Assembly (NCBI GenBank): GCA_038087015.1
Contig: JASBNA010000005.1
Span: forward strand, 1,364,001 to 1,428,000
Source: Cerrena zonata
Lineage: Eukaryota > Basidiomycota > Agaricomycetes > Polyporales > Cerrenaceae
Reading direction: 5' to 3'
DNA: 64,000 nt
Both the position numbers and the translations under genes were made by a program. Of the stretch, positions 1-64,000 are shown piece by piece. The number at the start of each line of letters is the position of its first letter. The stretch's first letter is position 1. Under the pieces are notes generated by a model. It was not told the DNA's origin and made no database searches. It saw only the letters and a list, made by a program, of their open reading frames with translations.

Positions 1-1107
1 CTATTGATCTTCGGTATGGGCACAATGTCCGCAAGGAAGCTCCTGAAGCGAGCAGGTCCTAATTTCTTGATGTATTTGAAGAGAAATTGGATATCAGAAA
101 ATTCGAAGAGGGTAGGTCTGAGACGAGCATAAATATATATATTAGTATTCAAGGAAGAACAAACGTTAAGTGTCCTGACTCCACTCACAGTATTCTTTTC
201 AGAGCATTGCCGAAAGGATTAGAAATTGGTTCCTCCAATGTGTCCATAGAGTAACCAAGTCCACCCTGTCCGATTAATTCGAGTGCAGTTCGACCAAACC
301 AGTCAAGAAGGTTAACTGTAGTGACATTGTCGCCAATTTGTTTCTCGATACCTGTGCATAACTGGATGCCCATTTAGTGATGAGTCCTTAAGAACAACGA
401 TGTCATCACCTTGTGAGTTATGGCGTAAAAGACCGGAGTCAGTGCACGCATATGCTTGATAGAGAAAGCGGGGTTCAGGATCTTGCGCTGTTTCCGATGA
501 GTTGCGCCTAAGGAGTTATTTGAGTATTCAACAAGACATCTTCAGAGGAGATCAACCGGTGTTCGTACCATGAACACCAAATAAGCCAGGGCCCAATGTC
601 ATACGAACAGTACTGCAATTTACGGGATAAGCGGTGTAAGGAGATGAAATATTTTCCTCCTACTCTGTTGACCATTCGGGCATGTCGTAAATTTCCGATT
701 CTTTAATGATAACTTGTTGCAATGCGGTTGGATCGAAAACATATAACATACGATGCTAGACGACGAAGAAATGATCAGATTAGACACCATTTGTAGAGTA
801 ATATGAAGCTGCGTACGCCGAAGAGACCCGTCAGTCTGACCATAGAATTATATTGCGTTCCGAGACTATCAAGGAACCACCATCCATTTCGGTTGAAGAG
901 TTGGCTGAGGTTTCCTGTCGTGAATACTAGTATCAGCCAGAGAAGAATCATGTATTGTGAACGTCACCAACCTTTGAAGTACGAGACAGACTCAGGGCCA
1001 GGAATGTTATCCAGGGGAGAGCGGACAATAAAATTGCGAGCAACATGCCATGCCAGCCAGCCAGCACCAGCTGCGGCGACAGCAACAATAAATGTTGGGA
1101 GGGACAT
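1..1107 (-). CDS. Cytochrome P450, N-terminal part (cut by window edge)
   Basis: The gene runs leftward and is cut at base 1, so the I-helix, K-helix and heme-binding cysteine lie outside the window. The ATG at 1107 opens a hydrophobic anchor (SLPTFIVAVAAAGAGWLAW) followed by a proline hinge (NIPGPES). Later exons, joined across at least five short introns, read GNLSQLFNRNGWWF, VRLTGLFGVR, MLYVFDPTALQQVIIKE, LGPGLFGVHG, THRKQRKILNPAFSIKHMR and DWFGRTALELIGQGGLGYS. These are the conserved N-terminal blocks of basidiomycete ER-bound P450s, with the C-helix W/H-R-K-Q-R-K signature and the block after helix D. All visible splice sites are GT-AG and the frame stays open, so this part looks intact. 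Substrate and CYP family cannot be assigned without the C-terminal half. Confidence 0.9.
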
Positions 1108-2375
1108 GAAGATAACGGGATAACTAAAGATTGGCTGCACTGTTGCCTCGTAAGAGACTGACAGGAAAATACCGGCGAAGGTGCCTTCGCTTTTATACAA
1201 TTTCTTGCAGTGTTCATTCACCTCGGCATGTAGGTCCCGAGAGGGTTCGTGACTCCTCATCCCAAGGCCAAGTACACCAAATGTTCTGTCATTCAGGAAG
1301 TATTTCATACGGTCATTTGATAGGCCCTGTGAGAGAATGGGAGCTAAGGATTATTAACAGACTTTGAAAAAGAATTCTTTTGTATGGAGAGAAGAACCTC
1401 GGTTGAAATGTGGGGCCCAACAAACGCTGTCGGACGTACGAAGCATGACATTGCCAATTAGTACCGTATCAAAATACAAACTGTCTTACTGTTAGTAGTA
1501 CGAAAGAGAAGGCGAGAAGAGATCCTATAGCCATTGTCTTCTGCCATAACACAATATTGCTAGATCTGTTATGTTAACACTTGAGTCTGGAGATATATAG
1601 ACACATTCAAAGCGAAACCATACTCACAGTGTGGCCTGAGGTAACTTACGGCAGGGTATGCTATCAGTATGGATAGCATGGGAGACTAACATTGATTTGT
1701 TTACCAACACATCAGTCTTTGACAAGATCTGAGTATCGGAAACAGGAATTGACATTAGTAGTCTTTGTCACTCTAAAACCTACTCAATATGAGCTAATGG
1801 CAGCGGGTATGTTGGACGTGAGCACAAAACACTCGTCGGCGTAACGAAAAAGGAAGTGGAGAGTCCATGAACCTTCTTCTATAAATAGACGGGAGTTAAC
1901 GTTGCGTTCTGTCAATACGCACTGGTCAAAAGGAATCGCAGAGCTTCTCATGACTCAGTACTCAGTACTCAGTACTCACGCATGATGTATGACGCGAAAG
2001 TATTGGCCTACCTTCTCCGTTTCCCGATCGCCGAGGGGTTCGGATAGGTTGTTTAGGTTTATTTGGCTCACAAGCCATTGCCTTTTATAGATAAACAGTA
2101 ACGTCTATACGAAAGTATTACTATCGGCCGCTTCTTCATAGTAATCGTGTAGACTACTTATGGTATTTTATGAGACTCTCAAGGCAAACACCGAATTTGA
2201 AAGATAATGGATAAGCAGGATAGCAATCTAGAAAGCAACGCGACAGAGATTATAGTACAGTCTACGACAAGAAATACAATCCTCTAAGTATACCTAAGTA
2301 TACGGACAAAACGAACACAATCTAAGTAAATCGTCTAAGTGGTAGTCCATACGACAAACAACAGAGACCGAGCAA
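1108..2375. other. Intergenic, P450 promoter side and Trk 3' side
   Basis: No coding sequence can be supported here. The right end holds the 3' flank of the Trk gene and the left end the upstream region of the P450. The only structured element seen is a short 7-bp tandem repeat near 1953. Confidence 0.6.
1953..1978. repeat. 7-bp tandem repeat (ACTCAGT)n
   Basis: The heptamer ACTCAGT is repeated three times in perfect tandem, followed by a partial fourth copy. It is a simple microsatellite-like tract with no evident function. Confidence 0.85.
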
Positions 2376-5300
2376 TCAAGGCTCTGGCTCCTCTATGGTG
2401 ATAATAGTATTAGTCCGTCTTGGGCCTTCACAAATTCGCTGACCGTCCGACATGGCTGACATCACAGACCCGCGTCTCCGATGTATGAGCCCATGTTCCT
2501 GAGCCGGAGGGGGTGACTTTTCGCGAATGTAGTCGCCATTCTGAAGTATTTCACCATTGATAAAAGCTTCGTCGGGTAACATAGTGGGTTCTTCAGATAT
2601 GCCATCTGGACTAGTTTCCGAGTGCACGGGAACCATGATGGCACGGTCAATAGCCACCGGAAGACCGCGATGACGACCTCGGAGCATGACAACACATACG
2701 ATTAGCTTCGATAGTGGTCGTAAGGAGCCAGAGAACGAGTAGTTTGCCTATTGAGGTCAAGTTAAGTTAGACTGATTACGACGTTGTGAGTTGGATTTTG
2801 ACATACGTATGGTACCCCTAAGGATAGCCCGACTGTGCCGTAGGCCGATACTAATTCGAAAACTAACAAACAGTTTAGGTCGGTTTCTGTCATGTGGAGT
2901 ATAATGACACCTACGGATTGTAAATATCGAAAACCAAGTACTGTTAGCTGCGTTGTCCAGCCCATCGCGCTGTAAGTACGATACAATAAGCAATTCGCTC
3001 AAACCAAATGTGATGTTGATAAAACACACCTCGATGATGCAAACCAGGAATAATGCCAATCCCAGCCACCACATATCTGAGAAACGAGCGATTAAAACTT
3101 CGTCGCAAATTATATAAAAGTAACCACTTACCGAAAGAGAGTTGTTTGCGCATGTGCATACCGAGATATCTACCCAGCACAGTTGCACGAGTACCACCAA
3201 GCGAGAATCGATCTTCGTCAAGCGATTGAGTCTCAGGGAAAATTCCGAGGGACTTCTCCTCGTAGACATTCGTGGAACGGACACTAGGAAAATACGTCAG
3301 TTGAGAATTGACATGGCCTCAAACGATAGTAGTACTTACCTCATTGCGATGGGGTCTGCGAACGTCATAAATGACGGCTCAATCACTAACGCCTACACGG
3401 ATGAGAACGGAAACACTTACAGACACTGACGTACATCATGATGACGTACAGGACCCTACGCAAAGCACATTAACTCCATGAATGTTCTGAATGGAAACTA
3501 AGACGTACTTGACCGCAGGTGCCAGAGCGGATAGAGGAACAGAGCCAAAACCTGCCGCTCTGACAGCCGTAGCTTGCAAGAGACCAAGAAGGACTCTCAC
3601 ACCAACCGGGATAGCTTCGATTGCTTGTGTTCCGATATCGAGGACCAGGAAGAAGAACCAATCGGTCACACTGGTACGCAATTGTCAGGCATGTAAGAAC
3701 AGGGAGACACGGGTAGGCATGCTTACTTGAGAGCGACGACGACTATGAGGAGGAACCATGTTTGGTGTGAAGGAAATAGATAGACGAAGCAACGTCGTGG
3801 ATGGTCGAGTAGGAAATGAAGTGTTTCGTTAGTTCGGGAGTCTTTTGGCACTATTTTGGTCAAGACCCAGCTACGTTATGATGAATTAGTATAAGAAGAA
3901 AGTCGAGAGATAATTCAAATTCCCTCACATCATAAATCGTAGACTTAGAAAAAAGGAAAGCAAGAAACAATTAAGACTACAGCAAGTAAACCAGCAAAAG
4001 AGAAACTTACAATATTGGCTATATTATGTGGGTCAGAAAAGTATTTCGAGATGGAGTACAAATACTTACGAATGCTGTATTGCCAGCTAAGATAAGAATA
4101 ACCATGAAGACGATAGTTGGATACGCCTTCTGAAGGGGATCATAGATTGATCTTCTAAGGACATGCCTGTGTTGGTATATGATGATACAACTTGGAATAA
4201 GGAAAACCTGTCATCATGCGGTTGTCAGTATCGCATCGTTCGATGCAACTGGAAGTACTCACCAGACAGGAGAAAGGTTTCGGTGTAAAGTAGGTGTTCT
4301 AAAGGCATCTTGCCATCGTGACAAAGACATATATGGAGCAATAACCGTGAATGCAATAAGTTGAAGAAAAATATGATACTATCATGTCATATCAGTCAAG
4401 ATTGTTGCCAGAATTCGACAGAAGATGACATACTGCGCCAACAATCCACAAAAGCGCTGTTAAGCCTCTATACTCCACACCTCCAAGCTCCTCCAACTGA
4501 TCGTGTGTTAGTTTTTGGAATTTGGAGTTTCGACCTACAACCTGCCTCGAACGAGATATAGGAAACAAGTTTCGCTCCTTCAGGTCTTGACCCTCCATCT
4601 CTCATAGAAGCGATCGTATGGGAGATTGGAATAGTGACTGTTCGCGTGAGCTGACGTTCTAGTTTAGGAAAAAAACGACGGAATACAGCCGTCAGAATTT
4701 CATGAGGCATAGGAAATCCACCAAAGCCACTGTGTTTGGTGCGAATTGTTGGGGCATGACGGGAGGTAGTCGTGTATGGGATGGAAGTCGTAGGACGCGC
4801 CATCGAACCTAGCCAGTGCGAAAATATTAGAACTGAACAAGATGAAAATCCGAGGTACTTACGTCGATCATTCATCTGCGTAGGGGTTCGTTCCATGCTT
4901 TTAACACGAGGAACATCGTGAATCAAACTCAGTCGATCTCCACGTTCAGTGGACACAGGTCTTCGTCGAGGCAGCGCAGCGAAGTCTACCGTCTGCGTGC
5001 GAGGAAGAGTTAACGTGCGCTGAGGCAAGCGGTCGGGCGAGGGGGTCGTAACATTACTGCTCCTACTTGATCTCTCCGAACTAGTCGTGCTAGTCCTGCG
5101 GTGACTTGAACTCGTCGAGGAACCATCATTCGTGATAACTAGCGGCTGAGGACCTTGCCTTTCCATTTCCTCAATAGCAGAATCTGTTTCCCTGCTGACA
5201 GAAGGGTATCTGTTTGTGTCCGGACCAGGCTGGTTCGGATTCGGCGATTGCCCTTCACTGATCCACCCACTCGGGTTGACCGGTTTTAGTGCATCGTCCA

Positions 5301-6123
5301 TTCTCCTAATCATATCAGGCCTCACACGAGGCGGAGTCGTGCTTCCCGAGCGTTCGCCGTAGTCCGAATGTTGTGTAAGAGAGCGACCGGAGAACACGTA
5401 GAAGATACGCTTCCACCAAGGCAGCGCTCTCACTTCGACAGAGGCGTTCAGTTTCTCTGCGACTCGATGGCTGAGCTCGGCCTCGACAATGTTGATGAAT
5501 TTCCTCTTGAAGAACTGTCGGCGGGTATAGACCATGACCCACGAGACAATCACCTGTTCCATTGTATGAACGGGATGTCAGGATCGAGACGCCACGAGTT
5601 GTAGCGATTCCAGGATTGTGAGAGCGGGGTTTAAGGTTTCATAGGATAAGGTTCAATAGAAGTTTAGATTGTGACGTTGAATGGGGTTGCATGGTTGTGG
5701 TTCAAAAGTTTTCGAGGGCGAGAGCGAATAAAGATATTAGATGGGAGGGCATAGAGATGATCTGATACACATACCGGATTCCCGATAGACATCTGAAAGA
5801 GCAGCAAAAATTGCTGCCAAGGAGTGAGCCCGCTAAGATCGACAGTAGCCAGGCCACAAACGGTTACGGCGCTGACCGAATTAAAGAGGGCGTCGATGTA
5901 GGATAGGGGGAACTCGCCATTACTTGCATACAGGATAGCAGAGAATATCAATGGGGTGAATGTGCTATTCGATAGCTGTGAGCTGGCGACTCCGGTAGCT
6001 TTTGACCATTCAGATAGTTACTCACAAGAAAAGGACATGAATCCGAAAGAAATTGAGATGTTTCTTGACATAACCACCGACAGCCGACGTCCTTCTGCGT
6101 ACACGTGAAGGAAGAGAGACCAT
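2376..6123 (-). CDS. TRK1: Trk-type high-affinity potassium transporter, two single-base frame breaks
   Basis: This is a plasma-membrane K+ uptake protein of the fungal Trk/HKT family with four membrane-pore-membrane repeats. The start is the ATG at 6123 (an upstream in-frame stop precedes it), followed by KKHLNFFRIH. Pore loops appear in order: VTVCGLATVDLS near 5840, SSYTNTGMSLEDQSM near 4160, AVRAAGFGSVPLSAL near 3550 and SAYGTVGLSLGVP near 2830; each keeps the selectivity glycine. A long Ser/Thr/Pro-rich cytoplasmic loop (about 5300-4870) sits between repeats 1 and 2, as is usual for fungal Trk. Three tiny exons are needed: 4011-4018 (8 nt), 3929-3943 (15 nt) and 3340-3355 (16 nt). Joining them restores PIFLRFMIWVLTK and VYPIAMS. 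Two places break the frame within exons: one extra base near 4541 (before VVGRNSKF) and one missing base near 4130 (MIPF/QKAYPTIV). The gene is therefore either a recent pseudogene or carries assembly errors. Confidence 0.9.
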
Positions 6124-6398
6124 AGGCGATATTTACGAGGTGAATAGCCGGCAAGGGGTGGATGTTGCGAGACGACTCAGACGAGATCGTCGGTCAGCCT
6201 CTTGTAGTCCAAGTTGCTGATATTAAGCAACCACGAGGCAGAAGTCTCTACTTCTGAGATGGGAGAATGTCATGAGGACCTTTCGGTGTTATGAAGACTT
6301 CCAGAGAGGTCCAGAACAAAGACGCAATCTCGAAGAACGTGCAACGGGTTCAAGGGGGATCACCGTATAAAACAATTAGTATAAGTTCAATTCTGACC

Positions 6399-6829
6399 TA
6401 GTGCTGCACAAGTATAAGTAAGTACGACCGGGTGCCCATATTTATTAATAGGTAGTACGCCGATGCTTTGATATACTAATATGCTTAATATTAAGTCATA
6501 CTAAGTTGTATTTTTAGTACAATTTAGTATAGCTGTCTTCATTTTTTTTCTCCAGATGTTATAGTGTAGTGTGAGCATACATAGTTCATATCCCTTTCGT
6601 TAAGGTAATTATATCGTAATGGAACATCTCTCAGCTCTAGAAAACGTGAATATACATAGTTTTAACGCCAACATTAGGGTGTACTCTATAGGCGCCCATA
6701 ATAATAGTACAACTTAGTATGGAGCCCCGTATTATACTAAGTTGTATTATACAGAGATCATAATATACTCGTATTAATTTGTATTAATACGTACTTACTA
6801 AGTTGTACTCATATTCTTGCACAGCACTA
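6399..6829. mobile_element. hAT-type MITE, 431 bp, with 8-bp target duplication
   Basis: The ends are inverted repeats: TAGTGCTGCACAAG on the left and CTTGCACAGCACTA on the right, which match in 12 of 14 positions after reverse-complementing; similarity then continues weakly inward. The element is flanked by a perfect 8-bp direct repeat, TTCTGACC, at 6391-6398 and 6830-6837. It has no coding capacity and is AT-rich. The interior carries four copies of TACTAAGTTGTA (6499, 6735, 6797, and one inverted near 6708), so much of it can fold on itself. An 8-bp target duplication with short terminal inverted repeats is the hallmark of non-autonomous hAT elements; the superfamily call is inferred from those two traits. 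Confidence 0.85.
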
Positions 6830-6905
6830 TTCTGACCAAGTCTTATTATTATTTTAGTCGATTCCTTGGAGTTATCATGGAGTATTGACCCCAAATATAA
6901 GTACA

Positions 6906-6985
6906 GGTGCTATAGTGTAGTGGTCATCACTCGGGATTTTGACACCAATGTTCCCGGAACCCAGGTTCGAACCCTGGTAGCACCT
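6906..6985 (+). tRNA. tRNA-Gln (UUG) with a short intron
   Basis: The acceptor stem GGTGCTA pairs perfectly with TAGCACC. The D-arm follows, then an anticodon stem CGGGA/TCCCG with loop TTTTGA, giving anticodon TTG (Gln). The T-arm is CCAGG-TTCGAAC-CCTGG, a perfect 5-bp stem with a canonical loop. Between the base after the anticodon and the 3' half of the anticodon stem there are 8 extra bases, which is the canonical position for a nuclear tRNA intron (after position 37). The CCA tail is not encoded, as expected for a eukaryote. Confidence 0.93.
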
Positions 6986-7088
6986 TTGAAGTAAGGTCAA
7001 TATGATTATTTTATAGAATGTCACGAAATTACCATATTTTTTGAAACCTAAATTACAGCGGATGCTATTAAGAGCTGTAAGGATTATA

Positions 7089-8268
7089 CTAAGAAATAGT
7101 CCGACTAGTACTATTGTTTCCCGTCCAGCAGGTCCCCAACTCGACCTCATGCACTGTTTTCATCTCCGCGAACAGTTCTCCCCACCACCTAATCTCTTTA
7201 TTAAACAATCCACCGTACCATTCTATCGCCTGTTTCTTCACATGTGCTTCCATCTCATCCCAAGCCACACCTACGTAGTTGGGCATGGCTAGGAATGGTT
7301 TCGCAAGTGTAAAGTGAACAACCTTTGCCTCATTCCACAGAGTGTCCCACAATAACGGAGCCCGTTTCTTGATGGCGAGATTGTAGTTATACGAGTAGGG
7401 TAAACGTAATGATTCTGCACCAAAGTAATGATTGAGGAAGGATTGTTCGGCGTCACCGGGTGGATAGGAAGCTGAAGCAAGTTGCGAAACCATGTGGTTG
7501 AACGTCGTCGTATTAGGATGGAGAAACAGAACTCCAGCGTTGAATGAGAGGGTAAAACCTTTACGATTGAGAAAAACATCCGGGGAAGCAGCAAAATTCC
7601 ACGGTAGAGCGAAGAGCTCATCGAAGTTTTGCTTCACCAAAGTGTCTGCGTCCAGGTAGACTAGGCTCTCGATGCCTAAGTCATCGAGGGTCCATAATTT
7701 GAGTTTCGTATATTGATCGACAAAGTGATAATAGACCCCCTGTCCATCATGAGGCGGGGCTATCCTATCAACAGGATGCGGTTCGAAGCCCGTAGAACTG
7801 GCTATGCAGAGAGCGTGAGAACTGACTTGGGAGGGGATATAGAGTACGATGAGACGGGCATGGCTGTTCACTTTACGCAGTGAATATCCGAGAGTCGCGA
7901 CTGCGGGTGCAAAGTTGTCGTCGTATAAGGTTGTAACAATGGCGTGCCGCGAAGGATCCGCGAGTATACGAGGAGAATCTTCTGCTAGTAGTGTTTGATT
8001 GTTACTAACAGCTGGTCAACAAAAAAAGAGATATAAACCTGCGTAAAGAACGAACTCACAGTGCTTGATAGTTATCCAGCGGGTTCGCATTGTCGTATCG
8101 CGATTGGATTATCAACGTGATATTCAGTCCGAGGGACACCAGAAGTGTGAGGAGTGCTGCAAATATGTATCTACTTTTGAATGGACGCTTCAAAGGGTCT
8201 GGAGAGGGGCTGGTGGCGAGAGGCACATATGGTACACTCTCACCACGCCGAAAGAATGATGACGACAT
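7089..8268 (-). CDS. GT8-family glycosyltransferase, type II membrane protein
   Basis: Two exons: 8268-8060 and 8004-7089, joined by a 55-base GT-AG intron. The first exon encodes a cytosolic tail and one membrane anchor (FAALLTLLVSLGLNITLII). The catalytic domain opens with HAIVTTLYDDNFAPAVATLG, and the metal/nucleotide-sugar motif is YLDADTLV, the D-x-D of family 8. Downstream are the family blocks FNAGVLFLHP, GDAEQSFLNHYF and VHFTLAKPF. This is the family of glycogenin and galactinol synthase, using UDP-sugars; the anchor suggests a Golgi or ER lumenal enzyme. Acceptor and sugar are unknown. I chose the ATG at 8268 because the codon seven positions upstream is TTG, not ATG. Confidence 0.9.
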
Positions 8269-9747
8269 GGTGGGTGGAGTCAGAAACAAAACTTGAGAGA
8301 GGAGACAGGTGTAGGATGCAAGATGGATGAGAGTTCTGGGTTATATTTCAGACTTAGGAGGAGGAGAAAGGTGGGCGGGAAATGAAAACTGTTCTAACGG
8401 CTGCGTGGCGTATTTCAGGGAAGATTACGCTCCGAGGCACTGTTCAACAGTAGTATCAAGATTAACATTCTTTGCGCACAGTGCCTACGCATCGGAGGGG
8501 TCGTGGCCTTTTGAATGACCGAACCTAGTGTCATTGACGTCACCGCTACTGACAGTGACCAGCCGACGTTCAGAACGCCAAAGTTTCTCTGTTAATGACA
8601 GCTAGCATCCTCCTTGAAGACGTCTTGTGTCTAGGGATGGAAATAAACTGTCTTCAAAGTTGATGTGACGCTAGAGATGTTCAGATCGATGAAGCATTCC
8701 ATCTCAAGATCTCAAGCTTCTCAAGCCTCGGGGGTCACGGTGCTGCGGCTTGACCGCCGGCGTCGTGTTCCTAAAACTCCAGCAGTCAGTGTCAGCCTGA
8801 AGCCCCTGTTGTATAGTATTAGTATATGAGTAATTGTGAATACCTCTAGAACTTTATTTAGCCTGTTTCGACCGTTGCGCGAGATTGAAATGAGGTAGGT
8901 TGGGAAGTTTCGAACTGCAAAGCTTCAAGGTTGCCGCGAAGTGGCTGCACAGCCACGGCTAAAGCCCTGACACGGGCACGTTGACTGTTTCCGGAACACA
9001 ACATCTCAGCATCCTCTGAAACAATTCGTTGTTTGTAAACTTGAATCTTGAATTCTGGGGCTGCTTCTCAGCAACAAACACTTGTACTGATAGTCCTCGG
9101 CTCACTGGCAATATTCGTGACATGACATGAAGACATGAACAACGGATTGGCAACGTACACCGCTCCAAATCCGTACCAGTTCCGTACTGCGAACTACTCA
9201 AGTATGTTAGCCACAGATTCGGTACTATCTGTTGGGTTTTGCGTGAGTCGTATCAGTAGTTTGTCAGGTATGTCAGTGATGTAATGATAAAGTGTTAGGA
9301 TCTCTTGATAGGATGCGGAGTCGTCTAATACTATTCAAAGATCATCTAGGATGTGATGAATATCATGATGTACATGACCTAGATACTATGATACAGGTAT
9401 ATAGCACTTACCTGTTTCTATCCTTATCATGATCAACTGTCATGCACACGACTGAGAAGACAAAGATGCTGAGTCAAGATTAACTCCCAAGAAGCCTGAA
9501 ATCTATTACATCTTGCATACCCTACTTTCCGAACCATCATCGGAACTCTTACTCCCGATGAACACAATCGGAGGTTCGTGATGATTTGTTCAAAGGCTCT
9601 CATATCGGAAGCTCTTCGTGGAAATGGGTTATAAATAGGCACGTCGATTCAAAATGCAGGTCAGTGTAGTTTTTTTGCTTTAAATGCGCCTGTAACCAAG
9701 AGGCTGAGGCTGACGTCCGTCTACACATATTGCCTAGACTTTTGAGT
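8269..9747. other. Intergenic, no gene seen (1.5 kb)
   Basis: Six-frame reading gives only short open frames without family motifs. It must contain the promoter of the GT8 gene on the left and of the adenylate-forming enzyme on the right. Confidence 0.5.
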
Positions 9748-11499
9748 ATGCGTCCAAGTGACCTTCTTACCAAAGCAGCTGCTACTTTCCCAAACAGAGT
9801 CGCCTTTCGAATACCAAAGTCTATCATTTCGGGCGAAGCGACAGAGCAATGGACCCCTATAACTTTCAAGGAATTTCACACCACTGTTTGCTGCTATGCA
9901 AAATATTGGCATCACGTCCTCCAACAAGAGGGTATCAAGAAACGTGATGTTGTCGTGCTTTGGTATGTATGTTCTCAAATAATCCATACAGGAACTACTA
10001 ATTAGATTGATGCATATTACTCAGGATTGAAGGCTTCGCCTATCACGAGATTGTTCACGTCTTTGCGCTGATAGAAGGAGGGTACATTCCTCAATGTATC
10101 CCCAGTCGACTCCAAAATCCGAGCGTTGTGTATGAACTAGCAGCTATATCCGGAGCCAAAGCGCTGTTATATCATCCATCAGTGCAACCGCCGCTCAACT
10201 GTCCCATGTTCACACACGAAGTCCGGGAGCTGGGTCTAACGGATATAGCGGCATACACTTCTTTTGCCGGTCATGATGAGGAACCCAACAGCGTCTCAAT
10301 AAAGCCAAATGACATCGTGGCTATCTACCATACTTCAGGGTCGACTGGTAATCTCCCCAAATTGGTAAAATTTACAGCGAAGGCGGTTGCAGTAATGGCA
10401 GAGAAACACACCGGAAGGCGAAAGAATTCCAAACCGAGCACGCGTATTTGGATGTAAGTCCATGCATGACTGGGACTTGAGTCTTCTTAAGTATTTGTGG
10501 AGACTGATTGGACACATTTTAAACAGGGGCAGTGTGGCTCATGCTGGTCAATTCTTCGCCACGAATCTATGCATTGTTGATGGCGACTGTATCGTTCAAC
10601 CTTTCCATCACCCATATACACCATCTCACTTCGTCACTATGGTCCGCGAATGTTCTGTAAACGTCCTAACGATCTGGTCCCCGTCACTATCTCAAATTAT
10701 CCGAGCAGCAAAACAGGATCAAGTTGTCCTGTCCACCCTACAAAGCCTTGACATAATCGTAACTTCCGGGGCACCGTTTCCTCCAGATGAACTGAAATGG
10801 GGCCACGAAAATGGCCTCAGTATAGTGAACTACTTCGCACTCACTGAAGCTGTTGGCGCAATACTGCATACTGTGCCTATGAAAACAAGCGATCCAGCAC
10901 CGACCCTTTTTCGCCCAGTCCCCGGAATAGGTGTCATATTTTCCCCTGCAAGTAATCACCCGGGCTTTGAAGGTATCAAGCTCCTAGAGCTCGTTGTCTC
11001 TTCATCGTCACCTCTTTTTCCCGGACCCTCTTTTGCTTCGTCGATTGACGGTCATCTCCATACCGGCGACTTCTTTGAAGAAATTCTACCAGGAAGATAC
11101 AAATATCGCGGCCGCATAGATGATTGGATCAAAATGAGCAACGCCACGCGGTGCGACGCGAAGGCCATCGAGGATTATCTTCGTCTTACATGCCCCGATT
11201 TGATTTCGGAATGTGTAGTAGTGGGATCTGGCAGAGTTTGTCCCGCCATATTCATAGAGCGCCACATCTCGTTCCAGGGACACGATGATGAGCTGAAGAG
11301 AGAAATCGTGCGCCGGTCGATCAAGTTTAACTCTAGGAGATATACCAACGAGCAGGTCCCTGGAGAGACGCTTATTTTCGTAGTGGATAGGGGAGAGTTG
11401 CCGAGGACGGTCACCAAGGGGAATGTGAGGAGGAAGGCTGTTGAGGATAAGTATCGCACAGTTCTCGACGGGGCCTATTTAGTTACTCCAAAACTGTAG
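9748..11499 (+). CDS. Stand-alone adenylate-forming (AMP-binding) enzyme, copy A
   Basis: Three exons: 9748-9962, 10025-10453 and 10527-11499, giving about 538 residues, the normal length of an ANL-superfamily enzyme without a carrier domain. Seen in order: the phosphate loop YHTSGSTGNLPKLV, the A5-type block NYFALTEA, the ATP-contacting GHLHTGDFFEE, the hinge RYKYRGRIDDWIK, and a C-terminal lysine block GNVRRKAVED (A10). These enzymes activate a carboxylic acid as an acyl-adenylate, then usually form a CoA thioester. The substrate is not readable from the sequence. The ATG at 9748 was chosen because it aligns with the start of the convergent paralogue. It ends in PKL, not a canonical peroxisomal signal. 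Closest in flavour to the A-domain of fungal NRPS-like reductases, but no thiolation or reductase domain follows. Confidence 0.9.
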
Positions 11500-11732
11500 A
11501 CAGATACAAGATAGATTACAGGGTAGATATTTTCGATTAGAGTCGTCGTAGTAATGGCGTTCCGTATTTTATGGTCATCCCAACATAGATAAATGTAAAC
11601 ACACTATTTCTATTCATGCCAGCTGCTTCGAAAGTGAAAGTCTAACCCATTGCAATGACATTGATAAAAGGACCGGTTTTTGGCAAGAAAATGTTCTAGT
11701 CGTATTGTATGATACCACATTTGACGTACGCA

Positions 11733-13450
11733 TCACAGGGAAATACCGACATACATCCTATCAAGCACCTCTGTGTACGTCTGCTCGACAGCCTTTCTTC
11801 TCACATTTCCCTTGATTACCGTCCTTGGAAGCTCCCCTTTCTCCACCACAAGAATAAGCCTCTCATCATGGATTCGCTCGTTAGTATATCTTCTGGCGTT
11901 GAACTCCTTCAACCTCAGCACTATTTCTTTCTTCATCATGACATCGCCATCCTTGTATGACGGGTTTCGCTCGACGAAAACGGCCGGACAGATACGTCCG
12001 GCTCCGACCACAACACATTCAGTAACGAGGTCTGCGCAGGTCGAGTGGATATGGTCTTCGATAAATTTAGTATCACATCGCGATCCATTACCCATATTGA
12101 TCCAATCGTCCGTCCTGCCACGATACACGTACCTCCTAGGTTTTATCTCCTCGAATAAATCACCAGTATAGAGATGCCCATCTGTCGGAGATCCAAACTC
12201 TGATCCTGGAAAAATCGGGGAATCGCACGAAACGACTGCCTCAAGCAATACGACGTCTCCAGATTGAGATCCATGACTGTTCTCGACGGGGACCAACTTC
12301 GCCCCAATACCTTCAATGAACCTGAATAAATGAGCTTCTTGCCCTCCACCCTCCGCCAGCACAGTATGTGCCAACGGGCCAATCTCTGTCAGACCGAAGA
12401 GGTTCATGATCTTGAGCCCATTCTGTCTGGCCCATTCCATATCACCAGCCGAAGGAGTCGACCCGGAAATTAGGATGAAATCTAGACCCTGTAAGGCAGA
12501 CAGAACTTCCGGATTTTCACGTGCCTCGCGGAGGATCGGCGGAAGGAAGGGAGACCATGAGGGCAAGACATCAACATGACACTTGCGAACCATGGAGATG
12601 AAGTGGGAGGCAGTGTATGGGAAGTGTGTGGGTTGGACTATACAATTTCCTTTGAGAATAGCGCCATTTGCAGCGAGGAATTGACCGGCATGCGCTATGC
12701 TACCTCTGAGAGAAGAAGTTATTATGAGTGGTCGTCTTCATTGGTAGAATTTAGAAACTTACACCCAAATCCGTGTGCCAGAACCTTCCGACATCTTTGA
12801 TGCTTCGGCATAGTTCTTCGCGGTGGTCATCGCCCACCGCTCAGTCATGCGAACCAACTTAGGGAGGTCCCCCGTCGAGCCCGAAGTGTGGTAGATAACT
12901 ATAACGTCGTCCAGGCTTGTTTGCACTGTCTCGGTTTGATCTGTTGAAATGATCGTGACATCGTCTGGGCTGAGATTGTGCACTTCGTGCGTCACTATAG
13001 GGCAATCCTCTGGGATTGCGACGGAAGGTAGATAAAGTAGAGCCTTTGCACCAGACCGAGATGCGAGTTTGTATACGGTGTTGACATCAGGAAGTCGGGA
13101 GGAAATGCATTGGGGTATATAGCCTGCCTTTATTAAGGCATATAGATGGATAACTTCATAATATGCATGGCCTTCCATCCTACACATCAGTGAGATTAAT
13201 TGTCGCTAGAGACGACAGTACATCGGATAACATACCACAAAACGACAGTGTCCCGCTTCTTGATGCCGTCTTTACCCAACACAAATGACCAGTACTTCGC
13301 ATACCGGTCAACATCATCATCCATCTCCTTGTAAGTAACAGGTGTCCATTCCTCTAGGCCATCGTCAGATGAAGAGGTCTTAGGAATTTGGTAGGCAATA
13401 TTGTCGGGAAAATTAGCAACAGCTCTAGCGAGAAGGTCGACGGGAGACAT
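11733..13450 (-). CDS. Stand-alone adenylate-forming (AMP-binding) enzyme, copy B
   Basis: Three exons: 13450-13236, 13179-12763 and 12705-11733, with introns at the same positions and phases as copy A. Motifs: YHTSGSTGDLPKLV, NLFGLTEIGP, GHLYTGDLFEE, RYVYRGRTDDWI, CDTKFIEDHI and GNVRRKAVEQ. The two copies face each other tail to tail with 233 bases between stop codons. They look roughly half identical by eye, so the duplication is not recent. Role: acyl-adenylate formation, with unknown substrate. The glycine in FGLTE is kept here and replaced by alanine in copy A (FALTE), hinting at different substrate pockets. Confidence 0.9.
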
Positions 13451-14046
13451 GTCGTAGTCTTTCTTAGGAGTGGTCCCAGTCTAGGTCGGCGAAGGGTGGC
13501 TTTAGGTATGTATGAAGTTGCTGGTCCGATGACCCCCAACGGCTCGCCTCAGGTCCAGAAGTCGGTATTCTGAAATGCCAATCCTTGAGCGTCCATGCGA
13601 CATGTCAATGCTAGCAGTGGAATGAGGAAAGCGATCGCCTAGTGGTTACTAACGTCGCAGCATACATTAGGAAAGCTGAAGTCAGATTGTCTTGTCTGTT
13701 GCTAAATTGAGACTCGCCTAATGCCAACTTAAACGGTTGTCTATGATCCTGCATCTCCCCGTTTGGGAAGGGGGGGGGGGGGGGGGGGGGCTTCTAATTT
13801 TTTTAGTCTTTCAATATCGCAAGTTTTTGTAATAGGTATTTATGATATTGTAAAGAATAGTTACAACCGGGATGAACACGACGAGGATGTTTGCATCACT
13901 ATACTTACCACATTCGAACGACTGGTGTTCGCACTGCATTGCTTGGGTATATATTCATTACCAAGTAGGCGATCCATGGCCAGTCCGTATGTTGTAGAAA
14001 ATGCTTCGGGTAGCGTACACTGCATGTACTGACCTGTATACCTAGT
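13451..14046. other. Intergenic with a long G tract
   Basis: No gene supported. It separates the AMP-binding copy B promoter from the 3' end of the hydrolase gene and contains an unbroken G homopolymer (listed separately). Confidence 0.5.
13770..13790 (+). repeat. Poly(G) tract, 21 Gs
   Basis: Twenty-one consecutive G residues follow GTTTGGGAA. Such a tract can fold as a G-quadruplex, but it is also a classic site of assembly or polymerase slippage error, so its exact length is doubtful. Confidence 0.9.
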
Positions 14047-15353
14047 TTACAGCTTTGAAACGGGCGCATTCGTATCCTCTGCATCAGTGGAGTCCACTGC
14101 AGGACTATTGGGTATGTGAGCTTCGATCCATGATGCACATTCTTCGAACAACTTCGCAGGAATTCCATCTATCTCGTGCACGAGCTCATGATACGCATCC
14201 TGTGATCCAAAAGGTCAACTAAGGATTTATTTAATGAGACCTGGAGTAAGATTTACCGGGTACAGCGTGATTTTCTTGTCGGAGGCGGGAACCTTCTCGT
14301 AAAATTCTTGTGTGGCTTTGTAATTAGTTATCTGCAAATGGTAAATATGGTGTACTCGGCCTAGTGCTTGGCAACATTTACCTTGTCACCCGTCCCATGA
14401 ATGAATAATATCTGTACTCGATATTAGACAGTGTGTTAGTTCTCACGCAATGACTTACTGGCAAGTCTTTTGGCCAATGCTGATAATCACTCTCGATTAA
14501 TTGCTCTCCCTATAGTAGAAAGTATCAGATTATACCAAAGGTCTAAACAACCCAGGGACTTACACCGCTGAGCATATCATTTAGACCCTTCAGCGTCCCA
14601 AAACGCTTGATGAAAGGATCCTTCTGGTTAGCCTCATTCGCCGCCGGATTCCTCGAGAGGTGCTATAAATATCGCAAGTTGAATATTTCTACGAGAATAT
14701 GGGCTGGTGAAGCAGAAAACATACTTCTGCAGGGACATCTGCTGGGAACGTCTTCCATGGCAAGACGTGGCTCATCTTCCCACCTGCCCATCGCATAACC
14801 TTCGGCGCAGGGTATGTCTGTCGGATGAGGGGGCTGGACGCAATGACACCATGGAGCAATTTTACTGTTTCCGGAGATGGTGGGGGTTCGGTACGGGTAG
14901 GGAATGCCAAAGATAGCCCGCCGCCCTACACAGTAACAAACAATATACATGATCAGTGAAATTGCTGTCAGGCTCGACTGAGAGATATACCATTGAGTGT
15001 CCCATAAGGAATATCGGTTTCCCAGGGTATTCCTTGGTCAAATGTTTCGCCCACCATTCAATATCGCCCAATTGCCAGTTCCAACTAGTCTTTCCGAAGC
15101 TAGCATCCTTGCTCTTGTGGGCCGTATCCAAGGCCGTTCGTCCGAAACCTCTCTGGTCATAGGAGAACAGTGTGATGCCCCTCTTGGGATAATCAATATG
15201 GACATGCTCGTATCGACCGACATGTTCTGCGAATCCGTGAACGAAGAGAATAACAGCCTTAGGACCTGGTGCAGGGGCTGCGTATGTGCGGGTGTAGAAT
15301 TGATGTCCGTCCGGACCTGGAAGCCAAGTTTCGGTATATAGAGACGAAGTCAT
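14047..15353 (-). CDS. Monoacylglycerol lipase-like alpha/beta hydrolase ending in SKL
   Basis: The ATG at 15353 begins TSSLYTETWLPGPDG. The fold motifs appear in order: oxyanion region ILFVHGFAEHVGRYEH, SYDQRGFGRT, nucleophile elbow GHSM-GGG (split by an intron near 14990), SSPLIRQT, acid loop LFIHGTGDK and catalytic histidine YPDAYHELVHE. Together they give the Ser-Asp-His triad of monoglyceride lipases, which release fatty acid and glycerol from monoacylglycerol (yeast Yju3 family). At least seven short introns are needed. The last codons read AP-VSKL-stop (TAA at 14047-14049), a canonical type 1 peroxisomal targeting signal. This suggests the enzyme, or a splice form of it, acts in peroxisomes, possibly feeding beta-oxidation. 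Divergently transcribed from the methyltransferase gene. Confidence 0.88.
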
Positions 15354-15632
15354 GAGTAGTGTAAAAGTCAATAAGGATACAATACAACAGTTTCAAACTA
15401 CAACGAAGTTCGGCGAGGTGTTGGTCAGAGGTTGAAGTATCTCCGTCAGTTGCTGTATGTCACATCAACGACGACTACGGTAAGTTAGTCTCGGCGTCGG
15501 CGTCTTCACATTGACCGTGACAACATTCATGTTCTGACTTACACCTCATTGCACGAGAATTCTTCTGTTAATTATCGCTGTGCATCGTGTTACAGTGTAA
15601 ACTCCCGCGACTAACTATACCGTATAGGTTTT
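15354..15632. promoter_or_regulatory. Divergent promoter region, hydrolase / methyltransferase
   Basis: The 279 bases between two head-to-head start codons must hold both promoters. No specific factor site is recognised. Confidence 0.5.
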
Positions 15633-17030
15633 ATGAATAATACTTCAAGCAGTGACCTCTCTACGCTCAAAGCTGTCGTCGCATGTGCTCTTCCGTTCTT
15701 AATAATCCTAGTCTTCTACGTCATTTTCGAGCCTGAAAATGCCAGAACCTCCTTTATAGAAATGCTACAAGGGCTCTCATTCCGTAGAGCTACTCGCTGG
15801 ACGCGTTTTACACGACACCGGTCGGCCTTTGGACCCTTCTCCCTTCCAAAGGCAATCACCTCTTACGACCAATACCTAGAGACTTCTCTCGAAAACATTA
15901 CGGCGATGCGTAACTCTTACAGCAGAATAATCTGGTCCCATAAACACGTCGGATACGAGCTAGGCTATCCAGAGAAGCTGAAGCAGGCAGAACACGTAGT
16001 CAAACTGAACGCCGAGGTGACTCGAGGTATCGTGGACCTTGCACGCTCAGAACTTTCCGAACATCCACATTGTAATACTCCATATGTTCAGACGGACCTA
16101 GGTCGCGTACAAGAGAGTTTAAAACATTTCGTGAGGGATTGGAGTGAAGAGGGGGCTCAAGAGCGGGGTAGAATATTCGAGCCCATACTGAACGTGCTGA
16201 AGGATGTACCCGTTGAACAAAGAGGTGGAATGAAAGTGCTTGTTCCTGGATCAGGGCTAGGGAGATTGGCTTGGGAAATCAGTGAACTCGGTAAGTTCTC
16301 TGAACTCAAATTGCTTATAATAAGACTAACAATGCAACATCGCATAGGATTCAATACCACCGCTATAGAGTTTTCCTACTTCATGACTCTTGGCATGCGT
16401 TTTCTGTGTTCCCCGCAGAAAACCTTAAATGTCAACCAACATACAATATACCCATACGCTAATTGGTTCTCCCATACCCGAAACAACGAAGACTTGTTCA
16501 GAGGTATACCTTTCCCAGACGCCGTCCCCCGTTTTGGGAGAAACCTCCATTTAATTGAGGGAGATTTTCTAGAATATGGACATGCGGATGAGTACGACTT
16601 CGTGGTGTCGTTGTTCTTCATTGATACCTCGCTCAACATCATATCGACTTTACAACATATTCACAAGTTACTGAAGCCAGCGGGGACCTGGATTAATTTG
16701 GGACCTCTGTTGTGGACAAGTGGAGGGCGAGCACAGCTAGAGTTAAGTTTAGACGAGGTGCTGAGGCTGGCGGGGATGGTAGGGTTTCGTATCGAGGGAG
16801 AGGAGGTCCAGGATCATAATGGGGACAATCATGCACGGCTCGATCCAGTCAGCATACCCTCGGACAACAAGAAGCGGAGAACGGTTGAGTGTGAGTATAC
16901 TGCTAATCGATTGGCGATGATGAGATGGTTGTACCAAGCAGAGTTTTGGGTTGGGACCAAGCTAAAGCAGGTAAGCGTCCGAAGACTTAGGGTCATTGAC
17001 AATCGCCATGGCTAAATTACCTTCTAGTGA
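15633..17030 (+). CDS. Carnosine N-methyltransferase family (N2227-like)
   Basis: The protein belongs to the N2227/CARNMT1 family, SAM-dependent enzymes that methylate the histidine imidazole of carnosine-like peptides (yeast homologue YNL092W). Seen: SAM motif I VLVPGSGLGRLAWEI, then TTAIEFSYFMTLGMRF, YPYANWFSHTRN, EGDFLEYG, FFIDTSLNIISTLQHIHKLL and WINLGPLLW, in the family order. A 57-base intron at 16291-16347 is a multiple of three with no stop, so read-through would still be in frame; removal joins SELG to FNTTAIEF. At the 3' end a second intron (after KLKQ) places a TGA directly after the junction at 17028-17030; without splicing the frame stops at 17015. The N-terminus has a hydrophobic stretch (VVACALPFLIILVFYVIF) that looks like a membrane anchor. 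Confidence 0.9.
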
Positions 17031-17234
17031 ATCTCGGCATGAGCGCGACCCGAGTGTTTGACGACAGTATTAACCATACCATTGTCAAGTTGCTAATGCT
17101 TATGATTATTCCGATTACCAACACCTTTGTCTTTGCCTGGTACTCTGTGATCCGTGTTCTAGTGACCAAAGGGCCGTTTCGGTTATAAACACACTGCTCA
17201 CATCCCCTCTTTCTCCCCAACCTTTACTTTTTAC

Positions 17235-18165
17235 ATGATGTCTACAGAATTGCAACCTCCCCAAACTCCGCCTAGGACTCCACAACGTCTACTGGATCAG
17301 TCGCTCTCCCCTCTTCAATCTTCTCCAGGTCCATTCGCACATCTCTCAGGCCTCACCTCAATGGGCCGCGACGACGACAGTGACGTAGATTTTGACATCG
17401 AGCTCGACGATGACGATAGCAACAATAACGACATCGACAACATCGGCAACATCGGCAGCGATGACGACGACATCGATACTCATGATTTATTTGGTTTCAT
17501 TAGTTCCAAACCTTATAACCCTCCTCCGCAGATTGGCTTCTCGACGAGCGATTTTTATGAGAGTCCTTCTGCGGGCCTACCTTTCAGCCGCCCCAGACCG
17601 CCTTATTACACGAAAGCTGCGCGTACAAGACCCAAAGGATCGCTTTCTTCGACTGCCAGTTCCGCGCGACTTCTGGGATTCTCGTCTATGCATTCTCCTA
17701 CACCTAACAAGCCCAAAGAGGCGAAGCGGGAGATACATAGCAGACCCAGCATGAGAACTAGAGAACTCAGTCACGAGGTATGTATTTCGGATAAGATGTC
17801 TTCGACGTGACCCCCCTCATCTCTTTTCGCTGTTAGAAACATCGTGCTGGAGTATACATAGAGACTCAAGTATCAAGCCGAACTATTTCTCTCGATGTGG
17901 CTGAAGGCGATGGAGAATACGCCCCCCAACATGAATCGACTATCCATGTCGCGGAAGAGGGCTTGGGCCTGATCGATATAGAGTATTTTATGTCCGATTC
18001 GGTATGTGTGCACCTTGATCATTTGTACGTTCTTAATTGACTTATGCATCTCTTGGGCCTCAGTTGTGTAGAGATGATGGCTATATAGTTTCACAGCCCA
18101 CCACGATACGTGATGGTCACTTAGGTGGTCTTGGCTCACGATCGGCCATACAAAGATCACATTAG
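17235..18165 (+). CDS. Hypothetical acidic low-complexity protein
   Basis: Not recognised. Three exons are suggested: the first from the ATG at 17235 to SHE near 17777, a second starting KHRAGVYIETQ after a GT-AG intron, and a third (LCRDDGYIVSQPTT) ending at TAG 18163-18165. The N-terminal part is rich in Pro and Ser, followed by an acidic run of Asp/Glu/Asn/Ile (about residues 45-85), and a basic Ser/Arg region. No known domain is visible. It starts about 200 bases after the methyltransferase on the same strand. Coding status rests on the long open frame and plausible splice sites only. Confidence 0.55.
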
Positions 18166-19006
18166 CACTACGTGATGCTCGTATCCGTATCATTGTCTTT
18201 ATGCATGTCTATCTTTACTGTTCCTGTTCCTACCATATCACCTAGAATGTATCGTGTGATCCCCTCGGAAACCGTATATACACAACGAATGTACCTGAAC
18301 ACAACTGAGCTTAAGTGAATGAAACACATGGTCGTAAAGTTTATGTAGCCTTGATTGGTTTGTAGAAAGCATGGAATTTCTATTCTCGACACCTACGGAA
18401 CGCATGCACACTTCGTAACAATGTTACCAAACACATCATCGGGGACCCACGGCTTCAAACTTCCAGCCACCTCGTTCCTCCTTCTGTCTCCTCCCTCTCT
18501 GGTTTGCATACGGTTCTGTGTACAACGTGCACCAACTCTGACAGGCCTGTCTGCGACGTGCACCGGGACCTTACTGGTGCCTTATAAGATTTGTCTCCCG
18601 CGACGAACGTGCTATATCACGGTCACTATGTTCGCAAGCCACCAAATATGATGCGATGTAAGCCCACTAAAGTACTATTGAGAACACAGACCTCAAAGTG
18701 ACTGAAACATAGGATCCTGTCAACCGTGTGGGCCATTGGGTCTAAGTATATGGCTTTCCTGGGTAGCTTATCCCGATAGAGGAAAGCCCAAAATACCAAG
18801 CTGTACGCTGGCGTCCATTAGTGACCTTATCAAATTGTCTCAGCATGGTTCTCAACGTATCTCTTCTCCATCAAACCGACAAAAGTTATGCCGGCCGGAT
18901 GTCATATTTTATGTCCGTCAAGGATCTCATGGTGTTATATAAATTACGTCGGGCAAGCTTCAGGTGACTTGCTCAGCTCTCCCCGCTTTTGCTAGGATTG
19001 TCCATC
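18166..19006. other. Intergenic, no gene seen
   Basis: About 840 bases with only short open frames. The right end contains the promoter of the secreted phosphatase, including an AT-rich GTTATATAAATT element about 70 bases upstream of its ATG. Confidence 0.5.
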
Positions 19007-21690
19007 ATGAAGTTCACGTTGAAGCTGGTGTCCATTGTTTCCCTCGTCGCCTTCGCATGGGCCTGTCCAGATGAGGAACATGATGACCATGATCATTCTC
19101 ACAGCAAGCGGGCTTTCCCCTCAACGACCTTGACCGTCCCGTCGCGTTCTCTGGAGTGGGGTGACATCAACTTCATCCATACCACCGACAGTCATGGTTG
19201 GCTCCTTGGACACCAAAAGCCCTCGCTTCCTGAACCCAATTACAGGTGCGTCTAACGCTCTGTTGTGAATATACCGCCCACTGATCCTCGATATGTTACT
19301 AGTGGTGATTTGGGAGACTTTTCGTCCTTCGTTCACCACATGAAGGACATGGCGTTGGTATGTACCCCCTATTTGAAATAAGTTACAAATTGATTAATAT
19401 CATGTCCTGATTCTTGTGGGTATAGAAAAAAGACGTTGATCTGTTGCTCATTGACTCGGGGGATTTGCACGATGGTATGATTGCCTAAAAACAAGTTCTG
19501 CCATATGGCTTCCTGACTTCGATCTATTCTAGGTACTGGTCTTTCAGACGGCTTCCCTGTTGGGGGCGTGGATGCACACGATGTAGATGTCCTTATTCCC
19601 CAATTACTTGTCTGTGTGGCTAACACGAAGTTCAGTCTAACGAGTTCTTGGCCCAATTACCTTACGATGTTATGGCTATCGGAAAGTAAGCACTATCATC
19701 AATTTGTAGCCGACCTCAGGGCTAATTTTAGTCTCCAGTCACGAGTTGTATATCTACGCAAACACCCTTGACATGTGAGCGCATCTTTCATATGGTCCCG
19801 GAACTTCTCTGACATTTCTTGACAGGCACAAGAATTTTGTTCCCAAGCTTAAGGGTCGCTATCTGTCTTCGAATGTCAACATTACACTTCTGGACGAGCA
19901 CAACAACATCGTGAATGTTCCCGTTGGCAGTGAGTATACCTTATTCGTCTATGCCATATGACCCAATTCTCATCTCGCCGACAGACCGATTTGCCAAATT
20001 CAAGACCAGAAAGTGAGCAACCCGGTTTCGATGCTTTGCTTCCAACGCAAACCTATATTTATTTTATAGGGGTCGCAAAGTCACTTCTCTCGGTGTCCTC
20101 TTCAATTTCGCAAGCAATGACAAGAACACCACTGTTCAAAAGGTTGCTGATATGGTTAACGAAAGCTGGTTCATAGATGCTATCAAGGAGGAGCCTGATT
20201 TCTTCCTTCTCGTTGGGTCAGTCGAGAGTTCATATTGGATTAGTAAAGTTCTTGCTAATGAAGTAAATCCAGACACATGCCTGTTCAGAAGGACAACTGG
20301 CCTCTCGTCTTCAATGCTATTCGTGCCGTCCACCCTACGACCCCGATTTTGATCTTCGGTGGTCACACCCACATTCGTGACTGTGGTAAGTAATAAATTC
20401 ATCGTATTACAATTGACTATAACCAACGTAACCATTTAGTTCAACTCGACAATCGTTCCATGGCCCTCGAAAGTGGTCGTTACATGGAGACCGTTGGCTG
20501 GCTTAGCGCAAAGTTGGACAAGAAAGGTAGCACGAAGAACATCACGTTCTCCAGGCGCTATCTTGACCCCAACAGAGTCACGTACCAGGCGAGTAGTGCG
20601 GCCCGTATCCTGACTGGACTTTATTTGACATCATTTTCTATTAGTTCCACACCAAGACGAACAATCGCACCTTCGATACGCCCTTGGGCAAGTCTATTAC
20701 CAAGGGTCTCAATAAGCTTTCTGCCAGTTTCGATCTCGGTTTCACCTTTGGAACTGCACCAAACGACTTCTTGCTCAGCAGGTATAGAGTTTCCATTTTT
20801 ACCACGTTAGATGTTTGCTGACACTCGTGTGTAGAGCACCCTTCCCCGGAAACAGCTCGCTTTTGACTCTGTTTGCTGCAGAGGTAAGTTACAAACTGAC
20901 CTGTAAGGAAGAAAAGAAGCTGAATGTTAGTGATATAGGCTATGCCAGTTGCACTCACAATCAACAACACTCGTGCATCAATTCCCAACGTCATGATCAT
21001 CAACTCCGGCTCTCAGCGTTTCGACGTTTACCAAGGTCCTTTCACCAAGAACGATCAACTGACAGCATCACCCTTCGCCGACTCTTTCCTCTTCATCCCT
21101 AACATCACTGCTGGCATCGCCAACAAGGTGCTCCCAGCGCTCAACCATGCCGGTTCCGAGAACAAGAGACGTGAACTTCTCTCTGCATGGGAGAGGGAGT
21201 TGTACGCCAAGGGCGAAGTTGACATGATTTACAGGAAATGGCTTGAAGAGATGGACAGGAGAGACGGCGTCGAAAGGCGTGCTGCAGGTAACTTGACCAT
21301 GGGATATGTTACCCAAGATGTAAGTGCAGTCCTTCGTGGAGTGGTACCGAAGCTGACGGCTACTCTCACAGTCTTGCCCCGGTGTTGGCGACGACACCCT
21401 TCACGCACCTCTGGTAAGTATCCATACACACCTGTCCATCTATATTTTATCTCATCATTTCTGTAAAGCCATTTTTCTCTTCTCCAGACTTCATCGGTTC
21501 AAACCCACCTGCCGTATCTGACGACACACCCATCGATCTCGTCTTCGTCGACTTTATTGAAAGTCAGCTGTTGCAAATCTTGAATGGCGTCCAGACCGCG
21601 AAGACCTTCACGACAGCAGATGTCCAAGTTTACACCCCTGTTCTCTCCAGCGAAGTCCTTGGCCTCTACGCCCAAAAAGTGTGGAACTAA
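19007..21690 (+). CDS. Secreted calcineurin-like metallophosphatase / 5'-nucleotidase
   Basis: The ATG at 19007 opens a clear signal peptide ([18 protein letters not shown]), so the protein enters the secretory pathway. More than ten short exons join into a metallophosphoesterase: HTTDSHGW (metal ligands Asp and His), [24 protein letters not shown] and FGGHTHIRD give the full set of dimetal ligands. The C-terminal half ([35 protein letters not shown]) matches the 5'-nucleotidase C-terminal type domain of the fungal YHR202W-like group. These enzymes hydrolyse phosphate monoesters, often nucleotides, outside the cell or in the vacuole. One intron starts with GC instead of GT (20589, CAG/GCGAGT). 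The stop is TAA at 21688. Several N-x-S/T sites fit a glycosylated secreted protein. Confidence 0.9.
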
Positions 21691-21863
21691 GTAATGTCCT
21701 TCCTGTATTCCGTCACGTAATATTCGTTAGTGTAGCACTGTAGCATACCCTTCAGGAAAGTTGGATGAATGTAATGTGTGGGATTGTGCAAGTTGCCATT
21801 CAACCGTTCGAGGGAATTAGAAGACGGCAAATAGTAATACAAAGATAACAAACGGGATATATT

Positions 21864-22590
21864 CTAGAGCTGTCCTATCCGTTGCTGCATCTTCTCCTTG
21901 ACTGTCTGGTATGCATTCATGATCGTTTGCTCGTTGATCACAATCTCGGTAGTGTCAGCTTTTGGTCGGCTAACGCGTGAGGCGATGGTCGTCGAGTCGG
22001 TTTCGACAATGATGCTGGAATACAAGGGCGCATGTGTCAGTGAAACGTCGGGTTTGGAGCACGTCAAAAGCTGTAGCAACGCAAGGAACGGAATGGTACA
22101 GAGGGGATTGGGAATAACGCGTTGTAGTACTTACCCGTCATCTATAGTTTCATCTAAGCACAGGAGGATCAAATCGAGGTTTTCCAGGACAGATCGCTTC
22201 TCGAGTTGGTTTCGTAGAAGAAGGCAGGCCGCATCGGTAAACGACATTAACGCAGTAAGGAGCATAAGCTCGTTTTCCGCTGGGTCGCCGATAATATAAC
22301 AGATCAGGTCCAGCGAGTGCTTGTACACGGCAAGGAAACCATCGTATAGTGTGATGTCACCTAATACAAGGATGAATGCCTTAATCCACGATCCTAGAGG
22401 ATAACTTCATACCGCCAGCCTTCTTAGTCTTTTGGAATAGTCCCTTCTCAAATACACGTTGCTCCTTCAAAGTGGATAGTCTCTTCAAGTTCGGGTTAGA
22501 CTCGCCAGCGGTGTAGTATTTCGCAAGAACACGGTGACCGTCCGTGTCAATGATGATGAATGCGGAAACGGTATAGAGTGATAAGTTCAT
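21864..22590 (-). CDS. RET3: Coatomer subunit zeta
   Basis: The ATG at 22590 starts NLSLYTVSAFIIIDTDGHRVLAKYY, the N-terminal longin-like strand block of zeta-COP. It is followed by KQRVFEKGLFQKT-type residues, DITLYDGFLAVYKHSLDL, DPAENELMLLTALMSFTDA and LDLILLCLDETIDDG, then ETDSTTIASRVS before the stop. This is the small subunit of the COPI F-subcomplex, which coats vesicles moving from Golgi to ER. Three exons are separated by two GT-AG introns (donors near 22416 and 22134). The length fits the family. It is divergent from the NIF3-like gene. Confidence 0.95.
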
Positions 22591-22836
22591 TACTGTTGGT
22601 CCTTCCTGGCCGTATTGTTCTGAGAAAGATATAAAGATAGTTTCGGGCTGTTGTTGCTGCCTTTTCGTCCAGGAGAGAGTAGAGAGTCAAGACGTGTGTA
22701 ACCCATTTCTATACGTGGTCATTCTGATCGGCGGCAACATTCAAATATTCACTGGCAGTCCTCCTTCCATTAGGACGACCATCTATTGTTTCTCTGTCTA
22801 TAACATCGTGAATCGTGCTTTATATCGTTCCTTCGT
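22591..22836. promoter_or_regulatory. Divergent promoter region, coatomer zeta / NIF3-like
   Basis: A 246-base gap between two head-to-head ATGs; both promoters must lie here. No known factor site was identified. Confidence 0.5.
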
Positions 22837-23233
22837 ATGGCTCGCTTCAAGCTAGTCTTCTTTGCTCCGATCGCTGATACCAAAACAATTCTAAGCGGAA
22901 TATTCAAAAAGTACCCTCATAATGTCGGAAAGATAGGCGACTACTCTGAATGTGCATTTGTTTCTTCTGGGACGGGTCAATTCCGACCTGGAAGCAAAAC
23001 CAATCCTACCATTGGGCATCCCGGAGAACTGGAATACGTCGATGAGAATAAAGTTGAGGTTGTAGTCAACGACAATGGAGCGAACGAGGAAATCAGAGGA
23101 GCAATCGAGGAACTGAAGAAGGTATGGCGTGACAGTATCATTCTATATAACTAAACCTTGCTCAGAGCTATTTACTCAGTTGCACCCATACGAAGAAGTT
23201 GCTTATGATGTCTTTCGATTAGAGGACTTCTAA
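22837..23233 (+). CDS. NIF3/YqfO C-terminal-like (CutA/PII-fold) small protein
   Basis: Two exons, 22837-23121 and 23180-23233, encode 112 residues. The start reads ARFKLVFFAPIADTKTILSGIF and the end HPYEEVAYDVFRLEDF. The H-P-Y-E-E-V-A-Y-D signature is the hallmark of the PII/CutA-like insert domain of NIF3 (YqfO) proteins, which occurs as a free-standing protein in fungi and bacteria. It probably forms a trimeric, metal- or ligand-binding structure; no enzymatic role is known. The second exon encodes only the signature and C-terminus, so splicing is essential here. Confidence 0.85.
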
Positions 23234-23279
23234 ATGTACCATTTACTCTTGTTATTTTGGTATGTTTCACTAATCAAAG

Positions 23280-24044
23280 TTACAAAGTCTGAGCCCTGAT
23301 CAGACCTTCCAACAGGACAATACCAGCCCGGACACCATCTATGATCCTGACCGATTTCGCTTCCTTCTGTGCTCCTAGTCTAACTGCCTCTTCCATTCCA
23401 CTCATGCCAGCACACCCAAGGAGGATCACTTGTGCTCCTTCTCGTACCAAACTTGCACTCGCCTCGACAATTCTTCGATCGACTTCTTCCTTCGGCGTGG
23501 TATGCAACTCAATAGCCGTCAACCCTGTAGTTCGCACACCGATAAAATCCTTGACCACCCCGCCATCATACTCAACATCAACACCGCCCGTAAAATAATC
23601 CCGTACTCCGTTGGTGAAGACCGCCTCCCAATATTTCCCCGTCGTCACTATTCCGAAAGGTAACGCGAGAGCTTTCGCATGCAACAGGGATGCTTCGAAG
23701 ATATTGAGGACCGGCCGATCTGTCTTCTCACGAAGCATGTTGGTAAGTGGATGCAGGGAATAGCATGATACAAGGTATGCTGAATACGGATGGTGAAGAT
23801 CAGCGTCTTGTGGGCTCGAGTATGATGGATCGAGGAAAGGTAGTAAACTCCGCATAGTCACATCCGCTGACAGATCGGATGTTTCTTGGCAGTTAATAGA
23901 AGGTGGTGCATCTGGGGGTGCTGTATAGAAGTCCAGAGAGAGGTTTGAATGCAGAAGATCGCTCGAAATGTTTTTAACGGCGTATGTCATTGACTCGGAT
24001 GAATTTGGGTTGATAACCAGGACGGAGATCTTGGATTGAGCCAT
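23280..24044 (-). CDS. DCG1-type Asp/Glu/hydantoin racemase family protein
   Basis: A single uninterrupted exon of 254 residues. It opens with ISVLVINPNSSESMT, typical of the family, and carries the two catalytic cysteines in YLVSCYSLHPL and LLGCAGMSGM, about 120 residues apart as expected. The family includes hydantoin and allantoin racemases; the yeast member DCG1 is linked to nitrogen-source (allantoin) metabolism. Substrate is therefore probably an allantoin- or hydantoin-like molecule, but this is inferred. The lack of introns is unusual among its neighbours. Confidence 0.9.
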   Translation of the reverse strand: MAQSKISVLVINPNSSESMTYAVKNISSDLLHSNLSLDFYTAPPDAPPSINCQETSDLSADVTMRSLLPFLDPSYSSPQDADLHHPYSAYLVSCYSLHPLTNMLREKTDRPVLNIFEASLLHAKALALPFGIVTTGKYWEAVFTNGVRDYFTGGVDVEYDGGVVKDFIGVRTTGLTAIELHTTPKEEVDRRIVEASASLVREGAQVILLGCAGMSGMEEAVRLGAQKEAKSVRIIDGVRAGIVLLEGLIRAQTL

Positions 24045-25044
24045 GTTTTATTTCTGCAGAGGGTTTCGTTGGTTCCAGATCCCACTGTACACCGTCATGG
24101 TTGTGCAGCTTCAGCCCAAAGGACGATTGCGAGCGGAGTTTGAACTCCGCCGCTAACGGCAGGCACCTAGATCAGACTTGCTGAAGTGTATTACCGCTCT
24201 CACATAGGCTCAGCTCTACCCAGGATGAAGACAATCGTTCACCCTCAGGCAGTAGAGGCCTAAAGTAAATTTTCCTCCTTCCTTTTCAGTTCTCGAGTCT
24301 CAACGTCGGCAAAGTCAATATCAGTGTCACATTTTGGTGCGTGTCTTCGAAATTGATTTGATTTCGTCTTAATATTATGAAGACAAAGTACGCCAAAAAC
24401 TCTAATATTCTATATTTCTCATGATACTGCTATACTAGGAATCGGAGAAGCCTGGCAGAACCAAGAAATGAACTGCCATCCATGTCTTTTGTTCTTTTAA
24501 GGGTGTTCAATTGTTCGGTCTCGCTTGTTCTCGTATTCACATTACTTCACCATCTCTTCTCATCAATGTGATGAACTTTATGCACTCGTGACATATGATA
24601 TGCTTCACGCCGAAAATCGTAGACCAAGTTTGAAAACCAAATTGAATCGCTTTAGCGCTAACATGCATCATTCTGGCCCTGACGACCGATACTTAGCCGA
24701 AAAACAAAGCAAGTGAAGTGCGGTATTCCTTGTGTCTAGAATCGATTTTAACTGATGCCTCCCACACTCGTTAGGGTATGTTATTGTTATCTTGTCTTGT
24801 TCTCGAACTACCGCCGGTTGCCTCTCCTGCTTCGAGTAGTCCTTATTGTCAACGGCCTGCTCGCCTGGAGTCTCCCGTATCTACGATCATCATGGACCCA
24901 CATCCTACCAGCTCTTATACACTTGGGAAGAGAGTCGATACCAGCATTCGCCTCCCCTCCAGAACTTCACCGTAAATCTGCGCTCGTTGACCGAGACAGC
25001 TGGTTTTCTCCCTGTATTCACCTATTGTCTGACCCTAATACATA
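24045..25044. other. Intergenic, no gene seen (1 kb)
   Basis: Short open frames only. A tRNA-like segment lies on the minus strand near 24128-24204 but does not fold convincingly (see rejected list). Promoters of the racemase and of the hypothetical protein to the right must lie here. Confidence 0.5.
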
Positions 25045-27222
25045 ATGGCCCAGTCTGTCACGATGGCTACTCATGATCCAATCAAGGGACCCACGCTCAT
25101 GCCTATCCCCTTGATTGATAACCCTTTTTCCCTCCTCTCCCCTCTCGACATCCTCGAATTCAAACGACCATCCTCATCATCAAGTGTCTCTAGCTCCGAG
25201 ACACTCTGCGACCCTCAGTACACCTCTGGTATCCTCTTCATACTCCCCGAGAAAGACAGTAGCATCCTAAAGGAGACTATCCTTGATGCACCGCCTCTTT
25301 CCCTGGCTTCACCCCCAGCGGGCTGTACTACGAGTGAATGCGGTGTATGTGTCTTCGAGAAACATACCGAGCATCTGCCTAAAAAGGATGGACTGGCACA
25401 ACTATCCTTGGGTCCGACGCGTGTTGCCGACTATGACTATGAGGTTTATGAGGACGTGCCACTTTCCCCTCTTACCATCCCCCAAACCTCACTCACCTCA
25501 TTCGCAAGCACCACCATGAACTTCCCATTCCCAACCAATAATTCATCATTCAACTTTATGCTGTATCCGAATATCTCCCCGTGGCATCAGCAGGCAGACG
25601 TATACCCGGCTGCTGCCGATGAATACAATGTGGCGTATAATACTCGAGGCCATGATGACTCTTTCAATCCGTGAGTTTGATTCTTAATCATATTCTTCTA
25701 CATCCTGAGCTTTGGTCTAGTCATGTTTACACCGCCAACCCAAGCGGCACCAGTGAATCCCTCACCGCCTTCGATGTCTTCGCTCCCCAGCCTCAGGTCG
25801 CCATTGCCGGCGAGCCTCCATCGTTCTTGCAGTCTGATTCGAACCTTCTCGGTATGGCGAATACGCACAGGTCGATCTGGATAAGGCGATTGGAGCGACG
25901 AGCTCGCGGGGATAATACTGGTAGCTCAGCACATCCAACCATTACGCCTCACTCGCCGCTTAGTCCGCAACAAGAGTTGCCACTCATACATGAGCGCTTC
26001 ACTCCTAGGCGTAGCACATTATCCTGTCCGTCAGAGTTTGCCCTTTTGCAATCTCCTCGCCATCTCCCTCTCAGTTCTAGCCAACAACAGAATCTTAATG
26101 ATCTTCTTCGAGATGATGAAGAGCCTATACATGACCACGCATCGATGGCACAACCATTTCGACGTGTTGCCTTTGATCTGGACGAGAAAATGGCTAGTGC
26201 TGATTCATCCTTACTGAGGACTCCTCCTCCTCCTAAGCAAGGATATATCGACCTCCCTCCGGATGAGCATACCTATGCCTCTGAAGGGCCGGAGTACGCA
26301 CCCACACTAGGACTCCTTCTTGATAACAACGAAGATGAAGAAAGGGTACATATCATGAACGGATATGTCCCTCTGAATAAAGAAGAAGCATGGCACTTGC
26401 AACCACCCAAAGATGACACGAACCCGACCGCGATCGCGACCTCTCATACTTCTAATACCGATGAACCCGATTCAACATTGATTGACCTATTGTTGTGTCT
26501 CCACCACTGCTCAACAGCCACGTCGACTATCCAGCGAGTAAGACATCAAATACTGCTCTAAAAAGAAATATTCCTAACCTCCTGTTTTATAGTGTGTTTC
26601 CTATCATCGGGCATTGAATTATGATGTCTCCCTGTTGTGCAAAGCTATTAGCAGTATACTTGATCAGATGCAAACGGTGCTTCAACAAAATGCGCCAATC
26701 ATGAATGAACTGCCTAACATCAGATATTCTTCTACCTGGTTGAACCGCTACATATCGGTGATATCATCCGTGCAACGGTATGTAGAATAATCATTATTAG
26801 GCTAGGACTGATGCTAACCCTCCCAACAGAAACACTATCAGCTTCCGTCGTATGGCAACACTTCTAATGCAACGACCTCTCAGAAATCGAAATGTTGACA
26901 CTATATTCACGAGACTCGAACGATATGAGATGAAGTTCAGGGACCTTCTGGCACGTTTAACCGTGAGTTGACCCGCCTCAATTAATATAACGAGGAATAG
27001 ATTCTGACTCTTCCTCCCTACATCTAGAAGCTGCACGGAATCAGTGAAATACTAGTCTTAGGCTCCTACCTCGAGGCTAGCCGATCAACTACCCAGGAGA
27101 ATGTCAGGATATCGCGCTCTCTTAGACAAGCACAGACAATCGAACGGCATCGTCAGCATGCTTATAGGCATGAGATCCGGGAACAGATTCGAGTGAAGAA
27201 GCGAGTAATACGGTTATATTAG
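25045..27222 (+). CDS. Hypothetical Ser/Pro-rich protein with helical C-terminus
   Basis: Not recognised. Exon 1 (25045 to about 25671) and exon 2 (from about 25721, HVYTANPSGTSES...) give a long, probably disordered Ser/Thr/Pro region. Further exons encode CVSYHRALNYDVSLLCKAI, NTISFRRMATLLMQRP and KLHGISEILVLGSYLEA, then a basic tail with arginine-rich helices (QTIERHRQHAYRHEIREQ) ending at TAG 27220. The C-terminal third is predicted helical and looks like the conserved part. No DNA-binding or enzymatic motif is visible. Start could also be the ATG at 25063. Confidence 0.7.
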
Positions 27223-27876
27223 GGCCGCTGAGTACGTACGAGGGACTTTGATAACTGTTGTAACTTACTAGTGTACTTGTTGTGGTGACATTGTTGTAGC
27301 CTTATAACCTATACCGGTCTTTGAACTAATGTATTTTCTACACTTGCTGACGGATGATGAGATTCGAATGAGGCACGAATATCAATGGTATACGGTAGGA
27401 ACGTACTGTTATAATAAAGCAATCCATACTGAATTCTACCATACCTCCACTCCCAAACGCCGGAAAGACAGTCCAAGCGAAAATGCAGTTTTCCTACCCC
27501 TTTCTCTAGGAACTATGACCGCAAACTGGATTCTCGGTGCACCATTGTCACAAAGTACGATAGAGGATGGCTGATTCGGATACAGTCGACGGAGGCCGAG
27601 GGTCACATAAACTTTTTTTCTTCCAACCAACAAAGTCTACATTACTAGCAGGCAACAGTCTCATCCTGGAGTACCGGTCTCTTGGGATATATTTTGATTC
27701 TGTGGGAAAGCAAGCCGACTTCAAGGCTTGCTGATTTTTGTGTCCCGCCTGAGACACGCTGAGTGTAACTCGTCCACGGTACGATACTATATTCTTCAAT
27801 CATAGAATTACAATCATGTATTTTGACAGCCATATATTGAGGCTAACAACAAAAAGAACAAACCCCGACCTTTCTA
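27223..27876. other. Intergenic, no gene seen
   Basis: Between two 3' ends (hypothetical protein on plus, MYND protein on minus). Only small open frames without motifs. Confidence 0.5.
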
Positions 27877-29823
27877 CTATAAGCCTATGAATGGCATAAC
27901 CTGCTCGGCAAATGCAATATAGGTCCAGGTCCTTGAACAATCTCCCCTCCCCACCAAGATATTTATCATGATATCCTGGCCTTCAGGTAACGTTTTGACA
28001 CTAAGCTGGTATGGCACTTTCGTGAAGTCCAACTCTACGTTCACAGTTTGAAACAGCGAGGATGCAAATTTGAAGGAATGTTCGGGCATTTTAGCCAATG
28101 CCCATACGTGATACTGGGCGAGTCTCTTCAAATGTTTTATGTCTCGCGATGAGACATCCGACAAGCTGTTTTCTAAGACAATTTTACGTCAGCTCGCAGA
28201 TCGTCAATTGGAAATAAGACTTACCACGAAAGAGAGATTTTTCATAATTACATCCTTCACTGTGCGGGAACTTCGAACATTTCCAGTGCATCTTCTGACA
28301 TTCTGAGCTGCAGTACCCGGCGACTCGACACCCACCACATCGTCTGAGCGTGAATTCTGCGGTTCTCACGTTTTTATTCCAGACGGAATAGCACTGATGA
28401 AATGAAAGAGGTGTAATGGATTAGTAGAAATATCATATGATCGAACTGCAATCTTACCCTAGGATTGGCACACTTCTCACAGAGATACACGGGTTCTTCG
28501 GAAATCTGGTCAAGAATAGTGCATTGCACCTCTACCGCGGCTTTGAATTGCGTCCATGACCTGTTCAAGCCCGGATTACTGATATGCTCGTCTAACCCGG
28601 CCTGAGTTATTCGTATGAGCTCTTTTTGGCTCGCTTCTAGGACCGACCGATAAGTGAGATACAGCGGCAAGAGTTGAGTGAGGAATTTCGGAAGATGTGG
28701 AGGTTCCTCACACTCCGCGTCGCATAACCAGGCATCACAACGGAGTAATGCCTGTAATACGCACTCCCGGATGAGTTGTAATACCCATGTAACGCCGTCG
28801 AAATAGCAGTCGACCATCTGGCAGAAACAGGTGATACACGTGCTGATTGCTGAAAAGTGTAACCCTTGGATGTACTTCTCTCTGTCCGTACTGGGAGAGG
28901 ATGGAGGACGTCCCACGATCTTCCAAAGAACCTCCAAAATCTTCCCAACAAGACGTTGGAATGTTGAAGTATGACGTCCATTGAGGTCCTTGCGGTTTAA
29001 CAGATGGGATATGATCGTTACACCATGATAGACCAGATATCCATATTTATCAAAATCGGATAGAATTTCATCGAGAAATTCGATGGCGGTCAATGCAACA
29101 GACTCCACTGGTTTCGGTGTGCATTCATCCCATACTTCCCGAGGTTTAGAAGCGAATGCATTAAGATATACGAAAATCAGATCAGAGCAAGTTCTGAATA
29201 TTGGTTCATATAGATCCTGCGGAAACGACATCTTGTTTCGAATGATATCCTTCCATATGCATAGAAGGGTATTGAGAAGGCGGGGATTATTGACGAAGAG
29301 AGTTTGAAGCGGATGTTTCTTTTGAATAATGTCGTGGAGAAAGGTGAGTGTAAGATTAATATAGTTGCGTTGGATGTCGGCGGACACGTCCCCTTCATGA
29401 AGTGATTTCACAATAAGAGGTAACCATCGCTGCAAAATGTTGGCATGAACGAAGAGTACATCGCATACCGCACATGACGTGTGTCCGGAGGAATTGTCGT
29501 GCTTGCTGGATAACCCAACTCCGATACAGATCCAACTCTTGATGAGTAAGAGTTGATCTAAGCCAACACGCGCGGCGTTCTCTGCTTGTACCAACTTTTC
29601 AAGACTCCATTGACGGAGAAACAAATCGACAGTACGCTCGGCCGTTGTCCGTTCACAGGGCACTCCGAGTCCCCTTATTATTTGGTTGATTGTTACGAAC
29701 GCCGAGTCTGCATCTTTCGATGTAGGTGCCCTCTGTATGATGCGGGCTAACGACTATTGAGTAGGTCAACACAATGTCAAGTTCTAATGTGATGGATGAC
29801 TTTACCTCTAGTCTATCTGTCAT
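27877..29823 (-). CDS. MYND zinc-finger protein, family copy A (intact)
   Basis: Copy A is the best-preserved member of a local family. Exon 1 is only 18 bases (29823-29806, encoding MTDRLE); exon 2 runs 29753-28458; two or more small exons follow. The long N-terminal part is helical and without a named domain (TVDLFLRQWS, NPRLLNTLLCIWKDI, SALTAIEFLDEIL-like, CITCFCQMVDCYFDGVTWVLQLIRECVLQALLRCD). The zinc finger lies near the C-terminus: CEKCANPR-CYS, then RRCGGCRVAGYCSSECQKMHW and HSEGC, the C-x2-C...C-x2-C...C-x3-C...H-x3-C set of MYND. A last block, DIKHLKRLAQYHV, plus a beta-rich tail ends at 27877. MYND fingers mediate protein contacts; the function of this mushroom family is unknown. 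The short first exon is confirmed by copy C at 58750, which has the same one. Confidence 0.85.
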
Positions 29824-30092
29824 CCAGTAGATTCTTGAGTAGGTGAGAGCGAAGTAAAAAGATCTTTAGGTAGCGCAAAGAGTCCCCCACAATAGAGGCT
29901 AATGTCTACGAGTCTCTCAGGCTGAGAGCGATGTCCAGCGGAGTCCGAACGTTTACCTAGAGGGGAGTAGCACGGCAGAATGGAAATTGACTATCACGAA
30001 AAGCTGGAAGAGACATTGGTGATCCGCTGATATTGATCTACTTTATAATGACGGGGCACATTTAGTAGTACAGGTTCCATAAGAAACGAGTC

Positions 30093-31971
30093 TTAACCAT
30101 TTGTAACAAGATTTCTGGTACAGAGAAATGGAGCATCGGTAGGCTGACAATCATTTGAATTATTCTTAAGCTCTGCTAAAGAAGTCCTGAAGGAAAGAGT
30201 TCTTGTAGAAGCACCCCAGCGTACGGCAGTGCTCACTCTGATTCCAGGAGGACCACCTTCTCGTTCGACCGTTGGGAGTTGGAAAGGCTCTCCACAGAAA
30301 GCAAATTGTACGGATACCCCGCCTAGCCTCGACTCCTCAAACATTTGACGGTATCTTGGACTATTGGACATCACGGTCAAGTAATATGCAATCATCTTTT
30401 TGAGAGATTTGATATCGTGTCTTGGGATGTCCAATCGAATACAAGTAACCTCTGCAACATCTGAAGGGTCAGTTTTTGACTGCGTTAAGAAAGGGACTTC
30501 CACTACCGGTGTATATTCTGCTTTGCTGTTGACATAGGTCCTTGTGCGATTGCCAGTGTGCCTGCTGACATTCCACGCTACAGTAGTACATCATGATACA
30601 ACCCAAACACCGCCGAAACCGGCATTCGGTTTCTTTGGTTTGACACTAAACAGATTGGTCAGGACAAGCGTTCGCGTAGTATAAATAAGTCTTACTCACG
30701 TTTGGTCCATCGCAGGTTTGAAAAATACGGATAGGATCGTTGCGGACGAGGTCAAGGATCCGTCCGTGAGCCTTTACAATCTTCCCCAGCCGCCCCCAGG
30801 CCTCGCGTAAAGGGGGATAAGAAATCTCTGAGCCCAAACCCTCCTGTGCCATTTTCCTAAGTTCGTCTTGAGCCGCTTCCAAGACAGACTGAAAGATGCA
30901 ATACTGCGGGAGAAAGGATGATATGAAGAATGGAATGGACTTCGATTGATCGAAATGACCAAGATAATCCAAATATGGATCACATTGGATGAGAAGTCGA
31001 AGGAGACCGTGTTGTATCGTCTCGACCAAGCATGGGATCCCATCTACAGTGAGAGTGATTTGGAATAAGATCCCGATGGTTTGTTCGAGAATAGGAATTT
31101 CCGAGGTCTGGGGCACAATTCTGTCTACGCCGGAAAGCCTTTGTAGAGCGGCTCGCAGAATGCTCGTCATGTCTGATGCCACGCCTTTTTGGATCATGAC
31201 TCGCGGTATGCCAACGAAGAGAGCGTAGAGTCGAAATAATATGGTGAGATGTACCAAGACATGTTCCGAAGACCAATTTGAGAGGCGTGAAGCTGCGCGA
31301 AGATAATTGAGCGCAGCGGAGGTAAATTTGTCAAGGTCCGGGTTGATTGTGAAACCCTCGATGTCAATACGTGTCTGGCGAGTATAAAGAAATACCAGGC
31401 AGTAAGAAAAGATATTTGATGCTTGAATATGTGCAGAACCACATGGGAATTGCTCTCCAAGCAACCACATTCTAAGGGTCACAGTATAGATTCGTGTGTC
31501 CGATAAGATCATGGCGCGAAGGTGGTCGTTGTCGATGAGCGGGTGTAATACAACCCATGTGAGCGAGAAAAGGCGGAAACGATCTTCGTGGGAGAGATCT
31601 CTGTTATAACAGAAATCGACAATGACTTGCATCCACCGCACGATGGAGTCCTTATGAGCAGCGAATGCGTCACGAATGAAGGTGCACGATGAGTCTCTGC
31701 TGAACCGAGAGGCGAGGGTACCGATTGCCGACCAGATAGATGTGAATTTGAATCGATGGGCAAGCTCGGGAGGGACGTGACCTCTTGTCTCAATAGTGGC
31801 TAGGGTCTCGAGATCCCAATGGCTACGAAGCAAACCGAATATGCGATCAATTGTGGCTTGATAGTAGGGGAATCTGTTTTCAATAATGAGACGGGCAATA
31901 TCGCCAGCGGCGAGGTCCCCTCTTGTAGTCCATGGTGCTTTGTCAACAGTTTGAACCAGAGACTGAAACAT
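30093..31971 (-). CDS. MYND zinc-finger protein, family copy B (divergent)
   Basis: Same architecture as copy A: helical N-terminal region (TVTLRMWLLGEQFP, ETIQHGLLRLLIQCDPYLDYLG, YCIFQSVLEAAQDELRKMAQEG) followed by MYND exons. The finger reads CDGPN-C, FRRCLGCIMMYYCSVECQQAHW and HKDLC after removing introns (donor after GPN near 30702). The tail block is DIKSLKKMIAYYLTV, ending at TTA 30093-30095 region. Identity to copy A is modest except at the signature blocks. The ATG at 31971 may lie inside an intron, because TTTCAG just after it matches the exon-2 acceptor of copies A and C; the true first exon would then be upstream and was not found with confidence. Tandem with copy A on the same strand, about 270 bases apart. 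Confidence 0.8.
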
Positions 31972-33674
31972 TCGATAAGCTGAGACGATTTCGATAGAGA
32001 AACGATGAACTGACCCGAAATGACGTCGTTACCGCTCGACCTCTACGGACCCCACGGGACATTGTAAAGGTAGTTCGAAGGGAAGCGGTTTAGGAGTGGA
32101 CGTATGGGCGTAACAGCGAAGGAGAGCTACAACTGATTCAGGAAGTCGAGTATGAGTTGATATAGGTCTGAGATACGATTGTGGCCGAGGATTACGCATT
32201 ATACGCCATAGGGGTATGCCCTCTGTCCTCTGTAAGCTGCTTAGAAAACGATCCGAGCCTCGTCGTAGTATGCCGATAAATACTCCTATTCGCTGATACA
32301 CATCTACCCCTATATTCAGTCTGTGAGCAGAAAGAGACAGGTTAGTGGGCGTAGTTGAGGATGACAAAATAAATTCGTGAAACAATGAGGTTCTGGACCC
32401 TGGTCTCAGTAGTCATGTTTTATATGAGATATGGTCTGAAGCTTGAGGACGAGCGAGCTAGGAATCTAATAATGGTTGGAACTTCGAAAGTCCTTCGAAG
32501 AACAGTTAGTTGATAATAATGTTCAAGTTATGTAAACTCGCCTTTGAGTGATGACCAGCTCCGATGGTCGAATTTCGTAGAACGTAACGAGGTTTGTTGG
32601 AGTATCGGATGAACCCATCATAGAGGCTAGTCCGAATTTGGTGAAGGCCCATGCGTCCATCAGACACAGGTGTGCCAATCAGTATCGTCAGTTTGAACTT
32701 AAAATCATGTTCGTATACTGGTACCCAATGAAAGGCTGCATTTTGCTCGGTCCAAAGTCACCTGAAAGCCTCAACCCCAAGAATAGTCAACGCAACCGAG
32801 AAGTGAGAGACGAAAGCGAGAGACAATTACATTGATGAAGAGGGTGAAGAGAGAGATACACAGCAGTATTATTGCAAGCGCTATATCAACCAACAGTGCG
32901 TTTCACCGCAAGTATCGTACCGGTATAGTGACGAGGAGGGAAAAGTGACAGTGGTACTAGTTGTGTGTGTGTGAGGACAAGGAGATTTGAGTTAGAGGGG
33001 AGGTCAGGACATCATATTTCACAAGCAAAAAGAGCGACAGCAGGCACAAACAGCCCAAGATATATGGAGCTTCTGAATTGAAACAAGTTTAATACGGAAC
33101 GAAACGAAAGAGAAAAAGAAGAAAAAGGAAGAAGAAAAAAGGAAACAGAAAAAAAGGGCAGCATATAGAGACGAAAAAGTCAAATTTGTATAAAGCGAAA
33201 AAGACAACCAATAGCCCAAAAGCCCGCATAAGCGACTCGACGTTTGGCCATCGTCACCCTTCTTAGCAACAAGTGAGGCGAACAACAAGCACATACATCG
33301 GGGTTGCATTGCGTACAGCGGATTCCGAACCAACTTTCTTTTCCATCCTCTCGAAGAAGAGAGGTATTTTGGCGAGATTAGGGGGTGACCATCGTCAGCG
33401 ATATGTAGCATTTGAGAGCGAGGAGAGATGGAGAGATATCGATAGGGAGCACTGACAGTCCGATAGCGACGACGGTGGCAAATATCACTGCATCGTAGCG
33501 ATGGCGATGGTAATATATACACATATCGTCGGCATGAGGATATGTCGGGAGGTAAGAGAACAAGTCCAGGAGAGACAGGAGGAGGGGTATCGAAATAGCA
33601 AAATATGAGTGTTCCGCGATTAGGGCGCAAGCAAAACGCGCCGCAACGAGTTATACGTGGGCTTTGCCATTTAA
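31972..33674. other. Intergenic, with A-rich 3'-UTR-like tract
   Basis: No gene supported. The part from about 33000 to 33674 lies just downstream of the Nrd1-like stop and contains a purine-rich tract (GAAAAAGAAGAAAAAG type) on the plus strand, so the transcript there would be pyrimidine-rich; it is probably 3' UTR. An open frame at 32029-32385 (minus) lacks any family match and may be upstream exon sequence of copy B or noise. Confidence 0.5.
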
Positions 33675-36258
33675 TTACTGTGCGTCTTCAACTTTGATAC
33701 CCTCATCCCCAGCTACTTGACCGTCGAGCATTTGATCAAACATGCCTGCACCATCCTCAACCGCGCTCACAGGGACAGCAGAGTTGGGGCCGTTCCCGCT
33801 AGCTGATCGCTTCATGCCTCCTTGGGGACCGGACCTCGGTGGGTTAGCGCAACGATCCTTTCCATGAGAAATACGCAAGTTCGCGTAGTCTGGCTTGTTC
33901 TTGATGCCTTCAATAGCCTTGATAGCATTAGAAATGTTCGTAAAGTTCACGAACGCGCAGTTCCTAAGAATAGAAAGAATGACTGGTTAGTGCCAATCGC
34001 ATGGGAAAAGCAATACAGGAATACATACTTCTCCTTCAAGAAGTTCACAAGCTCGATATCACCGTACTCGCCGAAATCTCGCTTCAATCTCTCCTCACTG
34101 TATGTGTCAAAGTCTTCAATGTTTCCGACGTAAACGTTTCGTGTAGCTCCAGCATGGACCGATAGCGCAAGCGCTGGAGGGAGTGGTCCAGAGTTCTTAC
34201 CCCAGCCGATCTTCAACCGCCTGTTGTTCAACGTTAGACCCTGATACGAAGCGACCTGGAAGAAAGTCAAAGCGGCCGCTGGATCAACGAATGTGACAAA
34301 CTAGGAAGGCGCCTCAATAATCAATACAATCGACTAAGATTTTGTTTGAGATGGTAACTCACGGCAATATGCTTATCCTGCATGTACCTCAAACTCTGCA
34401 ATACACCACCACGGATGGAGTTGCAAAGATCCTCAGCAGTGGTCTCCGGGTGGATGTTACCCAAGTAGACAGTCCTGTTCAATGCCTGAGTTCCCGCCAA
34501 ACCGTTCAAAGCCTCAGTTGTGAAAGGCGTCATGTAAGGTGTCAACGGGGAATTGGCGAATCCTCCGGCGCCTGCTCCGAAACCAAGTCCCTGTGTTTGA
34601 ATGGGTGTGAGGGCAGCAGTCGATTGAGCAACAAGCGACTGCGCAGCGGCGGCTTGAGCTGCCTGGGCAGCAGCCTGCTGGGACTTGGGGATGTAAGCGC
34701 AACGATCCTTGCCGAAATTAACTCGTTTCCCTGCCCAAGCTGGTTCGTTGGGAAGAGCGTTGACAACCTGAGTGCGAGACATCAATACAACTGCTACTAG
34801 GAAAATCAAATAAACCGGCACTTGCCTTGATAGCGGTAGAAATACTCAAGAAGTGGACAAATCCAATGTTCTTATCGCGTACGATTTTCACCTGGTCAAT
34901 GAGACCGAATCTGCTCAAATCATCACGTAATTGCTCCTCGGTCGTGTTCTCGTCGAGTCCACCAAGGTAGACGTTACGGCTCGCGTTGTTCTGAGAGATA
35001 GCGAGAGCGACTTGACTCGGGACCGGTGAAGGCTTACCCCAGCCGATCTTGAGTTCTTGTCCGTGCAAAGAGAGCTTCTTAATCACCGCATCGGCATGGA
35101 AAGAAGCTGCTGTCGAGGCATCCAAGAATGACAGGAAGACACAGGACTTCTCGGGAAGCACCCGAATGGACTCGATGGGACCGAAGTGAACTAGGTTAAG
35201 AAGCTCATCGACAGACGCGGTAGCAGGGAGGTTGCCAACGTAAACAGTACGGCCGGTACCGTTGCCTTGGCCCATTGCACTCAAGATGGCAGGAGAGAAC
35301 TGGGAAGCTTGAGGTTGAGGAATTGACAATGATGGAAGACGTTGCTGAGGGGAATTACCCTACAGAATTAACAACCCTGGTCTCGATGCAAAGCAGAATT
35401 GCAAAAATGATTACTTACCTGGCCGAAGTTTGCAATCTGAGCGTTGTAAGGGAAGCCATTCAAGACGTTCATACCCGGGATACCCATGCCGAGCATACTG
35501 TATCCGTTGAAACCATTGTATCCGTTGTTTGCGCTTGCAGGAGTTTGCTGAGTCTGAGGGGTGAAAGGACCGGCAGTGTTAGGGCTCAGTTGAGAGGGCA
35601 TGCCATTGGAGGACGTGGAAGTGTTGATGCTCAAAGAAGGCGTGGAGTAGAGAGCGTTGGGAGAGGCGAATTGGTTGGGCGGTGAGCCGTTGCTGAAGCC
35701 ACCTTGGGAGATGCTCGCTTGAGGACCGTAACCGTAGTTAGCGAACGCATCACGGACGGTTGCTCCAGCGCCTGCAAGACCATTGGTACCATTGGCACCC
35801 ACAAACGAGGTGGGAGACCAACGAGCCTTTTTGGCATCAGGACCACCGACGGAATCCATAGACCTCTAAAGAAAAAAGGGGGGGAAGACAAGTGTAAGTG
35901 AAAGTACGGAAGGAAAAGACGTGATGGGTGGGTGGCGGTGAATGAATCGTGATGTTTGGGAAGTTCGAGGTCGCAAATCATCAGCACATGAGGCGATCGA
36001 GCGCAAGGAACGGATGAAACGGTTGCCACGCCACGCTCGGAGTGAGTATTGGAGAACCCAGGTGATGATAATTGTTGCCGCAACCAAATTGCCACGTCGA
36101 ACTCCGATCGAGGTCCAAACATCGTCCTCCTCGTGTCTACGAGAAAGAGACACACGAGCAGGGAGGGTAGATAGGGAGGACGAACACACCTTCATCATGT
36201 CTAGGTCAAGCCCGTACTGTTGATACTGTGCAGCAAATGCGGTCTGAGAGTCATCCAT
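33675..36258 (-). CDS. Four-RRM RNA-binding protein, Nrd1-like
   Basis: The first exon is 36258-36190 ([19 protein letters not shown]); the second starts at 35865. A Gly/Asn/Ser-rich N-terminal region is followed by four RNA recognition motifs, each with clear RNP2/RNP1: [44 protein letters not shown] and [16 protein letters not shown] linker rich in Ala/Gln lies between RRM2 and RRM3. Four RRMs in this arrangement match S. pombe Nrd1 and its basidiomycete orthologues, which bind and stabilise mRNAs and restrain sexual differentiation and cytokinesis defects. Conserved lysine-rich blocks after RRM2 and RRM4 ([22 protein letters not shown]) are typical of this family. The stop is at 33675. The function in this organism is inferred from homology. 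Confidence 0.88.
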
Positions 36259-37267
36259 GTCGGAGAGGAAGTGATGTGTCACAGGTGAACGAATGGGGAG
36301 TAGACAACGGGATATGAGGACAAGAGAGAGACAAGTGGACACAAAAAGGACAGAAAAGACAAGTTAGAACGAGTGTGAGGAGGAGGATGGGGGGATAAGG
36401 AAAGTGGACGAGTTGGTTGCGAAAAAAGAAGGGGGACGCACAGAGAAGAGAGGATAGAGTGCGTAGATATAGGGAGATTATTTAAAGAGGCAAAATAATC
36501 TCTTGTAATTCACGAATCACGCTGCAAGCCTTGTGTGCGAATGCGAAACGAAAGGAAGGCCCGTTATTGGAATGCGCCGGAAGCGTGACCGGCAAACGGG
36601 AGTGCAGCGGGGAGAAGGGTGAAGGCAAGAGACAAGAGGAACGGCGTCGACAGCGAGTTGCTGCGAAATGCCAATGAACACGACGGCGGCGACGGGGAGT
36701 ACGACGACGAGTGCAACGAGCAAGAGAGAAAATGGCCACAACTCAATAGCCAGCACACCTTCCTCATCAGCCCGTTATTGCTCTCTTTCCCACGATCCCG
36801 GGGCACGGACCACCCCATATCGCCGTCCCCTGGCCCATGTTTCATGACAAAACTCGCAGGGAGGCAGTCTCAGAACATACGTATTGCAGGCTAGAAGCTG
36901 GGCTAACCTGGGGGACACTGCGGACACAGGCGGACACCTCCCGGACATGACTTCCACCCACTGGCACTCACCTTTTCTGACATAGCCGCCCATCACTCAA
37001 TCTCCCACAGAGCCAATTACAGACAACAAGCCAACCTATATCATGCGGTATGAACAGTACACGCTAGGTAGTGAAATATCATCGCAGTGCGTGAAAAAAG
37101 AAGATAAAAGGCAATACAGAAACTAAAAAAATGCGAGGGAAAAAGCAGCAAGCGAGCGACACCAAAAAAAGGGATAAGAACAAAACAACAGTAGGAATAA
37201 TATGGATATGGCACCGAAGAATGGTCAATACGAATCAGTCACACGAAAACAGCAATCGTCCCCGAGT
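36259..37267. other. Intergenic, Nrd1-like promoter and eIF4G 3' flank
   Basis: About 1 kb. Open frames here are short and arginine/serine-rich without motifs. The promoter and 5' UTR of the Nrd1-like gene occupy the left part; the eIF4G 3' UTR the right part. Confidence 0.5.
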
Positions 37268-40200
37268 CTATGATGAGAGAAGTTTAAGGAGCCTTTCTGG
37301 AACGTCAGGATCTACATCCTCCGACTTCTTCGCGATCCGTGTCAGTCGCTCCTCGTCCTTGTCGAGTCCAGCTCCCTTCAGCATAATGGCAAACAACTCC
37401 AAAGCCTTCGGTGCGTCAATGACAATGTCCGCCAACAAGCTCAGCAATCGGGTTGAAGCCGTCCTCGAATGTCGTTGGTGAACAAACATTCTTGGAAACG
37501 GCACGAGCAAAGAGGTCAGCCACGAGACGCGCATCGGCCTCTTTCTGTTCAATAGCCTCAGAGATCAATTTGTCGATGAGCAAATGACGGTGTTCCACAG
37601 GCAGCTTGGTGAAGTAGACTTCGGCCTCTCCAAGATCGCGAACACTGAAGAACTCCTTGACGTCCATCGCAACTCTCGTCTTGGCATCGTCTACAGACAT
37701 GGACGTCGAAGCAGGCTCAGCAGTGTCGTCTTCCGAGTTGTTGGCAGAAGCAGCTGGGGTATCCTTGCTCTCATCCTTGGGAACACTTCTCGGAAGGAGG
37801 TTGAGCTTCCTGCGTTGCAACGGTGCTTCAGGGGTACCTGCACGATTAAGATCAATATTAAGTTTCCGATTACGTACTAGAGGCGACTTACTGTTAGAGG
37901 GACCACTAGTCTCATTTGCCAACTCTTGAGCTTGGCTCAGCATCGAGAACATATTCGACGAACTTGCTCGAGAAATCGTGTTCTCTCGGCTAGTAGAGGC
38001 CTTGCCAGCATCCTTCTTGACAAAGATGCTGCTAGGACCGAACGACATCGATTGGGTCTTGGCGATCTTACCAAAGTTGGAGAGATCGCCTGCTCGTGCG
38101 GGTCGAGCGGGAGCAGCATTACCAGCGACAGCCCAACCGTCAGGACCGGTCTGTTCGTCTCGGTTGCCTCCTCGTCTTGAACCACCGCGCGACATACTGA
38201 GAGTACGTTGGTATGCGTCTTTCTCGCCAGCAGCTTTCTCCTTAGCAGCCTGATAGAAGAATGAGTAAAAACATTCGATGCGAGCAGGATAGAGAAACTT
38301 ACGGCTTCGTGAACAGCAGCGATGGTGGTAGGAGCAGCGACTTGATTACGAGGAATCCACTTACGATCCCTCATCTCGACGACATCCTAGGATCCCCAAA
38401 ACCATAAATGACATGTTCCCACGATATGCTACGACTCCCACTTACCTGCAACATAAACTGCATACGTGAGTTAACATGAGGACTCTTCCTCAACTCCTTC
38501 ATCCTCGTGAAGTAGACATCCATATGAGCCCGAGCCTTGGCAGTGTCCAGCTGTTGTCCAACGGTGGTCATGAGCTTGCAAAGCGACTCAATCTCCTCTT
38601 CTTCGGGGTTATCGACATTACTGAGAAGTTTCTTGATACACTCGTGCATGATACGTTCTGTAAGCATCTGCAGCTTGAACAGTTCACCGATGAACTTGAC
38701 GAGACCGAGACCTTGACGTTTCGCCTTCTGAGCAGCATAGTACTCGTCCGAATAGAGAGCGCTCTCGTCGTCCTTGTTGCCCTCGGCAGCAGCTTTAGCA
38801 GCCTTATCCTCAGTGGATTTAGTAGCAGCGGCAGCAGCAGTGGCCTCCTTGGCGACCCAACCTCGTTCGAAGTCTTCTTGACATCTGTTAAGGAGGTATT
38901 TACGGAAGAGTTGACCACCAGCGATAGGCTTGCCATCAGAGTTGCGAATACCGTCGTCCTGGACCTTGGTGGAGATGGTCTCCATCATCTTGCGACAGAG
39001 ACGAGCATACATCTCTGACCAAGCGGCCTCGTCAGTGGCCTTCTCGAACACGAGCTTAATGACTTGAATAAGGGTCCTGCCATCCTTCTCGGCCTCCGAC
39101 TTGTTCGCCCATTGAATGATCTGATCTGAAATAGAGTCGAATCTCTCCATGGTCAACTTGTTAAGCAACGCCTTGACTTTACGATCCACGACCTCCGGTG
39201 TGTGTTCATCAACAGGAGCAGCCTTCTTGCCACCCACTGCCGGTTGCCATCGGTTAGCTGATTGCTCGAGAGGAGCGACAGGCTCAAATTGTTGAGCGTT
39301 GGCTGCTTGCTGGGCCTGAGCGAATTGACTGGACTGGCCGGGGTTCTTATCACCTCGTTTCTCGCCTCTCCTGCTACGAGTGCGTTGGCCCATAGGTGTA
39401 CCCGGACCACCTTGACTCGATGAACGAACCATGGGTTGAGGTCGTCCGAAGGGCAGACCAGCCTGACCACCAGACATCGAGGTCGAACGAGAAGCTTGGA
39501 ATCTCTCCTCGCTCGTCATCTTGTTGCCAGGAGTAGAGAACTGACCCATAGTGAAGCCACTTCCCGAACCAGGCTTGCCACTGAATCCGATACCGAGACC
39601 AACAGACGCGGACCGGCTGGGAGGACCCATGTTGACAGAGTTGGGACGACGGCCAGAGGTAGTGCGAGCCATAGGGTGGTTTTCTGAGGGTTGAAGACCA
39701 AGAACGTCGAGATCGGGAAGGTTGTCTGGTTTCTCTTTACAGACCATCATGAATTGGAGGAGGAAGTCCCGGTCGTAACTGTGGACGTGTTATATAGTTA
39801 GCAATCCCGAACGCGACAAAGAACCAGAGAAAGGGGATGGGTAAAGGCCAATACTTAGGCCAATAGGACAAAGTGCCACTCACCGGAATTTACCATCCTT
39901 GGCGTTTGCATTCAACTCGACTTTAGGGCTCTTGACGCCCTCAGGGTAAGTGACACTCTGTAAGTCCTCGATAGCGCGAGCAGTAGATAGAGCAGATGGA
40001 AGTGGTGCAGGAACATGGCCCTTAGCACCAGAGAGATCGAGGGGACCAGGTCGAGGTCGGGGATGGGGAGGAGTGTTGCTAATCGCAGTGTCAATGCGCA
40101 GAGGCGCCTTGTCCACTGGCGATTTCTCCTTTGGCTTCTCCTTTGCCTCGTCCTCCTCAATCTCTCCCTCTTCAGCCTCAGGAATAGGTTCAGGCTTTGA

Positions 40201-42698
40201 CTCGGCGGCAGCACGTTCCTTTGCCGCCTTCTCTTTCTCAGCCTTCTCCTTCTCCTCGGCCTCCTTGCGTATCCTCTCCTTCTCCTCAGCCTCTTTACGA
40301 GCCCGCTCGCGTTCCTCTTCCTCTTTGCGTAACCGCTCCTTCTTCTCCTCTTCCTCCTTGCGCAATCGTTCCTTCTCCTTCTCCTCCTCTTCCCTCTTTA
40401 ACCGCTCCTTTTCTTCCTCCTCCTTGCGTACTCGCTCTTCTTCCTCCTTCCGCTTCTTCTCCTCAGCCTCTTGCTGCTCACGCTTCTTCCGTTCCTCCTC
40501 TTCACGGGATTTCCTCTCCTTCTCCTCAGCAGCCCTCTTTCTCAACCTCTCTTCGTTCTCTTTTCTCCGTTGCTCTGCCTCTAACCGCTTCTGGCGATCC
40601 TGTTCTGACTCTAACCGTATAGGCGGTCGAGCGGGCGATGCGGGTGTTGGAGGAATAGCGAGCTGGGACTTCTTCGAGGCACTCTCCTTGAGCTTATCGA
40701 GGTTAACCTCATGACCACCTTCATCTTTAATGACAACATTCCGTTTGCCCCCCGGGACGAAAGTAGGCGCTTCTGATCGCATACTTCGAGCACCGGGTCC
40801 GGACGAGGATGACGGAGTGGCAGGAGGTGAGCTTATACTGCTCAGACTAGCCGAGTGAATATGTGGTGAGGGAGTACTATGTGGTGGGTGACCAGGCACA
40901 GAGACAGCGGGCGACATAGTAGGCGTGCCAGGCGGATGGAGTTGTTGCTGGGGATTTCTAGGTGAAGACATAGGTAGGCCGGAATGAGGGTGTGGCACGC
41001 CAGGAGACTGTTGGGGCATCATACCCCATGGCTGTTGATAGTACTGGTAGTTAGGATCCATAGGATAACCCTACAAACGAGGCTTTAGTTCGATACTTAG
41101 GCAAGAATTAAGGAGAAATACATACATAATAAGGATTCCACGCTGGAGGGGACATGGTGGGTGGTTGGACGGTAGGAGGTGCCAATCGTGGACTGGACAT
41201 AGCGGGAGGCATTTGCTGGCCTTGAGGGCCTTGGGGAGGCGGTCGGCCATTAACATGGGGACCATTAGGGGCGTTCGCAGGCTGACGAGGGTAGACTACA
41301 GGTGAGCGAGGAGGTCCGGGTGGTCCTCCGTTAGTTCCATTTTGCGTCGGTCGGTACCCAGGGACAAATGTCGAGTAGCCTTGACTGAACTGCGAAGGAT
41401 GTGAGGGAGGTGGTTGCGCGTGTGAATGTGAAGGTCCATGTGGGAGAGGGGCAGATCGTGGAGGAGGGGATGCAACGTCTGGTGTGGATGTTGCTTGAAA
41501 CAGCTTTTTAACGTCAAATTTTGAGGCCGACATAGCAGGCAATGTTGAGGCTGCTTTTGATAGTTGCGGCGCGGACGACTTGCCGTTGACGGGCTGTGCG
41601 GAGGTAGGTGTCGCAGGGACTGTTCCGAACGATTTTGGACCTTCAGTCTTGATGGGTGGGACAGAGGCGGGCGACGAAGATATCGGCGCAGAGTCATCAT
41701 CTATTGAGCCAAAAGTAACAGCAGAGCCTGGTGAAAATTATTAGTAAAATGTCGTGTACAAGACTGCAAGACATCTCAAGACGAGCAAGACCTGTCAAAG
41801 CTATGAAGTACGACCCAGATGGGTGAAATTCAAACTTTGAGACGCAGGGCTCACACAAGCCCGAAAACCCCGCCAAATAGTCGGGAGGACAGAGGGAATT
41901 GGCATGTGGGTTACCACTGTATCCAGCGTGCCTTGAGCAGGCGGCATCAACGTAAACTATTTCGCAGGGTTGAAGAGGCCGCTGTAACACAACAGGTCCA
42001 TCGCCCAAATGACTGCAACAATGTTCCTAAGAAGCCTTGGATCCAGGGTTGCCATTCTCATCGTGATTTTTCGATCCGAAATTGCACAAAAAAGGACCGA
42101 AGAAGGTGACGCACTCGCTGTTAGATGCACAGCCATTGATGTTGAAAGACGGGATGCCACTTGTCGGTGACGGGAAGACGGTGCAGGTGCAAGTTTGTGT
42201 CAACTGCAAAATGCAAAAGACGGCAGACTTGTACACGAGCGAAGACCAGCACCTACACAACGAGGCATCATTGCACAACCGGTCCTTGGAATCCGGACAC
42301 CGTCAATTGCGTAAAGCAACGGGCTCGGTCCTGGTGCATTGATAGCGAAGCCAAGGGGCCACACAAAGGCACCCAAACACCGTCGAGTGAAGGAAAGGCA
42401 AAAACACGAAGGGTAGGATATGTGAAGGAGCAGGAAAAGAAAGCTCACCAGCTTTTACCGTACTCGTAGGACTTCTGACTGATCCAACACCCTCCTTGAA
42501 GGAGACGCCTGAACCAAGAGCACTGGGTCGACGAGAATGAGAGGCAGAAGTTGGCGGGGTGGCATTTGGAGCTGGCGATTGCGATCTAGGCGTGGATGCT
42601 GAAGAAGATGTGCTTTGGGGGGGACCCCTTGACCAAGCTGACTTTTGAGGGAGCTGGGGCACGTTCTTTGAAGCGGAAGCAGCAGAAGATTTGCTCAT
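37268..42698 (-). CDS. TIF4631: Translation initiation factor eIF4G, one frame break near the 3' end
   Basis: The scaffold of the cap-binding complex eIF4F. The ATG at 42698 starts SKSSAASASKNVPQL; the first exon ends at 42449 and a 721-base intron leads to SAVTFGSIDDDSAPISSSPA, a conserved N-terminal block. Pro/Gln-rich sequence and a highly charged Glu/Arg/Lys coiled coil (about 40550-40200) follow. The eIF4E-binding motif YDRDFLL (Y-x4-L-phi) starts right after an intron near 39777. The MIF4G domain, which binds eIF4A and RNA, spans about 39210-38480 (LLNKLTMERFDSISDQII). The C-terminus has an MA3-like domain (VYFTKLPVEHRHLLIDKLI). Near 37437 one extra base shifts the frame: GFNPIAEL is followed out of frame by LADIVIDAPKALELFAIMLKGAGL. 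With correction the stop is at 37268; as given the frame stops at 37416. Confidence 0.92.
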
Positions 42699-43344
42699 TC
42701 TGTGTGGGGGTAGGAAGGAGGATAATCAGTCAAAAATCTTGTCGTCGTCGTTGGCTGTCTGACGCACGAATAATTGCGATGGCGCGGCGATGGATTTGAT
42801 AAGTTTGGTCGCGTGAAGGGTCGGTCGTAAAAGATGACCTGCCTGCAGGCGAACGAATGGTCGCGAGGAGGTGTCTGAAAGAAAAAACGTAGGGTCGGAT
42901 GCTGGAGAAAGCAGCAATCCGCAATGTCCTGGTCGTGGACGAGTGCAGAGAACTCACGCCCGCCAACAAAAAATCATACTCCCCCGCCAGCGGACCCCGG
43001 GAACCCCCCGGCACCGCGTCTGACATCACTGACTCTGCCAGCGTACCACCTGTATGTAATCAATCCTGTTTTGCGCTGTACGTCAAGCTACTGCCCTCGG
43101 CCAATGCAGGGTCTATCGTTATACCCAACCCTAGTAATAATTACTACTGGTTAAGGCGGATGTGTAAAAACAGACGCAAGTTTACTTCGATATGAAACGT
43201 TGCAAGGTACGCATATCAAAACATATGCAATGTACTATCACTGGCAAACAGTCATATTACCAAGTCTGTGCTATCCTTTCACATCCTAAAAACTGCGTCG
43301 AATACATCTAGCACAAATTACAAATATGAAGTGGCATCTTTACC
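42699..43344. other. Intergenic, eIF4G promoter side
   Basis: No gene supported between the eIF4G start and the 3' end of the flavocytochrome copy A. Short open frames only. Confidence 0.5.
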
Positions 43345-45926
43345 CTACAACTTGCTCTTACTGTCCTTTAACCGCGCATGCTGCATCGACTCGTCTACAC
43401 CCCAGTCAGCCAAACGAATAAAAAGCTACCAGACGGTACTCACAATTCAAGCGGAACAAGCTATCCTCAGGAACAGCCACCGTGTGGGTATGGATATTTG
43501 ACGAATCCACCATCTCCCGCACTACCTCCTTGATATTCCGTGCCCCAAGCAACCGCATGTTCATCTCAAATTCGTCCTATAAATTAAATCCGATCAACTT
43601 TTCTGTGCACAATACACGCTAAAAGGGACTTACACGCAGAATAGTCAAGGCTTTATCTACACCCTCTTGACCGTACGACGAAAAGGCGTACAAGAACGGT
43701 CGTCCAATACCAACTGTCAACAATAATCAGCAGATAATCTTTATTCTCCACTACGCGATAAAACATACCCGCAGTAGCACCGAGCGCGATGGCTTTCAAC
43801 ACATCGGTAGCACGTCGGACTCCTCCATCTACAAACACCTGGAATTTCTCATTCGGGAAATGCAGTCCACGCTTCTCGCCCAGCTTTTCCACCACTTCGA
43901 CGAGAACCTCTATACCTGAGCGTGCGAACTCCAGCTGTCGGCCACCATGGTTAGATAGAACCACTCCAGCGCAGCCATGGTCGTATGCTTCCAATGCATC
44001 CTGTGAAACGGTGTCAGGAGGGTACTGTCAGTGCATTGTCCCTATGATACATGATTCGAGTACAACACTTACCTCCCAGCATTGCACACCCTTGAGAATC
44101 AGAGGCACTGCATGTTGTACATCTTTTTAGCATCGGTTATATCACAGTATCAGGGATATCAAACTTACTTTTCGTGATGCTCTTGAACCATTTCAGGTCG
44201 CTCCATTGTAGTCCAGGATCAATAAAGGACTATCAAAACCAAACCGTCAAGTTCTGTTTCTCAATACAATGAATGCCACTTACACTGATTGCACGGGCGG
44301 CACCCTGGGAACGATCCACTTCCCCCTGCTTATCATTCTTACTCACTTCCGCAGGGTCCTCAGCGTCGAATTTCATCCTCATATCCTGAGACACCAAACG
44401 ATGAGTCCTCCCTTCCGGAAACCTATCAAAAAAAAACAAAGATGCCCATACCTTCTCTCGACGTCCCAGTTGCGGGGCATCCACAGTGATGAACAAACCC
44501 TTGATTCCGCGTTGTTCGGCATGTTCAACAAGACGTTTGGTGATTGCTCGGTCCTTGTTCACGTATCTATTTATTGACAATAGCGATTAGTTGAAAAGTC
44601 ACCAGGTCGCTCGTTTGATGGATTTTGTCTTACAGTTGGAGGAATTGGACTTGGCCAGGCGCTGCGTTGTCTAGAATCTCATCAAATGAACATGACGCTA
44701 GTGTCGGTATCTGGGGTACTCGTCAGTCTATGGGTGCAAGGGTAAAGAACCAGGCCCATTGAATCCTTGCAATATACATACCATTTGAATGACGTCATGC
44801 TTTGCTGCAGACCTTGTCAAGTTCAACTCGCCATCTGGATGTCCCAGTTTTCCAAGTGCAGTAGCGGTCTGTATAATACCTCAATTCTCTGCAAAAATAT
44901 CAGGGAGCTCAACCACTCACGATATATATTGGCATACTTGTCTTGTGGCCCAAAATAGACGTCGAAAAGTCGACATTAGTGACATCTCGTAGTATACGGG
45001 GTCGGAACCAAATCCTATCATGAAACGTTAGATCAAACAAAGTGACAATCCAAAATACGATATCACGAACCGATGATAAGCAGCATGGTTTTCACGCAAC
45101 GTAATCTCATCGTCAGCAGCGGAGCTATAATAAGCCCACGCTTTCTCCTGCATGACGCTTCTCGCGATAGCCTGTACATCCCCATCCCCAATTAATAAAC
45201 ACTCGTGAACTCGAAACAATTGAGATTCACCTCGAAATCATGCAAGTTGAGAATCTCGGATAACGAAGGTCGAGCTTTGATACGCTCTTGTCTGGCTTTC
45301 TCTTCGTCTGTGACCTTGACTTCTACTTTCTGGACAGTACCCATGTCAACGGGTCCAAGGCTAGAATTTAGTTTCAAAGAGGATTAGTGAATGCATACGT
45401 CAAGATATTGGGGGAAATACGTACTGTTTCTCGGGTGCGAGATTGTCAGTGATGGCATTTGGGGGATGTATCGGGTCGTATTCTGCACTGTACTATTTCT
45501 GAGTGCCACATTCACAGAGGGGTAGTAATAACAAGACCCTCACGTTGCATCTTTACCAGCGTACTTCAAGATAATCTTGCTCCCTCCTGTAGTTCAAGTT
45601 CGCATTCAGTGAAATGCACAAGTCATATGTTGATTCAGAGTGCCAACATACCAGGGTGGTCTATATGATGCTATAGTCAGATTGAGAGTCAAAGTTAACT
45701 TCAGGCCAAACTCACCATCCAAGAATTCTGTGACATCATAAACGTTCCCTGAGGTGATCGAAGTCAGTACACCAACCACAAGTTAGAACTACACATCGAC
45801 ACAGGCAAAATTTCCTGCTCATTAACAACAATTAACAAAAATGTGCTTACCATGTACAACAATCCAACAGCTCTCCCTCGAGTTGTGTTTCGAAACTTCC
45901 TGTCCTGAGAGTGTTCCTTTCGTCAT
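43345..45926 (-). CDS. Flavocytochrome b2 family oxidase/dehydrogenase, copy A (glyoxylate or lactate), SKL tail
   Basis: The ATG at 45926 (TKGTLSGQEVSKHNSRESCW) begins directly with a cytochrome b5 domain: heme ligands in DDHPGGSKIILKYAGKDAT and YDPIHPP. The FMN-binding alpha-hydroxy-acid oxidase domain follows: KAWAYYSSAADDEITLREN, TALGKLGHPDGE, FITVDAPQLGRREKD (active-site Asp), PLILKG (Lys), VVLSNHGGRQL (His and Arg) and FVDGGVRRATDVLKAI. About a dozen short introns. The last exon reads HARLKDSKSKL-stop, a canonical peroxisomal signal, and there is no mitochondrial presequence, unlike yeast Cyb2. The family oxidises L-lactate, glycolate or glyoxylate, reducing cytochrome c. The fungal glyoxylate dehydrogenase of Fomitopsis palustris belongs to this family and makes oxalate, so that role is likely here, though not proven. 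Confidence 0.9.
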
Positions 45927-46001
45927 GTCGTCGTAATCTGTATCCAAGAAGTCAAGCTGCAAAATCTAAGAGATAGTACTGAGAATGTTGGTGAACTGGT
46001 T

Positions 46002-46067
46002 AGTGAACTTGTCACGGTAATGTTCACTGGCAGCTCAGGTTCAGGTTCAGGCCCCTCCACAGTGAAC
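46002..46067. promoter_or_regulatory. Three AGTGAAC heptamers upstream of flavocytochrome copy A
   Basis: AGTGAAC at 46002-46008, its reverse complement GTTCACT at 46022-46028 and AGTGAAC again at 46061-46067 lie 76-141 bases upstream of the copy A ATG. The first two form an inverted repeat with 13 bases between. A factor-binding role is a guess from spacing and position. Confidence 0.35.
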
Positions 46068-46476
46068 TCCAGAACACGGGGAAATTGCTTGCCCCGCATT
46101 GGTCCGGAAACCTTGCGGCCCGCTGGGCCGGGATACGGAGGACGGGATGCGGGGGTCCGATGTTGGTCCGACGGCTATTCTTGTACAGACTCGGATTCGC
46201 CAAGGCCCACCAGGAGGGTAAAGTCAAGATAAAGAGATGATATTGCGATGCAACTGTTTCTACATGGTACAGTGATTGAGACAATGCGGTTGTAAGGGAG
46301 ACAAATGAAGATGCGAAGACTCAAAGCGACCATGATTGTGGATAGAGAGAGGGATACAGAAATGAAGGCGAGATCCAAGAAAACATCTAGAAAATGTGAA
46401 TGCAAAATAAATTCCACCAATGCATAATCATAATTCGATAGAGGGAAGAATAAAAAGAGGAGAAGAGCCTTAAGGC

Positions 46477-47941
46477 TTAGACGACTTCGAAGGCCTTTCC
46501 ACCAGCCCTGGCATCGAGCTCGATAACTTCATGTAAGCCTGGAAGATTGATAAGCAATAATCCCCACGGGTGTAATATCGATGTGAAACTTACCCATGAC
46601 CTCGAAGAAAGCCTTGGGATCCATTCCCCGAGCAGAGCTGAAGTCCGTTCCGGTCTTCTTCAATGATTGCATAGCGGCACGGATTCCGTGTACGGCAGCC
46701 ACGCAAGATACCAAAGAGAAGACTATTGGGTGTGACGATCAGAACTTCCGAAATTGAATAGGATCATTAGTGAGAAGACTCACTGATAATCTTAGCACCC
46801 ATTTCTTCAGCTTCCTGGCACGTGAAGGAAGGAGTGAGACCACCAGAGATGACGTTAACAAGAACCTGATATCAATTACACATGAGAATCTAATCATTTT
46901 CGCAGATATGAGCGTGAGCAGATTACTTACAGGCTTGGGAGCAAGAGCAGCAACAGTTGACTTCAAGAGGTCGGCAGTTTTGACACCCTCGATGAAGCAT
47001 ACATCGGCACCAGCATCAGCAGCGAGTTTCAGACGAGTGACTGCCTCTTCCATGCCGAGAACTTGGGCAGAGTCGGTACGACCGATGATAACGAAATCTG
47101 AGCCTCCTGGAATAGAGTCTCGGGCAATGACTGCAGCACGGATACGAGTGAGGAACTCCTCCCGTGAGACGACTTGCTTGCCCATAAGGTGACCGCAACG
47201 CTTGGTTTGTACTTGATCTTCGATGTGAAGACCAGCAACACCGGAACGTGCGTACTGGGTAACCGTTCGTGCAACCATAGCCGGTCCACCGAAACTACAA
47301 CCGCTCTATCAGACTTTGAATTGAATATGGTTGACAAAAATACATACCCAGTGTCCGCATCAGCGATAACAGGAACAGTGGGGTCTAGACTGCAGACCAT
47401 CTGGGCGCTCTGAACGAAGTCGTTGAGAGTGGCAATTGCAAGATCTGGCATGCCAAGACGAGAAGCAGTTGTAGCAGCTCCGCTAAAGGAAATTCATAAG
47501 TAAGATTGTGCTTTTGATTTTAATGTGTTAAAGTTACCTTTGGTACAAGCAGTCGAAGCCAGCCTCAAGCGCACATCGTGCACTGATACCATCACAAATA
47601 CCAGGGGCAACGACAATACCTGGTCGTGCTAGCATCTGGCGGAGCCGAGTCGCGGGGTTAGGCGACAAGGGGCCCTCAAGGTAGTTCTTGGGGTCAAGGC
47701 GGGCGTTGTAGTAGACATCTGGCTTCGCACTCTCGTTCACAGGAGTGTCAGGAGGAGTGTCAGCAGAGGGAGGGGTAGAGACAACTGTCGACGAAGGAAC
47801 AGTCTCAGGGGTAGAGCCGTAGAGGTCGAGACCGGGCATTTTCAATGAGAAATAATGATAGAGGAGGTTGAGGAATTTGTTAGTGAACCGACGGAGGCGG
47901 GATACTCGGGGAGTTGATTTAACAGTGTCCTTGGAGGCCAT
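46477..47941 (-). CDS. Isocitrate lyase/PEP mutase superfamily enzyme (oxaloacetate acetylhydrolase-like)
   Basis: The ATG at 47941 gives a basic, Leu/Arg-rich leader of 34 residues before a second possible start at 47839 (PGLDLYGSTPETV); the leader could be a targeting sequence. The enzyme core reads RQMLARPGIVVAPGICDGIS, DPTVPVIADADTGF, HIEDQVQTKRCGHLMGKQ (catalytic KRCGH loop), DFVIIGRTDSAQVLGMEEA, GADVCFIEGVKT and a short C-terminus ending FEVV. The family includes methylisocitrate lyase, oxaloacetate acetylhydrolase (oxaloacetate to oxalate plus acetate) and related C-C lyases. The gating cysteine of KRCGH is kept. Exactly which reaction is run cannot be read from the sequence. Its place between two glyoxylate-dehydrogenase-like genes favours oxaloacetate acetylhydrolase. 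Confidence 0.8.
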
Positions 47942-50122
47942 GCTTTTTAAAGGAAGGGCAAAGACCTGTCACGCCAGAAATATCTCGGCGACGAAGGGGA
48001 GGGAGCTGGGGTTTCTGAAAGATCCGCCGAGCTGTCGGAACAAAATGGGCAGTTGAAAAGGCAAATCGCACAAGCACGAGAACAGGCCCATGAGGGATAA
48101 CGGCGCTGACAGAACAACAGCGGGCCACTGAGTACAGTAAGAAAATACATGGGTCGGAGATGTGAGAGGAGTTGGTGCGGCGTTAGAGGAGTCAAGCAAT
48201 CCATACACCCACATTAGTGAATTTTAGGGTAACATAGATTGGATGGCCTGCTTCTCGAAGCGTTACTGTTAGGCTTAGCATACCACCTATCAGAGATGCA
48301 AGTCTTGGCAAGAACGCAAAGGAAATCCCCACACTTCTGTAATACATACGTGTGGAAGGAGTTAGAAGCTGATTGGCGTGCCCTGCGATCAGTGGGATTT
48401 TCAGCGCGGTGCGGTCAGACTAATGAAAATTACATTCAATACCGCTGAATGGTAAATGGTAGTTTGAAACCGTGAACATATTGCTCCAAGCTCTGAAGTT
48501 CATTGGGTATTGATGCGAGACCACTGAAACAAGATTCCCGCGTAATTGAGACTTGTGGGTCCACATCACGTATAATGATGCCGGCATATTAAATCTGCGG
48601 GGAAAGCCAAGCCAGAGCCTCGACTTACGACAACTAATAAAGCTGTACATGTGGTGTATGTCCCATCCCGGTGGCGTCTTGAACCTTTCTGTGTTTGGTG
48701 AGTGTCAATTTTCAGGAGCTGCCAAGCATTTGTGTCAGCTTGGGCAAAAGCCCGAGTAGAATAGTCGTCTTCTATAGCCAAGTCATTTTCACGTACTTGA
48801 ACCGCATCATAACACATGAGGTTGCTTCTATAGATGACGCCAGGAACGAAGTTTCATAATCTGGAGAACTTGCCAAGAGTCAGTGTTCTCAAGAAGGAAA
48901 ACGGCCAGAATCAAAGTTTCTCTTGGGTCTTTGTGTCGCACAAGATTAGAGGTAGAGACTTTCCACATACGGTGTAGTCTAGGGATGATCTGCGGTACGT
49001 TTGAAACTCGAAAGCCAAGCCAAGCCAACACCTTCGTGGCGTCTTTGCTGGTGTTTATTGGATTACCATATTTGGAGGGGCGATCGATCATTTGTGTTAC
49101 GCTTTCAGCTCTTGGCATCCTACTTTACAACATCAACCGGAACCAAACTGCAAAATGGTATTCAATCGACCATGTGTTTGATTCAAGTCGTACTATCTAA
49201 CGATATTCTATGCTTCATTCGTTTCCTTTAAGAAATAAAGGCACACTTCAGATCTCGTAACGTGTCCGGTGCAACGCCTTCTTCTACTGTTCTAGTACAT
49301 CCTTTACACCGCAGAGCGTGATTCTCTGTCATGCAAATTTCCTTCTGAGCCCTTCCAGAGCTATCCAGACAAGTCAGATAGTCCCTGAATCGGATGGCAG
49401 TCGCTGTACAAGTGGGTCAACCTCGGCCACTAAGGTCACCCTTTTTCACTGTTATCCCCACAGCGGGGGGTAGATTGGACCTGCGGCGGCGTCAAGTACT
49501 TCCTACATTCCGATGACACCATGTCACTCTCCCTTGTCCCGGTGATGGCCCTCGACAGCTTTCCCAGGCGTTCTCACTCCTCGGAGTTAGAGAGGTATGG
49601 TTGAATGTCCAGTACGTGGCTGTAAGTGGTCCCACTGATGGAAAAGCTACTTGGGCAATTACTTTCCAAATAAGCTTCTATCCCCCTGGGCATCCCAATT
49701 CAGTCTTTCTCACAAGATATGGTGTGTCCGAATTTCTCCGGTCTCCTTGGTCAATGCGAAGGTCATCTTGGTCGTTGATTCTAAGGCGTTACTGCGGTAA
49801 TTCAGAGCCATCAGTCATGGTGGATATTTTATCATTCTTCGTCGCTAATCTTTGTAGATAGTAAGGACATTAGAACTATCCTCTCTATCCCCGAAGGTAT
49901 TCACGCCTATGCCACCCCCTTTGTCCCCGTCGAACTGACGTCGCACTCCCGTAGGTGTCCCTTCATGGTTAACGTTTGTGTCGAACTTGTGTAGTCGGCG
50001 TATCGTTGGCATTCCGCCAATTCCGCGCTTCTCAGTTGAAAAGAGAGGGCTGGGATTGGCGGAACACTACACGTCTCGTCATCCCTTCATTGACATTGGA
50101 CAGGGCCACCACTAACACCAAC
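47942..50122. other. Long divergent intergenic region (2.2 kb)
   Basis: Separates the isocitrate-lyase-family gene (left) from flavocytochrome copy B (right), which point away from each other. No gene is supported; open frames at 48883-49231 and 49601-49861 lack motifs. It is long for this window and may hold the regulatory sites of both genes. Confidence 0.5.
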
Positions 50123-52342
50123 ATGTCGAACGTTAACGTACTTACAGGCCCTGAGGTCGCTGCACACAGTAGCAGAGATAGTTGCTGGATTATCGTTCAT
50201 GGTGGGTACCATTTACTCAGGAACGCTAGGGCAGAACCTAACTTCCTTTATCCCGCGATCGATAGGGAAGGTGTATGATGTCACAGATTTTCTTGATGGT
50301 ACGTTCATCACGATTGTTCCATTCTTGGACAAATAGTGAATTTTTGTACAGAACACCCTGGTGGCAGCAAGATTATCTTGAAATATGCTGGAAAGGATGC
50401 TACGTACGTACCTAGGTCTACCGGTTTGATTTCTCCTACTCAGTTTCCTATTCCAGTGAGGCATACGATCCAATTCATCCGCCTGATGCGATTACTACCA
50501 ATCTTCCTGTCGAGAAGCAGTAAGCAATTTTTGCAGTATAATACCTAACGTTTACTCACGACATATGCAGCCTAGGTGCGATCGATGTTAGCACAGTAGC
50601 CAAGGTGGTGAAGGAGGTCACGGAGGAGGAGAAACGGCGACAAGCCCTCATGGAAGCACGACCACCCCTTGAGAATGTGATTAACTTGCATGACTTTGAA
50701 CAAGTTGCAAGAATCGTACTTCCGGAGAAAGCTTGGGTACGTACCATTGCCAAAACCTTCAACCGATAGATATTTAACCGCAACTCTTTGAACAGGCATA
50801 TTATTCCTCGGCTTCCGACGATGAGATTACCATTCGTGAAAACCGACTGGCATACCAACGGTACATATTAGAATTCTTCTCCTTCCATTCTTCGTGTTTA
50901 ACCTGTCATTGTGATACTTAGAGTGTGGTTCCGACCCCGTATCCTCCGGGATGTTTCTTCTGTGGATTGGTCAACGACCATTCTCGGTCAAAAGTCTAGT
51001 CTTCCGGTATACATTGTAAGTATCTTTCGGGTTTTCGTAGGTTTCATTTTGAATGGTCTGTTTCAGTCTGCCACTGCTTTGGGAAAACTCGGCCATCCGG
51101 ATGGTGAACTCTGTTTGACCAGAGCCGCCGCCAACCATGGTGTAATCCAAATGGTATGTCAACGCTGTTGTTCTTGAAAATAAAAATCAACTTTGTTCCA
51201 GATTGCAACGCTGGCATCATGTTCATTTGACGATATCGTAGACGCTGCTGGACCCGGGCAGAATTTCTTCGTACAATTGTTAGTCCGGCAATTACGTTAT
51301 TCGTATCTTACGACGCGCTTACTCTCGATGTTCATTTCTGCAGATATGTCAACCGGGATCGTGAAATCACCAGGAAGTATGTCCAACATGCCGAGAAGCG
51401 AGGGGTCAAGGGCCTCTTCATCACCGTTGATGCTCCTCAGCTCGGCCGTCGCGAGAAGGACATGCGAATGAAACAAGTAGACGACGGAGCGGGTGCTGAA
51501 GTCCAAAAGGGTCATGAGGTCAAGAAAGATCAGGGTGTTGCTCGGGCTATCAGCGTAAGCTTTTATCACTGGCTGAAGTACGGAGACAAGGTTCAATTTC
51601 GTTTCAAATAGTCCTTCATCGATCCGAGCTTGTCGTGGAAAGACATTCCCTGGTTCTTAAGTATCACAAAGAGTAAGTATCTTTACCTTCTTATCATTCC
51701 CGCTTGGATCGAGTGCTGATGAATGATTATCACTCAGTGCCCATCATTCTCAAGGGAATCGCCACTGCCGAGGATGCAATCCTTGCCTATGAAGCCGGTG
51801 TCCAAGGCATTGTCCTTTCCAACCACGGTGGCCGACAGCTTGATACTGCGCGTTCCGGATTAGAGGTCCTCATAGAAGTCACGGCTGCTCTCCGTTCCAG
51901 GGGTTACTTCCCAGATCCCAAGTTTGAGATCTATGTTGACGGTGGAGTCCGAAGAGCAAGCGATGTTCTCAAAGCACTGGCTTTGGGTGCTAAAGCGGTC
52001 GGTGTTGGAAGGCCATTCTTGTATGCATTCTGCAGCTACGGCCAAGCGGGTGTCGAGAAGGCGATACAGATATTCAGAGACGAGTTCGAGATGAACATGC
52101 GTCTGTTGGGTGCGAGGACACTGGATGAGCTCGTACCGGAGATGGTAGATGCTAGTGCTTTGACGAACCATGTTGTCTTGACACCACAGGATAACCTCTT
52201 CCAGAATACCTGTAAGTCTGATGTTTTCCTTCTTCATAGCCTCATCTTCCGTCCCGGCCTACTTTTGGAATTCTTTGCTGATGAACTTATTCTGATAGAT
52301 CAACCGCTCACCTCTGCCCAGTTCAAAGAGAGCAAGCTATAG
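50123..52342 (+). CDS. Flavocytochrome b2 family oxidase/dehydrogenase, copy B (glyoxylate or lactate), SKL tail
   Basis: The ATG at 50123 opens SNVNVLTGPEVAAHSSRDSCW, immediately a cytochrome b5 domain with HPGGSKIILKYAGKDAT and YDPIHPP heme histidines. The FMN domain carries KAWAYYSSASDDEITIREN, TALGKLGHPDGE, QLYVNRDREIT, FITVDAPQLGRREKD, PIILKG, IVLSNHGGRQL and YVDGGVRRASDVLKAL, matching the catalytic Asp, Lys, His and Arg of yeast flavocytochrome b2. After a last intron the C-terminus is SAQFKESKL-stop (TAG at 52340). That is again a type 1 peroxisomal signal, and there is no mitochondrial presequence. Its intron layout parallels copy A, so the pair arose by duplication with inversion. 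Substrate is probably glyoxylate or L-lactate. Confidence 0.9.
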
Positions 52343-55300
52343 TCAAGGGTCTATTTTCACACCTATTCCCATCGCTCAGTCTTGTGAATACCCCGTGTTT
52401 CCGCATTGTATTATTGGTATACTCATCTCTATGTGCGTTCCTCGGTTCATGTACATTACTCGTATCTGCAATATCACTTCATATTGACCTCATCACTGTT
52501 TGACTGTTCATCTGAGTGGGACCCGGCCGGTCAACCAATCCTTCAATTGATATGTTATGTGATGAATGGGAATAGTAACCGACAGATAGTCCATACGTAG
52601 GCTAGGCTGTGTTGACCGTTCCGGTATATCTGCTACGTGAAATGACGTATTTTTCATACTGTTCGCTCCGAAGGAGCTGCTTAACGTAGGTAGGCGAACA
52701 CGACAGTGGAGCATGTCACGCCTCAGAATTTGATACCAGCAGCACGATCGAATGCATGTGTGTGAAGTGCACAGGACTGACGAGAGATAGAACGGGTCCC
52801 GCCATCATAGTTTGCAGTGGAAAGGATTCGATTCATTGCGAAATGAAGCCTTAACGGAGCAACTGTCCATCGCTGAAATCAACGAATCCACATGCAACCT
52901 CCGTTGGAGCACTAGAAGATGCAGATACGTGTGTGACTGCAAACCTCGTCGACTACCTTGATTTGTTCTCTAGCTGCGCCCTTGGTCAGTGAGGTATACA
53001 CAACCATGGGAGCTCTTTAGTGATCCTCTGCTTTGCCAAGACACGTTCGTCCATCCTTGTCACTTTAGACGGGAACAAAAGTCGTCACACAAGTCAGATG
53101 ACACTACTGAGTTCGAATTAGGATAGATCTAGATCAAAAGTCAGGTTAGTGTTCAGATACCCTGGTTGTATTTAGTTTGTTCTGCATAGCACTGTATTGT
53201 CCGATCACCAAGCTTGTCCGTGGCACCGAGGTGTGAAAATCGAACAAGCACAAGTGACCCGGTGAACTGGAGAGTCGATTCACACCTGAGTGAGCGAAAG
53301 GGTACGTTAATTCATGCGGGGCCACAAGAGTCCACTCTGGTCTGAGAGAAGACGCGTCACGGCAACCTTGATGAAATGGGATTTTGGCCACCTTAATATG
53401 TCAGGAATGCCACACTGTGTCGCAACGACATATTGCATACCAGATGTTCCGGGTATGTATAAGTCGGGTTAGACATTTCCTAGTGTATATCAGTAACATG
53501 GTAATCATTCTCTACATGTAACTTGCCGGAAGTAACGAGTAAAGAGCCACCGATACATGATTGTCTTGTTCCTGGGATGCCATCGCTAGTGTCTGTATGA
53601 CCATCGGACCCTGTGGATCAGACAACTCCACGGCTCGAGATAACTGCAAGTTTGAAAATTTGCACTCTAGTTACTATAATTGGGATAAAACTTTGGTAAT
53701 TAGATCAGCGGAGATCTTGACAGCTATCGTTATCTTTTGTGATGAATTCGGAAAGAATATGGGCTGCTCAACGGAGCAAATATGAAGTCTTCTTTGGGAG
53801 TGGCCCGTACGAATCGGAACTTATGGGGAAATGCCGAAAGAAAAGCAGCCATTTTGGGTTAACGACTAAGCAATTTCACGGAAATGAAGCTTACCTGCAG
53901 ATATGAAGGGTACGATTGGTGAAATTACATTCCTAGTCGGCACCGCAGCACCTCCTCTGATGTGGCCTTTCTGCGTACATAAATTGGAAATCGCAGATCC
54001 TAGCAATTGTGCTCTGGTAGTGTCCGCCGTCTTGCTTGACATAGTACACGGGAAACCCCACCAACAATAAGAGACGATAAGCAAGTTAACAGAGGGATCT
54101 TCGCCTGAGTCCTCTGACCATTTTACGAGACCATTGCCTATTGTTACGCTCATCAAGGGAACAAGACGATCATGGTGTGCATCGAGGAGAGACGGGGTTC
54201 CTTCATACTGGCTGTGTAGGTAGCGATATTTCGATATGAACTTCTTGCTCCTCAGTTACAACGCATTCGACCTCTTTGAACCTGTCCTGAACAAGCAACG
54301 AGATGTGACAAGAGCTCGGTTATAAAAAGGGTTCTAGCGGGTCTTCAGTATGAGACTTGTCGGCATAAAAGTGGTTATGTAGAGTTCGTCGACAAGGGGA
54401 TGTGATGATTATGGAGGGTCTTGCAATAGCATTTGCTCGGGGTCATTGGTTGGGAACAATAACTAGAGCTAGAGTAAGGTGAGCGTAAACATGTCTCAAA
54501 CAGGCGTTGTATGTCGAGACTGCAACTGTGATCCGACATCGGTTCAGGTGCAAGAAGACCTATATTCTGGACGGACATCCTGAGTTGCAGTGTGCTCCAA
54601 AGACAGCCCCCAAAAACCGACCGGCACGCTCTTGTGGGCCAGGTATGGAGCGACAATAGATAGCCACCAATTAGGATTCTGTCAAAGAGATGATGGAAGT
54701 TCCTGTTTACGATAGCAAGAGAGAGAAGTTAACGACGAATTAGGATGAGAGACATACTATTATCATATATGTTCACAAAACAGGAATAGAGCTGGAAGCT
54801 GCCATAATACCCCACGTTGTATACATTATCTAGGACAATGTTCGGCTTTACGTGCTATTTTGACTGTGCAAGATGAACGAATGCGTTGTGGAACTTGAAA
54901 CTTGCAATTTGAAGACGCAGATATAACAAATACAAAGAGATGCAATCGACTTTCATACAAGTTGTGGATATCCCAACACACACATGGTGTCGATTGGCAG
55001 TTCAAGCTCAAGTTTGAAATTTGAGGTGTGCCTGACGCGTGTTTGCGTGAGTCGGGCGCCTGTGGGAATGTCTGGATTTACAAATCTGTCGTCACTGGTG
55101 TACTAGAACAAACTGGTCTGACTCGGAACCTCACAATGATTGAATCAGTAAGAACCCTATCCATATATACTATAACAAACAGACTGACGTCTTCGACCGT
55201 GTAATCACAGATATGGGTTGCTCATCCGGCGAACGGCGGTAGTTGCGTTTGAATCTCAATCCGAAATGATACAGATGTCACTGAGGCGCAGTCATGTCTG

Positions 55301-55575
55301 TGTTAATATTCGGAGTCACAGGTAACGGAAGTAGTTCTAACTAGGCCGGCAAACCGTGTAACTGTGTCTTCGCAAAGTTTGAGGACAAGCCGTATTACAG
55401 ATCCAGATACGCCATGCTCCGCATTTTCCAAAGGGCCGTATCCATCACTTTCTCTATTGTCATGACTGTCTCGGACCTGGCTAGATTCGAGTGTGAACTT
55501 CTCCGCATTCGGCTTGCGTATATATACGTCTGATATCTCTGCGCCGTCTCCCCAAATACATCGCTTATACCCACC
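52343..55575. other. Large intergenic stretch (3.2 kb), no gene seen
   Basis: Open frames of 60-96 codons occur on both strands (for example 53866-54156 minus) but none has recognisable motifs or splice partners. This is the longest gene-free stretch of the window. It could hold decayed mobile-element sequence, a lncRNA, or an unrecognised orphan gene. Confidence 0.45.
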
Positions 55576-57919
55576 ATGGCCCACCCTCTCAGTCGGTATC
55601 GTCTTCGTCTCTTCAGTGACTTCGTTCGCATTGCTCTCGTTCCCTTGTTGTTGTTTATGCTATGTTTCTCCGTGTTCAATACACGCCCAACCCTCCCAAC
55701 CGCCCCGCTGTATCTACCATTCGCCTTCCTTTGTGCGCTCGCCCGCAATTTTTACTCCGACTTTCAACATCGCCGAGATGCCACGAGCAGAGGTGCTCGC
55801 CTGCCACCTCAGGTAATAGGACGCTGGCCAGGCAACCTCGATATTTTTATCAAAAGACGCAAAGCTGCCCGGTCTGGTTACCTTGCAGAATATTATCGTG
55901 AACTATTTCATGAATATCACGCCACCACTCTCAACCTCAAGCTTCTCTGGATTGATATGGTTCGTACTAAAAGTCTCTATAATTCCTTCGCAGACGCTAA
56001 CACCTGCGGCGTCCCCGTGGCAATACTCGGACATTCAGTACATCTCCATGGACCAAGAACATATAAAGTACATTACCGCCACCGGATTTGAGCACTTTTG
56101 GAAGGGGCGTCTCATCAAGGAGATGGTGTAAGTTTCGCTTCACATTCTGAAACACGCTAAAGTCCGTGGTCGTCGAGACTAAGCTCATGGAACTCTTCCA
56201 GAGAACCATTTCTAGGTGGTGGGATATTCAATCGAGATGATCAGGTACGTTATGCTCGCCACCGGGACTCACCATGACGATCAAAGCTCACTAAACTGTG
56301 ATCTCGTCCACCGTTTATAGGAATGGAAAGACGTATGTAACTTTGCAATTCCGTGATGGGTACCGGCCCTCGACTCACACCGAATCGCCTACTGTGCAGC
56401 ACCGCTCTCTCGCGCGACCGTTCTTCTCGCGCGATCGTGTTCGAGATTTCGAATTGTTTGAGCATTACACAAATACTACAATTTCGATCATATCTTCCCT
56501 GTCGTCTGTAGGCAAATCCGTCGAAATCCAAGACCTTCTCACTCGTTTCACCCTCGACGCCGCATCCGAAGCGCTTTTCGGCACCGAGCTCAACAGTCTG
56601 CGTGGTGCGTTACCGGTGCCAGGCCAAACCGTTCGTGGTCGCCATGAGGTCGTGCCGTCAGACCAATTCAATGCCTTTGCACAGGCCTTCGACGGTTGCC
56701 AAGATGTATACATGGGGCGTGTTACAAAGGGATATTTTTGGCCCATTACGCAACTTACTCGCGATGATATGACGCCTCATGTGAAAGTGATCGAGGCTTG
56801 CGTGCAACCGCTAGTTGCTCGTTCCTTTCAACGCAAAGCTGAGCGCAAATCTAATGGTCTCGGCCCAGAGGAAAAAGATGTTTTCCTCGACCATCTTGCC
56901 GATCAAACAAACGGTATGTTATATCCGCACTATCAACTGCGTTGTAAGCCAGATCGCTCATTGTCTCCCTCGTTTCGTACAGATCCTAAAGTAATCCAGG
57001 ATCAACTTCTGAACATTCTTCTTGCCGGTCGCGATACAACAGCATGTCTTCTGACATTCATCATCTATTTCATGTCCCTTCACCCCAACATTGCCCGCCG
57101 CATGCGTTCAGAAGTGTTGGAGCAAGTCGGCTCTGGCACTCCAACATTTGAAGATATCAAATCTTTGCGATATGGTTAGTCTAACTCGTTTTCTTCGTGA
57201 GGCTCACTGCCTCTCCACATGGCATACTAAACTAACCGTTTCATCTCTTCACACACTGTTATTCAGTTCGAGCCGTCATTAACGAAACGCTCCGCCTATT
57301 CCCACCTGTGCCTCACAACATCCGGGAAACTCGCGACCAAGCCGTTGTCTTTCCTAGGTCTGACGTTACCTTTGATTTTGGAGACAACACTCCCATCTAC
57401 ATGCCGGCTAACACGCCTATCATGTTCATTCGCTTCCTTACACATCGCAATCAGGCACTCTGGGGCCCGGATGCGGAGGTGTTTGATCCTGACAGGTGGT
57501 TGGATAGTCGTCTGGCGAGATTCGTCGATAATCCGATGATGTACACACCGTTCAACGCTGGACCAAGAGTTGTGAGTCATCATAACCCCGATACGCACGT
57601 AGTGTGAAGCTAACTGTCTATGACAGTGCATCGGACAGAATTATTCGCTCAATCAAACGACATACTTCCTTGTTCGTCTGCTCCAACGATTTGATTCGTT
57701 CTCGTTAGCACCAGAATGTCAACCTGAGGGATCAATCCCCCCACCGGAGTGGAAACGAGGGCGGGGCAGACAGGCCATTGAGCGTATCATGCCCACTTCT
57801 TCTGTTTCCACATACGTTAGGGTACGTTGAAGATAAGCTTATCAAATATTCGGTTGTTGATCTCTTGGTTGCAGGGTGGCTTGTGGGTCAACTTCAATGC
57901 TGCTGCGAAAGGGATATAA
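55576..57919 (+). CDS. Cytochrome P450, CYP63/CYP52-like (fatty-acid/alkane hydroxylase type)
   Basis: The ATG at 55576 opens a membrane anchor (ALVPLLLFMLCFSVF). Conserved blocks then follow in order: RSLARPFFSRDRVRDFELFEHY (C-helix region), FTLDAASEALFGTELNSL, QLLNILLAGRDTTACLLTF (I-helix with A-G-R-D-T-T), NETLRLFPPVPHNIRE (E-x-x-R), FDPDRWLDSR, and FNAGPRV-CIGQ (heme-binding Cys, split by an intron). The last exon, GGLWVNFNAAAKGI, ends at TAA 57917, as in the CYP63 group of basidiomycetes, close to the CYP52 alkane/fatty-acid omega-hydroxylases. At least eight exons. All splice sites seen are GT-AG and no frame break was found. Confidence 0.9.
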
Positions 57920-58749
57920 CTCTCTGCTCAATGGATATCGTTGCTAATGACTATTATGTTTTCTGATGACAGCCAGTTAAATATCTTGCATTTTAATGAC
58001 TGTATTATTATGCCAATACTTTCATCTGGGTAATATTTTCGGACTATATACCATCACTCATTCGAGACTGTAGCTATATGTATCCCACCTCCCCTCCACT
58101 GATAAGGACCTTTAACTTCGAGTATCTTTTGATGCGACTGTTCAAGTTTGGATTAGAATCTTTCCGTTTCTGTTCGTCGATACGTTCTTTTATGGCTTGT
58201 ATACCAGTTTTTGTGAATTACCTAGACTGCATCGAATACTATGACAGATTGTTTGACCGCAGGTACCCAAACTACTTCACACCTCTCAGTTTTCAGAGAA
58301 AAGGGTATTGATTGTAAGACGCACTTCGCCTTTATGTTCACATGTTTGTTGGTCGACAGGCCAGTATCATCATAGCTCTATTCATTGCCCTTGTATTACT
58401 ATATGTCATTGACTTGAGCTCGTTGACCAGAAGAGTGATAGTCCCAGTTTCCCGGTGGTACAGTCTGCTTGAAGTATCGTCGATCGACTCTCGGTCAAGG
58501 GGCCTTGGATATCAAATTTCCTCCAGGGCACGTCATCTCCATGGTTCTTGACACGTACTGTATGTACTCACTAAGCGTTCTGCCTTCAGGCATCGATTCG
58601 GAGTGTCAATTTTCGGACTCCGCTGTACACTACTTCCCTCAGAGTGAACGATTGTCTTCATCCTGACAGGCTGTAGTTGAGCTTATATTTGATACCGATT
58701 GAGCTTGCCTCGCTGAGACCTCTCACACCTCAGCTCGTAAGGCTGCAGG
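57920..58749. other. Intergenic, no gene seen
   Basis: About 830 bases between the P450 stop and the MYND pseudogene start. Short open frames only. Confidence 0.5.
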
Positions 58750-60655
58750 ATGGCAAATAGCTTAGAGGTAAGGACCCTCACATTTCAAGCCGATAATTGG
58801 TTGATATTTCAAAAAGTCGCTGGCAGTAATCATAGAGAATGATCCCACGTCCCAGAATGCCAACGAGGCATTTGGCTTGATCAACAAAGTGATCAATAAA
58901 CAACCATTCAAACTCGAACAGGCAAAGATGGAACGTGTTGTCGGTCTATTTCTACGTCAATGGACTCCTCAAATGCTAGTACAGACAGAAAAGACCAAGC
59001 GAATCGGTCTAAACCAATTAAGACTCCAACATAGTTGGCTTTGTCTTGGGAGTCTAGCTGAACATCCGAGTCATACGGACTCTTCTAGACACCATGGCCA
59101 ATCATGCGGCCCATGTCGACATTCTCAAGCGATGGCTACCCCTTCTGGTAGAGATTCATTGTGAGACCGAGGAGGTTTTCAGCACTCGTCACTTTTATAT
59201 CAACCTTGCATTATGGTTACTCTTCCGGCTTACTACGGATACCACTCCGCTCCAAGCTCTCCTCATCAGCGACCCCCGTCTCCTCAATACTACTCTTCGT
59301 ATATGGAGATACGTAACACTGAACAGGACGTTATTCACACGGGAAGAATATGAAGAGAGGATGAGAGGATGCGCTTTCACAGTCACCGCATATCTGGACA
59401 GTTTCGTATCTCAGCCTCAGGACGTATGGGAAAGATATACGTTAAAACCAGAGGGGTCTGTCGGCTTGACTGCCATCGAGCTAATAGACGACGCTCTCCT
59501 ACATTTCGATGACATTGGCAGGGATCATGTTGATTTTGGTGTATCAGTCATAATGCACCTTCTAAACCGCGAGGACCTCGATGGATGTCATACCTCAGGC
59601 CTCAGTACTCAGTTCTCAAGTGTATCGTTGGGAAGATACCAGAGATTTTATGGAAGATTGTGGAGTTTTCTCCTTCGTTAATCACGAATGTGATTGCACG
59701 GCAGAAGCATATTTCTACACTGACTAGGTGTATTACATGTTTTTGCCAATTGCTTGGTTTCTTCGATGGTGTTACATGGGCATTGCAACTCATTCGAGAA
59801 TGCATGCTACAAGTGTTACTCCGTTGCGACCCCTGGTTATGCGTTTTAGGAGAACAGGAGCCTATGGACCTCTTTGAACTCCTCACTGAAATCTTCCCTC
59901 GGTATCTCAAGTACCGGTCGGTTTTAGAAGCGACACAAAAAGAACTCGCCGCGATTGCCCAAGCCGGTTTGGACGATAATATCAACCAGCGTGGTTTGAA
60001 AAGGTTATGGGCTCGTTTTAAACGCCTAGTCGAAGATCAATATTCTATCCTGGACCAGATTCGAAGTAACGCCGTCCATCTCTACCAGATGTGTAATTAT
60101 CCTGAGGTATGGCATGATGTACTTCAATAAAACCACCAATATCTTAAACACACTTTTCCCCTAACAGTGTCGCTCCGTCCGCATTACTGGAGAGAAATTC
60201 AAACGATGCGCTGGCTGTGGAGCTGTGTACTATTGTACCCCAGGTTGTCAACGGATGCATTGGAACCATGCCGGGCAACCACACCGATCGAAATGTGGAA
60301 CTGAATATATTCGTGGGCTCTATTTCAAACTTGAACCAGCTAGATTTTCATCATTGACATCGTCGCTTCTAGGACATACATTCCAGTCGGAAATTTCACA
60401 ACGAGACGTAAAATACTTAAAACGGATCGCGCAATACCAGCTCAAATGCCGGAGCATAGTGAGATGCTTCATCGTTCTGTGCTTTTGCTTGTGGTCATGG
60501 AGTTGGACTTGAGTGAAACGGAGATCAAATCCAGCCTAGAAATCGGTACCGGGAATCCGGGTATTCTTGTGATTATATTGGTACCAAGAGGAAGCCTCAT
60601 AGAGTCATTTGCTTTTGTAGGATTTGTGCAGGAGCTTGTACCAGCATTACCTTGA
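58750..60655 (+). pseudogene. MYND zinc-finger protein, family copy C (disrupted)
   Basis: The 18-base first exon (ATG at 58750, MANSLE) and the exon-2 start match copy A exactly in structure. The helical region (LFLRQWT, LLNTTLRIWRYV, TAIELIDDALLHF, CITCFCQLLGFFDGVTWALQLIRE) and the MYND finger (RCAGCGAVYYCTPGCQRMHW, HRSKC) are readable. Compared with copy A it has three frame-breaking changes: a loss of about 20 bases near 59115 (after SCGPC), a gain of about 14 bases near 59600 (after CHTS), and a loss of about 13 bases near 60445 (before MPEHS). The splice donor after EYIRG has also changed from GT to GG. These are multi-base events unlike simple sequencing error, so this copy is a pseudogene. 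Confidence 0.85.
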
Positions 60656-60734
60656 AATGGATTTGCGTGTACGGTATATGTTTGTGCTTCGGCTGAGTGA
60701 TTTTTCGACAATCACAACGTCCCGGTGACTCGGC

Positions 60735-60956
60735 ATGATGTCGCAAAATCCAGGGTATCGCGAAAAAATCGAACAATTGAAGGATAGACGGGCGGATGTC
60801 CAATTGGACTTCAAAGAGCTGCCGTTTACACCTTCAGTTGATGTATTACAAGATGGTCCTCCTGATATTGACATCTCAGTCGCAGTCTATAGAAGGGGGC
60901 ATTTGCGGTCTATTATTCTTGTAACAACATTGAAGTACCTCCGAGAAAGGTATTAA
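60735..60956 (+). pseudogene. MYND family C-terminal fragment, copy D
   Basis: A 73-codon open frame (SQNPGYREKIEQLKDRRADVQ ... LKYLRERY) aligns only with the last 70-odd residues of copy B (SPRYRQMFEESR ... PPGIRVSTAVRWG). No MYND finger or helical region lies upstream. It sits right after copy C on the same strand and looks like a truncated tandem duplicate. Confidence 0.65.
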
Positions 60957-61017
60957 AATTGTTAAATTACGTAGTATACCCATGTTCCATTACCACACCA
61001 TGGTCTTGAGGATGATC

Positions 61018-62551
61018 TTAGTGAAAGTGAGGTACGGCAGACCAGGACCAGTCGATGTCCGTATATACACTCGCAGGAAGACTCCAAAAGGAAAGCCCGA
61101 TGAGGATAAAAATACCAACACGAGACACACAAAATAGAAAGGCTACAATAGCTGTCAGGAAAAACAACCGGTTCCCGATATTTTTGAATCGATCTTCGAT
61201 GAAGGCGATGACGGTTGCAAATATCGTGAGGATGATTTGTATAAGACAGCAGGCACGCCAGAGCCATTGACCTGTGGTGATAATGAAGAGCGTGTTCCAG
61301 AGTGGGATGGCGTGGATAAAGCCGACTATAGCACCTGCGAGTCCGGCGATGTAACATCCCACTGGACACATATCTATGGGTCAGACATATTTTACCATAG
61401 CGCAGTATAGACTCACATGGCCAGGCTTTCTTTGGATTAAAGAAGGCTCGATTGAGAGGTGTATACCGAGCCTTTTCATCCAATTTTTGGGGTAGACTTA
61501 GGCTAGGAATATGTTCTTTCTCTTCATCTGTGATTGGAACACGACTATAAAGCGCATCATCCAAGGACACACAGGAAACAGCAGTTGCGTTTGTGGGTGC
61601 TCGTTCCCATTCCACAGCGTCTGCAAGTACTGTGTGCCGAGAAACCCATAGTCCATCTCGTACGATGACCCGTTCTTTAACGTCGTACGGCTTGTGTAAC
61701 CAACAACTATATGTGATTACGGTGCAGGCGATATACGCACAGGTTGCGACTTCGAGCTCTGAAATCCCGCGCCTCTCCGCCAGTCGTACGACACACTGGA
61801 TGAAAAACCAGGACGCTTGACACACGGTGAACAGCTTCACAACCGTGTCCTGCTTAGATCGGTCGTTAACATCCTTCTCGATACCAACGGCGTCGAGCTC
61901 GAGTCCTTTCCCCTCATCCTTCCGCTTTACCAAAGTCTCATCTAACCATTTGAGAAACCGACGTCCATCTTCCAAGTGTGTGCCATCCTCCATCTCAAAC
62001 CCACCCATATCAGCAAAGAATGCGAGCCTTGAGGTCCACTTCCGTTGTCCACGAGCGCGCATGGCCAATAGGGTATCCTTGGCACTGGCCTTTTCTATCA
62101 CGGCAATGAAGACGACGAGCTCTGGCGCAAAGATGTTGAACAACATCCACAGTGTACGTCGAAAGAGCGATGTTGCTGTGAATCGACAAACATAGCCGAA
62201 ACATTTTAAAAGGAACTGGAATATTACGCCTCGTTTCTCGTTCTTCTTCTGCAGTCCCTCCAGAAATTGTTTCGACTTCGAGTCATCAGGGACGTCCACA
62301 TGTACCGAGACGTACACGCAGGTAAATACAGTCGATAAACATGTCCAGATGAGGTCCATCGTACCTCGCGAGTCTGGACCTGAGACATAGCTGAGTCGTT
62401 TATCTGATGGCGAGAAATGTGTGGTATGGCCAAGGTGAAGGGTGATGACAATCAGGATAACGGCGAGGGGGATGGATACTGCGCCAAGTATGAAGAAATA
62501 TAGAATGACAAATTCCTGCTCTTTTCCAAGAAAACCAGAGCCGGGTGCCAT
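61018..62551 (-). CDS. Multi-pass membrane protein of an Agaricomycete family
   Basis: Two exons joined by a 46-base-range GT-AG intron near 61417-61373. The ATG at 62551 is preferred because the upstream candidate is GTG. Membrane stretches are visible: FVILYFFILGAVSIPLAVILIVI at the start, a segment IWTCLSTVFTCVYVSVHV, then, after a long soluble middle (EMEDGTHLEDGRRFLKWLDETL), segments near KLFTVCQASWFFIQC and ACTVITYSC, and in exon 2 CYIAGLAGAIVGFIHAIPL, LIQIILTIFATVIAFI and FFLTAIVAFLFC. The block D-[IL]-I-W-T-C-L-S-T-V-F near the N-terminus is a signature of a large, uncharacterised mushroom family of membrane proteins. Function unknown. It lies antisense between fragments of the MYND family. 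Confidence 0.8.
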
Positions 62552-63226
62552 AGTCACAATATTTTCCAGCTGGATTCTATCCGGTCTGAAGAATAAGAGC
62601 TGGGGGAAGGCAGGTTACGCTACCCATCGAGTCAGAGTCAAGTGCTGTTAAACCAAACCTAACGTCGGCATCGTGGTAGTAGTGAGGCTCATATAATCAA
62701 TGTGCTAGGTTGAGTGGGTATGAATGTGATCTTTCTGTATTAAGAAGCCTAAGAAGGTCATTTGGGGTGTCTAAGTTAAGTCACGAATCAATGACTCCAA
62801 CAGATAAAGTTTGCATGGAAGCGGATTTACAGCGCACTTACGGAAGTACAGTGACCTTGTTATAGCAGATATTGGGCATGTTTTGGGTATATCCAGCACG
62901 GAATAATGCCCAAGGAATAGAATCTGTCCCTATGTAAGTGATTGAAGGTAAGCACTGAGTACTACTATCGCAACTAAGACGCAAAACGTTATTACTAGAA
63001 GAAAAAGGGGGAAGTAATCTTAGCTACCACAGTAATGGATTAATTTTCTTAACCGGGACATACCACACACAAAGTTACTCAAGGTATGTTTAGTCAGAAG
63101 TTACGGTAAAGATGTATAGAGATCAGACTTAGGATTCGATGCAGCGGGCCATGATCAAAAGAATAGGACCGTGACCGTGACAGAGACGCCACGTTGTTTT
63201 CTAGTTATAGCTGATTCATGTCATAG
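62552..63226. other. Intergenic, membrane-protein promoter side
   Basis: No gene seen. The upstream exons expected for a complete MYND copy E are absent from this stretch. Confidence 0.5.
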
Positions 63227-63701
63227 TGCAAATTGAAAGAGACGGGCGTTCGATTCCGACGCTGCGTGGACTGTCAAACAGTTTATTGCAGTATAAGTTG
63301 TCAGAAACGCGACTGGAATGCCCACTGGTCACCTTGTCAGGATGACAAGAAAATATACGCAGGGGAGTTTACCCATCATGCATCGTCTAATGCTTCCTTA
63401 CGTCTTCACAGATAGTGATATATTATACATTTCGAGAAGCGACCTAAAGTATCTCAAAAGGCTCATTGCTTTTCGATTGTCGCCCGATCTCCTAGGCCCT
63501 GATAACTTCCGTATCCTTGAAAACTCTGAACGGCAAAGAGTCTGTGTAGAATTTAATTTTGTCGATCTACGACAACGCTTTACGATTACGACCGTTGACG
63601 ATTGTCCTGCTGGAATTCAGATAGTGGCTAGAGTCCCTCGAGGAGGCCAACTCGAAGTTGTGATGAACCTAGAAACTACATTACGAGATCTCAGGGGGTA
63701 G
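63227..63701 (+). pseudogene. MYND family 3' fragment, copy E
   Basis: Starts at a splice acceptor (CATAG at 63222-63226) directly before the first zinc cysteine, as in copies A and B. It encodes the finger (FRRCVDCQTVYCSISCQKRDW, HWSPC), the block RSDLKYLKRLIAFRL and the beta-rich tail, stopping at TAG near 63699. The donor that should end the finger exon (GCAG followed by GT in copy B) reads GCAG/GGG here, so splicing to the next exon is probably lost. The helical N-terminal two thirds of the protein are missing. Most likely a 3' fragment left by duplication. Confidence 0.7.
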
Positions 63702-64000
63702 ACATAATACTGATTACTTACAGTAAATAGAAACCCATTGAAATTTCTTTAGTCATACGTATCGATATAAGGAACTATATCTTGTGTTGAAGGTCAATGT
63801 TTCGGCTCTCAACCTCTGAGAGAGAAGGCCAAGCTCGAAGTCCGATTTATTGAAATCACTTTCCTTTCGGTGCGAAGAAACATAGTGAGTCTTATTCGCT
63901 ATGTCGTGCCCCATTTATCAACGAAAGCGTTCAGTTTTCTTTGTACCCTACTATTCAGTTCAAAGCTCTGCGATCCGGCCAGGGTAAGCAATATACCACC

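What the first reader, a model, noticed from the sequence alone, without database searches (positions are those of the whole stretch)
43345..52342. Candidate oxalate/glyoxylate cluster: two flavocytochromes around an isocitrate-lyase-family enzyme
Seen: two paralogous cytochrome b5-FMN enzymes (43345-45926 minus, 50123-52342 plus) flank one PEP mutase/isocitrate lyase superfamily gene (46477-47941 minus). Known: in brown-rot fungi glyoxylate dehydrogenase is a flavocytochrome b2 relative that oxidises glyoxylate to oxalate, and oxaloacetate acetylhydrolase, a PEP mutase/isocitrate lyase family member, makes oxalate plus acetate. Inference: the three genes may supply oxalate by two routes, one via glyoxylate in the peroxisome, one from oxaloacetate in the cytosol or mitochondrion.
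Basis: partly seen in the sequence, partly recalled or inferred. Interest (0 to 1): 0.75.

Follow-up and report, generated by a model that had tools for sequence, protein, structure and literature searches.

The report
Conserved oxalate gene trio in mushrooms
Three neighbouring genes in a wood-decay fungus most likely encode the two known ways of making oxalic acid, in two cell compartments, and related mushrooms often keep the same genes together, which suggests they work as a unit.

Summary
The window is Cerrena zonata (Polyporales). The genes splice cleanly: A (45926-43345, minus, 506 aa) and C (50123-52342, plus, 501 aa) are cytochrome b5-FMN flavocytochromes ending in SKL (peroxisomal signal); B (47941-46477, minus) is an oxaloacetate acetylhydrolase (OAH) type enzyme. 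B has serine at 331 (121 of 121 rows) where dimethylmalate lyase has proline, and no peroxisomal signal. The genome's isocitrate lyase also ends in SKL, so glyoxylate would be made where A and C reside. Purified FpGLOXDH and FpOAH of Fomitopsis palustris are active in print.

The main gain is linkage elsewhere. Ten searches of an open-access library found no paper naming this cluster. The OAH/C divergent promoter is dense in PacC-type sites (suggestive only).

Limits: active-site residues cannot separate glyoxylate from L-lactate oxidation; which flavocytochrome is the main glyoxylate dehydrogenase is open; published expression data are mixed.

The parts
43345..45926 (-). Gene A: peroxisomal-type flavocytochrome (b5 + FMN), 18 exons, 506 aa, ends SKL; A-type glyoxylate/L-2-hydroxyacid dehydrogenase
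   Evidence: Splice model; Pfam; Cyb2 1ltd/1fcb best PDB match, 522 bits; A clade 100* in quick tree
43348..43356 (-). PTS1-type C-terminus SKL of gene A
   Evidence: strict [SAC][KRH][LM] C-terminus in 71 of 120 listed A-search proteins
46477..47941 (-). Gene B: oxaloacetate acetylhydrolase-type enzyme, 6 exons, 391 aa from 47941 or 357 aa from Met35 at 47839 (preferred)
   Evidence: PDB 3fa3 305 bits, 3lye 296 bits; Ser331 and catalytic residues; in the own-genome search 6 of 8 matches are B's own exons, the other 2 (42-43% identical over about 90 residues) are isocitrate lyase-like
47942..50122 (.). Divergent 2181-bp intergenic region between OAH and gene C; candidate shared promoter
   Evidence: consecutive locus tags 005240/005241
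48304..49116 (.). Nine GCCARG (PacC/Rim101-type, recalled) sites; the densest stretch of this motif in the window
   Evidence: 9 against 1.97 expected, 0 of 1000 dinucleotide shuffles reach 9
50123..52342 (+). Gene C: peroxisomal-type flavocytochrome, 13 exons, 501 aa, ends SKL; many relatives are deposited as glyoxylate dehydrogenase
   Evidence: Pfam; Cyb2 499 bits; C clade 99*; names
52331..52339 (+). PTS1-type C-terminus SKL of gene C
   Evidence: strict PTS1 in 76 of 108 proteins new in the C search

Best explanation
The locus is an oxalate-production gene cluster that has been kept together in much of the Agaricomycetes. Gene B (OAH) hydrolyses oxaloacetate to oxalate and acetate, most likely in the cytosol. 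Genes A and C, products of a duplication older than the orders sampled, are peroxisomal flavocytochromes that oxidise glyoxylate (delivered in the same compartment by a PTS1-bearing isocitrate lyase) to oxalate, passing electrons from FMN to the b5 haem and on to an acceptor that is not known. Shown here: genes, domains, catalytic residues, targeting signals, linkage by contig and gene number. Inferred: substrates in this species, co-regulation, the pH-responsive promoter.
For: Splice models and domains. B: 52-54% to OAH and dimethylmalate lyase structures; Ser331 in 121 of 121 rows where OAH has Ser and DMML has Pro; the nine catalytic residues compared are kept; [quoted passage not shown] A T. 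versicolor protein whose accession number is next to that of a glyoxylate dehydrogenase is 88.1% identical to FpOAH (PMC10512323, section part read). FpGLOXDH oxidises glyoxylate and FpOAH cleaves oxaloacetate (PMC9485241, section read). SKL on A, C and the genome's isocitrate lyase; strict PTS1 on 0 of 120 OAH relatives. Linkage: OAH-A 19 of 23, OAH-C 20 of 24, A-C 23 of 37 assemblies, expected 0.8, 0.6, 0.9; without Cerrena 18 of 22, 19 of 23, 22 of 36. OAH and GLX change together in T. versicolor (-1.88 and -2.37 log2) and Rhodonia placenta (both among five up-regulated genes, numbers 17_43 and 17_38, PMC10512373, section read).
Against: The named Cyb2 catalytic and pocket residues are kept in A and C, so sequence does not exclude L-lactate or glycolate as substrate. 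B is as close to dimethylmalate lyase (53.6%) as to Cryphonectria OAH (52.1%). In 22 of 72 assemblies with at least two kinds listed no two share a contig; ten of the 22 are Mycena. Gloeophyllum trabeum OAH and GLX respond differently on cedar, and a review says that high nitrogen favours its cytosolic and low nitrogen its peroxisomal route (PMC11045627, passages): not one unit there. In Fibroporia two OAH genes rise in wood wafers, none of the oxalate-synthesis genes in ground wood. In heavily furfurylated wood the R. placenta OAH response is delayed. Cytochrome c, the acceptor named for FpGLOXDH, is not a peroxisomal protein (recalled).
Confidence: 0.8

Rival explanations
1. A and C are L-lactate (or general L-2-hydroxyacid) cytochrome oxidoreductases, and the locus is a peroxisomal hydroxyacid-oxidation locus with an OAH beside it by descent only.
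For: The Cyb2 active-site residues named, including Ala198, Leu230 and Ile326, are kept in A and C; UniRef names many relatives L-lactate dehydrogenase (cytochrome); yeast Cyb2 uses both substrates.
Against: No N-terminal extension before the b5 domain and a peroxisomal C-terminus; FpGLOXDH, about 50% similar to Cyb2 as A and C are, oxidises glyoxylate; repeated linkage to OAH.
Confidence: 0.12
2. A and C have split the work: one oxidises glycolate or L-lactate (feeding glyoxylate or pyruvate), the other glyoxylate, so the locus holds a two-step peroxisomal route plus OAH.
For: Two clades kept apart over the orders sampled with 8 fixed differences, and position 228, two before Leu230, is Pro in all 120 A rows but Pro or Ala in C; G. 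trabeum has two GLX genes of which one is induced.
Against: None of the 8 fixed differences is one of the named pocket residues; no activity data for A-type proteins were seen.
Confidence: 0.2
3. B is a 2,3-dimethylmalate lyase or another C-C lyase of the superfamily, and the link to oxalate is accidental.
For: 3fa3 (DMML) scores slightly above 3lye (OAH): 305 against 296 bits, 53.6% against 52.1%.
Against: Serine, not proline, at position 331 in 121 of 121 rows; FpOAH, 88.1% identical to the T. versicolor protein, cleaves oxaloacetate.
Confidence: 0.06
4. The linkage is only slow decay of an ancestral tandem arrangement, without selection for co-inheritance.
For: A and C are duplicates, which are born adjacent; flanking genes were not tested as controls; the linkage has been lost in Mycena and others.
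Against: It does not explain why the unrelated OAH gene lies between them in the two species whose three numbers are consecutive (Cerrena, Hermanssonia) or why it is kept across orders.
Confidence: 0.25

Closest known systems
Oxaloacetate acetylhydrolase FpOAH (Fomitopsis palustris), and Cryphonectria parasitica OAH (PDB 3lye)
   Same: Superfamily domain, catalytic motif KRCGH, metal ligands, serine at 331; FpOAH is active on oxaloacetate
   Different: The 121 Agaricomycete-type rows have their own fixed residues (C116, Q134, S135, V306) and a conserved N-terminal stretch YYNxRLDPKNYLEGPLS that lies before the stretch matched to 3lye and 3fa3
Glyoxylate dehydrogenase FpGLOXDH (F. palustris)
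   Same: Flavocytochrome family; 50.3% similar to Cyb2, as A and C are; many C-search proteins are deposited under that name
   Different: The FpGLOXDH sequence was not at hand; whether it is A-type or C-type was not settled
Yeast flavocytochrome b2, Cyb2 (PDB 1fcb, 1kbi)
   Same: Same two-domain plan, 52% (A) and 51% (C) identity, catalytic residues kept
   Different: Cyb2 is mitochondrial (recalled); A and C start at the b5 domain and end in SKL
Conserved gene pairs of wood-decay fungi, such as pyranose 2-oxidase with pyranosone dehydratase
   Same: Adjacent metabolic genes kept in several wood decay fungi (PMC4256170, passage)
   Different: Here two parallel routes in two compartments would give the same product

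Membership tests
Oxaloacetate acetylhydrolase (EC 3.7.1.1) | PEP mutase/isocitrate lyase superfamily domain with catalytic residues | tested here: met
   Pfam 138 bits; D176, D178, E205, K211, C213, H215, R252, E282, N305 kept in 121 of 121 rows
Oxaloacetate acetylhydrolase (EC 3.7.1.1) | Active-site serine associated with OAH activity | tested here: met
   Ser331, aligned with Ser in 3lye (and in petal death protein 1zlp) and Pro in 3fa3; 121 of 121 rows. That this is the marker serine rests on the alignment and recall; the association itself is in PMC8224569 (passage)
Oxaloacetate acetylhydrolase (EC 3.7.1.1) | Hydrolyses oxaloacetate to oxalate and acetate | not testable with these tools
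   Needs an assay; FpOAH does so
2-Methylisocitrate lyase | Highest similarity to PrpB-type lyases and equivalog score above cut-off | tested here: not met
   36% identity to 1mum; TIGR02317 226 bits against cut-off 354
2,3-Dimethylmalate lyase | Proline at the position of the OAH serine | tested here: not met
   Ser331
Fungal glyoxylate dehydrogenase (flavocytochrome) | b5 plus FMN dehydrogenase domains with L-2-hydroxyacid catalytic residues | tested here: met
Fungal glyoxylate dehydrogenase (flavocytochrome) | Peroxisomal targeting signal (PTS1) | tested here: met
   SKL C-terminus on A and C; signal read by eye, location not measured
Fungal glyoxylate dehydrogenase (flavocytochrome) | Oxidises glyoxylate to oxalate | not testable with these tools
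   FpGLOXDH does; no assay of A or C
Mitochondrial L-lactate dehydrogenase Cyb2 | N-terminal mitochondrial presequence | tested here: not met
   A and C begin directly at the b5 domain, HPGG at residues 38 and 39; read by eye, no targeting predictor was run
Conserved metabolic gene cluster | Linkage in other species beyond chance | tested here: met
Conserved metabolic gene cluster | Coordinated expression | tested here: inconclusive
   Literature only: together in T. versicolor and R. placenta, apart in G. trabeum and Fibroporia

The most novel reading that the evidence does not exclude
An ancient oxalate 'supergene' of the Agaricomycetes: OAH set between two duplicated peroxisomal flavocytochromes, kept together across at least four orders, divided between two compartments, and switched as a unit by ambient pH through PacC/Rim101 sites in the OAH/C divergent promoter, with the two flavocytochromes specialised for successive or alternative 2-hydroxyacids.
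Probability: 0.22. Interest if true: 0.8.

Novelty: new member of a known kind. Interest (0 to 1): 0.52.

Why it matters
Oxalate is tied to iron chelation and pH in wood decay, and to mineral weathering in soil. If the two routes are inherited as one locus, then the relative flux through the cytosolic and peroxisomal routes, so far argued from enzyme and transcript data, can be tested by deleting or re-regulating one locus. The linkage also gives a way to find the oxalate genes among isocitrate-lyase-family and FMN-dehydrogenase paralogues, many of which are deposited as 'L-lactate dehydrogenase (cytochrome)', 'PEP/pyruvate domain-containing' or 'hypothetical' protein. It also sharpens an open question: what takes the electrons from a cytochrome b5 flavoenzyme inside a peroxisome.

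Tried and rejected
Substrate from residues: Cyb2 positions were compared in 120 A-type and 103 C-type rows; the named pocket residues do not separate the groups, so this could not decide between glyoxylate and lactate. Two listed positions do not follow Cyb2: 228 (Ser in Cyb2, Pro in A, Pro or Ala in C), and 97, which falls in a gap. Assigning FpGLOXDH to A or C by its quoted 50.3% similarity to Cyb2: five A-type and five C-type proteins of Fomitopsis and its kin give 50-51% and 46-52%, so it does not discriminate. Structure prediction was not used: solved structures at over 50% identity exist. NCBIfam gave no equivalog above cut-off for B and A, the two proteins sent.

Promoter motifs: six patterns were tried in one script (one was a placeholder of no meaning): PacC 9 against 1.8, CCAAT 9 against 4.4 (12 of 300 shuffles reach it), CreA 7 against 6.8, STRE 4 against 3.7, GATA 5 against 4.8, placeholder 0. 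Only PacC was followed up. The PacC consensus is recalled; no paper seen here ties it to OAH in a basidiomycete, and the A. niger paper searched has no mention of PacC.

Linkage table: 102 of 120 OAH rows, 101 of 120 A rows and 96 of the 108 proteins new in the C search were typed by hand. Left out: rows without a species name, two rows without a contig (P0220, P0305), and P0340, P0341, P0342 and P0344 (Calocera, Tulasnella, Clavulina), taken as not of C type. The tables show only the best 120 hits of each search, so the assemblies are a sample biased to relatives of Cerrena; some rows stand for clusters with more than one contig or member. Chance was computed for a 40 Mb genome, assemblies taken as independent. 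JGI-type protein numbers need not be positional: of ten assemblies with such numbers for two kinds, two are close (Agaricus, Phanerochaete carnosa) and eight are not (Hypholoma, Galerina, Hebeloma, Gelatoporia, Plicaturopsis, Paxillus rubicundulus, Macrolepiota, Collybiopsis), though seven of these eight share the contig length; they are not counted as number evidence.

Literature: 10 searches used. Ten papers hold both 'oxaloacetate acetylhydrolase' and 'glyoxylate dehydrogenase'; I saw passages of all ten, and a section or part of one in three of them. None of what I saw mentions adjacency; a term search for adjacency words in three of them found none in this sense. No whole text was read and no supplementary file. 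The OAH structure paper is not held; the original FpOAH and GLOXDH papers were not seen.
Full report
What is there. The window lies on contig C5 (2,072,551 bases) of a 55.5 Mb fungal assembly. B and C match Cerrena zonata proteins QCA50_005240 and QCA50_005241 at 100%, on a contig of the same length; A is QCA50_005239. Cerrena is in Polyporales; that it is a white-rot fungus is recalled. The three gene models were spliced by hand and close without a stop: A 506 aa with 17 introns, B 391 aa with 5, C 501 aa with 12, all introns GT-AG. The deposited model of A starts inside the gene and misses the b5 domain. Consecutive locus tags imply that no gene is annotated between the three.

The middle enzyme. 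B matches A. niger dimethylmalate lyase (3fa3, 305 bits; source organism recalled) and Cryphonectria OAH (3lye, 296 bits; recalled) far better than petal death protein (167) or methylisocitrate lyases (157 and less). Identities are 53.6, 52.1, 36.1 and 36.2% (to 3fa3, 3lye, 1zlp and the methylisocitrate lyase 1mum). At position 331 B has serine, as OAH and petal death protein do, where dimethylmalate lyase and methylisocitrate lyase have proline; all 121 rows (B and its 120 best relatives, one of them B's own deposited copy) have serine. [quoted passage not shown] The relatives are one close group, so 121 of 121 is not 121 independent tests. FpOAH of F. palustris is active on oxaloacetate (Km 0.42 mM; PMC9485241, section), and a T. 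versicolor protein is 88.1% identical to it over 86% (PMC10512323); a review says that FpOAH is expressed well above FpGLOXDH and has the main role (PMC12053173, passage). In the own-genome search with B, six of eight matches are B's own exons and two are isocitrate lyase-like places, one of them on a contig of low G+C; the Pfam search gave two more weak matches below cut-off. Start: the 120 relatives have a median length of 357 aa, 71 of 121 rows have Met at Met35 and 58 of 121 begin MPG, which favours Met35 (47839). 0 of 120 relatives end in a strict PTS1.

The flavocytochromes. A and C are 67% identical to each other and 52 and 51% to yeast Cyb2. The haem ligands and the named catalytic and pocket residues (Tyr143, Ala198, Leu230, Tyr254, Asp282, Ile326, Lys349, His373, Arg376; roles and numbers recalled, letters checked) are kept in nearly all of 120 A-type and 103 C-type rows; position 228, two before Leu230, is not (Ser in Cyb2, Pro in A, Pro or Ala in C). 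This is evidence of activity on a 2-hydroxyacid, not of which one: yeast Cyb2 itself oxidises glyoxylate about as efficiently as FpGLOXDH (Vmax/Km 0.15 and 0.17, duplicate assays). Location does discriminate. Both proteins start at the b5 domain and end in SKL; strict PTS1 ends are found in 71 of 120 A-search proteins and 76 of the 108 new in the C search, many others being near-variants. The genome's isocitrate lyase on contig C7 (PDB 1dqu, 486 bits; Pfam ICL 548 bits) also ends in SKL, so glyoxylate would arise in the same organelle. In a quick tree of 66 rows, C-type is one clade of 27 (99*) and A-type another (30 rows with two unnamed rows, 100*), with Calocera, Tulasnella and Clavulina proteins near A at 88, not starred (species). 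Both clades hold members of several orders, so the duplication is older than those orders.

Linkage. The homologue tables give contig lengths and, for some assemblies, running gene numbers. Among assemblies listed for two kinds, OAH and A lie on a contig of the same length in 19 of 23 (0.8 expected from contig size in a 40 Mb genome), OAH and C in 20 of 24 (0.6), A and C in 23 of 37 (0.9). Without Cerrena: 18 of 22, 19 of 23, 22 of 36; with contigs of 500 kb or less only: 8 of 10, 7 of 10, 13 of 16, against 0.05-0.07 expected; by genus, without Cerrena: 18 of 22, 19 of 23, 22 of 27. In all six assemblies listed for all three, the three share a contig: Cerrena, Steccherinum, Hermanssonia, Pluteus, Imleria and Dentipellis. 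Orders: Cerrena Polyporales, Imleria Boletales, Dentipellis Russulales, Pluteus Agaricales (recalled); Plicaturopsis (Amylocorticiales) shares OAH and A on a 4.1 Mb contig, which says little. In all, 50 of 72 assemblies with two or more kinds listed have at least two on one contig. Running locus tags agree in 12 of 14 assemblies where two kinds carry them: the numbers lie within five of each other in Cerrena, Hermanssonia, Steccherinum, Antrodiella, Taiwanofungus, Psilocybe cf. subviscida, Panaeolus cyanescens, Fibroporia, Meripilus, Agrocybe chaxingu, Leucocoprinus and Ganoderma, and far apart in Stygiomarasmius and Pleurotus djamor. A-OAH-C are 005239-005240-005241 in Cerrena and g4478-g4477-g4476 in Hermanssonia; Fibroporia has A at 01255 and C at 01257, one number between. 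The 22 assemblies without a shared contig are ten Mycena, two of Lentinula lateritia, Collybiopsis, Moniliophthora, Stygiomarasmius, Dendrothele, Phlegmacium, Peniophora, Vararia, Auriscalpium, Fomitopsis serialis and Pleurotus djamor. No Mycena listed for two kinds has the linkage. The assemblies are related, so the very small probabilities printed should not be read literally; the excess is plain without them.

Expression in print. In T. versicolor the OAH (XM_008045015) and glyoxylate dehydrogenase (XM_008045016), neighbours in accession number, both fall in wood culture (-1.88 and -2.37 log2) while malate synthase rises (PMC10512323); that neighbouring numbers mean neighbouring genes is inference. 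In R. placenta FPRL280, glyoxylate dehydrogenase 17_38 and OAH 17_43 are among five genes reported up between decay phases, which I read as the oxidative phase (PMC10512373), and another study has both up at the first harvest in unmodified and lightly modified wood, OAH being delayed in heavily modified wood (PMC6606883, passages). Against: in G. trabeum OAH rises on cellulose and falls on cedar while one GLX rises on both (PMC7735643, passages), nitrogen favours one route or the other (PMC11045627, passages), and in Fibroporia two OAH genes rise in wafers but no oxalate-synthesis gene in ground wood (PMC10608345, passages). None of these passages mentions adjacency.

Promoter. OAH and C are transcribed apart from a 2181-bp intergenic region. 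It holds nine GCCARG sites between 48304 and 49116; shuffles with the same dinucleotides average 1.97 and none of 1000 reaches nine (eight when overlaps are merged: none of 500); of 619 sliding stretches of that length, those with eight or more all lie at 46701-48701 (starts). The whole window has 59 against 48.5 expected. GCCARG is the PacC site (recalled); oxalate is an acid, so control by ambient pH would make sense, but this is one of six patterns tried, post hoc, in one species.

How it would work. Cytosolic OAH turns oxaloacetate into oxalate and acetate; peroxisomal isocitrate lyase makes glyoxylate, which A and C oxidise as the hydrate through FMN and b5 haem to oxalate. The electron acceptor in the peroxisome is unknown; cytochrome c is named for FpGLOXDH but is not peroxisomal (recalled). 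Why two flavocytochromes are kept is open.

Verdict. The enzymes are known kinds; the cluster, as far as ten searches of an open-access library show, has not been described. In checking, the number of orders for the bold reading went from five to four and the nitrogen result was added; its odds were lowered slightly.

Noticed in passing
Own genome G000, contigs C49, C33, C165, C139, C27, C15: Loci of 31-45% G+C on these contigs carry long reading frames with no or few introns (flavocytochrome, isocitrate lyase, myosin head), unlike the 46-49% G+C, intron-rich loci on C2, C5 and C7: probable yeast contamination of the 55.5 Mb assembly.
   Followed up: partly
43345-45926: The deposited model of gene A (QCA50_005239, 426 aa) lacks the cytochrome b5 domain that the DNA encodes.
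   Followed up: yes
G000:C2:871604-873365 (L034): A further flavocytochrome b2-like gene (b5 part 53%, FMN part 37% identical to A) with changes near the pocket positions (SGAALAKLG, SSNAS): another substrate likely.
   Followed up: partly
Agrocybe pediades D9613_000894 and 000899, Galerina marginata, Crucibulum laeve: Several OAH rows with one contig length, so OAH has probably multiplied locally in some Agaricales.
   Followed up: no
28374-32028 (-) and 59058-60130 (+): Frames with the same recurring motifs (ILQRWLPL or DILKRWLPL, CITCFCQ) on both sides of the cluster: probably copies of one unnamed gene family.
   Followed up: no
55534-57900: Cytochrome P450 gene downstream of gene C; an eIF4G-type gene (MIF4G domain) at about 37416-42725 beside gene A.
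   Followed up: no
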